From Luteolibacter sp. (GTDB lineage Bacteria > Verrucomicrobiota > Verrucomicrobiia > Verrucomicrobiales > Akkermansiaceae): a DNA stretch of 41,490 nucleotides. The notes beneath the pieces are model-generated. The model was given only the letters and a program-made list of their open reading frames with translations, was not told the origin of the DNA and did no database searches. Below, one piece after another: positions 1 through 41,490 of this stretch. The stretch is taken from NCBI GenBank assembly GCA_030696085.1, contig JAUYNL010000012.1, forward strand, positions 1-41,490. Reading direction: 5' to 3'. Position 1 is the first letter of the stretch, and the number at the start of each line of letters is the position of its first letter. The position numbers and the translations under genes were made by a program.

Positions 1-1
1 C

Positions 2-685
2 GGGCGCTACATTCCCATCAAATTCGTCGGCTTGCAGGAGCGCCTGACGCGGGAGCTGGTGGACTACTACATCGAGGAAATCTGCCAACTCGAAACCGAC
101 GAACGGGCCGAGGGCGTGCGCATCCTCTACGCCCACCGCGATCCCGCCGTGGACCAAGCTTATATCGACAAACGTCTTCGCGACAGCAAGCGCACCGCTC
201 TCAAGGTGGAGCTCATCAGCCTCAATCAATTGCTGGAAAAGAAAGCCGCCATCCTGTTCACCCCAGACAGCGCCATTCTGGACGTGAAAGCTGCCGGCAA
301 AGGCAAATGGGAAGTCACCATCAAACAATTCTTCAGCGGCTACCTCCACAACAAGATCGAGGAATTCAACGCCAAGCGCGGCAAAAAAGCCCGCCAAAAC
401 ATGCAAGAAGGCGATGACGAGGAAAAGGCTGCAGCGGTTTCAACCAAGTTCACTCCCGTCGCCATCAGCGAATCCGGCCTCGAACTCATCGAGGCCATCC
501 AATTCGACACCACCCTGCGCGAGGATGGCGTCTGGATCAGCAATCCCGATCTCGAAGACAAGGCCGGAGCCAAGCAACGTGTCAAAGGCACCTACAAACT
601 GCCAACCAGCAAGTTCCGCATGAAAATCCGTAACATCGCCGGGGATGAGATCGTAATGGACGCCCCTCCTTCGAAAGGGAAATAG
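2..685 (+). CDS. C-terminal part of a putative site-specific DNA methyltransferase (5' truncated by window edge)
   Basis: The reading frame is open from base 2 without a stop, so the gene starts upstream of the window; the TTG at 32 is not a convincing start. About 227 residues are visible. They read as a mixed alpha/beta tail containing LFTPDSAILDV, a charged stretch (roughly residues 110-135 counted from the TTG) rich in K, R, E and D, and a closing segment with SGLELIEAIQFD and EDGVWISNP. The GLELIE...DGVW pattern recalls the C-terminal region of type III Mod-like adenine DNA methyltransferases. No catalytic motif (DPPY-type or SAM-binding) lies inside the window, so this is recollection of family style and not a motif proof. 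A ClpB relic follows directly, which suggests a rearranged or accessory patch. It could also be another restriction- or defence-associated protein. Confidence 0.45.
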   Translation, partial: GRYIPIKFVGLQERLTRELVDYYIEEICQLETDERAEGVRILYAHRDPAVDQAYIDKRLRDSKRTALKVELISLNQLLEKKAAILFTPDSAILDVKAAGKGKWEVTIKQFFSGYLHNKIEEFNAKRGKKARQNMQEGDDEEKAAAVSTKFTPVAISESGLELIEAIQFDTTLREDGVWISNPDLEDKAGAKQRVKGTYKLPTSKFRMKIRNIAGDEIVMDAPPSKGK

Positions 686-727
686 CCGGTATCAATGAAC
701 TGCCCAATGGGTCGCCATAGCGGCAGC

Positions 728-936
728 ATGGACGCGGCGAACACCCTCAAGCCCGCGCTGGCGCGGGGGGCGATCCGGGTGATCGATCAGAGGAGGAACA
801 CAGCGTGGCGAAGTTGATCGGCGCACCGCCGGGCTATGTCGGCCATGACGAGGGCGGGCAGCTCAGCGACGCCATCCACATCTCCTTGGAAACCACCGGC
901 GGCACCAGCGCCAAGCTGACTCTGCCTCTCGCTTGA
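728..936 (+). pseudogene. ClpB-type AAA+ disaggregase relic (D1 and D2 fragments fused out of frame)
   Basis: From the ATG at 728 the frame reads [13 protein letters not shown], which matches the ClpA/ClpB D1 signature [13 protein letters not shown], and it then runs into a stop after 29 codons. In another frame, from the GTG at 805 to the TGA at 934-936, it reads [20 protein letters not shown], the signature just after the Walker A region of the ClpB D2 domain ([18 protein letters not shown]). In an intact ClpB these two motifs lie several hundred residues apart; here they are about 60 bp apart and frameshifted. The tail after the D2 motif ([17 protein letters not shown]) does not look like ClpB. 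This is a deletion scar of a clpB-like gene, not a working gene. Confidence 0.8.
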
Positions 937-986
937 CCCGGCCCGCCGCCGAAGGTCCCGCCCGACGGGAATCCGGTTTCCAGGAG

Positions 987-3869
987 TTATTCCTTCCGCT
1001 CGAAAAACTCGGAGAAGGAGCCGTCCGGGTTTTTTCTCATCACCGGCTTGGGCGGGGTGAAAATGGCATCGATGGTTTCCGGCGGGAGGGCGTGGCGGGG
1101 AGGCGCAGCTGTCCGCGCGTGATCCAGCAGACTAGCGAGCATTTGGCGGGCGACGGGGCTTTCCTGTTTGTGCAACAAATCCAAGGTGCAGACGAGCAAG
1201 CTGCCGGGGCCGACTTTGGCCTCGAAGAGATAACCGAGCTTGTGGTTGCGCTCGAAGTTATCGATCCCTTGCACGATGGGTCGATAGGTGGCGGGGGTGG
1301 CATCAAGGATGAGGGCGCGGCTTCCGGTGATGAGATCCCACCATTGCCAATCGCTATGGGTGGCGGTCGGAAAACGGGCGAGCGCGGGGTGGCTGGCATC
1401 GATCCAGAGCCCGAGCGTGCCGGGTGCCTCGGGGTTTTTGCCGCCCTCGCAAATGTTGCGAAACATCGGGAAGCACCAGAAATCAGGAGTGAAGAATCCA
1501 TCCACGCCGAAAATCGAGGCGGGAGATGGTAACAACAATACGGACTTGCCGGCGGCGAGCAGGGCGCGGGTTTCGCCATCCCATGTCCTGCGGATGGTGA
1601 CGGCGGGCGGGGTGGCGGTTTCCACTTTTTCCGGATAGATCCAGAGTGGGTAGTCATTCTGATAGGAAGTGCCGGGCAGGGAAAGCCGCAAGGCATAGCA
1701 CGCGGGAACTGGTAATCCGGCGAGCGGAATGGTGAGGGTGCCGGCCGGGACGAGTGCGCCTTGTGGATAGTCACGCGGCGGCAAGCTGCCGCTGGCCACG
1801 CTCTTGCCACCGGCATCATCCAGAGACCACGCCAATGCCATGGCGGGCAGCGCAGCGGAACCGTATTGGGCCACCTCGATCTCTGCGGTATAACTCTGCG
1901 CGGAGGTCCAAGTATAACGATCCATCCGAGCCAGCGGCACAACCGGGCCGCAAAAACGGCTCCATGCCTCGGGGGAAATCAGTCCTTTGCTTTCCATGAA
2001 AGCATTGAGAATGCCGACCAGTGCGGTGCCTTGTCCGGGAAAATCCTGGAGATCCAGCAGTTGAAATCCGCCAAATCCGGGCGTCCGCAGGGCGGTCTCG
2101 ATTTCCTCACGATAGCAGCGCAGCGCAAGGGCACCGGAGGCGGCGACGAAGGCATCCGCCTGATCGAGCATGTCGGCCGCATCCAGTCTGCGGCGGAAGG
2201 TTTCGAGGTTCCATGGTTTCTGAACACCGGTGTATTTCGCGATTTCCCGGAAATCCGGGAAGACCTGGAACTGACCGACTTCGTGGCCGATCACCGGGAC
2301 CGGCACGCCAAGCAGCGCGGCGCGGTAGTCATGGCGCGTCGCCGGGCGGCATGACTGAATGTGGCCGAGGGGCTTGTCCGCATGGCTGAAGGAACCGCGG
2401 ACAGCGTGCCGCGCGGAATCCTTGGACGTCCGCGCGGTGGTCCAGTAATCATCTCCAGATGCGAGCGTCGGACGGCCAAACTGGTTGTTGGAGCCTTGCG
2501 CATAGAGCCGCGTGGGATCGAACTGGCGCAGGGCGTCCACCGCGCGGGCGCGGATTTCCCGGCCATCACCGATTTCATTTCCCAGTGCGAACATGACGAA
2601 CGAGGGGTGGTTGGCATAACTCGTCAAAATGCGCTTCCCCTCGGCGAGGTGATATGCGGCGGCCTCGCCATCCGGGTAGGTGCCGCCGAAGTTATACAAT
2701 TCCGGTTGCAAGTAAATGCCGAGGCGGTCGGCGGCGAGAAATGCGGCCTCGGGCGGGGTGCAGGAGTGAAACCGGTAGTGGTTGATGCCGTAGGATTTGG
2801 CGATGGAAAGCACGCGCGTCCATTCCGCGAGATCCATCGCCACGTGGCCTTGCACCGGAAAAACCAGTGCGTCGTGCTTGCCGCGCAGGAAGACGGGCCG
2901 GCCGTTGACGGTGAATTGCCCGCCAGCCGTCTTGAACTCGCGCATTCCGAACTCGTCTTGATAGATATGGGTGCGACGGCTTTCCCCGACGGCACCGATT
3001 TCAAGATTCACCTCCAGCCGATAGAGCGCCGGATGGAATTCATCCCACAACAAGGCGCCCTCTCCCAGCGGCAAGATGACCTCCAAAGTCGTCCCGCCCG
3101 GTGCGGCGGTGAATGACTGGAGGGCGGAAGCCGGCTTGCGGTCTTTCGCCTCGGACACGTTGAAGGGGGTCGCGATCAAGAGGACCCTGCCGGGCTGTTG
3201 GACGCCAGTGGAGTTCTCGATCCAGAGCGTGACGACCGCAGTTTTCCGCAAGATGTCCGGGATCACGCGTGCCCGCTGGATTCGGATGGGTTCGCACCGT
3301 TCAAGATGAAGATCGCCGATCAGTCCGTTCCAGTTGGTCTGAGTGCTGTTGGTAATCATGTGCCCGAAAGCCCCGAATGGCCGGATCTTGCCGTCCACCC
3401 GGACGGTCAAGCGGTGGGCACCGGATGACAGCCCGCGAATCGGATAGATATGCGGGACGCCCAGCGCGTTTTGTTCGCCCAGGAAAAGATCGTCCAGCCA
3501 GACCTTGGTGGGCTTGGAGCGTTCGAGAAACAGTTCCGCCCCGGCTCCGCTCCAGGTTTCGGGAATCAGAATGGTCCGTTGGTACCAGGCGATTCCTTCA
3601 TAGGGATATGCGGAGCCGAGCTGCTGGACGCCCTCGTCGCGAAGGAGATGCGGGCCTTTGTGATTCCCGGCGACAGTTCCGGGCAAAGTCACGGTGTCCG
3701 CCAGTTCCTGCCGATACCAATTTTCCGTCTCACCGACGGCTTGCGGGTCCAAGGCAAAGCGCCATTCGCCGGCGAGGGGGATTCGTCGGGCGGCGGCCCC
3801 GTGACAGACCGCCAACAACAGCGACAGGCTGGTGGCGACAAGGATGAATTGGCGATATTTCGAAACCAT
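987..3869 (-). CDS. Secreted glycoside hydrolase family 2 protein (beta-galactosidase/beta-glucuronidase-like)
   Basis: This is a 960-residue exported enzyme if started at the ATG at 3869. A GTG at 3911 would add 14 residues ahead of a normal signal peptide (MVSKYRQF, hydrophobic core LVATSLSLLLAVC, cleavage near HGAAA), so the ATG is preferred. The domain order is GH2: a jelly-roll sugar-binding domain with GEWRFALDP and WYQRTILIP, an immunoglobulin-like domain (about residues 190-310), then a TIM barrel. The barrel carries FALGNEIGDG with the likely acid/base Glu about residue 432, and VIGHEVGQF with the likely nucleophile Glu about residue 530. A C-terminal part of about 400 residues, including a beta-sandwich-like region, makes it longer than a minimal GH2. 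It should cleave terminal beta-linked sugars outside the cytoplasm; the sugar cannot be read from the sequence. It stands alone between the ClpB relic and a transposase relic. Confidence 0.87.
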   Translation of the reverse strand: MVSKYRQFILVATSLSLLLAVCHGAAARRIPLAGEWRFALDPQAVGETENWYRQELADTVTLPGTVAGNHKGPHLLRDEGVQQLGSAYPYEGIAWYQRTILIPETWSGAGAELFLERSKPTKVWLDDLFLGEQNALGVPHIYPIRGLSSGAHRLTVRVDGKIRPFGAFGHMITNSTQTNWNGLIGDLHLERCEPIRIQRARVIPDILRKTAVVTLWIENSTGVQQPGRVLLIATPFNVSEAKDRKPASALQSFTAAPGGTTLEVILPLGEGALLWDEFHPALYRLEVNLEIGAVGESRRTHIYQDEFGMREFKTAGGQFTVNGRPVFLRGKHDALVFPVQGHVAMDLAEWTRVLSIAKSYGINHYRFHSCTPPEAAFLAADRLGIYLQPELYNFGGTYPDGEAAAYHLAEGKRILTSYANHPSFVMFALGNEIGDGREIRARAVDALRQFDPTRLYAQGSNNQFGRPTLASGDDYWTTARTSKDSARHAVRGSFSHADKPLGHIQSCRPATRHDYRAALLGVPVPVIGHEVGQFQVFPDFREIAKYTGVQKPWNLETFRRRLDAADMLDQADAFVAASGALALRCYREEIETALRTPGFGGFQLLDLQDFPGQGTALVGILNAFMESKGLISPEAWSRFCGPVVPLARMDRYTWTSAQSYTAEIEVAQYGSAALPAMALAWSLDDAGGKSVASGSLPPRDYPQGALVPAGTLTIPLAGLPVPACYALRLSLPGTSYQNDYPLWIYPEKVETATPPAVTIRRTWDGETRALLAAGKSVLLLPSPASIFGVDGFFTPDFWCFPMFRNICEGGKNPEAPGTLGLWIDASHPALARFPTATHSDWQWWDLITGSRALILDATPATYRPIVQGIDNFERNHKLGYLFEAKVGPGSLLVCTLDLLHKQESPVARQMLASLLDHARTAAPPRHALPPETIDAIFTPPKPVMRKNPDGSFSEFFERKE

Positions 3870-3957
3870 GAATGGCCGGGCGGTTTCCCGCGATTTATAA
3901 TGATCTGACACTCTGAGTTACGCTTCTTTGATTCTTTCTCACACTACACGACAAAAT

Positions 3958-3971
3958 TTAAGAGATCTTAA
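3958..3971. promoter_or_regulatory. AT-rich inverted repeat upstream of the GH2 gene (operator candidate)
   Basis: TTAAGA (3958-3963) and TCTTAA (3966-3971) form a perfect 6-bp inverted repeat with a 2-bp spacer. It sits in a locally AT-rich patch about 90 bp upstream of the GH2 ATG. It could bind a dimeric regulator or overlap a promoter. No regulator gene lies nearby and no second copy was noticed, so the assignment is weak. Confidence 0.25.
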
Positions 3972-4007
3972 CAATCGGCGACTCTGGGTGTAAGTCGTTG
4001 GTTGTAA

Positions 4008-4346
4008 ATCAAAAGAAATGCACTTCCCGAGCCGCCAAAGCCACTGTGGAGACTCTCCGCGTACATTTCAAGGCACACCTTGGTCCGCCTCAAAGCCCGC
4101 CTGACCTGCTTCCTGATACTGGTTTTGGCGGTCAGCGTGATCCTCAATGATCAGTGGGGGCGCAAGCTGGAGAATGAGACCGGAATCAAACTCAAGTCGC
4201 ATGGCCACCGCGCCAAAAGCGTGTTCCGCCAGGGTCTTGAAAGTTTTCACCGGATGCTTCAAAGCCCCATCAATCTCGCGGATCGGCTCGCCGATTTCCT
4301 GAATCATATTGTTAGATGGCCGTTGACCCGAAAAATTGTCGTGTAG
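4008..4346 (+). pseudogene. IS4-family-like transposase, C-terminal remnant
   Basis: The frame is open from 4008, after a TAA at 4005-4007, and contains KARLTCFLILVLAVSVI, NDQWGR and KSHGHRAKSVFRQGL. This resembles the C-terminal end of DDE transposases of the IS4 type, where a hydrophobic helix is followed by an 'HG.RA.S.FR.GL' motif. The catalytic DDE residues and the N-terminal portion are absent, and only about 90-110 residues remain. No clean terminal inverted repeats were found. The remnant occupies most of the 3.9-4.48 kb gap between the GH2 gene and tsaD, and it marks past insertion and decay at this boundary. Confidence 0.6.
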
Positions 4347-4481
4347 CGTCATGCAAGATGTCCGCAAGGCGGCCGCAGTGCCAATTGCCGGATGGCGCCG
4401 GTTCTGTCACCCTCCACGTTCTGACGAACGCGCCAACTGCCATTCTTGCATTTCCGGACATCGGCCGGTAAGGAATCGCCC

Positions 4482-5507
4482 GTGGCCACCATTCTTGCGA
4501 TCGAATCCTCCTGTGACGAAACCGCGGTGGCGATCATGCGTGGTGAGGCGGGGGCGCGCGCCGAGGTGCTGGGATCGGAGATTTCCTCGCAGATCGAGCT
4601 GCACCGCGAGCATGGCGGGGTGGTGCCGGAGCTGGCTTCCAGAAACCATTCGCTGCGGCTGCGCGGACTGGTCGAGAAGGCGCTGGCGGATGCCGGAGTG
4701 AAGATGGCGGAGATCGACGCCTTCGCGGCGACAAGCGGTCCGGGCTTGGCGTCCTCGCTGCTGATCGGCAGTACGGCGGCCAAGGGCATGGCCTGTGCGC
4801 TGGACCGGCCATTTCTCGGCATCAATCATCTGGAGGGGCATTTGCTGTCGCCGTTTCTGGATCGGACCTCGGTGCCGGCGCATGTGTCGCTGATCGTATC
4901 GGGCGGGCACACCTTGTTGCTGGATGTCGAGGGGGCGGGGGGCTACCGCAAACTCGGAGGCACCCGGGACGATGCGGCGGGCGAGGCTTTCGACAAGGTG
5001 GGGAAAATGTTAGGTCTGCCATATCCCGGCGGGCCGGAGATCGAAAAGGCGGCTGTTTCCGGAAACCCGGCGGCCTATGATTTTCCGAGATCGATGCTGC
5101 ACGACGGGCATCTGGATTTTTCCTTTTCCGGGTTGAAAACCGCCGTGCTTTACACGCTCCAGCGGGAGCAGGGAAAGGTTTCCGTGGCGGATCTATCGGC
5201 ATCGTTCCAGCAGGCGGTGATCGAGGTGCTGGTGGGCAAGGCGCTGCGCGCGGCGCGGCAGACGGGACGCCGGATGATCGCCATGTCCGGCGGCGTGAGC
5301 CTGAACATGGCCTTGCGCGCGGCGATGCGGGAGGCCTGCGGGAAATCCGGCATCGAGCTGGTGCTGTCCTCGCCGGGTTTCTGCACGGACAACGCGGCGA
5401 TGATCGCCTTTGCAGCCTTGCTGCGCCATTTATCCGGCGAGCGTTCGCCGCTGGGCGAGGACATTCATCCGAATTTGCCGCTGGCACGGATGCCGGCTGT
5501 TGGATAA
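4482..5507 (+). CDS. tsaD: tRNA N6-adenosine threonylcarbamoyltransferase TsaD
   Basis: TsaD transfers the threonylcarbamoyl group from TC-AMP to A37 of ANN-decoding tRNAs, in the cytoplasm, together with TsaB and TsaE. The protein starts with the family hallmark ATILAIESSCDETAVAI and carries the metal-binding HLEGH (H116, H120), the phosphate-binding VSGGHTLL, FSFSGLKTA, GGVSLNMALR and the closing CTDNAAMIAFAALL. At 341 residues it is of normal length. The GTG at 4482 is chosen as start because it places the hallmark at the N-terminus and has an AAGGAA ribosome-binding site a few bases upstream; the open frame extends to 4446 but adds an uncharacteristic MHFRTSAGKESP. A HAD gene follows after 11 bp, so the two are probably cotranscribed. 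Confidence 0.97.
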   Translation: MATILAIESSCDETAVAIMRGEAGARAEVLGSEISSQIELHREHGGVVPELASRNHSLRLRGLVEKALADAGVKMAEIDAFAATSGPGLASSLLIGSTAAKGMACALDRPFLGINHLEGHLLSPFLDRTSVPAHVSLIVSGGHTLLLDVEGAGGYRKLGGTRDDAAGEAFDKVGKMLGLPYPGGPEIEKAAVSGNPAAYDFPRSMLHDGHLDFSFSGLKTAVLYTLQREQGKVSVADLSASFQQAVIEVLVGKALRAARQTGRRMIAMSGGVSLNMALRAAMREACGKSGIELVLSSPGFCTDNAAMIAFAALLRHLSGERSPLGEDIHPNLPLARMPAVG

Positions 5508-5518
5508 GGATCGGCAGG

Positions 5519-6154
5519 ATGCTACACCAAACATTGATTTTCGATTTCGATGGCACGATCGCCGACACTTTGGGCGAAACGCGCCGCATTTTCAACCAAC
5601 TCGCGCCGGATTATGGAATCCGCCAGGTGGATGAGCACGAGATGGATCACCTGCGGCATCTCTCGCTCAAGGAGCTGCTGGCCCACCTGAAGATTCCGAA
5701 ACGGCGGGTTCCGGCGCTCATTTCGCGCGGCACCGGGATGATGCGTGGCAACATCACCGAGCTGAAAATGATCGAAGGCATGCCCGAGGTGATCGTGGAA
5801 ATGCGCCGTCATGTCTGGAGATTCGGCATCCTGACATCCAACGCGCCCTCCAACGTCGATCTTTTCCTGCGTTCCCACGGCCTGCGGGAACCCTTCGACT
5901 TCATTTCCTCCACCTCCAAGCTCACCGGCAAGGCCAAGCACCTCAAGGCGATCCGCAAGACCTTCTCGCTGCGCTCCGAGGAGATGCTCTACATCGGCGA
6001 CGAGTTGCGCGACGTGAAAGCCTCGCAGAAAGCGGGCATTCCGATCGCCGCCGTCACCTGGGGCTTCAATTCCCGCGAGTCGCTCGCCGCCCAGTCGCCG
6101 GACTACCTGTTCGATCATCCCAGGGATTTCCTGCGGCTGCTCGCCCCGCGGTGA
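5519..6154 (+). CDS. HAD-superfamily hydrolase (phosphoglycolate-phosphatase-like)
   Basis: This is a 211-residue cytoplasmic phosphatase of HAD subfamily I. Motif I is FDFDGT with nucleophile D9 and acid D11; motif II is ILTSN (T106-S107-N108); motif III is the lysine at K138; motif IV is YIGDELRD (D161, with D165). The helical cap between residues 20 and 85 is of the phosphoglycolate-phosphatase (Gph/PpaX) type. The closing VTWGFNSRESLAAQSPDYLFDHP matches the family tail. The substrate is likely a small phosphorylated metabolite such as 2-phosphoglycolate and is not determined by sequence. The start ATG lies 11 bp after tsaD, consistent with an operon. Confidence 0.9.
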   Translation: MLHQTLIFDFDGTIADTLGETRRIFNQLAPDYGIRQVDEHEMDHLRHLSLKELLAHLKIPKRRVPALISRGTGMMRGNITELKMIEGMPEVIVEMRRHVWRFGILTSNAPSNVDLFLRSHGLREPFDFISSTSKLTGKAKHLKAIRKTFSLRSEEMLYIGDELRDVKASQKAGIPIAAVTWGFNSRESLAAQSPDYLFDHPRDFLRLLAPR

Positions 6155-6190
6155 TTGACACCCGGAGCATCGGGCAGGCAAGCTCCATGC

Positions 6191-7360
6191 ATGTCGGAGC
6201 AGAACGCGCCCATCGATGAACCGAAGCCGCTGTCAGGCGACGAGGAAACCACCACGATTTCCAAACCCGCCATGCCGCCTGCCATCGCACTGGCCTTCGT
6301 CATCATCGCCTTGCTGGGCGTGTTGATCGTGATCGGTCTGCGCGGCGGCATCAGTGGCTCGGGAGTGGACTCGGCGGATCTCACAGAGCTTCAGGCCGAG
6401 GCCAACGCCCTGCGCTCCCAGCTCAACCGCGAACGGATTGCGTTGGGGTTGAGGCCGCTCGAAGGAAACTCGGAATCCGTGGAGGACATCGCCGCTCGTC
6501 TCAAGAAGGATGCGGACACCATGGTCGCGCTGGCCGGCAGGTTCCAAACGATGCTGGCGGAAAAGGATGCCGAGCTCTCCGCGGCGAATGCCGAAAACCT
6601 CCGCCTGGAGCAACTCCGCCAGACGCTGACCGCCGAGTGCTCGCGTCTTCAATCCGAGTTGCAGCGTGCCCTGGTGAGCGGTTCCGACGTGGAATCGCTC
6701 CGCCGTGATCTGGCAACCGTGAAGTCCCAGCGCGACGCGCTTTCGGCGGAGCTCGCCACCTTGCGTCAGGAGCTGGCCGCAAAAGGCAAGGGGGTTTCCG
6801 AAGACGAGTTCGCCGTTCTTGAGCGTCGGCTTGAGGAGGCCCTGCGCGCCAAGGGCTTTTTCGAAGCCAGAGTGGCGGAACTCGAAGGTGAGCTGTCCAA
6901 GGCCAAGCTCTTCGCAAGTTCGGAAAATGAATTGCTGCCGGCCGCCGTCGAGCTGGTCCGCAGCATTCGCAAGCTGGAAGGAAAACCCGATGCGGAGATC
7001 TCCTCCGCCTACTCCAGCCTTGGCGCCAGCCTCGGCGCGAGTGTGCTGCACACCCTCAACTTCGCCACCGGTTCCAGCGAGCTCAACCCGGCGGATCAGG
7101 ACATCATTCGCAATCTGATCAGTGAAATCCCGGATGGCGACCTCGTGCTGGCCATCGGCTACGCGTCGGAAACTGGAAACGTGGATGCCAACCGCGTGCT
7201 CTCGTCGGATCGCGCCACCGCCGCCGCACAACTTTATTCCTCCTTGAAACGTCCCGCCCAGCTCGTTCAGGCGGTCTATCTCGGCCAGACGGATCGTTTC
7301 AGCAGCCGCATCCCGGAGCGCAACCAGCTCGTCGAAATCTGGCGCATCCGCAAGAAGTGA
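6191..7360 (+). CDS. Single-pass membrane coiled-coil protein with OmpA-like C-terminal domain
   Basis: The 389-residue protein starts at the ATG at 6191 (MSEQNAPIDE). An in-frame TTG at 6155 would add 12 residues without a better start. A short cytoplasmic tail (1-28) is followed by one transmembrane helix (about 29-50, AIALAFVIIALLGVLIVIGL) and then about 220 residues of charged heptad-like sequence rich in E, L, A and R, a long periplasmic coiled coil. The C-terminal part (about 280-389) contains LNFATGSSELNP and ends in a segment with the layout of an OmpA/MotB peptidoglycan-binding domain, though the usual NxxLSxxRA signature is altered to NRVLSSDRATAAAQ. A role linking inner membrane and cell wall is inferred. 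It follows the HAD gene by 36 bp. Confidence 0.75.
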   Translation: MSEQNAPIDEPKPLSGDEETTTISKPAMPPAIALAFVIIALLGVLIVIGLRGGISGSGVDSADLTELQAEANALRSQLNRERIALGLRPLEGNSESVEDIAARLKKDADTMVALAGRFQTMLAEKDAELSAANAENLRLEQLRQTLTAECSRLQSELQRALVSGSDVESLRRDLATVKSQRDALSAELATLRQELAAKGKGVSEDEFAVLERRLEEALRAKGFFEARVAELEGELSKAKLFASSENELLPAAVELVRSIRKLEGKPDAEISSAYSSLGASLGASVLHTLNFATGSSELNPADQDIIRNLISEIPDGDLVLAIGYASETGNVDANRVLSSDRATAAAQLYSSLKRPAQLVQAVYLGQTDRFSSRIPERNQLVEIWRIRKK

Positions 7361-7366
7361 TCCGCC

Positions 7367-8206
7367 ATGCCTCCGCCACGCCGCCCGTTTCAGCCCCCCC
7401 AGGGGCGCAATCCCCCCGCTTCGCGCCCTAACAAGAATCCCGCCTCCGACCGCGGCTGGGATCCCGTCGCCGCCTGGTATGACAAACTCGTCGGCGAATC
7501 CGGATCAGACTACCACCGCAATGTCATCGTGCCCGCCGCGCTGCGGATGCTCGCCCCGCAAACGGGCGAATCCATCATCGATTTCTGCTGCGGCCAGGGC
7601 GTGCTGGTCCGGCCCTTGCTGGATGCGGGAATCGGCCGCTTCACCGGCATCGATGCCAGTCCGCGCCTGATTGATGCCGCGAAAGCCCGCCATGGCGGGG
7701 AGCCGCGCGTTTCATTGGTGATCGCGGATGTCTGCCAACCGGGAAACTGGGCGGATGCCAGCCACGATTCCGCAGTCTGCCTGATGGCGGTGCACGATGT
7801 GCCGGATGTGAAGGCGATGTTCACGAATCTTTCCCGCGCCCTGAAACCCGGCGGTCGCGCGGTGCTCATCTTCATGCACCCGTGTTTCCGGATTCCACGC
7901 CAGACCCACTGGGGCTGGGACGCCGATCAGAAAATCCAATACCGCCGCATCGACAGCTACGGCACGCCGCTCGAAATCCCGATCACCACCCATCCGGGGA
8001 AGGGGTCCGGTGAACAGACGGTGTTTTTTCATCGTCCGCTGGCGGAATTGCTGTGTGCGATCGGCGCGGGCGGCCTGGCCGTCACCTCCTGCGAGGAACT
8101 TTACAGCCACCGCCGTTCCCAGGGCTCCGGCCCCTTCAGCAAGGCCGAACATCGTGCCGCAGAGGAAATCCCCGTGTTCATCGCCCTCAAAGCGCAGCGG
8201 CTGTAA
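7367..8206 (+). CDS. Class I SAM-dependent methyltransferase
   Basis: The 279-residue protein has a proline- and arginine-rich leader (about 1-25), then WDPVAAWYDKLVGESGSDYH and the SAM-binding motif I IIDFCCGQGVL (about 70-80). Next come the acidic end of beta-2 (FTGIDASPRLIDAAKARH), motif II-like VIADVCQP and motif IV-like DSAVCLMAVHDV, and finally LKPGGRAVLIFMHPCFR. This is the Methyltransf_11/25 layout used by small-molecule methyltransferases such as UbiE/BioC-like enzymes. The acceptor cannot be told from sequence. It begins 6 bp after the OmpA-like gene and closes the tsaD-HAD-OmpA-like-methyltransferase run, ending at a strong terminator. A C7 tract at 7394-7400 lies in the leader codons. 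Confidence 0.88.
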   Translation: MPPPRRPFQPPQGRNPPASRPNKNPASDRGWDPVAAWYDKLVGESGSDYHRNVIVPAALRMLAPQTGESIIDFCCGQGVLVRPLLDAGIGRFTGIDASPRLIDAAKARHGGEPRVSLVIADVCQPGNWADASHDSAVCLMAVHDVPDVKAMFTNLSRALKPGGRAVLIFMHPCFRIPRQTHWGWDADQKIQYRRIDSYGTPLEIPITTHPGKGSGEQTVFFHRPLAELLCAIGAGGLAVTSCEELYSHRRSQGSGPFSKAEHRAAEEIPVFIALKAQRL

Positions 8207-8210
8207 GCAC

Positions 8211-8245
8211 AAAAAAACGGGTGCCACTGTGGCACCCGTTCTTTT
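8211..8245. terminator. Bidirectional rho-independent terminator
   Basis: AACGGGTGCCA (8216-8226) and TGGCACCCGTT (8230-8240) form a perfect 11-bp stem with a 3-base loop. A7 on the left reads as U7 for minus-strand transcripts, and CTTTT on the right serves plus-strand transcripts. It lies between the convergent methyltransferase and rpsU genes and can stop both. Confidence 0.93.
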
Positions 8246-8269
8246 CCCGTGTGTGGAACCTGGAAAATG

Positions 8270-8497
8270 TTATTCAGCGGACTCGGACGTTGCTGCGGCC
8301 GGGGCGTTCGAGTAACGCCAGCGGATCTTGTTGCGTTTGGAGGCGGAGCGGAGTTTGCGCTGCTTGCGCTCGGTGGGAGTTTCAAACGCGCGGCGGCGGC
8401 GCATTTCCTCAAGAATGCCCTCGGCATCCAGTTTGGTCTTCAGGCGTTTCAGAGCGCGGTCAACGGGCTCGCCTTTTTTCAAATTCACTCCTCGCAT
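8270..8497 (-). CDS. rpsU: Small ribosomal subunit protein bS21
   Basis: This 75-residue basic protein belongs to the 30S subunit. MRGVNLKKGEPVDRALKRLK followed by EMRRRRAFETPTERKQRKL and KRNKIRWRY fits bS21, which typically has an ExxdrALrrfK start and an arginine/lysine-rich helix ending in R. The Ala/Ser/Glu tail (APAAATSESAE) is an extension beyond the core. The start at 8497 is chosen because the upstream 45 in-frame codons do not look like S21. The gene is alone on the minus strand, ends into the bidirectional terminator, and is divergent from the desaturase gene. Confidence 0.93.
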   Translation of the reverse strand: MRGVNLKKGEPVDRALKRLKTKLDAEGILEEMRRRRAFETPTERKQRKLRSASKRNKIRWRYSNAPAAATSESAE

Positions 8498-8714
8498 GCG
8501 ATGTTCTTGGTTGGTTGGGTCGGTTCCACGGGTGTGGTCGGGGGGGCGCTTGATGGGGGAACCACCTTGCCTTGTCAAGACAGAACCTGCCTCAAAGTCA
8601 AAAAAATGGGGGGTTGCGCCGACATCAAACATCGACTAGGTAAGACGTCTGTGCCCGCTGGCCACCTTCGCCGCCAGTCGGTTTTCCCCAAAGCCTCACC
8701 GAACCATATCGTAC
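8498..8714. other. Divergent intergenic region between rpsU and the desaturase gene
   Basis: This 217-bp spacer must hold the promoters of rpsU (minus) and the desaturase (plus). On the minus strand there are TTGACT and TTGACA hexamers about 23 bp apart near 8570-8610, which could be -35 elements, but no convincing -10 was found at the usual spacing. I could not assign a plus-strand promoter. Confidence 0.35.
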
Positions 8715-9839
8715 ATGTACCGCATTCCCTTCGACCGGGTGAACTGGACCACCAGTTCCTTCCTCATCGGCACCGCTCTCATCGCCCTGATCGGCCTGCC
8801 GATCTATCTTTTCAAATTCGGCATCGATTGGTTCCAGTTCGGAATGTTCTTCTTCTACCTGGTCGCCACCATGATGAGCATCACGGTCGGTTACCACCGC
8901 CTCTTCTCCCACCTCTCCTTCAAGGCGAAGACTCCGGTCCGCCTTTTCACCCTGGTTTTCGGCGCGTGCGCCTTTGAAAACGCCTGCCTGGACTGGGCCT
9001 CGGACCATCGCCGCCACCACAAGCATGTCGATCACGACGAGGATCCCTACGATATTTCCAAGGGTTTCATGTGGGCGCACATCGGCTGGCTGATGTTCAA
9101 GCTCAACCCCGAGCCACCGATGGACAACGTGAACGACCTCCGCAAGGATAAGCTCGTCATGTGGCAGTACAAATACGTCCATCTGATCGGCCTGGTCGTC
9201 GGACTGATCATTCCCACGGTTCTCGGTTATGGCTGGAATTCGATCAATGGCATGGACCCCTGGACCGGCGCGCTGGGCGGCTTTCTGATCGCCGGCGTGG
9301 CCCGCATCGTGGTGGCCCAGCATTGTACCTTCTTCATCAACTCGCTCTGTCACACCGTCGGTCGCCAGCCGTATTCCTCCAATCACAGCGCTCGTGACAG
9401 CGCGATCATGGCCTTCCTCACCTTCGGCGAGGGTTATCACAACTATCATCACGAGTTCCAGCACGACTACCGCAACGGTGTGAAGCCCTGGCAGTGGGAT
9501 CCCTCGAAGTGGACGATCTGGACGCTTTCGAAACTCGGCCTCGTCGAAGGGCTGCGCCGCGTGCCGGACAGCAAGATCCTGCTCGCCGAAATGCGCCAAG
9601 CCCGCATCAAGGCCGAGGCACACCTCGCGGAACTCCGCGAACAGGGAGCCGGTCATGCCCATCGCGCCAGCGATGCCGTGCATGAAATGGTGGAGCGCCT
9701 CGCCGCCAACTATCACGAACTCGAAAAGGCCGTCGCTGATCGTGTCCAGCTTTCCCGTGAGAAACTCAATCAATGGCAGCGCGAAACCCGCGCCATGATG
9801 CGTGAGATCAGCCGCATGTGCGAGGTTCTGCCCGCGTGA
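8715..9839 (+). CDS. Membrane fatty acid desaturase (acyl-CoA/acyl-lipid delta-9 type) with coiled-coil tail
   Basis: This is a 374-residue inner-membrane di-iron enzyme that inserts a cis double bond in acyl chains, probably at C9. The three histidine boxes are HRLFSH (61-66), HRRHHKHVDH (98-107) and HNYHH (242-246), with the fourth-ligand region NSLCHTVG near 209-216 and NHS at 223-225. Hydrophobic segments lie near 14-33, 42-60, 155-175 and 185-205, as in the stearoyl-CoA desaturase family. After the catalytic part, about residues 285-374 form a charged helical tail (AEMRQARIKAEAHLAELREQ and following heptads) that standard desaturases of about 280-300 residues lack. The ATG at 8715 opens the conserved N-terminus. 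It is probably monocistronic. A long antisense open frame over the same bases is a shadow. Confidence 0.93.
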   Translation: MYRIPFDRVNWTTSSFLIGTALIALIGLPIYLFKFGIDWFQFGMFFFYLVATMMSITVGYHRLFSHLSFKAKTPVRLFTLVFGACAFENACLDWASDHRRHHKHVDHDEDPYDISKGFMWAHIGWLMFKLNPEPPMDNVNDLRKDKLVMWQYKYVHLIGLVVGLIIPTVLGYGWNSINGMDPWTGALGGFLIAGVARIVVAQHCTFFINSLCHTVGRQPYSSNHSARDSAIMAFLTFGEGYHNYHHEFQHDYRNGVKPWQWDPSKWTIWTLSKLGLVEGLRRVPDSKILLAEMRQARIKAEAHLAELREQGAGHAHRASDAVHEMVERLAANYHELEKAVADRVQLSREKLNQWQRETRAMMREISRMCEVLPA

Positions 9840-9919
9840 GCCGGTTTGTTCGAGCGACACAACCCATACCACCGCGATGGCATCCACCTTCACTCCGCCC
9901 GGCCTGTTGAGCCCCATGT

Positions 9920-9953
9920 GAGCGGGTGTCTTTGCGTCGCAATGTGCCCGCTC
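9920..9953 (+). promoter_or_regulatory. Nested inverted repeat in the leader of the giant gene
   Basis: GAGCGGG (9920-9926) pairs with CCCGCTC (9947-9953), and between them TTGCG-T-CGCAA is itself palindromic (about 9930-9942). The element lies 35 bp before the first possible start codon of the 2,431-residue protein and could be an RNA hairpin or a protein-binding site. No U-tract follows, so it is not a standard terminator. Confidence 0.4.
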
Positions 9954-9956
9954 GTG

Positions 9957-9975
9957 TCAGAAACCCACTTTCTGA
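9957..9975 (+). promoter_or_regulatory. Hairpin just upstream of the giant gene start
   Basis: TCAGAAA (9957-9963), loop CCCAC, TTTCTGA (9969-9975) is a perfect 7-bp inverted repeat ending 12 bp before the ATG at 9988. It occupies the place where a ribosome-binding site would be expected, and no purine-rich site is visible. A translational control role is a possibility only. Confidence 0.4.
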
Positions 9976-9987
9976 AAACCCAAAACC

Positions 9988-12900
9988 ATGAATATAAAAA
10001 CCCAAAACCCTGGTAACCCATCCGTTACCATGAAACCCGCAATTCAGCGAGCAGTCGGCTTGGGCCGGATTTTGCTCGCCGCCTCTTTCACCGCCAGTCA
10101 GAGCTTTGCCGCGAACGACTCATGGATCGTCAATGCCGCTGGAAACTGGACCGCCGCCGCCAATTGGGCATCCGGGACCCAATACCCCAACGGCGCGGGA
10201 GACATCGCCACGTTCAGCCACAACATCACCGCCTCGCGGATTGTCACCCTGACCTCGGCCATTACCGTCGGCGGCCTTCTTTTCAATGATACCGATGCAG
10301 CCGGACAAGGAGGCACCTCGGACAAGGGTTACGGAATCGCGCTGGGGGCAAACAATCTGAGCCTGGACGCGGGCACCGCCGGATACAATGCCTCGGATCT
10401 CGTATTGATCGATGTCCCGACCAGCAACCTCGTGGGCCACGGTTTCAATGCCAGCGCCGGCGGCAAGATCAACTTCACCGACAACGTGCAAATCAACGTC
10501 GCCAACAACGTGGAACTCTCGTTTGGAAGCACCAAGTTCGCGGGAGCGGGGAAATTGACCAAGACTGGAACCGGTCAGTTGCTGATCGCAAGCGACAACG
10601 TCGCCGGCGGATACACCGGCAACATCCGCGTCGAGGGCGGAACCTTCCAGGTCCGCTCCAACAACAACGCCTATGGCGGCGGAGTCATCACCCTGACCAA
10701 TAATTCCAACACCAGGTTGTCCGCCAACAACTACAGCCCCACCGCAGGCCCTGTCATACCCAACAACCTGATCCTCGAAAAAACCTCGGCTGCTAATAAC
10801 TTCCAACTCTATCTCATCACCTCGCCGGTCCTTACATGGGCCGGCGACATCTCCAACACTGGACCGGCTTTGGATGTCAATCTCACCGCCGATTTTGAAA
10901 ATGCCGGCCTGTCCTATACCATGACAAAATACACCGGAGACAACTCCGGCCTTTCTTTCGCACCCGGCAAGGGTTTCCTCGGAAGTAATAACTATATCGG
11001 AGTCGGCAATCACAACGCCCTCGGCACGGGCAACAGCATGCCGGTCAGTATCGTTTCGAACGGAACCGCGCAGGTCGGCCTGCTGGCCACCATTCCCACC
11101 ACCATCACCTCGCCGATCACGATTTCCGGCAACGGCAACGTCACCGGCGCTGTCATCGGTGCCACCATCACCGGCGGCACCGTCAACTACACCGGACCGA
11201 TCACCCTGAACGCCGCCGCGAACAACAACGTCCGTCAAATCTTCCTCCGCAGCGAACCCGGGGCCTCCGTTGTCTTCGACTCCGTGATTGGCAATGCCGC
11301 TTCCGAAGGTAACAAGGCGCCATTGGCAAAAATCGGCGGTGGCCGCACAGAGCTCAACGGTGACAACACCTTCCTTGGCGCTTCCGCCGTGCGCGACGGC
11401 GAATTGGTTCTTGGCCATGCCAATGCCCTGGGAAGCGCCACCTCCGCAGTCAGTCTCGGCGAGGCCACCCCCCCCCTAACGGATGTGCGCGTCGCCACCG
11501 TTCTGTCCGGCTATGCCGGAACGCTTGGCACCTGGACCAATGACGCGATCCATCATGGCACCTACGGGGTCGGAGCCACTCCTGCCCCTGCCGTCATCGA
11601 CGGAATCACCCTGGCCGTCGGGGATCGCATTCTGGTGAAGGACCGTGGAAACCAAAACGGCATCTACGTGGTTTCCTCCCTTTCACCCAACGTCTGGGTG
11701 CGGGCTGAGGATTTGGATAGCTCCGAGGAAATTTCCTACGGCCAGCAAGTGAGGATCACGGCGGGCACGATCAACGGTGGCGGCGTCTATTTCCAAGCCC
11801 AGCGCGGCACGGGTCCGTTTCCCGGGACCATCACTTTGAATTCAAGTCCGTTAGACTGGCACAAGGACACCACTCATCCCGTCGTTTCCATTCTCAACAA
11901 TGGCGTGGCCATCAACCGTGACATCGAAGTGGTCGCCAACGGGTCCGCCGGAAAGTCCATCCTCGGAGGCGTCAACACCTCGGGCACCTCGACATTCTCC
12001 GGAACCGTCACCCTCGCCCGCGATCTGGCTGTAACAGCAGACACCGGAGGCATCGTCGATTTCTCCGGCAATGTCACCGGCGGCTTCGGCGTCACCAAGG
12101 AAGGCTCCGGCAAGGTCGTTTTCTCCACCGCCAAGAGTTACACCGGCGCGACTGCCGTCACCAGCGGCACGCTGGTAATCAACGGCACGCTCGCCTCCAG
12201 CGGTGTCACCGTGGGAGACGGTGCCTCACTTCAGGGCGCGGGAGCGATCACAAACGGGCTCGCGGTTTCTGGAACTGTCTCCCCCGGGGACGCGATCGGC
12301 ACCCTGACCGTGGGTTCCGCGTCGTTCACGGCAGGTGGCACGCTGGAGGTGGAAATTGACGGCCCCGCTTGCGATCAACTCTTATCCACAGGCGCGTTGA
12401 ATCTCAGCGGAGCCGCCCTGACGATCAAGCCGTCTGGCAGCTCCGTGACCGAGCCATCCTATGTCATTGCCCAGGGCTCGCCACTCACCGGCGCCTTCGC
12501 CAATGTGCCGGGCGGTTTCACCGTTACCTACACCGGCAGTCAGGCAATCCTTCATGCGGCCAGCGGATATTTCGTGTCCCCCTCCGGCAGTGACACCACA
12601 AACAACGGCTTGTCCGCAGCCACACCCTTCGCCACCATCCAGAAAGCGGCGAATCTGATGGTGGCCGGAGATACCTGCTTCATCCGCGGCGGAATCTATC
12701 GGGAAACCGTAACGGTGCCGAATTCCGGAACCGCCTCGTCCCCCATCACCTTCGCCGCCTATAACAACGAAAAGGTCATCATCAGCGGTACGGATCCCAT
12801 CACGGATACCTGGGCGGAGGAAAGCGAGAATGTCTGGTATGTGGATATCCCCTACCTCACGCGGGAGGTCTGGACGAACGTCACCGGATCGAGCGTCGCC

Positions 12901-15900
12901 AATATTCCCGTGGGAACAACCCCCACCTTCACCGACAAGCTGGCGAGCTTCGAAACTCCGACGAATTGGGCGGACAATTTCGGAACCCGGGTCAGCGGCG
13001 TCTTCACCGCCCCGGCGGATGGCGACTACACATTTTGGATCGCTAGCGATGACAACAGCCAGCTATGGTTATCCACAAATAGTTCTCCGGCGAACAAACA
13101 ACTCATCGCCGCGGTGAATAGTTATACAATCTCCCGGGAATGGACCAAATTTCCAAGTCAAAAATCGGTGGCGGTGAGTCTCGTCCAAGGTCAGCAATAT
13201 TACATCGAAGCGCTTCAGAAAGAGAATGCCGGTGGTGACAACCTCGCCGTCGCCTGGGCCCGCCCGGGGCAGCCAACGACCGTGCCTTCCGAGATCATTC
13301 CGGGTTCCGTGTTCTCTTCCGTCCCCGGCGCTTTCTCGTTCACACTGGGTGACAGAAACCAGGTTTTCCAAGGCGCCGGAACGCAAGCCAGCCTGGCAAT
13401 GAAACCCGAGGCCCGCTGGCCCAACGCCGGCGCCGGCCACCCATGGCAGGACAGCACCATCAAACCCTCGCCGGACTGGACCTATGTGGACAGCGCCGGC
13501 TATGACGTGAACGGGCAGAACGGCTGGCTGATCGATGCGGAGCTGCCGTCGCGCCCCGCTCCCGCCAACTATTGGGCCGGTGCCAGGGTCCATATCATGT
13601 TGGGAGAGGGGTGGTACACCTTCACCCCCAGCGTCAACAGTTATGATGATAGCACGAAAACCCTTGTCACTGATGAAAACCACGGCCCGGTCGATGGTGG
13701 CGGCCCGGGCGCCTACACGATGAAGACCGGCAACGAATACTACCTGACCGGAAAAAAAGGCGAGTTGGATAGCGAGGGCGAATGGTTTTATGACAACATT
13801 TCAAGCCGCCTGTGCTTTTATTCCACAGCCGCACCCGCCAACGTCGAGGTCAAATCCAGGCTCTACGGCTTCAAGTTCTCCGGAAAATCCTTCATCAATC
13901 TAACCAACCTGGATTTCTTCGCCTGCACGGTGGATCCGACCGCTCCGTATCCGACGGACTGCGAATTGGACGGACTCAACATGAAATACCTGAGCCATCA
14001 CCGGTTGCGCGACGGAGCCGTCGGCCTTGCCTTGGGTTCGCGTTGTGTCTTGCGCAACAGCGAGCTGGCATACTGTTCCAACGGTCTTGTTGCGATGCAG
14101 GGCAGTGACATGCGTATTATCAACAATTACCTCCATGATGCCGCCTACACTCCTGTAGGTGTCGGGGCCATCGTCGCGAACGTCTATGGAGCGAACCAGT
14201 ATGCCGCCTACCGGAACCTCATCAGCCACAATACCATCCGTAAGGTGGGTCACGCGGCCATCACCTATCCCGGAAGGGCCGCAATCATCCAATACAACGA
14301 CGTGTCTGACGCGATGAAAGGCTGCACCGACGGAGGGATATTCTATTGGAACCAGGACGGCAGCAACGGAATTGTGAGATACAATCTGGTCCACGACTCG
14401 GCGCCGGCGGTGGGCCACACGGGAGCCGGCATGAGGGCTTTCTATCTGGATAATCAAAGCAGCGGATGGATCGCCCATCATAACATCATCTGGAATGTCA
14501 TCGGCCACGCCATGCACTACAACGCGCGGACCAACTTCAACAAGATTTTCAACAACACTTGTTGGAACTGCAGCGGCGGCGCGGTGCAATCCCATTTCTG
14601 GGGTGACGGACCCACCGGCAGCAGTTTTTTCAACAATCTTTTCAACGGAAAAGCCGACGGCAACCAGGCGACCTGGAGTGTTACGGACATGCGCCATAAC
14701 CTCCACACGGATCCATCGCTCGTAGATCCCGCCAACCGTGATTTCCGGCTCCAGGCATCCTCACCCGGCATCGATGCCGGCACGGTGATTCCAGGTGTTA
14801 CGGATGGCTACGCCGGTAGTGCTCCCGATCTGGGAGCTTTGGAATACGGCGTGCCGGATTGGACGGATCGCGCGGGATACCACGCCATTCCCCCAACGCC
14901 CGATCCAGTCCATGACGCTCCGTCGTTGAGCTTTGCGAATCAGATCTCGGATGGCAGTTTCGAGTCTGGAAATCTAGCGACTGCCTGGGTGACGGCCGCG
15001 GGCAGCAACGTCGGCGTGATTCGCAGCAGTTCCTGGTATGATCCTCATCTGCGTTCCGGCCATCATGGCGTGCAGTTCGGTGGCGGCGAGTCCGAAATCA
15101 GCCAGGTGGTGACAGGGCTGATTCCCAACCGGAGATACAAGTTCCATTGCGGCACCCATAAGACGGATCCTTCCGCGGTAGTGGTGTTGGGCGTGAGATC
15201 TTTTGGATTTCCAGATCGTGAATTCACCGTGCCTGTCACAAACCCCTGGCAGCAGAACGTGGCGGACCCGGTGGGAGTGATTTTCGAAGTGCCATTTGTC
15301 ACGGGGCCGACCGATACCAGCGCGACGGTTTATGTGAAAGTAACCCGCCCTGCCGGTTCTTCCGTCGCTCCGAAGAACAACACCACCGGAACCTTCCCAA
15401 CCACGGCAGCCACCCTGATCAATCTTTCCAACTATTACAACAGCGTCCTCGTCAATCCATGGTACCCGGAGACGGGAGTCTATGTGGACGATTTGGCGGT
15501 GCTTCTGTCCCAGGAAAACACGGACCCGCTGACCTACGGGATGCCGGCAGTGTCCTATCCCTTCGATGAAAGCGGTGGCGTGACCGCATACGATGTGACT
15601 CCGAATGAAAATAGCGCCGTCCTCACCGGAGCGACGTTCACCCCGGGCCAACATGGTAACGCGCTGACGTTCACCGGTATCACCCAAAAGGCCACCGCTA
15701 CCACGGCCACGATACCTGCGGCGGGCGGCTCGTTTTCCGTGGCGTTCTGGCTGAAGCTCAACAACATCGCGGCCAACGAATACCCCAAACCCGTCAATAA
15801 TGCGGGCTGGTTGAAAAAAGGGTGGCATATTACTTCCGGGCCGGACTACAGCTTGGCGATGTATCTTTGGACCAAGGATAACTCCCAGGGTACAGACAAT

Positions 15901-17283
15901 CCAAAAACCGGCATCTCATGCTCGACTCAGGCTCTTGCCGCGGGTGTCTGGGCACACGTCACTTTTGTTTTCGACCGTGCGAATGGTGTGGTGAAGAGCT
16001 TCCGCAATGGCAAACTGACCAACACGGCTACGATCCCCGCCGGGTTCGGCGACATCGCCACTACCGGCGGCTTGCAAATCGGCACGGGGTTTTCCAACGG
16101 ACAGATGGACGACTTCCAGTTGTGGAATTATGCGTTGAATGACAAAGCCGTGGCGGATGTGATCGGGACCGACCCCAGCCTGGCACTTCGGCTCAAACTC
16201 GATGATGAAGCGGGTGCGACCAAGGCATGGGACTCCTCGTCCTACCGGAGAACCGGCGATCTAACCAACATGACGCCCGCCTCGGCATGGGTAGGCGGCA
16301 GGATCAACGGTGCGCTGGAATTTGACGGTGTGAACGATCATGTGGCCACCCCGGCAATTTCCTCCCCAGAAGCGGTTACCGTGGCGTGCTGGGCCAAAAG
16401 CGCCACCCCCGCGTGGAACGCGTCCGGCTGCCTGGTTTCCCAACGCCCGGCCTTCGTTCTCTCGCCGGAGCAAGGCGGCAAGAATCTTCGTTTTATCATC
16501 TATGACAGCCCGACAACGGAAATCGCCACGCCGACCTGGGTTCCGCCCGCCGATTTCGACATCACCCTATGGCATCACTACGCCGGAGTGTTCGATCCTG
16601 CGGCTGGTCGGCTGGAGCTATATGTCGATGGAGTTCTCGTTTCCTTCCTCTCCACCACCGCAACATTGAATGCCGATACCGGTGCCGTGTTCATTGGCAA
16701 AGATGATAATGCCGCCAACTATTTCAACGGAGCCGTGGACGACGTGCGCATCCATTCCCGCGCATTGAGCTGGTGGGAAATGTTGGAGTTGAGCCTGCAA
16801 ATCAACACCCAACCTTACGCGGAAACTCCGACGATCATTCTCGCCACCGATGTGGATGGAGACAGGCTGCCAGGCGCTTGGGAGCAGTTTTACGGTCTCG
16901 ATCCACAAGTAGCAAACAATCCTGCGGACGACAGCGGCGACCACGATGGCCTGGGTCTCCTGATGGAATACGCACTCAACCAGAATCCGTCCTCAGACAG
17001 CAGCGCCGGACTCCCCATCATCAACACCGAGCTGAATCCCGGAGACGGCAAAACCTATCTGACCTTCACCTACCTGCGCCGCACCGATGCCCCGCAAGTC
17101 ACCTACGCAGTGCAAGTAAGTGATGACCTTTTGTCATGGAGCAGCGCCCCTGCCGAGTCGCTGGAAATCAGCGCCGTTCCCTCTGGCGATGGCGTCACCG
17201 AGATTGTCACCACCCGCATCCTGCCCGCCATTGGCGCATCCAATCCGCGGCGTATGGCGCGATTGTCCGTCAGCCCCCCGTGA
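9988..17283 (+). CDS. Giant secreted multidomain protein: autotransporter-associated beta strands, beta-helix, PA14, CBM-like, two LamG
   Basis: This 2,431-residue exported protein has a signal peptide in its first 42 residues; the ATG at 10030 (MKPAIQRAV...) is an equally good start. Residues about 45-860 are PATR-type autotransporter-associated beta-strand repeats (GAGKLTKTGTGQLLI, then GKVVFSTAKSYTGATAVTSGTL). They are interrupted at about 498-625 by a domain reading DGITLAVGDRILVKDRGNQN and GIYVV, typical of phage tail-fibre-like proteins. A right-handed beta-helix begins at about 861 (GSDTTNNGLSAATPFATIQKA), is split by a PA14 domain at about 959-1110, and continues to about 1630 with EARWPN, GEWFYD and many H/N/D turn motifs. 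A galactose-binding-like CBM (about 1650-1840) and two LamG domains (about 1850-2060 and 2065-2270) follow. The C-terminus (about 2285-2431) has a DVDGDRLPGAWEQFYGLDP motif and YLTFTY...TYAVQVSDDLLSW. It probably binds and possibly cleaves a polysaccharide at the cell surface; catalytic activity is unproven. Confidence 0.85.
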   Translation: MNIKTQNPGNPSVTMKPAIQRAVGLGRILLAASFTASQSFAANDSWIVNAAGNWTAAANWASGTQYPNGAGDIATFSHNITASRIVTLTSAITVGGLLFNDTDAAGQGGTSDKGYGIALGANNLSLDAGTAGYNASDLVLIDVPTSNLVGHGFNASAGGKINFTDNVQINVANNVELSFGSTKFAGAGKLTKTGTGQLLIASDNVAGGYTGNIRVEGGTFQVRSNNNAYGGGVITLTNNSNTRLSANNYSPTAGPVIPNNLILEKTSAANNFQLYLITSPVLTWAGDISNTGPALDVNLTADFENAGLSYTMTKYTGDNSGLSFAPGKGFLGSNNYIGVGNHNALGTGNSMPVSIVSNGTAQVGLLATIPTTITSPITISGNGNVTGAVIGATITGGTVNYTGPITLNAAANNNVRQIFLRSEPGASVVFDSVIGNAASEGNKAPLAKIGGGRTELNGDNTFLGASAVRDGELVLGHANALGSATSAVSLGEATPPLTDVRVATVLSGYAGTLGTWTNDAIHHGTYGVGATPAPAVIDGITLAVGDRILVKDRGNQNGIYVVSSLSPNVWVRAEDLDSSEEISYGQQVRITAGTINGGGVYFQAQRGTGPFPGTITLNSSPLDWHKDTTHPVVSILNNGVAINRDIEVVANGSAGKSILGGVNTSGTSTFSGTVTLARDLAVTADTGGIVDFSGNVTGGFGVTKEGSGKVVFSTAKSYTGATAVTSGTLVINGTLASSGVTVGDGASLQGAGAITNGLAVSGTVSPGDAIGTLTVGSASFTAGGTLEVEIDGPACDQLLSTGALNLSGAALTIKPSGSSVTEPSYVIAQGSPLTGAFANVPGGFTVTYTGSQAILHAASGYFVSPSGSDTTNNGLSAATPFATIQKAANLMVAGDTCFIRGGIYRETVTVPNSGTASSPITFAAYNNEKVIISGTDPITDTWAEESENVWYVDIPYLTREVWTNVTGSSVANIPVGTTPTFTDKLASFETPTNWADNFGTRVSGVFTAPADGDYTFWIASDDNSQLWLSTNSSPANKQLIAAVNSYTISREWTKFPSQKSVAVSLVQGQQYYIEALQKENAGGDNLAVAWARPGQPTTVPSEIIPGSVFSSVPGAFSFTLGDRNQVFQGAGTQASLAMKPEARWPNAGAGHPWQDSTIKPSPDWTYVDSAGYDVNGQNGWLIDAELPSRPAPANYWAGARVHIMLGEGWYTFTPSVNSYDDSTKTLVTDENHGPVDGGGPGAYTMKTGNEYYLTGKKGELDSEGEWFYDNISSRLCFYSTAAPANVEVKSRLYGFKFSGKSFINLTNLDFFACTVDPTAPYPTDCELDGLNMKYLSHHRLRDGAVGLALGSRCVLRNSELAYCSNGLVAMQGSDMRIINNYLHDAAYTPVGVGAIVANVYGANQYAAYRNLISHNTIRKVGHAAITYPGRAAIIQYNDVSDAMKGCTDGGIFYWNQDGSNGIVRYNLVHDSAPAVGHTGAGMRAFYLDNQSSGWIAHHNIIWNVIGHAMHYNARTNFNKIFNNTCWNCSGGAVQSHFWGDGPTGSSFFNNLFNGKADGNQATWSVTDMRHNLHTDPSLVDPANRDFRLQASSPGIDAGTVIPGVTDGYAGSAPDLGALEYGVPDWTDRAGYHAIPPTPDPVHDAPSLSFANQISDGSFESGNLATAWVTAAGSNVGVIRSSSWYDPHLRSGHHGVQFGGGESEISQVVTGLIPNRRYKFHCGTHKTDPSAVVVLGVRSFGFPDREFTVPVTNPWQQNVADPVGVIFEVPFVTGPTDTSATVYVKVTRPAGSSVAPKNNTTGTFPTTAATLINLSNYYNSVLVNPWYPETGVYVDDLAVLLSQENTDPLTYGMPAVSYPFDESGGVTAYDVTPNENSAVLTGATFTPGQHGNALTFTGITQKATATTATIPAAGGSFSVAFWLKLNNIAANEYPKPVNNAGWLKKGWHITSGPDYSLAMYLWTKDNSQGTDNPKTGISCSTQALAAGVWAHVTFVFDRANGVVKSFRNGKLTNTATIPAGFGDIATTGGLQIGTGFSNGQMDDFQLWNYALNDKAVADVIGTDPSLALRLKLDDEAGATKAWDSSSYRRTGDLTNMTPASAWVGGRINGALEFDGVNDHVATPAISSPEAVTVACWAKSATPAWNASGCLVSQRPAFVLSPEQGGKNLRFIIYDSPTTEIATPTWVPPADFDITLWHHYAGVFDPAAGRLELYVDGVLVSFLSTTATLNADTGAVFIGKDDNAANYFNGAVDDVRIHSRALSWWEMLELSLQINTQPYAETPTIILATDVDGDRLPGAWEQFYGLDPQVANNPADDSGDHDGLGLLMEYALNQNPSSDSSAGLPIINTELNPGDGKTYLTFTYLRRTDAPQVTYAVQVSDDLLSWSSAPAESLEISAVPSGDGVTEIVTTRILPAIGASNPRRMARLSVSPP
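11468..11476 (+). repeat. C9 homopolymer inside the giant gene
   Basis: Nine consecutive cytosines lie in codons for ATPPL, immediately before the phage-fibre-like insertion. Slippage by one base would truncate the protein near residue 495. Confidence 0.7.
12569..16160 (+). repeat. Beta-helix/CBM/LamG block, paralogous copy 1 (inverted relative to 36.9-40.0 kb)
   Basis: The encoded modules align in the same order with those of the minus-strand giant gene (about 36900-40000): GSDT..TGL/NGL...PFATIQKAANLM, MKPEARWPN, SSWYDPHLRS, NAGWLKKGWH and FSNGQMDDFQLW all recur. The main difference is a PA14 segment (about 12862-13320) present only in this copy. The blocks are diverged inverted repeats. 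Confidence 0.75.
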
Positions 17284-17353
17284 TTCCCGGTGTTTTTCGT
17301 AAAAAAAGCGTATTGCCGATAGATCCAGACCTGTCGCACGTATTCCACGCTTT

Positions 17354-19768
17354 ATGACCTCCCCGCTCTCCGCTCCGTCAACCAGCTTTCCCATAGCCCT
17401 TCAATCCAAGGCCGCACATCTTCTAATAAAAGTCTTCCCATGGCTCGCGCTGGCGGGTTGCGCTGGTGCGGAACTGGTGGACGCGCCCGCGCTCGGGGTG
17501 CGGCTGGAGCGCGGCTTCCGCATCTCACAATTTGCCGACGAACGCTTGGCAAACGATGTGTGGTGCATGGCGCTTAACCCGCGCGGGGAGGTCGTCGTTT
17601 CCGGTGCGGGCTACATCCGCACGCTCCTTGATACGAATGGTGACGGGCGGGCGGACGAGGCCTTGCCTTTTGCCAACATCGCCCGCGGCGCGATGGGCAT
17701 TTGTTTTGGCGAGGGAGGGAAACAAGTGCTGGTGATGGCCGATGGCTGGCTCTCGGAATACCGCGATGACAATCTCGATCGCATCGCCGATGGTGCGCCC
17801 CGCAAGTTGTTCCCTTTCGCGGGGGGCGAGCACGCCGGGCACGCGATCCGGCGCGGGCCGGACGGTTGGTGGTGGGTGATCGGCGGCAATGATGCGGGCA
17901 TCGACAAGCTCCTGCCTCCCGCAGCGGAGGGCGCTCCGTTTCTCGCCGGGGCGCTGGTGCGGATTTCACCGGATTTCTCGAAGATCGAACTGGTGGCTGG
18001 CGGTTTCCGCAATGCCTATGATTTCGACTTCGACGCGCAAGGCCGGGTGTTCACGTTTGATAGTGACTGCGAGAGTGATTACTTCCTGCCGTGGTATAGC
18101 GGATGCGCGATTTACGAGGTGAAACCGGGGCTGCATCACGGGTGGCGGCTGGCCGGCTGGATGCGCAGTTTCCGCGTGCCGGACTACATGCCCTCCACGG
18201 TGCCGGCGCTGGCGGACATCGGGCGTGGCTCGCCGACGGGGGTGGTGGTTTCCCGCTCCGCGAAGATGCCCGCGCACTATCGAGGCGGGCTTTTTCTAGC
18301 AGACTGGACGTTCGGGCGCATCTATCATGTGCCGGCCGGGAGCAAGCGGCCCGAGGTGTTTCTCGAACCGATCGGCACGGCGGGCTTCGCGCCGACGGAC
18401 ATCGTGGAGACGGAGGCTGGCGCGTTGTTCGTGAGCATCGGCGGGCGGAAAACGCGGGGTTCGGTTTTCCGGATCGAGCCGGATGGCACGGAGTTGGCGG
18501 TGCAACCCGTGGTTCCGGTGGTGGAAACCCCGGCGGCTCCCGAGTTGGCGCGGCTCGCGAAGGCGCAGGACGCGCTCGGCGGCTGGCGCTTAGTGGGAGC
18601 CTCGGCGGAGGCGTTTGTGGCCTACGAGGCGGCGAAGCCGGAAGGTCTCGCGGGGCCGGAGCGTGCCGCCGCGCTGGAGCTGGGGCGGGCGCAATTGACC
18701 GCTGCGGACTTCCGAATCCAGACGGAGGCGGCTCGTTTGCTTGCGATGTTAGAGGATGATTCCCCGGCATCTCTCGGGGGCGTTCTCGCGTCGATCACGG
18801 AGAAATCTTCCGCGACGAGGGACTTTCACGCGCTTGCCTGCATGGCCCGGCTGCGCGGCACGCGGACTCCGGAAATCACCGCCGGAAGCGCCCGCGCCAT
18901 CCTCAATCTGGAGCGCAAACTCGCGGGCGGCGATCAACGGCCGAAGCAAAACTGGGGCATCCGGCTCAACGAAGTGGTCTCACGGATGATCGAGCGGGAT
19001 CCCGCGCTGGCCGACTCGTTGGTGGGCGCGGCGGATTTCGCCACGCCCGGCCACCTCGCCCTGGTGGACGCGCTGCCCGCCGTCCGCCGGGAAGCGGCGG
19101 CCCGCGCGTTTCTCGCCGCCGCGAATGCGAACGCCGCTTTCGAGTGGACGCCCGAGTTGGTGAGACTCATCTCCACGCTGCCCGGGACGCGGCCACTGCT
19201 GCGAGGGAAGTGGAGTAGCCCCGCTCTCCGCCCGGCGCTGCGCGAAGTGCTGAAGCGTGACGCCACCGCAGAGGATTTGGCGTTGATGGTCGAGCCGCCG
19301 CCGCCACCGCTTGGCGATGTGGCCGGGTTCGCCGAGTCGTTGAAACCAATCGTCTGGGAGCAAGGCGACGCCGCACGGGGTGGGCGGATTTTCAGGGATC
19401 GCGCTTGTGCGGTTTGCCATGTGGGCACCTCGCCGCTCGGACCGGAGCTTGCCGGTCCCGTCGCCCGGCTCTCTGCAAGCGATTTGCTCACCGAGATCCA
19501 GTTTCCCAGCCGCAACATCGCCGAGGCATTCCAAGCCACGCTTTTCACCTTGAAGGATGGCACCACACGCGTCGGCCTTATCGCCTTCGATTCGGCGGAC
19601 GGTGTCCTCATCCACACCGGCCCCGGCACCACCGAGCGGCTGGCGGAGAGCGACATCGCCAGCCGCGACTCCTACAAGACCTCGTTCATGCCGCCCGGCT
19701 TGCTCTCCGGCCTGAAACCCGCCGATCTGGCCGATCTCACCGCCTACTTGCGCACGCTCCGGAACTAG
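17354..19768 (+). CDS. PVC-type membrane-bound dehydrogenase with C-terminal cytochrome c domain (predicted lipoprotein)
   Basis: This 804-residue protein is exported, with a lipobox L33-A34-G35-C36 at the end of its hydrophobic signal, so it is predicted to be lipid-anchored at C36. Residues about 50-380 form a beta-propeller of the glucose/sorbosone-dehydrogenase-like type (NDVWCMALNPRGEVVVSG, GGFRNAYDFDFDAQGRVFTFDSD, GLFLADWTFGRIYHV). The middle (about 395-640) is alpha-helical and HEAT-like. The end carries a haem-binding C685-A-V-C688-H689 motif, followed by the PVC-typical GPELAGPVARLSASDLLTEIQFPSRNIAEAF and a late M with PP (FMPPGLL), a possible distal haem ligand. It likely oxidises a sugar or similar substrate outside the cytoplasm and passes electrons to the haem. 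The Tat Gfo/Idh/MocA and DUF1080 genes directly downstream support a role in glycan oxidation. The substrate is unknown. Confidence 0.85.
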   Translation: MTSPLSAPSTSFPIALQSKAAHLLIKVFPWLALAGCAGAELVDAPALGVRLERGFRISQFADERLANDVWCMALNPRGEVVVSGAGYIRTLLDTNGDGRADEALPFANIARGAMGICFGEGGKQVLVMADGWLSEYRDDNLDRIADGAPRKLFPFAGGEHAGHAIRRGPDGWWWVIGGNDAGIDKLLPPAAEGAPFLAGALVRISPDFSKIELVAGGFRNAYDFDFDAQGRVFTFDSDCESDYFLPWYSGCAIYEVKPGLHHGWRLAGWMRSFRVPDYMPSTVPALADIGRGSPTGVVVSRSAKMPAHYRGGLFLADWTFGRIYHVPAGSKRPEVFLEPIGTAGFAPTDIVETEAGALFVSIGGRKTRGSVFRIEPDGTELAVQPVVPVVETPAAPELARLAKAQDALGGWRLVGASAEAFVAYEAAKPEGLAGPERAAALELGRAQLTAADFRIQTEAARLLAMLEDDSPASLGGVLASITEKSSATRDFHALACMARLRGTRTPEITAGSARAILNLERKLAGGDQRPKQNWGIRLNEVVSRMIERDPALADSLVGAADFATPGHLALVDALPAVRREAAARAFLAAANANAAFEWTPELVRLISTLPGTRPLLRGKWSSPALRPALREVLKRDATAEDLALMVEPPPPPLGDVAGFAESLKPIVWEQGDAARGGRIFRDRACAVCHVGTSPLGPELAGPVARLSASDLLTEIQFPSRNIAEAFQATLFTLKDGTTRVGLIAFDSADGVLIHTGPGTTERLAESDIASRDSYKTSFMPPGLLSGLKPADLADLTAYLRTLRN

Positions 19769-19864
19769 CAGTCAGTCAGAACTCACTCAGGGCCAAGGCT
19801 GCGATTCATAATTGCCGAATTTCGATATATTCCATATCTCTCATGCGTATCATTTCAAAAGCTC

Positions 19865-21208
19865 ATGACCTCACCTGACTCCACCCGCCGCCGTTTTCTT
19901 AAAACTTCCGCAGCCACACTGCTGGGCGCACCTTTCGTCACATCAGGCGCGAAAGCCGCGCCAGCCAGTCAAAAGCTCCGCCACCTGGCCTTTGGCGCGG
20001 GCAGCATGTCCTGGGTGGATATCATCGCGTTTTCAACCCATCCGAACTGGGAGCTCGCCGCCGTGTGCGATGTGGACACCCGCACCTTCGCGCAAGTCAA
20101 AGAGAAATTTCCAAACGTTCGCACCTACGTCGATTGGCGCGAGGCATTGGAAAAAGAAGCGGGCCAGGTCGATAGCGTGCATATCAGCACGCCGGACCAT
20201 ATGCACGCCGCCATCGGCATGGCTGCGATCTCTAAGGGACTGCATGTCTATGGCCAGAAACCCCTCACCCAAAACCTCGCCGAGTGCCGCACCCTCACCC
20301 GCTTTGCCCACGAGAAGGGTATCGTGACCCAAATGGGCATCCAGATCTCCTCCTCATTTGGCGAACGTTTCACCGTCGAAATGATCCATCGGGGAGACAT
20401 CGGAAAGGTCAAGGAGGTCCACTCCTTCTCAAACAAAAAATGGGGGGACATGGATCCCGTCCCCATTGCGAGAGCCGCTTCCCCGCCTACAGAGCTCGAT
20501 TGGGACAAGTGGCTCGGTGTTTCCGCGGAGCGTCCGTTCATCCCGGATTACTATCATCCGTCAAACTGGCGCAAACGGCGCGACTTCGGCACCGGAACGC
20601 TCGGGGACATGGGCTGCCACATGTTCAGCGGATGGTACCGTGCGCTCTCCCTCACCATGCCCCTGAGCGTTACCTCACTGGGTCCGCCGCCACCCAACGC
20701 GGAAAACTGGGCCAACGACGGCAAGGTTGAATATATCTATCCAGGAACGATCCACACCGCCGACAAGACCGTGAAGGTGACTTGGTATGATGGCGATCAA
20801 CTCCCGCCCAAGGAGGTCCTTGCCTTGCTCGGCGATATCCCGTGGCCCGATCAGGGAAGCCTCTACATCGGCACCGATGGCGTGCTGCTCCACCAGCACG
20901 GATCCACCCCGAAGCTCCTGCCCAGAGAGAAATTCCAAGGCATCCGCCCGCCCAAATTGGAAGCTCGCAACCACTGGTATGAATTCGTGGACTGCTGCCT
21001 GGCAGGCGGATCCAACAGGAAACCCAGTGCTAACTTTGACTACGCCGGCCCGCTCACCGAAGCGGTCTTGCTAGGTTGCCTCGCCAGCATTTTTCCAAAA
21101 CAAACATTGGAATGGAACGCCGAGAAAATGCTCTTCACGAATTCGGCGGAAGCCACGAAATTCGTAAAACGCCGCTATCGGCCCGGCTGGGAGATTCCCG
21201 GCCTGTGA
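19865..21208 (+). CDS. Tat-exported Gfo/Idh/MocA family oxidoreductase
   Basis: The 447-residue protein begins with a twin-arginine signal (STRRRFLKTSAATLLGAPFV, R8-R9-R10-F11-L12-K13). The Rossmann domain shows GAGSM (about 44-48), the acidic turn VCDVD (about 67-71), ISTPDHMH and GQKPLTQN with the conserved lysine K132. The family usually has EKP; the Q variant is frequent in Tat-exported PVC members. The second domain contains GTLGDMGCHMF, with D248 and H252 as probable catalytic or metal residues. Such enzymes interconvert hydroxyl and keto groups on sugars with a tightly bound NAD(P). Its position between the cytochrome dehydrogenase and DUF1080 suggests that it handles 3-keto sugars. 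A spacer of 96 bp upstream shows no clear terminator, so cotranscription is possible. Confidence 0.93.
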   Translation: MTSPDSTRRRFLKTSAATLLGAPFVTSGAKAAPASQKLRHLAFGAGSMSWVDIIAFSTHPNWELAAVCDVDTRTFAQVKEKFPNVRTYVDWREALEKEAGQVDSVHISTPDHMHAAIGMAAISKGLHVYGQKPLTQNLAECRTLTRFAHEKGIVTQMGIQISSSFGERFTVEMIHRGDIGKVKEVHSFSNKKWGDMDPVPIARAASPPTELDWDKWLGVSAERPFIPDYYHPSNWRKRRDFGTGTLGDMGCHMFSGWYRALSLTMPLSVTSLGPPPPNAENWANDGKVEYIYPGTIHTADKTVKVTWYDGDQLPPKEVLALLGDIPWPDQGSLYIGTDGVLLHQHGSTPKLLPREKFQGIRPPKLEARNHWYEFVDCCLAGGSNRKPSANFDYAGPLTEAVLLGCLASIFPKQTLEWNAEKMLFTNSAEATKFVKRRYRPGWEIPGL

Positions 21209-21264
21209 AATCCAGATTCCCTGCGCCCCTGCGACCATTCGCTTCAGTCAGCGGGCTATGAAAT

Positions 21265-22290
21265 ATGACATCATTTACCACCATGAAAAAAACAGCGTTC
21301 AGTTCCATTCCATTGATCATTACAAGCGCCGTATTGCTCGGCGCGTCGCCCTGGCTCATTGCCGCGGATTTCGCCAATCCATTCATAGGACGCTGGGCTC
21401 TTGATCTTCCTGGTGGCGGAGCCGGATGGCTTGGCATCGAGGATCAGAACGGTTCGCTTAAAGGGACTCTGCTCTGGGGCGGTGGTAGCGTGTTGCCGGC
21501 GGCCGGGACAAAGATGGAAAACGGGGTATTGGTCTTCTCGCGGGAAGTTTACACGAAAGATGATGGGAAAGTTGTGCGTCATATCGAAACGATTAGCGCG
21601 CGGCTTGAGGGTGACAAAATGGAGCTCAAATCCATCACGGTGGACCCGGCGGGAATAGAAATCGCCAGGAGCGAGTTCAAGGGCGGCAGAATCGCCGACC
21701 TGCCCCCGAAACCGGATTTGTCACAAGTGAAATTCGGCAATCCGATCTCGTTGCTAAACGGCAAGGATCTGGCTGGTTGGACGGTGTTGAATGAAAAAGC
21801 GCCCAATTGCTGGAGTGTCATCGACGGAGTTCTGGTCAACAACGTGGTTGCCGCGGACGGCACCAACCAACATGGCACCAACATCCGCACCGAGGCCGAG
21901 TTCGAGGATTTTAATCTCAAGGCGGAGCTGCGCGTGCCGGAAGGGGGCAACAGCGGGATCTATCTGCGCGGCGTCTATGAAGTGCAAGTGGCTGAGAGCT
22001 TCGGAAAACCGTGTGATTCCCACAACATGGGTGCGCTCTATAGCCGAATCGTCCCTTCGGTAGCCGCCGAGAAACCCGCCGGCGTCTGGCAGACTCTGGA
22101 CATCACGCTTGTGGACCGCCATCTAACCGTCCTGTTGAACGGCGTCACCATCATCGACAATCAACCCGTGCTCGGTTGCACCGGCGGAGCTCTTACTTCG
22201 GACGAGTTCCAACCGGGTCCGATCTTTCTGCAAGGTGACCACACCAACGTCGAATACCGCAAGTTGGAGTTGACTCCCGTGATCAGATAA
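21265..22290 (+). CDS. DUF1080 (3-keto-disaccharide hydrolase family) protein with N-terminal beta-barrel-like domain
   Basis: This 341-residue exported protein has a signal of basic residues followed by FSSIPLIITSAVLLGA and a cleavage site near LIAAD. The ATG at 21283 (MKKTAFSS) is an equally plausible start. Residues about 38-150 form an extra domain of beta strands (FIGRWALDLPGGGAGWLGI, MENGVLVFSREVYTKDDG). Residues about 158-339 form the DUF1080 jelly roll, recognised by PISLLNGKDLAGW, WSVIDGVLVNN, FNLKAELRVPEGGNSGIYLRG, YEVQV, GVWQTLDIT and GPIFLQGDHTNVEYRKL. DUF1080 members are related to laminin G/GH16-type folds and include hydrolases acting on 3-keto glycosides. With the oxidoreductase upstream it is likely to cleave an oxidised disaccharide or oligosaccharide. 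Activity is inferred from family and context. Confidence 0.88.
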   Translation: MTSFTTMKKTAFSSIPLIITSAVLLGASPWLIAADFANPFIGRWALDLPGGGAGWLGIEDQNGSLKGTLLWGGGSVLPAAGTKMENGVLVFSREVYTKDDGKVVRHIETISARLEGDKMELKSITVDPAGIEIARSEFKGGRIADLPPKPDLSQVKFGNPISLLNGKDLAGWTVLNEKAPNCWSVIDGVLVNNVVAADGTNQHGTNIRTEAEFEDFNLKAELRVPEGGNSGIYLRGVYEVQVAESFGKPCDSHNMGALYSRIVPSVAAEKPAGVWQTLDITLVDRHLTVLLNGVTIIDNQPVLGCTGGALTSDEFQPGPIFLQGDHTNVEYRKLELTPVIR

Positions 22291-22403
22291 ACGCATTTCC
22301 GGACGGTTGCCGGGATGTTTTCCCATGATGCCATGTCGAAAGTCATGGAGCCGCCCGCGATCAACATGAAATGAGTTTCTTCCGATTTTCAAACGAACCA
22401 AGC

Positions 22404-24296
22404 ATGACAACCCGTTTTTCATGGATTCTTTCGAGCGCGCTGGCTTTTGTGACGGTTCCACTCGCCTCCGCCTTGGAACTCAAGTCCCCCGATGGCAGGG
22501 TGGAGTTATGCTTCGACCTGAAAACTCTCGGCGAGGAACAGGAATGTCCGGTCTATCGGGTAAATTTCCAAGGTCGTCCGGTATTGGCGGAATCGCGTCT
22601 TGGCCTGGAATTGAACGGCGGCGCACTGGCCGCCGGTTTTAAAATCACCGGGCGGGAAACCAGCATGGGAGACAGCACCTGGAAGCCGGTTCTCGGCGAG
22701 CGGGAATCCATCCGCGATCATTTCAACCAGCTTGTCGTGGACCTGCGGGAAGTGAATCCACCCGAACGCCGCCTGCGGTTGACATTCCGCGCCTACAACG
22801 AGGGCGTGGCGTTTTGTTATACCTTGCCCGGGCAACCCGGCCTAGCAGACTTCGTCATCAATCGCGAACGGACGCAGTTTGCCTTTGCCGCCGACCATGC
22901 CGCGTGGGCGGTGTACAGCGCCCAGGGAAACTACGATGCAGATGATCCTCGGCAAAAAGGGAAACTACCCGCATGCGGACCGGTGCCATTGAGCGCGGTC
23001 CAGGCGGGTGCCGAGCGTCCTCTAACGGTGCGTGTGGATGATCGTCTCTACGCCGCCGTCACCGAGGCTCGTTTGGTGGATTATGCGAGGATGAAACTGC
23101 GGCCGGTCGCAGGCGCGGACCACGCGTTGGAGGCCCTGCTCGATGGCGAGGTTACGGGAAAAACCCCGTTCACCTCGCCGTGGCGCGTGGTGATGGTGGC
23201 GACCTCGCCGGGCAAGCTGTTGGAGCAAAATTATTTGATTTCGAATCTGAATGATCCTTGCGCCATCGCCGATACTTCATGGATCAAACCCGGCAAAGTC
23301 ATCCGGGAAGTGACGTTGTCCACCGTCGGCGGGAAGGCATGTGTGGATTTCGCCCTGCGCCAGGGCTTGCAATTCATCGAGTATGACGCCGGTTGGTATG
23401 GCCATGAATACGATGCCAAGTCCGATGCGCGGGACGTGCATCTCGATCCGCTCCGCAACCCGGATCCGACGGCGTTGAACCTGCGCGAGGTGATTGACTA
23501 CGCGAACTCGAAGGGCATCGGCGTGATTCTCTATGTGAACCACTTGGCGATGGAAAAGCAGTTGGATGAAATCCTGCCGATCTACCGGAAATGGGGGGTC
23601 AAGGGAGTGAAGTATGGTTTTGTGAATGTGGGCGGTCAGCATTGGACGGCATGGCTGCACGAGGCGATCCGCAAGGCCGCCGCACACCGGTTAATGGTGG
23701 ACATCCACGATGAATTCCGCGATACCGGCTACCAACGGACGTTTCCGAACCTGATGACCGTGGAGGGGGTGGGTGGCAACGAGGAGTTTCCAACTCCGGC
23801 CCATAATGCAGCGCTACCCTTTACGCGGTATCTAACCGGAGCGGCGGATTACACGTATTGTTGGAAGAGCCCTCGCCTACAGGTCAGTCAGGCTCATCAA
23901 CTGGCGATTTCCACGATTTACTTCAGTCCTTGGCAGTTTCTTTTCTGGTATGACAAACCCGCCGAGGTGACGGATGAACCCGCGCTGGACTACTGGAGAC
24001 ATCTGCCGACGACTTGGGACGAAACCCGTGTGCTGGCGGGAGAAATCGGTCGGCGTGCCGTTGTCGCCCGGCGAAAGGGGGAGGAATGGTATGTTGGGGC
24101 CATTGCGCCGGTGGACGGGAAATTTCAAATCCCGCTGGAATTTCTGCCAGCGGGGAAAAAGTTCACCGCAAGAATTTATTCCGACAATCAAAATGGCAAA
24201 CAAGTCCTGCTCGAGGAGCGGGCCGTGGATTCCCTTTCGGTTCTCGATGCGGACATTCCAACCAACGGCGGAATCGCAATCCGTTTGATTCCGTAA
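22404..24296 (+). CDS. Glycoside hydrolase family 97 protein (alpha-glucosidase/alpha-galactosidase type)
   Basis: The 630-residue exported enzyme starts at the ATG at 22404, which gives a clean signal peptide (MTTRFSWILSSALAFVTVPLASA); an in-frame ATG at 22371 adds 11 residues. The N-terminal beta-supersandwich (about 25-270) begins with LKSPDGRVEL, as GH97 proteins do. The TIM barrel follows with FIEYDAGWYG, GVILYVNH and GVKGVKYGFVNVGG, then RTFPNLMTVEGVGGNEEF with Glu454 and Glu460, and HNAALPFTRYLTGAADYT. Retaining GH97 enzymes carry an aspartate nucleophile in a K-[VI]-D-F motif. Here the equivalent position is Gly405 (KYGF), as in inverting, SusB-like members, so inversion by glutamate base and acid residues is expected. 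A C-terminal beta domain (about 540-630) completes the fold. It should act on terminal alpha-linked glucose or galactose; which one is not certain. Confidence 0.9.
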   Translation: MTTRFSWILSSALAFVTVPLASALELKSPDGRVELCFDLKTLGEEQECPVYRVNFQGRPVLAESRLGLELNGGALAAGFKITGRETSMGDSTWKPVLGERESIRDHFNQLVVDLREVNPPERRLRLTFRAYNEGVAFCYTLPGQPGLADFVINRERTQFAFAADHAAWAVYSAQGNYDADDPRQKGKLPACGPVPLSAVQAGAERPLTVRVDDRLYAAVTEARLVDYARMKLRPVAGADHALEALLDGEVTGKTPFTSPWRVVMVATSPGKLLEQNYLISNLNDPCAIADTSWIKPGKVIREVTLSTVGGKACVDFALRQGLQFIEYDAGWYGHEYDAKSDARDVHLDPLRNPDPTALNLREVIDYANSKGIGVILYVNHLAMEKQLDEILPIYRKWGVKGVKYGFVNVGGQHWTAWLHEAIRKAAAHRLMVDIHDEFRDTGYQRTFPNLMTVEGVGGNEEFPTPAHNAALPFTRYLTGAADYTYCWKSPRLQVSQAHQLAISTIYFSPWQFLFWYDKPAEVTDEPALDYWRHLPTTWDETRVLAGEIGRRAVVARRKGEEWYVGAIAPVDGKFQIPLEFLPAGKKFTARIYSDNQNGKQVLLEERAVDSLSVLDADIPTNGGIAIRLIP

Positions 24297-24308
24297 CTTC
24301 ATTCACCT

Positions 24309-26684
24309 ATGAAAAATCGCATATCCCGCATCATCTGGAGCGCCACGGCGCTTTCCACCGCGATTGGCATGGCCGCGGATTTCCATGTCGCACCCGGCGG
24401 TTCGGATGAGAATCCCGGCACGAAAGAGAAACCTCTGGCCACTTTGCATTCGGCGCGGGACGCCGCTCGTGCGGCGGGCGCGGGGCCGCATCGGATCGTG
24501 GTTTTACCGGGAGAATATTTCCTGGCAAAAACCCTAGATCTTGATTCGCGCGACAACGGCCTAAGCATCGAAGCGGATGAAGCAGGCAAAGTTATTCTCT
24601 ATGGCGGCAAACAGGTGGTTGGCTGGCAGCGCGACGGGGCGAATTTCTGGCGCGCGGAGTTGCCGGAAGTGAAAGCGGGCACATGGGATTTCCGCTCCCT
24701 GGTGGTCAACGGCAGCTTGCCGGAGCGGGCGCGGATGCCGGAGACGGGCACGTTCACTCATCTGAGCAAGTTCGACGTGCAGTGGTTGTCTTCCGTGGGT
24801 GGTGGCTGGGCGCGCCCGCCGCTGCCGGAGGAATTGGTGACGATGCTTTATGACCCGAAGGATTTACCGGCATCACTTGACGCGGGCAATGCCGAGGTGC
24901 GGGTCTATCACATGTGGGACGAGTCGCTGGTAGGCATCGACCGCAATGACACGGACCGGCACGCTTTGGTTTTCCGTTCTCCCGCGATCTCGCCTCCGGG
25001 GGCATACGGAGTGAAGAAGTATGTGGTTTTCAATACCCGCGAGGGCATGACCAAGCCCGGCCAATGGTATCTGGATCGCACGGCGGGACAAGTCGTGTAT
25101 TGGCCGTTGGAGGGGGAAGATATGACGAAGGCGAAGGTGTTCGCGCCGGTGTTGGAGAGGATCATCGGTATCGTCGGAACGAGTAAGGCCGCCGCCGAGA
25201 AGATCACCTTGCGCGGGTTGTCCCTACAGGCCACCACCACGCCGCTCAAGCCGGGTGGATTTGGCGCGGGGAGGTTTGACGGGGCGATCCGCATGGAGCG
25301 TGCGCGGCAGTGCGTGTTGGACAATCTGGAGATTTCCAATGTGGCCGGGCAGGGGGTGATGGCGCGGGAGATTGTGGATTGCGAGATTCGTGACAGCGCG
25401 ATTCATCATGCGGGTGCTTGTGGCATCCATGCCAGCGGCGGAAATGTGCTGGTGGCGCGCAATCACCTGCACCACGTCGGGCTTTATCATCCGAGTGCGG
25501 TGGCTTTGTTGGCCAGCCATGAATTGCGCGCCCCGGATGACAAGGGATTTCATATCTATCGGAACGAAATCAGTGACACTCCCTACAGCGGCATCATCTG
25601 TGGAGGCGGCGGTCATTTGATCGAGGAAAACCTGATTTCCCGGGTGATGCGCGAGATGCATGATGGCGGGGCGATCTACGGCGGCATCCGCAACAGCATT
25701 CTGCGGGGCAATGTGGTGCGGGACGTGGTGGAGGTGGGTTCGGGCTATGGTGTTTCCGCCTATTATCTGGACGAGGGGGCCGAGGATTGCGTGGTGGAGC
25801 GCAATGTGGCCATCGGGGTGGAGCGTCCGGTCCACAATCACATCGCCCGCAATCTGGTGATCCGGGACAACGTGTTCATTGCGGAGAAGGGCATGACCCT
25901 GTCATTCCAGCGTTCCGGTGGTTGCACGTTCACGGGAAACACGTTGTTTGCTCCCGGCGGGATTTCGATTGTATCGCCGAACGCGATCAAGGTTTGGGAG
26001 AAGAATGTGATCTATCGTGACGGTATTACCCAGGCGGGGACTGCGCGGGCTTTCACGATCGGTGATGCCATGCCGCTGACGCCCGCTCCGGGGCGCAAGA
26101 ACGCGCCTGTGAGCGTGGCCCGCGCGGCGCAGGCTCCGGTGCTGGATGGTGTGATCGGTTTGGACGAGTGGAGCGTCCCGCTGGTGAGTCTGGACCGCGA
26201 GCCTTCGCGCTGGAACGGCAGCGGCGCTCCGGTGTTGTCACAGTTCTCTTATGATGACAAGTGCCTGTATGTGGCGGTGAACACGGTGCTTTTCGATGGG
26301 AGCAAGATCCGCAAGGGCGGCGTTTGGGGCCGGGATGACGGTGCGGAAATCAGCATTGCAGGCGGGGATGCCAACTTCGTGTTGCGCGGGTTCGCGGACG
26401 ACACGCTGCAAAGCGTGACGGATGCGGGTGCTTCTTCCGCGGCGGCCACAGGCCTGGGAAAGGCGGTTCGGTTTGTTGCCAAGCCTTACGGCAAATCCAA
26501 GTTCGGCTGGCACTGCGAGTGGGCGATACCATTCGAGGCTCTGGGTTTGAAGCCGGTTGCGGGGTTGAAGATCGCTTTCAATCTTGGCGTCTATCGGGCA
26601 GAAGACGGCGTTTCCAGATGCCTGGAGGGGACGCTCGCTGAAAACTGGCGTCTCGATCAGGCCGCCGTGCTTGAACTGAAATGA
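24309..26684 (+). CDS. Secreted right-handed beta-helix glycosidase-like protein with C-terminal CBM9-like domain
   Basis: The 791-residue exported protein has a signal peptide of about 23 residues, then FHVAPGGSDENPGTKEKPLATL, the standard entrance of pectate-lyase-like helices. Residues about 115-260 carry a leader domain with LVVNGSLPERARMPE and GQWYLDRTAGQVVYWP. This resembles the N-terminal region of beta-helix glycosidases such as GH141 (NG...AR.P; GeWylD...lyY). About 265-590 are helix coils rich in H, N and D (VLDNLEISNV, DSAIHHAG, RNEISDTPYSGI, GGAIYGG). About 600-791 form a CBM9/DOMON-like sandwich (APVLDGVIGLDEWSV, CLYVAVNT, HCEWAIPFEALGLKP). It begins 12 bp after the GH97 stop and overlaps the next GH2 by 4 bp, so the three form an operon. 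Whether it is a lyase, glycosidase or binding protein cannot be settled by sequence alone. Confidence 0.85.
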   Translation: MKNRISRIIWSATALSTAIGMAADFHVAPGGSDENPGTKEKPLATLHSARDAARAAGAGPHRIVVLPGEYFLAKTLDLDSRDNGLSIEADEAGKVILYGGKQVVGWQRDGANFWRAELPEVKAGTWDFRSLVVNGSLPERARMPETGTFTHLSKFDVQWLSSVGGGWARPPLPEELVTMLYDPKDLPASLDAGNAEVRVYHMWDESLVGIDRNDTDRHALVFRSPAISPPGAYGVKKYVVFNTREGMTKPGQWYLDRTAGQVVYWPLEGEDMTKAKVFAPVLERIIGIVGTSKAAAEKITLRGLSLQATTTPLKPGGFGAGRFDGAIRMERARQCVLDNLEISNVAGQGVMAREIVDCEIRDSAIHHAGACGIHASGGNVLVARNHLHHVGLYHPSAVALLASHELRAPDDKGFHIYRNEISDTPYSGIICGGGGHLIEENLISRVMREMHDGGAIYGGIRNSILRGNVVRDVVEVGSGYGVSAYYLDEGAEDCVVERNVAIGVERPVHNHIARNLVIRDNVFIAEKGMTLSFQRSGGCTFTGNTLFAPGGISIVSPNAIKVWEKNVIYRDGITQAGTARAFTIGDAMPLTPAPGRKNAPVSVARAAQAPVLDGVIGLDEWSVPLVSLDREPSRWNGSGAPVLSQFSYDDKCLYVAVNTVLFDGSKIRKGGVWGRDDGAEISIAGGDANFVLRGFADDTLQSVTDAGASSAAATGLGKAVRFVAKPYGKSKFGWHCEWAIPFEALGLKPVAGLKIAFNLGVYRAEDGVSRCLEGTLAENWRLDQAAVLELK

Positions 26685-29600
26685 ATACCTCTATGAAAAG
26701 ACAACTAACACTGTACATTCTGGTCCTGATCGCCCGAACCGCGATTTTTTCCGCTTCCGCGGAAATCCCGGAGAACTGGACCCAGCGGCCTGCTTCCCCG
26801 GCGGTGGTCAATCCGCCGGTCCGCTCGGCATTGCAGGAGGTCATCTCGCTCAAGGGAAAATGGGAATTCGCCACGGACCCACAAGCCGCTGGTCGTGATG
26901 CCGGATGGATGCGGGCGGGGGTTGCCTGGCCGAACCAGCGGGCCATTGAAGTGCCCGGATGTTGGGAAGCCCAGGGCGTCGGCGAACCGGGCACCAGCCA
27001 CGTCTGGAACATCAAACATGACTCCAATTCTTATCCGCTGCGCCACATCTATATGGGCTCCTCGTGGTACCGCCGCTCTGCGTCCATCCCGGCGGACTGG
27101 CAGGGAAAACGGATCTGGTTGAAAATCGGCGGTGTGCGCGCCCAAGGCTGGTTCTGGGTGAACGGCCATCCCGTTGCCCATGCGGAAAACTATTGTGCGG
27201 TCAATAAATACGATGTCACCGATCTGCTCACGCCTGGCAAGGAGGCCGCCATCGTGGTCCTGGTCCGCAATGATTTGCCCAGCCGCATGGGACAGGTCAG
27301 CTCCCTCCACCGCTGGGGTGGAATCTACCGTGATATCGAATTTGAAGCCACTCCTGACACATGGATTGACAACTGCCGGGTGGAAGGGGCCTTCGACCGG
27401 AAAGCGGCGACCGTCCATTTGGCTGTCCGCACCGTCGCCAAGGATCGCCCGCAATCTCTCACCGCCGAGATTCAGCTCCGCACGTCGGAGGGCAAACCTG
27501 TCGGCAAGTTCACCCGCGAGATTGCCTTCGGTGAAAAGAATTCGGTGGAACTCGCATGGGAAATCCCGCTCGCGGATTTTCGACCATGGTCTCCGGAGGC
27601 TCCCAATCTTTACCTCGCCGAGGTGACATTGCGTGATTCCGACAATGCTCTCCACGGCTGGACGGAGCGCTTTGGAGTGCGCAAATTCGAAGTCCGGGGC
27701 GACCGTTTCCTCCTCAACGACAAGCCATTTTTCGTTCGCGGCTACGGCGATGATTACATCTATCCGCTCACGCTCACCTCGCCCGCCTCGCGCGAGGAAC
27801 ACCGCAAGCACCTGAAAATCGCACGCCAGTCCGGTTTTAACTACGTGCGCCACCACACCCATACCGAGATTCCCGAGTACTACGATGCCGCCGACGAGCT
27901 GGGCATCATGGTCCAGCCCGAACTGCCCTATTACGGCCATGAGCTCACGGATAGCTTTCCCTTCGACCCGAAACGAGATCTGTTGGAACTCATCACCCAT
28001 TGTCGACGTTATGTTTCACTGGCCACCTACAGCATGGGCAACGAGGGCAGTCTCGGCACGCCGCTGGACAACGAGTTGTACCAAATGGTCAAACAGCTCG
28101 ATCCCGCCCGGCTCGCGATCCATCAGGACGGCGGCAAGGGAAACAACAAGGACAATTCCGACTTCCGCCCCGGCCCGCTCCGCCCGTGGGCGCCCGGAAG
28201 CTTCGCCTGTGACGCGCCGTATGTGGCTCACGAATACCTTAACCTCGGCCTTAAGAGCGATCCGCGGCTGGAACCGCGCTTCAGCGGCCCTTACGCTCCC
28301 GCCAATGACCTGGCGACCTACGAAGAATTCCTGAAACGCGTGGGGCTGAGCCGCTCCTGGGGAGACGCCTGCATGGATGCGGGCCACCGGCTCCAGCAAT
28401 ACTATCAGAAAGAAGGCATCGAAAACGCCCGCCTGGATTCTTCCTGTGACGGCTATTGTTTCTGGACCCTCGTCGATGTGCTCGTCAAACAACGCGCCAC
28501 CCGCAAGATCTATGCCGGCCAGGGACTCTACAACGCTTTTCATGAACCGAAATCCGGCGGGGCCACGCCGGATGATTTCCATCGATACAACGGCCCCACC
28601 GCGCTGCTGATGCGGGCTAATTGGAAAACCGCCACCGCTGGGGATACTGCGAACGTTCCCTTGTGGATATCCCATTTCGGCGACGCGGATCTCAAAGGGG
28701 GCGCCCTCGATTGGACCCTGAGCGCGGATGGCAAGACGCTCGCCTCGGGCACCCTCGGCCAACTCAACGTGGCGACGGGTGATACTCGCGAGCTTGGCAT
28801 CGCCAAAATCACCATTCCCGAGTTATCAAAACCGGTTCACGCCGTGCTGGAGGCAAAAATCAAGGACAGCGCGGTCCACAACCGTTGGGATGTCTGGTTG
28901 TTCCCGAAACGCGCCGCAGTGGATGGCAAAGGCATGGCGGCCTCGGCGGATCTCTATCCGGTTCTTGCCACACGCTATCCGGGCATCGCCCGCGCCGGGA
29001 CGCCGGAAGGTGACGTCGCGAAAGTGCTGGTCACCAGCGCCGGTGCCGCCGCTGACATCAAGGCCGGCCGCCGCATCGTCTTGCTCGAGCTGGACGATCC
29101 CAATCCCAACGTGAAACTGGAATGGTGGTGGATCGGCGATCAGGCGGGCACCGCGATCGCGAAGCATCCGGTGTTCGGCGATTTTCCGCATTCGGGTTTC
29201 CTCTCGCCGCTGTGGTTTGAAATCGCCAAGCATTCCAGCGTGCTCCAGCCGGATGATATCTATCGGAAATCGGAGCCGCTGATGGTGGGGGAGGGGATCC
29301 TCGGCTATTCGTTCTATCTCTCGCAAGCCCGCGTCGGCAATGCTCGCTTGCTCCGCGCCGACGGACTCGATCTCGTCGGGAGCAAGGCACCGGAGAGTCT
29401 CCATTTGCTCGATCAGATTCTCGGCTACGCCCGCTCGGAGGCCTTTGTTCCCCGCTCGACACTTGATCCGACCGGCGTCCTATCCCGATGGGAGAAACGG
29501 CAGTCGTTGTTAGCCGATTTATCACAGATGAACGGGTGGAGCCGCACCGTCAAGGCGGAGGAGAAACTGGGGTTCCCCGGCCAAGGGAATATCAGCACCC

Positions 29601-30007
29601 TCAAATTACAGCCCGGCAAGAACGAACTGGAATGGGAGACCTTGCCGGTTTCCAGCGAGGACAAAGGTGAAACCGTCACCTTCCACTGGAAACACGGCGC
29701 CCAGATTGGCGAATGGAGTCGCGCCGCAGATCCCCGCCAGACGATGGTGCTCCACTTCAACGGCAAGCCTTTGCTCAAGTTCGGTCTCGACGTGTCCGAT
29801 CTGGAATGGACGGTCAGTGATGGCGGTGCCGCACTTCGTTACCGTGGCGTGGCAATCACGAAGCGCTCCTCCACCGGACTCATGAGCCTCACCGTGCCGC
29901 GTTCCCTGCTCGTCGATGGCAGGCCGAATTCCATCAGATTGGTGGGCGATACCCATACGGAGTTAAGCTTGTGGAATGGGGTTATTGAGACCAATTCCGC
30001 CAAATAG
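26681..30007 (+). CDS. Large secreted glycoside hydrolase family 2 protein (beta-galactosidase-like)
   Basis: This is a 1,108-residue exported enzyme whose ATG lies within the previous stop region (ATGA overlap), indicating translational coupling. The signal peptide ends near FSASA-EIP. The GH2 sugar-binding domain contains LKGKWEFATDPQAAGRDAGW, IEVPGCWEAQGVG and WYRRSASIPADWQGKRIWLKIGGV, then an Ig-like domain (about 230-345). The catalytic barrel includes GVRKFEVRGDRFLLNDKPFFVRGYG. The expected acid/base is Glu455 in SMGNEGSLG, and Glu518 in VAHEYLNLG occupies the nucleophile place, where many members have SEYG. A tail of about 450 residues with beta-sandwich character follows. It belongs to the long GH2 group typical of Verrucomicrobiota/Planctomycetota and should remove beta-linked terminal sugars. 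It converges with the minus-strand block, with a 64-bp gap that shows no good terminator. Confidence 0.92.
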   Translation: MNTSMKRQLTLYILVLIARTAIFSASAEIPENWTQRPASPAVVNPPVRSALQEVISLKGKWEFATDPQAAGRDAGWMRAGVAWPNQRAIEVPGCWEAQGVGEPGTSHVWNIKHDSNSYPLRHIYMGSSWYRRSASIPADWQGKRIWLKIGGVRAQGWFWVNGHPVAHAENYCAVNKYDVTDLLTPGKEAAIVVLVRNDLPSRMGQVSSLHRWGGIYRDIEFEATPDTWIDNCRVEGAFDRKAATVHLAVRTVAKDRPQSLTAEIQLRTSEGKPVGKFTREIAFGEKNSVELAWEIPLADFRPWSPEAPNLYLAEVTLRDSDNALHGWTERFGVRKFEVRGDRFLLNDKPFFVRGYGDDYIYPLTLTSPASREEHRKHLKIARQSGFNYVRHHTHTEIPEYYDAADELGIMVQPELPYYGHELTDSFPFDPKRDLLELITHCRRYVSLATYSMGNEGSLGTPLDNELYQMVKQLDPARLAIHQDGGKGNNKDNSDFRPGPLRPWAPGSFACDAPYVAHEYLNLGLKSDPRLEPRFSGPYAPANDLATYEEFLKRVGLSRSWGDACMDAGHRLQQYYQKEGIENARLDSSCDGYCFWTLVDVLVKQRATRKIYAGQGLYNAFHEPKSGGATPDDFHRYNGPTALLMRANWKTATAGDTANVPLWISHFGDADLKGGALDWTLSADGKTLASGTLGQLNVATGDTRELGIAKITIPELSKPVHAVLEAKIKDSAVHNRWDVWLFPKRAAVDGKGMAASADLYPVLATRYPGIARAGTPEGDVAKVLVTSAGAAADIKAGRRIVLLELDDPNPNVKLEWWWIGDQAGTAIAKHPVFGDFPHSGFLSPLWFEIAKHSSVLQPDDIYRKSEPLMVGEGILGYSFYLSQARVGNARLLRADGLDLVGSKAPESLHLLDQILGYARSEAFVPRSTLDPTGVLSRWEKRQSLLADLSQMNGWSRTVKAEEKLGFPGQGNISTLKLQPGKNELEWETLPVSSEDKGETVTFHWKHGAQIGEWSRAADPRQTMVLHFNGKPLLKFGLDVSDLEWTVSDGGAALRYRGVAITKRSSTGLMSLTVPRSLLVDGRPNSIRLVGDTHTELSLWNGVIETNSAK

Positions 30008-30071
30008 CCGTATCCCGAAACATCACCGGAAATATAGTTTATCGCGCGTGACCAACTATCCGATTTGGCGG

Positions 30072-30305
30072 TCATTCCGTCTGGGAAACTCGCAGGCGCA
30101 TGAAACGGCTGCCTCCGCCCGAGATCGAGGCGGAGTCACGGATTGTTATGGTGCGCAGGCCGGTATTGACCGTGCTGCCGATTTCCGTGAGTCCGCCGGT
30201 GCTCCAGCTTCCGGCGGATAGATCGCTATTGCCTTGGACGGAGTAGATGATGTTCGCAGGTGGCGGTTCCGGGCGGGTGTAGGTGAAGGTGAGGTAGTTC
30301 TGCCC
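30072..30305 (-). repeat. C-terminal module repeat, copy A
   Basis: About 230 bp at the 3' end of the BNR gene are highly similar at DNA level to 32505-32738 and 40129-40362. Long shared runs include CTCCAGCTTCCGGCGGATAG (exact in A and B, one mismatch in C) and GTGTAGGTGAAGG. Confidence 0.88.
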
Positions 30306-32501
30306 GCCATCGCCGGCGATTTCATGAGAGAGGCGTCCGGCGTGCCCTGGATCATACGGTGAAATCCCGAGCGCGAATCTAACAAGACAAGGTAAATTGT
30401 CCTGTGCTGGAAAGAGCGAAGAGATCAAGCGGCGGTGGAATCCCGTGCCCGGCGCTCCGATGAAAAGCCAATGACCTGAGGAGTCGATGGCGACAGGCCA
30501 CGCGAAGGGCCATGCGAGTCCGTCGTTCATCGGCGTCCATGTGATTCCACCATCGTTGGAACGAACGACGCCGGCGGAGCCTGCCGGTGAAGCGCCGCAG
30601 CAACTGTTGGCGGAGGAGGTGGCGAAGAGCAAATCGCCATTGAGCGCGTGGATGGCGATACTGCGGGCAAAGTCATTGTTCCAGATTCGCTCCCAGATTG
30701 AACCATTGTCACTGCTTCGATAGATGCCTTTGTCCGTTCCATGGCAAACAGCGTAGGTGCGCCCGCTCGCGGTGGGATCACATTTGATATCCCAGACTCC
30801 GGTTATTTCCGGGAGACCGACTTGAGTCCAGGTCCCCGTATTTCCGCCATCCAGCGAGCGCCAAATCCCGGTATCGCCCCCGGCAAAGACGATATCGGCA
30901 TCGAAATGGTCCACGGCCGTGGTGCGCAAGCCCGAAGCAGCAAGAACCTCCAGCCAGGTGTTGCCGTCGTCGGCGCTGCGGTAAACCCGCCCTTCCCCGG
31001 CCACGAAGAGCGTGCGGTTGTTAGCCGGGCTTGTTCGCGCAAGAGACAGGCCGCCATACTCGACGGCCATCGCAGCGGGAGGCAAGCCCTCACTCATTGG
31101 CATCCAGGTGCCAGGCGCTCCGGCTTCGACACTTTTCATCAGATGGCTGTGTGATCCACGCTGACCATGTGCGGCCCAGACGACAGTGGCCCGGAGGGGA
31201 TCCGCCAGCACGGTGGGCGAGTCTCCACCGCGTCCGCCGACCCAGCCGAAGTCTCCCTGGTTGCAGGATTCCCAGGTGGCCCCGCGATCAAGACTGCGCC
31301 AAAGGCCCATGTCCCAGAGTCCGGCGAATACGAGGTTCGGGGCGGCCTCACTCAACGCTACGGCATATACCTCGGTATTATCGGCTCCCGTGCTGGTCCA
31401 GCGCCCGGAACCGAGGGACGTCTCGCGGGTGTGCAGGGCATGAAATTCCGAACCACCATCGAAGCTGCCATAGACGAACTGTGGATTGACCCAGAAGTAT
31501 GCGTCCGAGTCGGACATGTCAGCACCGGCATATCCGCTGGAGCCATTGTCTCCCCAGTGCCAACCCGGTTGCCATCCGGGATTCCAGGAAGCGGATTGGC
31601 TCTTTGGAGTCCAGGTCGCGCCCGCATTATTCGTTTCCAAAACGACGCCCGAATTTCCGATAGCCTGGAGCATGCGGATCACCGTGGAGGATTTCGCGAA
31701 AAGCCGCCCCCATTCGGATGTGGAAAGCGACCAAGTGGAAGCTCCGTCTATCGACTTGTAGGTTCCCTGCCCGGCAACTGCCACGAAGAGCGTGGATGAC
31801 GAAAGGGGATCAATTGTCACATCATGAATTGGACCGGGCGGGCCGATTTTCAACCAATGCACGCCGCCATCACTGCTACGCCACAACTCCTCGGCCCCCA
31901 TGGCGAAGCGGTGTTTTCCGGAAACGAGATAGATGATATTCGCATTCGAGGGATCAGGCACGAGTCGGACGATGCGGAGATTGGCCGGTAGATCGATGCT
32001 GGTTCGGGTCCAATGCAGGCCGTGATCCGTGCTGCGATAGATCTGCCCGTCGAGGCCGTCCCATAGCGGATGGAAGGCCGCGTAAGCACGATCCGGGTTC
32101 GCGGCGGAAACGGCAATGTCTCCCCAGTATCCGCCCGATAACACTTTGGTGAACATCTCCCCATGGTTTTCACTGCGATAAAGACCTTCCTCGGCGCCCA
32201 GATAAATGATGGCCGAATCGGCGGGATCAAATCCCACGGACGAGACATGAGTGTGCTCCAGTCCATGTGCGGATCCGATCACGTTCCAGTTCCGGCCGCG
32301 ATCCAGGCTGCGGTATGCTCCACTGACATCCGAACAAGCAATCAAGGTGCCGGTGGGGCCTGCTTTCACCGCCATGAACCAACCTCCTCCACCCGGATTG
32401 ACACGTTGCCATGTTTCCGCAGCAGAAAGACATCCTGTTGATAGAATCAGGGCGTAGAGAGCTGCGTGAAGCCGGTTTTTGGTAGGAATGCCGAAACTCA
32501 T
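30072..32501 (-). CDS. Secreted BNR-repeat beta-propeller protein (GH74-like) with shared C-terminal module
   Basis: This 809-residue exported protein has a signal peptide ending near CLSAA. It is built of BNR/Asp-box repeats (YRSLDRGRNW, YRSENHGEMF, YRSTDHGLHW, WRSSDGGVHW, YKSIDGASTW, WRSLDRGATW, YRSADDGNTW and more). That many blades suggests two propellers, as in GH74 xyloglucanases. The N-terminal CSDVSGAYRSLD resembles the GH74 motif RTDxGGAYRWD that holds one catalytic aspartate; the second catalytic aspartate was not identified, so activity is uncertain. The last part (about 695-809) is the C-terminal module shared with the two upstream genes (YLTFTYTRPEPP, IIYSVQGNSDLSAGSW, RFMRLRVSQ). 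The start ATG is 3 bp after the upstream stop (TGATCCATG), so it is translationally coupled. Alternatives are a sialidase-fold binding protein or a Vps10-like protein. Confidence 0.82.
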   Translation of the reverse strand: MSFGIPTKNRLHAALYALILSTGCLSAAETWQRVNPGGGGWFMAVKAGPTGTLIACSDVSGAYRSLDRGRNWNVIGSAHGLEHTHVSSVGFDPADSAIIYLGAEEGLYRSENHGEMFTKVLSGGYWGDIAVSAANPDRAYAAFHPLWDGLDGQIYRSTDHGLHWTRTSIDLPANLRIVRLVPDPSNANIIYLVSGKHRFAMGAEELWRSSDGGVHWLKIGPPGPIHDVTIDPLSSSTLFVAVAGQGTYKSIDGASTWSLSTSEWGRLFAKSSTVIRMLQAIGNSGVVLETNNAGATWTPKSQSASWNPGWQPGWHWGDNGSSGYAGADMSDSDAYFWVNPQFVYGSFDGGSEFHALHTRETSLGSGRWTSTGADNTEVYAVALSEAAPNLVFAGLWDMGLWRSLDRGATWESCNQGDFGWVGGRGGDSPTVLADPLRATVVWAAHGQRGSHSHLMKSVEAGAPGTWMPMSEGLPPAAMAVEYGGLSLARTSPANNRTLFVAGEGRVYRSADDGNTWLEVLAASGLRTTAVDHFDADIVFAGGDTGIWRSLDGGNTGTWTQVGLPEITGVWDIKCDPTASGRTYAVCHGTDKGIYRSSDNGSIWERIWNNDFARSIAIHALNGDLLFATSSANSCCGASPAGSAGVVRSNDGGITWTPMNDGLAWPFAWPVAIDSSGHWLFIGAPGTGFHRRLISSLFPAQDNLPCLVRFALGISPYDPGHAGRLSHEIAGDGGQNYLTFTYTRPEPPPANIIYSVQGNSDLSAGSWSTGGLTEIGSTVNTGLRTITIRDSASISGGGSRFMRLRVSQTE

Positions 32502-32504
32502 GGA

Positions 32505-33240
32505 TCAAGGCTGGGTGACTTCAAGCCGCATGAAACGGCTGCCAGCTTCGAAGATGGGAACCACATCGCGGATTGTTATGGTGCGGAGTCCGGCATTCAC
32601 CGTGCTGCCGATTTCCGTGAGGCCGCTGCCGCTCCAGCTTCCGGCGGATAGATCGCTACTGGCCTGGACGGAGTAGGTGATGTCCGTGGGGGCAGGCTCA
32701 GGGCGGATGTAGGTGAAGGTGAGGTAGTCGTTGCCCCCTTCGTTCACGCTTCCGTAGCCTAGGTGTCCGCCGTTGCCATTGGTTTCCGGGCTGAGGCCGA
32801 GCGCATATTTGATCAGGTTGGGCACGCCGTCCTGATTCGGAGTCGCGGTGGCGGCCCCGTTTTCGCTGGCATCCATCGGCAGGCCGTTGGCGAGCAGCCA
32901 TTGCTGATAGCCGGTGGTGCCGCCCGGTGCCGGAGTGGAGAAGTCATACCATTGGTCGCCACCGGCGGTTTCCTCGCTGAGCAGGTAATAGCTGGTGTTG
33001 GCCGTCAGGGTGACGGGGGCGGCGAGGCTGGTGTATTTGAATTGGTTTGGCGTCGCTCCGGCGGTGGCGATGCTGGCGGTGGCGAGCGTGGCTCCGGTGG
33101 TGGCGTTGATGAGTTTCACGGAGTGGGTGCCGGTATTGCCCGGAATGACCCAGCGGCCGAGCTTGTCGATCACCATGGGTTCGCTGCCGGTGCTCAGCGC
33201 CATGCCGAACCAGCCGCTGATGTCATTTCGCACGGCGCTC
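32505..33240 (-). repeat. Extended C-terminal repeat, copy B
   Basis: About 730 bp encode one NDISGW...GGDQWYDF repeat plus the C-terminal module. They align almost without gaps to 40129-40860 (GYQQWLL.NGLPMDAS, NQDGV.NLIKYALGLSP and NGNGGHLGYGSVNEGG shared), forming a direct repeat at 7.6 kb distance. Confidence 0.88.
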
Positions 33241-36200
33241 ATTTCATGGCCGGTAATGAAGGGCGCGGGTTCCGCCACGGTGGCATACCTGAAGGACACG
33301 GGGATGAATTGGAAGCCGCTCAGATAGGTCGTGCCATCGGTGGATGTCACGGTGTTGGAAAACTGTGCGACGGAGGTGGCATGAGTGAGGGTGCTGACGC
33401 TCCGATACCATGAATCGCCGCCGTTGGTTTCCTGGCTCACCAGATAATAGATCGTATTGGCGGCGAGCGTGAGCGGGGCGGCAAGCGGAACATACTTCAA
33501 TCCCGCGGGTTCTCCCGAAGTGGTCACTGTGACGGAACTGCCGGGCACGTCCGCGCTGGTGGAGGCGACGACGAGCTTCATCGGATGCGGGGAGGTGTTG
33601 CCTGGGGCGATCCAGCGTCCGAGTTCGAGCACGGTGACCGGCTTGCTGCCCACGGTGAGCTTCATGCCAACCCATCCGCTGACGTTGTTCAACAAGGAGG
33701 CGCTGAGACTTTGTGGTGGCACAAGATCGAGTGCCGGCGTGCGATACGTGAAGCCTGTGGGCACACTCGCCGCGCCAGGCAGGGATTCGCTTTGCGGGGA
33801 ATTGACGCCGTCCTGCCAGGCGGGGCCGGTCACTGTGGCGTGTGGGCGGGCCTGCATGACGGCCAAGCTCGCCCAAGAGGAGAGACCCGATGCGGAGACC
33901 GTGCGGATGCGGTAGTCATAGTAAACACCGGAGATGCTCGTGCCATCCGCATACCCGGTGCTATTCGCGGCGACGGTGGCGAGCGACGTCCAATCCGCGC
34001 CGACCATTCTGCGCTGGATTTCGAATCCCGTCTCGCCGGAAGCGGTCTCGGTCCATGCGAGTTGCACGGCGGAGCCCGCACCCGCGGTGGCTGTGAGGAA
34101 ACCCGGGCGGGTCGGCAGCGGATTGGCATAATCGATCACGAGGGTGGGCGGGGCGGACACGGTGTGTTCGCGTGATGCCCAGTCCGCCTGCGCACCATCA
34201 AACTCATTGTAGGTGACGAGGGTGACGATTCCATTGGCACCGATGCCGTTGTTGATTGCGGCCGCATTCAGTCCGATGGTGGCCTGGCTGCCGACCGGTG
34301 GAAATGCCGCCAAGGAGGAGTAAAAAACCACACCGAGTTGCTGGGAGGGTGCCAGCACGCCCCGGCCATTGGTCTGGTTGAGCGGCGCGTTGCTCCATGT
34401 CAGATTCGTCTCATCCCAGACATCGGCGGCGTCGGATGCTAGCAGATGGGTTGCCATGTAGTAGAATCCTGTTTCGTTAAATCCCCGTTGTGTCAGGAAT
34501 GTGAGCTTGAGATCGGCTCTGACAATCGCTCCCGGGACACTTGATAGATCAAAGCGCATGTAGTTTTTGGTGATCTCGGCATCGTCGAAGGTGAACGGCT
34601 CGATCCCGGAACTCCAAAGTTTCGTCAAGGTCCCGAATTTCAAGGTTGGGAATCCCATGAACACGGTGCCGTCCGCTCCGCCGGCGTCCTCGGTGCTGCG
34701 TGTGATCTGCATTTCAGGGTGCGGAGTGATCGCTACCAAGGTGTTGGAGGACAGCGCGGCTCCTGAGGAGTTGTAGGAAACGACGCGATATTCATACGCG
34801 GTGTCCGACTGGACGGTATCGGCATAAGCCTGGGTGGGCTGCGTATTGTATGCCACCAGGTCCGCGAGCAGCGTGAATTCGCCGCCCTCGGTGCGGCGCT
34901 CGATGCGGTATCCCTGGCTGAGGGGCGTGGTGTTCCACTGGAGGGTGATATTCGACGAACGCACGAGCGTGCTGACGAGTCCGTCCACCGCCGAAGGTGC
35001 CGGTAGTTCCTCAATAGTCACGTTTTCGAACACGGCGAGTTGATAGTCCGCCAGGAGGGGAGGTGTGCCCGCGGGTGGATCGGAAAGATGGAACACGCCC
35101 CATTGGGCGGTGCTGGCGATGGTGATCGAGAGGCTGCCGAGAGTGGTCCACGACACGCCATCCGGCGAGACCTGGGAGGTGAAAATATCGCCCACCCGGA
35201 TGATCCTGATCCATGAGGGCGTGGTGTGGGATAGCGCGGTGCCGGTGAGCACGCTGCCTGCGGGCGAGCCCGAACGATGAATGAACTTGGCTCCGAACGC
35301 GCCGTCTCCGCTGGTGACGGTGGAAGCCATCTTTGAGAAGCGATCCGCGCTGTTTCTAACCATCACCGCGAAACGCGCTCCGGTTTGCGCGGGAACCGGA
35401 GTGGGAACGCGTGCCGTGAGCACACCGTCACCCGTGCGTGTCTGATGGATGAACTGTCCGTTCTCCTGGGTGGTGGAGGTCTTCAGGCCCGATCCGCCCA
35501 GCGTGGTAGAGCCGAGCACGCCTTCCGCAATGGCCGCCGGAGAGGAGTCGAGGACCGAGCCGTCTCCATTGAAAACGGTTTGAACCCACGGGGATGGAAG
35601 CGTGGCGGCGGGATCTTCGATCAACACTGATTTCGTCTGATAGGAGCCAAGCGTCGCGCCGCCACCGGGGCCCGCCAGATTGATGTGGAACTGCCGCGCC
35701 TGCCGTGGAGTGGCGTCGTTGATGAGCGGCACGGTGATGGACTTGGTTCCGGTTTCCCCGTCCGCCCAGGTGAGGGTGCCGCTGCTCTGCGTGTAGTGGG
35801 TGCCGGCAAGCGCCGAACTGTCCGAGGTGGTGTAGTTCACGCTCACGATTCCGTTCACTCCGCTGCTGCGGTGGACGGGAATCTGTACCGTGCCTGAGGT
35901 CCGGTCCGTTTTCTGATGGGTTCCATCAAAACTGAGAGCGCCCGCCGTGGCGGTGAACGCCGTCTCGGCGGATGTGGCCAGGTCTCCCTCCGCGCCGGTG
36001 ACCACGATCCGATAGAAATAGGATTCGCCGGTGTTGAACGGGCCGGAATCCGTGAAGAGGGTTGTGTCCGGGCCGACGGTGCCAATGGTGACATAGTTTC
36101 CCCCAGTGCTGGTCCTTCGTTCGATCCGGAAGCCTGTTTCATCGCTGGAGTTGTCGGACCAGGTAAGGGTGGCGCTGGTGCCGCTGGTTTGGACGACAGA

Positions 36201-39200
36201 GAGATTGGAAACTCCCGAGTCATAGGGCGATGCGTCGAACTGGAGGGGGATGTCCACCACTTCCTGCCATGTCAGCACGCGCTGATAGAGCCGGAAATCA
36301 TCCACCTGTCCGGTCGTCACATCGGTGGCGAGACTCAGCGCCGCGGCGCTGTCCACCGCGCCGAATCCCGGCGGGATGGCGGTGCTTCCTTCCATGTGGC
36401 CGTCACGGTAGCGGGTGACAAGCGCGTTGGCCCGATCAATGGTGTAAACGATGTGCGTCCAGGCGCCCGGAGTCAGGCCGGTGCTGAAGGGTGAAGTGAG
36501 TTCGGTGAGACTTTGGTCGATGAGACGCAGGCGCAGGTTGGAGGAGTTATCGAAATCCATGCTCCAGCCCTTGGCGGGCGGAGTGCCCGCATGGGTCGAG
36601 GCGATGCGCGGATTGGCCCCCACGGCGCTGAGTTTCAGCCAGTATGCGACACTGAATGATCCCGCGCCGGCGGCCGAGGGAACCTGCGGTGACGCGCTTG
36701 TGGTGGCGGATCCGTTCGCGCCGGAGTAGGTCAGCGCGTTGCCTGAACCCGTCTTGGATGGGGCGAAGTCGGCTGTTGTCAGGGTGGCATTGCGTTGGTT
36801 GCCGCTTGCGTCCCACGCTTTGCTCGCGCCGGGGTTTTCGTCGCACTTGTAGCGCAGGGCGAGTGTGGAATCGGGCGCGGCTGCGGCGGCGATTTCACGG
36901 GGAGCCAGGGCATAATGCCATAACTGGAAATCATCCATCTGGCCGTTGGAAAACCCTGATCCAAGCTTCAGGCCGGTGGGGATATTGATGTCACCAAAGC
37001 CCGCCGGGATGGCGGTGGTGTTGTTCACTACTCCGTCACGATAGCTTCTGAGCACGCCGTTTTCCCGGTCAAAGGTGAAGGCGACATGAGTCCAAGTTCC
37101 TGCTGCCAGAGGTTGGGATAGAAAGGAAGCCATGCCGGTGGGCGGATTGTCGGTTTCCAGGGAATTATCCTTGGACCAGAGATACATGGCCACGCTGAGG
37201 TTCGGGTCGGAAGTGACATGCCAGCCTTTTTTCAACCAGCCGGCATTATCGACAGGCTTGGGAAATTCCCCGGCCCCGACGCTGTTGAGCTTCAGCCAGA
37301 AGGCTACGGAGAATGAGCCGCCGGCCGTCGGCACTTCGATGGAGCCGGTATTGGCGCGCTGGGTCATGCCGGTGAAGGTGAGCGCGTTGTCTTGCCGGCC
37401 CGGGGCGAATGTCGCGCCGGTGAGGGTGGCGTTCTTGTGGTTGGTGCCCGAATCCAAGGCGCTCGTTCCGCCGGTTTCATTGAATGGATAGGAAACCACC
37501 GGCATTCGGTAAGGCAGTGGATCGTTGTTTTCCTGACTGAGCACCACGCCAAGGTCATCCACATAGACGCCGGTGGCCGGATACATCGGATTGACGGTCT
37601 CGGTGCTGGTGTAGGAACTCAGATTGACCAAGGCGGCAGCGACCGTGGGAAACGTGCCGTTGGCATTCTTTGGCGCAACGGACGAATTGGCCGTCCGCGT
37701 GACTCTCACATAGACTGTGGCAGTGGAATCTTCGGGGCCCATGACAAACGGAAGCGCGAACATGCCACCTGGCGCGACAAACGAATTCTGCTGCCAGATG
37801 CCGGTGGTGGGCACGCTGAACTCGACATCCGGCATGCCATAGGAACGCACGCCGATGACCACGGTGGCGGCGGGATCTGTCTTCTGCACGCCGCAGAAAA
37901 GCTTGTATCTTTTGTTTGGCAGCAAGCCGCTCAGCTCCTGGCTGACCTCGGAGGTGCCGCCACCGAATTGGAGGCCGAAAAAACTGGAACGCAGATGCGG
38001 ATCATACCACGAGTTGCTTCGGACCAGGCCGACATTGCTGCCACTGGAAACCGCCCAGTCCGGAGCCAGGACTCCGGTCTCGAAACTGCTGTTTTTGATT
38101 TGATTGGCGTATGTCTGAACCGGCATTGAATAGACCGGATCCGGGGAGGGCGGTGTGGCTTTATGACCAGCGGAGGCGGTCCAGTCCGGCATGCCTGATT
38201 CCAGCGCCCCGATGTCGGGCTTGGTGCCCGCGAAGCCGTCCGTCACGCCCGGGATCACGGTGCCGGAGTTGATGGCCGGTGAGGAGGACTGTAGTTGGAA
38301 ATTTCCGTTGGCGGGATCAACCAGCAAGGGGTTTGTGGTGAGATTGAAACGGACGTCCGTGCGCGCCCAGTTGTCCGAATTGCCGAGGGGCGGGCCGTTG
38401 AACAGATTGTTGTAATATCTGGTTCCCGTTTCGCCGTCACTCCAGAAATCAGACTGGACGGAGCCTCCCGCGCAGTTCCAGAAGGTGTTGTTGAACACCA
38501 TGTCGAAGTTGTTGCGGGCGTTGTTGTGCATGGCACTGCCCGAGATGTTCCAGATGATGTTGTGGTGGGCGATCCAGCCGCTGTTCTGATTGTCGAAATA
38601 GAGACCTTTTACGCCTGCGCCGGTATGACCCACCGCTCCCACCGCATCATGAATCAGGTTGTAGCGGACGATTCCGTTGGCGCCGTCATTCGCCCAATAC
38701 AGCAGTGCGCCATCGGAAGTCAGTCGCATGGCGTCATACACATCATTGAACTGGATGATGGGCTCGCGGCCCGGATAGCCGATGAGCGCCCTGCCGGAGC
38801 GGTGGATGGTGTTGTGGCTGATGAGGCAGCGGTTGGTGGCATTCTCATCTCCGCCAAAGTTGCTTGAGGCGATGCCTTCCGTGAAGGATGGAAAGTAGCT
38901 CATGTCGCGCAGGTCGTTGTTGAACAGGCGGATGTCACTTCCACGCAGGAAAACAAGGGTACCGGAACAAAATGACAGTTCGCTGTTGCGCAGCACGCAG
39001 CGGGTTCCAAGAGTCAGTCCGTAGGTTTGCTGGGCATCGGCGTGGTGGTTCAGATATTGCATGGAGAGCCCGTCAAACGTGCAATCCGTGGTCATGGATG
39101 GTGCCGGGCTGGTCTGGATGGTGCAGGCGAAGAAGCCCAGGTCCAGCAGATGAATGAAGGATCTGCCGGAGAGATTGATGCCGGTGGGGCGCTTCTTGAC

Positions 39201-40067
39201 CTCCACGCCGACTGGCGCTCCCACCGAATGGAAGTAGAGCCGGTTGTTGCTTGCGTCCCAGAACCATTCTCCCGGACTGTCGAGCTCCTCCTTTTTTCCA
39301 GTGAGGAAGAATTCATTGCCGGCTTTGATGGTGTAGGCCCCGCCTGGGGAAACCTCTGTGTCGTTGGTGACGATGGTTTTGGTGGATTCGGTGTAGCCCG
39401 TCACGGACAGATTGCGCATGATCCAGCCATCGCCGGACATGATGCGCAGCTTGGTGCCGTTCCAGTAGCCATTGGACCGGGGCGGAAGCTGGGCGTCGGT
39501 GAATGAGGAGACCGATGAATACGACGCGGAGTTCACATAGGACCAGTCTCCGAGTTCGTTGCGTGTCGGGTGTGCGAGCTGGCTGTTCTGCCAGGGATAG
39601 ACCGTGCCATCGGAGTCGTCCACATTGGGCCACCGGGCTTCGGGCTTCATCGCGCCATTCTGAAACACCTGGTTGCTTGCGCCGAGCGATCCGGTGATGG
39701 GTACATACCAGACATTGGTGCTTTCCTGCGTCCATCCGGTGGTGATCGGGTCCGCGCCGCTGAGGGTGACGGTTTCACCGTTGTAGGCCTGGAAGGTGAT
39801 CGGGGCCTGGGCGGTGCCCGATACCGGCACGTTCACGGATTCCCGGTATGTGCCCGCGCGAATCAGGCAGGTATCGCCCGGGGCCATCAGGTTCGCCGCC
39901 TTTTGAATGGTGGCAAAAGGCGAGGCCAGGGTGAGTCCGGTATTGGCGGTATCACTGCCGGAAGGGGAGACATGGAACGTGGTCGCGTGGAGTGTTCCGG
40001 CGGTCGCCGCTCCGAGGAGCAGGGGCGCAATCCACCTGGCGGGAAAAGAATGGTATTGGTCCGTCAT
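32505..40067 (-). CDS. Giant secreted modular protein: beta-helix, CBM, two LamG, three FN3, Calx-beta, DNRLRE-like and repeated C-terminal domains
   Basis: The 2,520-residue exported protein starts at the ATG at 40067 (MTDQYHSFPARWIAP, cleavage near TLHA); a longer open frame to 40220 lacks signal-like sequence. Module order by residue: beta-helix 30-630 (FHVSPSGSDTANTGL, MKPEARWPN, LDSPGEWFWD); CBM-like 650-835; LamG 854-1057 and 1066-1272; FN3 1283-1375; Calx-beta 1376-1485 (TSDSSALAGTHYTQSSGTL); DUF1349/LamG-like 1488-1685 (WIRIIRVGDIFTSQVSPDG); FN3 1690-1787; DNRLRE/CBM96-like 1787-1990 (NYMRFDLSSVPGAIVRADL); FN3 1990-2075; and two about 95-residue repeats (GWVGMKLTVGSKPVTVLELG; GWFGMALSTGSEPMVIDKLG). 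The C-terminal module ends the protein. The N-terminal 1,270 residues are a paralogue of the plus-strand giant without its PA14 or PATR regions. A surface glycan-binding or glycan-cleaving role is inferred. Confidence 0.86.
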   Translation of the reverse strand: MTDQYHSFPARWIAPLLLGAATAGTLHATTFHVSPSGSDTANTGLTLASPFATIQKAANLMAPGDTCLIRAGTYRESVNVPVSGTAQAPITFQAYNGETVTLSGADPITTGWTQESTNVWYVPITGSLGASNQVFQNGAMKPEARWPNVDDSDGTVYPWQNSQLAHPTRNELGDWSYVNSASYSSVSSFTDAQLPPRSNGYWNGTKLRIMSGDGWIMRNLSVTGYTESTKTIVTNDTEVSPGGAYTIKAGNEFFLTGKKEELDSPGEWFWDASNNRLYFHSVGAPVGVEVKKRPTGINLSGRSFIHLLDLGFFACTIQTSPAPSMTTDCTFDGLSMQYLNHHADAQQTYGLTLGTRCVLRNSELSFCSGTLVFLRGSDIRLFNNDLRDMSYFPSFTEGIASSNFGGDENATNRCLISHNTIHRSGRALIGYPGREPIIQFNDVYDAMRLTSDGALLYWANDGANGIVRYNLIHDAVGAVGHTGAGVKGLYFDNQNSGWIAHHNIIWNISGSAMHNNARNNFDMVFNNTFWNCAGGSVQSDFWSDGETGTRYYNNLFNGPPLGNSDNWARTDVRFNLTTNPLLVDPANGNFQLQSSSPAINSGTVIPGVTDGFAGTKPDIGALESGMPDWTASAGHKATPPSPDPVYSMPVQTYANQIKNSSFETGVLAPDWAVSSGSNVGLVRSNSWYDPHLRSSFFGLQFGGGTSEVSQELSGLLPNKRYKLFCGVQKTDPAATVVIGVRSYGMPDVEFSVPTTGIWQQNSFVAPGGMFALPFVMGPEDSTATVYVRVTRTANSSVAPKNANGTFPTVAAALVNLSSYTSTETVNPMYPATGVYVDDLGVVLSQENNDPLPYRMPVVSYPFNETGGTSALDSGTNHKNATLTGATFAPGRQDNALTFTGMTQRANTGSIEVPTAGGSFSVAFWLKLNSVGAGEFPKPVDNAGWLKKGWHVTSDPNLSVAMYLWSKDNSLETDNPPTGMASFLSQPLAAGTWTHVAFTFDRENGVLRSYRDGVVNNTTAIPAGFGDINIPTGLKLGSGFSNGQMDDFQLWHYALAPREIAAAAAPDSTLALRYKCDENPGASKAWDASGNQRNATLTTADFAPSKTGSGNALTYSGANGSATTSASPQVPSAAGAGSFSVAYWLKLSAVGANPRIASTHAGTPPAKGWSMDFDNSSNLRLRLIDQSLTELTSPFSTGLTPGAWTHIVYTIDRANALVTRYRDGHMEGSTAIPPGFGAVDSAAALSLATDVTTGQVDDFRLYQRVLTWQEVVDIPLQFDASPYDSGVSNLSVVQTSGTSATLTWSDNSSDETGFRIERRTSTGGNYVTIGTVGPDTTLFTDSGPFNTGESYFYRIVVTGAEGDLATSAETAFTATAGALSFDGTHQKTDRTSGTVQIPVHRSSGVNGIVSVNYTTSDSSALAGTHYTQSSGTLTWADGETGTKSITVPLINDATPRQARQFHINLAGPGGGATLGSYQTKSVLIEDPAATLPSPWVQTVFNGDGSVLDSSPAAIAEGVLGSTTLGGSGLKTSTTQENGQFIHQTRTGDGVLTARVPTPVPAQTGARFAVMVRNSADRFSKMASTVTSGDGAFGAKFIHRSGSPAGSVLTGTALSHTTPSWIRIIRVGDIFTSQVSPDGVSWTTLGSLSITIASTAQWGVFHLSDPPAGTPPLLADYQLAVFENVTIEELPAPSAVDGLVSTLVRSSNITLQWNTTPLSQGYRIERRTEGGEFTLLADLVAYNTQPTQAYADTVQSDTAYEYRVVSYNSSGAALSSNTLVAITPHPEMQITRSTEDAGGADGTVFMGFPTLKFGTLTKLWSSGIEPFTFDDAEITKNYMRFDLSSVPGAIVRADLKLTFLTQRGFNETGFYYMATHLLASDAADVWDETNLTWSNAPLNQTNGRGVLAPSQQLGVVFYSSLAAFPPVGSQATIGLNAAAINNGIGANGIVTLVTYNEFDGAQADWASREHTVSAPPTLVIDYANPLPTRPGFLTATAGAGSAVQLAWTETASGETGFEIQRRMVGADWTSLATVAANSTGYADGTSISGVYYDYRIRTVSASGLSSWASLAVMQARPHATVTGPAWQDGVNSPQSESLPGAASVPTGFTYRTPALDLVPPQSLSASLLNNVSGWVGMKLTVGSKPVTVLELGRWIAPGNTSPHPMKLVVASTSADVPGSSVTVTTSGEPAGLKYVPLAAPLTLAANTIYYLVSQETNGGDSWYRSVSTLTHATSVAQFSNTVTSTDGTTYLSGFQFIPVSFRYATVAEPAPFITGHEMSAVRNDISGWFGMALSTGSEPMVIDKLGRWVIPGNTGTHSVKLINATTGATLATASIATAGATPNQFKYTSLAAPVTLTANTSYYLLSEETAGGDQWYDFSTPAPGGTTGYQQWLLANGLPMDASENGAATATPNQDGVPNLIKYALGLSPETNGNGGHLGYGSVNEGGNDYLTFTYIRPEPAPTDITYSVQASSDLSAGSWSGSGLTEIGSTVNAGLRTITIRDVVPIFEAGSRFMRLEVTQP
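36900..40000 (-). repeat. Beta-helix/CBM/LamG block, paralogous copy 2
   Basis: This is the minus-strand partner of 12569-16160, with the same module order and shared motifs (MKPEARWPN, SNSWYDPHLRS, NAGWLKKGWH, FSNGQMDDFQLW) but no PA14 insertion. Confidence 0.75.
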
Positions 40068-40128
40068 TCGATGGAGTGGGCGGAGGCTGTTTTGAAGAAA
40101 AGTCGCGGGTTTTAAAAAAGTGGTCGGG

Positions 40129-40860
40129 CTATGGCTGGGTGACTTCAAGACGCATGAAGCGCCTGTTGGGGGCGAGCATGGGCACGTTGTCCCGGATGGT
40201 GATGGTGCGGAGTCCGGCATTCACCGTGCTACCGCTTTCCGTTAGGCCGCTGGTGCTCCAGCTTCCGGTGGATAGATCGCTGCTGGCTTGGACGGAATAG
40301 GTGATATCGGTGGGTGGCGGTTCGGGGCGGGTGTAGGTGAAGGAGAGGTAGTCGCTGCCTCCTTCATTCACGCTTCCGTAGCCGAGATGTCCGCCGTTGC
40401 CATTGGTGTCCGGGCTGAGGCCGAGCGCGTATTTGATCAAGTTTGCCACACCGTCTTGATTCGGGGTGGCGATGGCGCTGCCGTTTCCGCTGGCATCCAT
40501 CGGCAGGCCGTTGGTGAGAAGCCATTGCTGGTAGCCAGTGGCCGTACCTGCGGCGGGCTGGGAGAAATCATACCATTGGTCGCCTCCGGCGCTTTCCTGG
40601 CTGAGCAGGTAGTAGGTGGAATTTGCCGCCAGAGCAACGGGCGCGGACAGTGGCGCGTATTTGAATTGTTCTGCCGGGGCTCCGGCTGTGGCAATGTTGG
40701 CGGAAGCAAGCGTCGTGCCGGTGAGCGCATCCACAAGTTTGACAGTGTGGCTGCCGGTGTTTCCGGGGAGCACCCAGCGGCCGAGCTGGCTGACCGTCAA
40801 ACCAGTGCTGCCGGTGGTGAGTGACATGCCGAGCCATCCGGTGATGTCGTTGCTTTGCGT
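40129..40860 (-). repeat. Extended C-terminal repeat, copy C
   Basis: This is the direct-repeat partner of 32505-33240. The first about 230 bp also match 30072-30305. High DNA similarity across synonymous positions suggests recent duplication or gene conversion. Confidence 0.88.
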
Positions 40861-41415
40861 ATTCATGCTGTGGCCGGTCACCAGGGGCTGGCCAATTGCA
40901 GTGTATTTGAAATTCAGCGGACCATGGCAGCTTCCCGAGGTTCCACCATTGTCGTATGGCGGATTGGGGCCATTGCTGTTGGCGTTGTTGTTCACGGTTG
41001 CAATTCCGCCGGCGATAGGAACCAATGCGGTGGAGTCATGCCATTGATCTCCCAAATACGTTTCCCTGCTAAGCAGGAAATAGGATGCTCCCGCAGCAAG
41101 GGTGATGGGGGTTGGGAGCGGAACATGCTTGAATCCAACCGGCTCTCCGGCGGTGGTGATGGAAACCGTGCCGCCCGGCAGATCGAGGTTGGTGGCGGCA
41201 TCCACGAGCTTGACGTTGTGAGACTGGGTGTTTCCGGCGACCACCCAGCGGGCGAGTTCGTGGATCACGATGGGTGAGGCTCCAATGGTGAATTTCATGC
41301 CGAGCCAGCCGTCGTGATTGTTGCGGATGGTGCCGAGGTTCGGAGTATTGGCAAACTGGGATGAGGCCGGATAATAGATGAATCCCGGGGGCACATACTG
41401 ATTAGTCCTTGGCAT
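40129..41415 (-). CDS. 428-residue protein made only of the giant protein's C-terminal repeats (probable truncated paralogue)
   Basis: The frame opens at an ATG at 41415 with an in-frame TAG two codons before it. It has no signal peptide (MPRTNQYVPPGFIYYPASSQ) and no recognisable ribosome-binding site. The sequence starts in the middle of the architecture seen in the downstream giant protein: two about 95-residue repeats (GWLGMKFTIGASPIVIHELA... and GWLGMSLTTGSTGLTVSQLG...) and then the shared C-terminal module (IKYALGLSPDTNGNGG, YLSFTYTRPEPPPTDITYSV, RFMRLEVTQP). It is either the 3' remnant of a larger paralogue, broken or frameshifted just upstream near the window end, or a small stand-alone product. 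The 61-bp gap to the giant gene would allow cotranscription. Confidence 0.75.
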   Translation of the reverse strand: MPRTNQYVPPGFIYYPASSQFANTPNLGTIRNNHDGWLGMKFTIGASPIVIHELARWVVAGNTQSHNVKLVDAATNLDLPGGTVSITTAGEPVGFKHVPLPTPITLAAGASYFLLSRETYLGDQWHDSTALVPIAGGIATVNNNANSNGPNPPYDNGGTSGSCHGPLNFKYTAIGQPLVTGHSMNTQSNDITGWLGMSLTTGSTGLTVSQLGRWVLPGNTGSHTVKLVDALTGTTLASANIATAGAPAEQFKYAPLSAPVALAANSTYYLLSQESAGGDQWYDFSQPAAGTATGYQQWLLTNGLPMDASGNGSAIATPNQDGVANLIKYALGLSPDTNGNGGHLGYGSVNEGGSDYLSFTYTRPEPPPTDITYSVQASSDLSTGSWSTSGLTESGSTVNAGLRTITIRDNVPMLAPNRRFMRLEVTQP

Positions 41416-41490
41416 AGGCTACACTTGGCGCGTGAAAAAAGGATTTGACGAGCTTTGGGTTTGATTTGATTGCCGCCAAGTCAGCTATAA
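41416..41490 (-). other. Window-edge sequence upstream of the 428-residue frame
   Basis: Only 75 bases are available. In the frame of the downstream ORF there is a TAG at once, and no signal-peptide coding sequence is visible in any minus-strand frame. It cannot be decided whether this is a promoter region or the decayed body of a larger paralogue. Confidence 0.3.

Follow-up and report, generated by a model that had tools for sequence, protein, structure and literature searches.

A folded C-terminal module, probably a sorting domain, on large exported proteins of Verrucomicrobiota

RESULTS

The window, that is, the whole stretch of 41,490 nucleotides analyzed here, encodes four proteins (P0001 to P0004) that end in copies of one module. 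The genes of P0001, P0002, and P0003 are adjacent. Genes of the GH97 and GH2 families are also found in the window. The proteins and their module copies are as follows.

30072..32501, minus strand: P0001, 809 aa, with a signal peptide (by eye), a BNR/sortilin-type propeller, and the terminal module
30075..30446, minus strand: module copy of P0001, degenerate, with a K-type loop
32505..40067, minus strand: P0002, 2520 aa counted from the Met at ORF position 52, with a signal peptide (by eye) and, from N to C terminus, a beta-helix-like region, two LamG domains, fn3, Calx-beta, a CBM96-like domain, a DUF4082-like region, and the terminal module
32508..32894, minus strand: module copy of P0002, predicted as a helix plus a six-strand sandwich
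40129..41415, minus strand: P0003, 428 aa, possibly 5ʹ-truncated, with DUF4082 (two stretches) and the terminal module
40132..40518, minus strand: module copy of P0003, with a K-type loop
9988..17283, plus strand: P0004, 2431 aa, with a signal peptide (by eye), PATR repeats, PA14, two LamG domains, and a diverged terminal module
16870..17280, plus strand: module copy of P0004, diverged

In P0002, the beta-helix-like region was called from weak Pfam matches only, the CBM96-like domain lay just below the cut-off, and the DUF4082-like region was assigned by eye. The motif quoted in the preliminary description indeed ends the three adjacent proteins, with a diverged copy in P0004. These three proteins had also been called secreted, which agrees with the signal peptides of P0001 and P0002 but is unsupported for P0003, because no signal peptide is visible there, an in-frame TAG lies two codons upstream of the ATG, and 75 nt of sequence separate the gene from the contig end. 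Likewise, the domains before the module had been described as completely different; many unrelated domains do precede it, but P0002 and P0003 share a DUF4082-type pre-module region (by eye; assigned by Pfam as DUF4082 in P0003).

A profile of the four tails recovered all four from the genome with E values of 2.5e-70 to 2.8e-57, these being the same sequences from which it was built, while a search with the P0003 tail alone picked up the remaining ones at 2.6e-68, 1.2e-38, and 2.8e-8. The tails of P0002 and P0003 share 84% of their amino acids and 85% of their nucleotides. Their DNA identity by codon position is 91%, 92%, and 72%, which looks like purifying selection.

The module comprises about 110 residues, with a calcium-loop (TSP3/EF-hand-like) segment followed by a predicted six-strand Ig/FN3-like sandwich. 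It begins earlier than had been proposed, at a TSP3-like segment of the form DGxxNLxKYALG. Two structure models of the module (129 and 104 aa) had pLDDT values of 88 and 91, respectively, and were beta up to the C terminus (strands at residues 121–127 of 129 and 96–102 of 104), in line with the earlier claim that a terminal hydrophobic helix is lacking. Foldseek with the first model gave no match at E ≤ 0.001, and the best hits of the VIA structure comparison were generic FN3/Ig domains (Z 7.2 and 6.0). A sequence search of solved structures returned 0 matches at E ≤ 1. No clear Pfam or NCBIfam model was found for the sandwich part, and the module otherwise matched the bacterial TSP3 repeat (PF18884, TSP3_bac; 21/92 members at E ≤ 1, best 1.5e-7) and, weakly, the Pfam families DUF3999 (11/92, best 1.2e-4) and F5/8 type C (6/92, best 0.012).

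Loop positions 1, 3, 5, 9, and 12 are D, D, D, N, and E in 133 of 162 aligned copies, whereas the loop is degenerate in the three adjacent tails of the window. When position 12 is K or R, the D or N at position 1 is lost in 12 of 13 copies, compared to 2 of 146 with E or D there; these counts ignore kinship among copies, and the search pattern that collected them favors the D-type. The Amuc_1099 family (NF042425), presumably part of a secretin cluster, was matched by 36 of the 92 members. The four matches with coordinates cover only residues 2 to 20–30, namely the loop, and outside it the relatives look different (by eye), so a secretin link was dropped.

The preliminary description had proposed checking whether the module is always C-terminal across Verrucomicrobiota; it proved to be almost always terminal and spread over the phylum. 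It lies within 10 residues of the stop codon in 153 of 162 copies, or 150 of 158 distinct ones with four duplicates taken out, and neither frequent mid-protein positions nor cytoplasmic carriers, which had been named as evidence against a targeting role, appeared among the copies read. The nine non-terminal copies include one that is in effect terminal (L110), one with a 33-residue extension (L085), internal copies (L093 and L112), and the first copies of tandem pairs (L150, L159, and L066, a second, terminal copy following in L066). At 29 phylum loci, each being the top match in its genome and drawn from the best-matching genomes rather than at random, the module was terminal in all 29. Control domains in the same sequences were never terminal (LamG 0/6, DUF4082 0/6). 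In the source genome, 36 of the 37 ORFs read end in the module, four of them being the window proteins and seven being open at the 5ʹ end. Across the phylum, the module was matched in 105 of 194 genomes at E ≤ 1e-3, including weak matches, of which those in G064 and G071 were loop-only or nearly so. A tblastn search of plasmids and phages with one module copy gave no match.

The cargo in front of the module is varied. Domains of 34 source-genome carriers include PATR (5), LamG (4), fn3 (4), subtilase (3), PA14 (3), and RCC1 (2), with single carriers of a BspA LRR, a sulfatase, an alpha-amylase, and a sortilin/BNR domain. Signal peptides were scored with a crude home-made rule, leaving aside duplicates, ORFs that run off an end, and ORFs whose part before the module is shorter than 150 residues (at an earlier step, four ORFs had been set aside by the same length limit); they were found in 83 of 107 carriers compared to 113 of 281 controls. 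Whether the module always stands behind a signal peptide had been posed as a check; enrichment is evident, but 24 of the 107 carriers fail the rule. The median size of source-genome carriers was 1142 aa (n = 29), compared to 266 aa (n = 18) for PEP-CTERM proteins (p = 7e-7).

PEP-CTERM (TIGR02595, PF07589; Haft et al. 2006) is a close parallel in arrangement, being terminal, carried by signal-peptide proteins, and present many times per genome. PMC1569441 describes it as extreme C-terminal, behind signal peptides and with many paralogs per genome, including many copies in Verrucomicrobium spinosum; in 87% of proteins, fewer than ten residues follow it. It differs in build, as PEP-CTERM is a short motif, a membrane helix, and a basic tail, whereas the module is a predicted beta-sandwich of about 110 residues with no membrane helix and, in the source genome, sits on larger proteins. 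PEP-CTERM families were absent from the tables of module members (NCBIfam, and Pfam with 25 of 27 families listed), and the module was found in 0 of 21 source-genome PEP-CTERM ORFs selected by regular expression (at least one a spurious frame).

The two tails swap in related proteins. Two pairs of tandem paralogs in the source genome differ in their ends: in C19, a 1038-aa protein with the module and a 993-aa protein with PEP-CTERM are 60% identical over 943 columns, and in C50, the corresponding proteins of 723 and 668 aa are 66% identical over 535. At the Opitutia locus L086, a 312-aa ORF whose tail, judged by eye, is of the PEP-CTERM type shares 47–49% identity over about 250 residues with two module carriers. 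Among 54 PATR ORFs of four other genomes, the module closes 27 and a PEP-CTERM-like tail closes 24; the latter class was defined by a regular expression that gave 25, from which L321 was taken out by eye. The remaining three have an autotransporter-like end (L280), a Gly-rich/hydrophobic/basic tail (L321), and a diverged end (L317). When eight of the PEP-CTERM-like tails were compared with NCBIfam, TIGR02595 reached the cut-off in six (L273, L275, L308, L314, L324, and L300), fell below it in L309, and was not listed for L290. The 11 PATR ORFs of the source genome comprise seven with the module, two with PEP-CTERM, one untagged, and one cut by the contig end. As only three of 16 module-less look-alikes of carriers, among the pairs listed, have a PEP-CTERM-type tail (two are sandwich-like by eye and 11 are neither), PEP-CTERM exchange is one outcome among several. 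The swap shows alternative ends rather than a common destination.

Co-occurrence with a specific secretion or protease gene had also been proposed as a check, and the analysis identified no such gene dedicated to the module. As the weak matches in G064 and G071 were loop-only or nearly so, the exosortase table was recomputed at stricter cut-offs. Exosortase is present in 69 of 70 module genomes (E ≤ 1e-9) and in 74 of the 124 other genomes; Fisher's test gave p = 5e-11, with relatedness and genome size ignored. The association is strong but may be confounded, and in G113, assembled as a single contig, two terminal modules occur with no exosortase match at E ≤ 1e-5. The co-occurrence may reflect a shared lifestyle or a shared pathway. 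A search of the source genome for the T9SS translocon SprA, run with no positive control, gave no match.

DISCUSSION

As the module stands in for a known sorting tag in close gene copies, it probably acts as an address label of a kind not yet described, and we regard the tail as probably a new, folded, phylum-wide C-terminal sorting domain for large exported Verrucomicrobiota proteins. Natural tag exchange, as read from the sequences, is the best evidence for such a role. The suggestion of an undescribed C-terminal targeting signal is partly supported, with terminal position, varied cargo, and PEP-CTERM exchange in close paralogs speaking for it. Searches of titles and abstracts, with supplements and most subscription papers outside their reach, found no description of the module.

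We propose that a carrier would cross the inner membrane by Sec via its N-terminal signal peptide and that its last ~110 residues would take up an Ig/FN3-like sandwich fold, either in the periplasm or outside. The EF-hand-like loop would brace this sandwich, with calcium in most copies and with lysine or arginine in the K-type. A putative envelope component might then recognize the folded end and direct the carrier to, or hold it at, the outer surface. The module would occupy the slot of PEP-CTERM, and rarely that of an autotransporter-like region, in related proteins, and the source genome may divide its cargo so that mostly large proteins receive the module and small ones PEP-CTERM.

The module might instead be a terminal adhesion or carbohydrate-binding domain with extracellular glycans or matrix as its ligands, standing last only incidentally. 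The models do resemble FN3/Ig domains, the calcium-type loop kept in most copies occurs in many extracellular binding domains, polysaccharide enzymes are among the carriers, GH97 and GH2 genes lie in the window, and there are the weak F5/8 type C matches. However, confinement to the extreme C terminus or to a single copy would be unusual for binding modules, and we consider this reading unlikely given the terminal position of nearly all copies, cargo (RCC1, LRR, cadherin-like, and PATR) with no obvious common substrate, and the replacement of PEP-CTERM by the module in close paralogs. That replacement also bears on whether the module merely caps long repetitive exported proteins, aiding folding or protecting against proteases with no address function: similar passengers with PEP-CTERM manage without the module, and subtilases, a sulfatase, and an alpha-amylase also end in it. 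Although the carriers are long and a compact terminal domain could shield beta-solenoid ends, such a cap seems quite improbable. A part in the exosortase pathway, as a folded substrate or as a partner of an exosortase/exopolysaccharide system, would account for the co-occurrence described above, but the module lacks the PEP motif, the membrane helix, and the basic tail of PEP-CTERM, G113 carries it with no exosortase match, and 74 genomes with exosortase have no module at E ≤ 1e-9; we judge this very improbable.

If the tail is a sorting domain, it would give a common annotation at once to many uncharacterized exported proteins. Verrucomicrobiota, some of which live as gut symbionts, play an important part in polysaccharide degradation, and to our knowledge, the route of their very large exported proteins to the surface is largely open. 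A tag recognizable in sequence marks dozens of large exported proteins in a genome, with 36 ORFs in the source genome, and offers a direct way to search for a recognizing machine through phylogenetic profiling, with the natural swap pairs serving reporter tests. More tentatively, an undescribed export or surface-attachment system of Verrucomicrobiota could read this calcium-braced Ig/FN3-like domain in its folded state, following a T9SS-like logic outside Bacteroidota, operating beside exosortase, taking the large cargo, and including a calcium-free lysine subtype.

T9SS C-terminal domains are folded beta-sandwiches that end a diverse range of large exported proteins, and the module is likewise terminal, predicted to be folded, and found on cargo of that kind. 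The Por secretion tail models of NCBIfam, which we take to be TIGR04183 and TIGR04131, were not listed for sets of 26 and 92 members at E ≤ 1, and the T9SS domain was absent among the VIA rows listed for both models. One module member weakly matched PorE (E 0.013), which is not such a domain. TSP3_bac covers only part of the module, the first third as judged by the consensus; TSP3 is a repeat, and the module adds the sandwich after it. Type V autotransporters with PATR passengers (PF12951/TIGR02601) have passenger repeats in common with module carriers. They end in an outer-membrane beta-barrel, whereas the module (104–129 aa) is a predicted six-strand sandwich, and L280 was the one autotransporter-like ORF among the 54 with PATR.

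Window proteins and gene layout

The preliminary description proposed that four proteins of the window share one C-terminal module, and this was confirmed for each of them:

9988-17283, plus strand: P0004 (PATR/PA14/LamG protein, 2431 aa), module at the C-terminal end
30072-32501, minus strand: P0001 (BNR propeller protein, 809 aa), module at the C-terminal end
32505-40067, minus strand: P0002 (2520 aa), module at the C-terminal end
40129-41415, minus strand: P0003 (DUF4082 protein, 428 aa), module at the C-terminal end

According to the ORF coordinates, P0001, P0002 and P0003 lie head to tail on a single strand, with spacings of 3 nt between P0002 and P0001 and, assuming that P0002 starts at Met 52, of 61 nt between P0003 and P0002. 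The domains upstream of the module had been called completely different, which fails for P0002 and P0003: judged by eye, these have a common region, corresponding to DUF4082 (Pfam, in P0003), and are therefore partly duplicates. P0003 had also been described as secreted, but no signal peptide is visible and a stop codon lies two codons 5ʹ of its ATG. The contig ends 75 nt upstream, and P0003 may be a 5ʹ-truncated copy or an assembly-end artefact. The window also holds a plus-strand gene run (17354-30004) with DUF7133/cytochrome c, GFO/IDH/MocA, 3-keto-disaccharide hydrolase, GH97, beta-helix and GH2 domains; the genome-wide module search gave no match in any of these genes.

Terminal position and distribution of the module

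The expectation that matches would always be C-terminal was borne out with few exceptions: 153 of 162 scored copies (150 of 158 without four duplicates) ended within 10 residues of the stop codon. Of the remaining nine, L110 can be regarded as terminal, L085 is extended by 33 residues, the L066 copy precedes a second, terminal copy, L026 is a tandem pair, L016 and L018 are the same tandem ORF shown twice, and L050 is a weak match (0.028) whose ORF contains another match. Only in L093 and L112 does the module lie truly inside the protein and precede other sequence; in L093 (900 aa), this sequence comprises about 310 partly repeated residues. Two control domains of the same proteins, both small controls, were never terminal (LamG, 0/6; DUF4082, 0/6).

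The genome of the window, G000 (3.77 Mb, 110 contigs), contains 40 module matches at E ≤ 1. In the fetched regions, the module was terminal in 36 of 37 ORFs with a match (7 of the 36 open at the 5ʹ end), the sole exception being a weak internal match (E 2e-4). Two ORFs (L150 and L159) have an extra internal tandem copy besides the terminal module. Two contigs end within module copies (C82:1-295, L006; C83:8078-8372, L005) that are identical at 286 of 294 nt; module repeats probably break the assembly of G000.

In a sample of 194 Verrucomicrobiota genomes, with scoring limited to 23 candidates in each, 105 had a module match at E ≤ 1e-3, a cut-off that admits loop-only matches, and 70 at E ≤ 1e-9. 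A genome-contig scan used the D-type pattern (acidic calcium-type loop). Of its best 80 loci, which do not prove a restriction to Verrucomicrobiota, 77 carry Verrucomicrobiota names; the titles of the remaining three read 'PVC group', 'Proteobacteria' and 'uncultured bacterium'.

Cargo, export signals and carrier size

A home-made signal-peptide rule selected 83 of 107 carriers, that is, proteins ending in the module, compared to 113 of 281 module-less long ORFs from the same loci; an earlier rule selected 63 of 85 versus 137 of 492, both rules being crude and the ORF starts uncertain. With the last 100 residues removed, 34 G000 carriers matched 43 Pfam families at E ≤ 1e-5, and the 25 families listed include PATR (autotransporter-passenger repeat), LamG, subtilase, RCC1, BspA LRR, sulfatase and alpha-amylase. 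G000 module ORFs, excluding those open at the 5ʹ end, had a median of 1142 aa (n = 29), compared to 266 aa (n = 18) for carriers of PEP-CTERM, the known exosortase-linked tag, scoring over the family cut-off (p = 7e-7). The module was found in none of 21 regex-selected PEP-CTERM ORFs of G000.

Exchange with PEP-CTERM

The strongest evidence for a sorting role is the exchange of tags. On contig C19, two adjacent paralogs (60% identity over 943 columns) with signal peptides of the same kind carry the module on one and a PEP-CTERM tail on the other (PF07589, 17.8 bits, below the family cut-off of 20.7). Adjacent paralogs on C50 (66% identity over 535 columns) are split in the same way, with a PEP-CTERM tail scoring at the cut-off. 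In an Opitutia genome (L086), an ORF whose tail is of PEP-CTERM type, judged by eye, shares 47-49% identity with two module carriers across about 250 columns. Among the pairs listed in an all-against-all comparison, 16 module-less ORFs resemble carriers; their tails are PEP-CTERM in three (C19, C50 and L086), sandwich-like by eye in two (L134 and L114) and neither in 11, which include partial or broken frames.

In four other genomes, every PATR ORF among the matches listed was traced to its C-terminal end. Of 54 ends, 27 were modules (three by the sandwich alone), 24 were PEP-CTERM-like, and one each was an autotransporter-like region, a Gly-rich/hydrophobic/basic tail and a diverged module-like tail. 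Within this set, the PATR ORFs of G169 had six PEP-CTERM-like ends and no module. The 11 PATR ORFs of G000 comprised seven with the module, two with PEP-CTERM, one untagged and one cut by a contig end. The alternation on paralogs and PATR ends thus indicates that the module occupies the slot of known sorting devices. It is probably an undescribed, predicted C-terminal sorting domain that belongs to the known class of C-terminal sorting tags, although it is folded and has no membrane helix. The searched copies of Pfam and NCBIfam contained no model of it, and no description was found in the literature searched by title and abstract.

Two of the PATR ORFs counted above end in neither tag. The untagged one in G000 (C64; L229, L326; 3165 aa), similar to the PATR carriers, ends directly after LamG without a recognisable tag, and no remnant was visible in the 283 nt read downstream. 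The other (L321 in G088, 3308 aa) ends in a Gly-rich stretch, a hydrophobic segment and a basic tail reminiscent of other tripartite CTERM tags; its last 200 residues had no NCBIfam match.

Relation to known machinery

Of the 70 genomes with a module at the strict cut-off, 69 had an exosortase match, as did 74 of the 124 others, counts that take no account of relatedness or genome size. The single-contig genome G113 has two modules, one ending directly at the stop codon and the other one residue short of it, and no exosortase match at E ≤ 1e-5; therefore, exosortase is probably not needed by the module. SprA had no match in G000, in a search that had no positive control.

Architecture, fold and loop subtypes

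The module consists of two parts: a TSP3/EF-hand-like loop plus short helix, for which the consensus is ADPDGDGxxNLLEYALG, and then a beta-sandwich ending in RRFLRLxV. AlphaFold2 models of a window copy and a D-type copy (pLDDT 87.6 and 91.1) had a helix and six strands of at least 3 residues, with one extra short helix in the window copy. Among solved structures, the models resembled only generic FN3/Ig domains (Z 7.2, 3.1 Å over 85; Z 6.0, 2.5 Å over 72), which shows, for these predicted models, a common fold and says nothing on function. Pfam DUF3999, weakly matched by 11 of 92 module copies (best E 1.2e-4), is possibly a distant relative of the sandwich.

The EF-loop ligands are kept in most copies. 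When loop position 12 was K/R, the first acidic ligand was lost in 12 of 13 copies, compared to 2 of 146 with E/D. The tails of P0001, P0002 and P0003 belong to this K-type minority, which also occurs in the same-family genomes G082, G024 and G113; we infer that the basic side chain replaces the ion.

Three PATR ORFs (L293, L295 and L298) and an S8-protease-like ORF (L134) end in a sandwich of the RFYR type that lacks the TSP3 loop; this sandwich would be either a looser relative or a second tag family.
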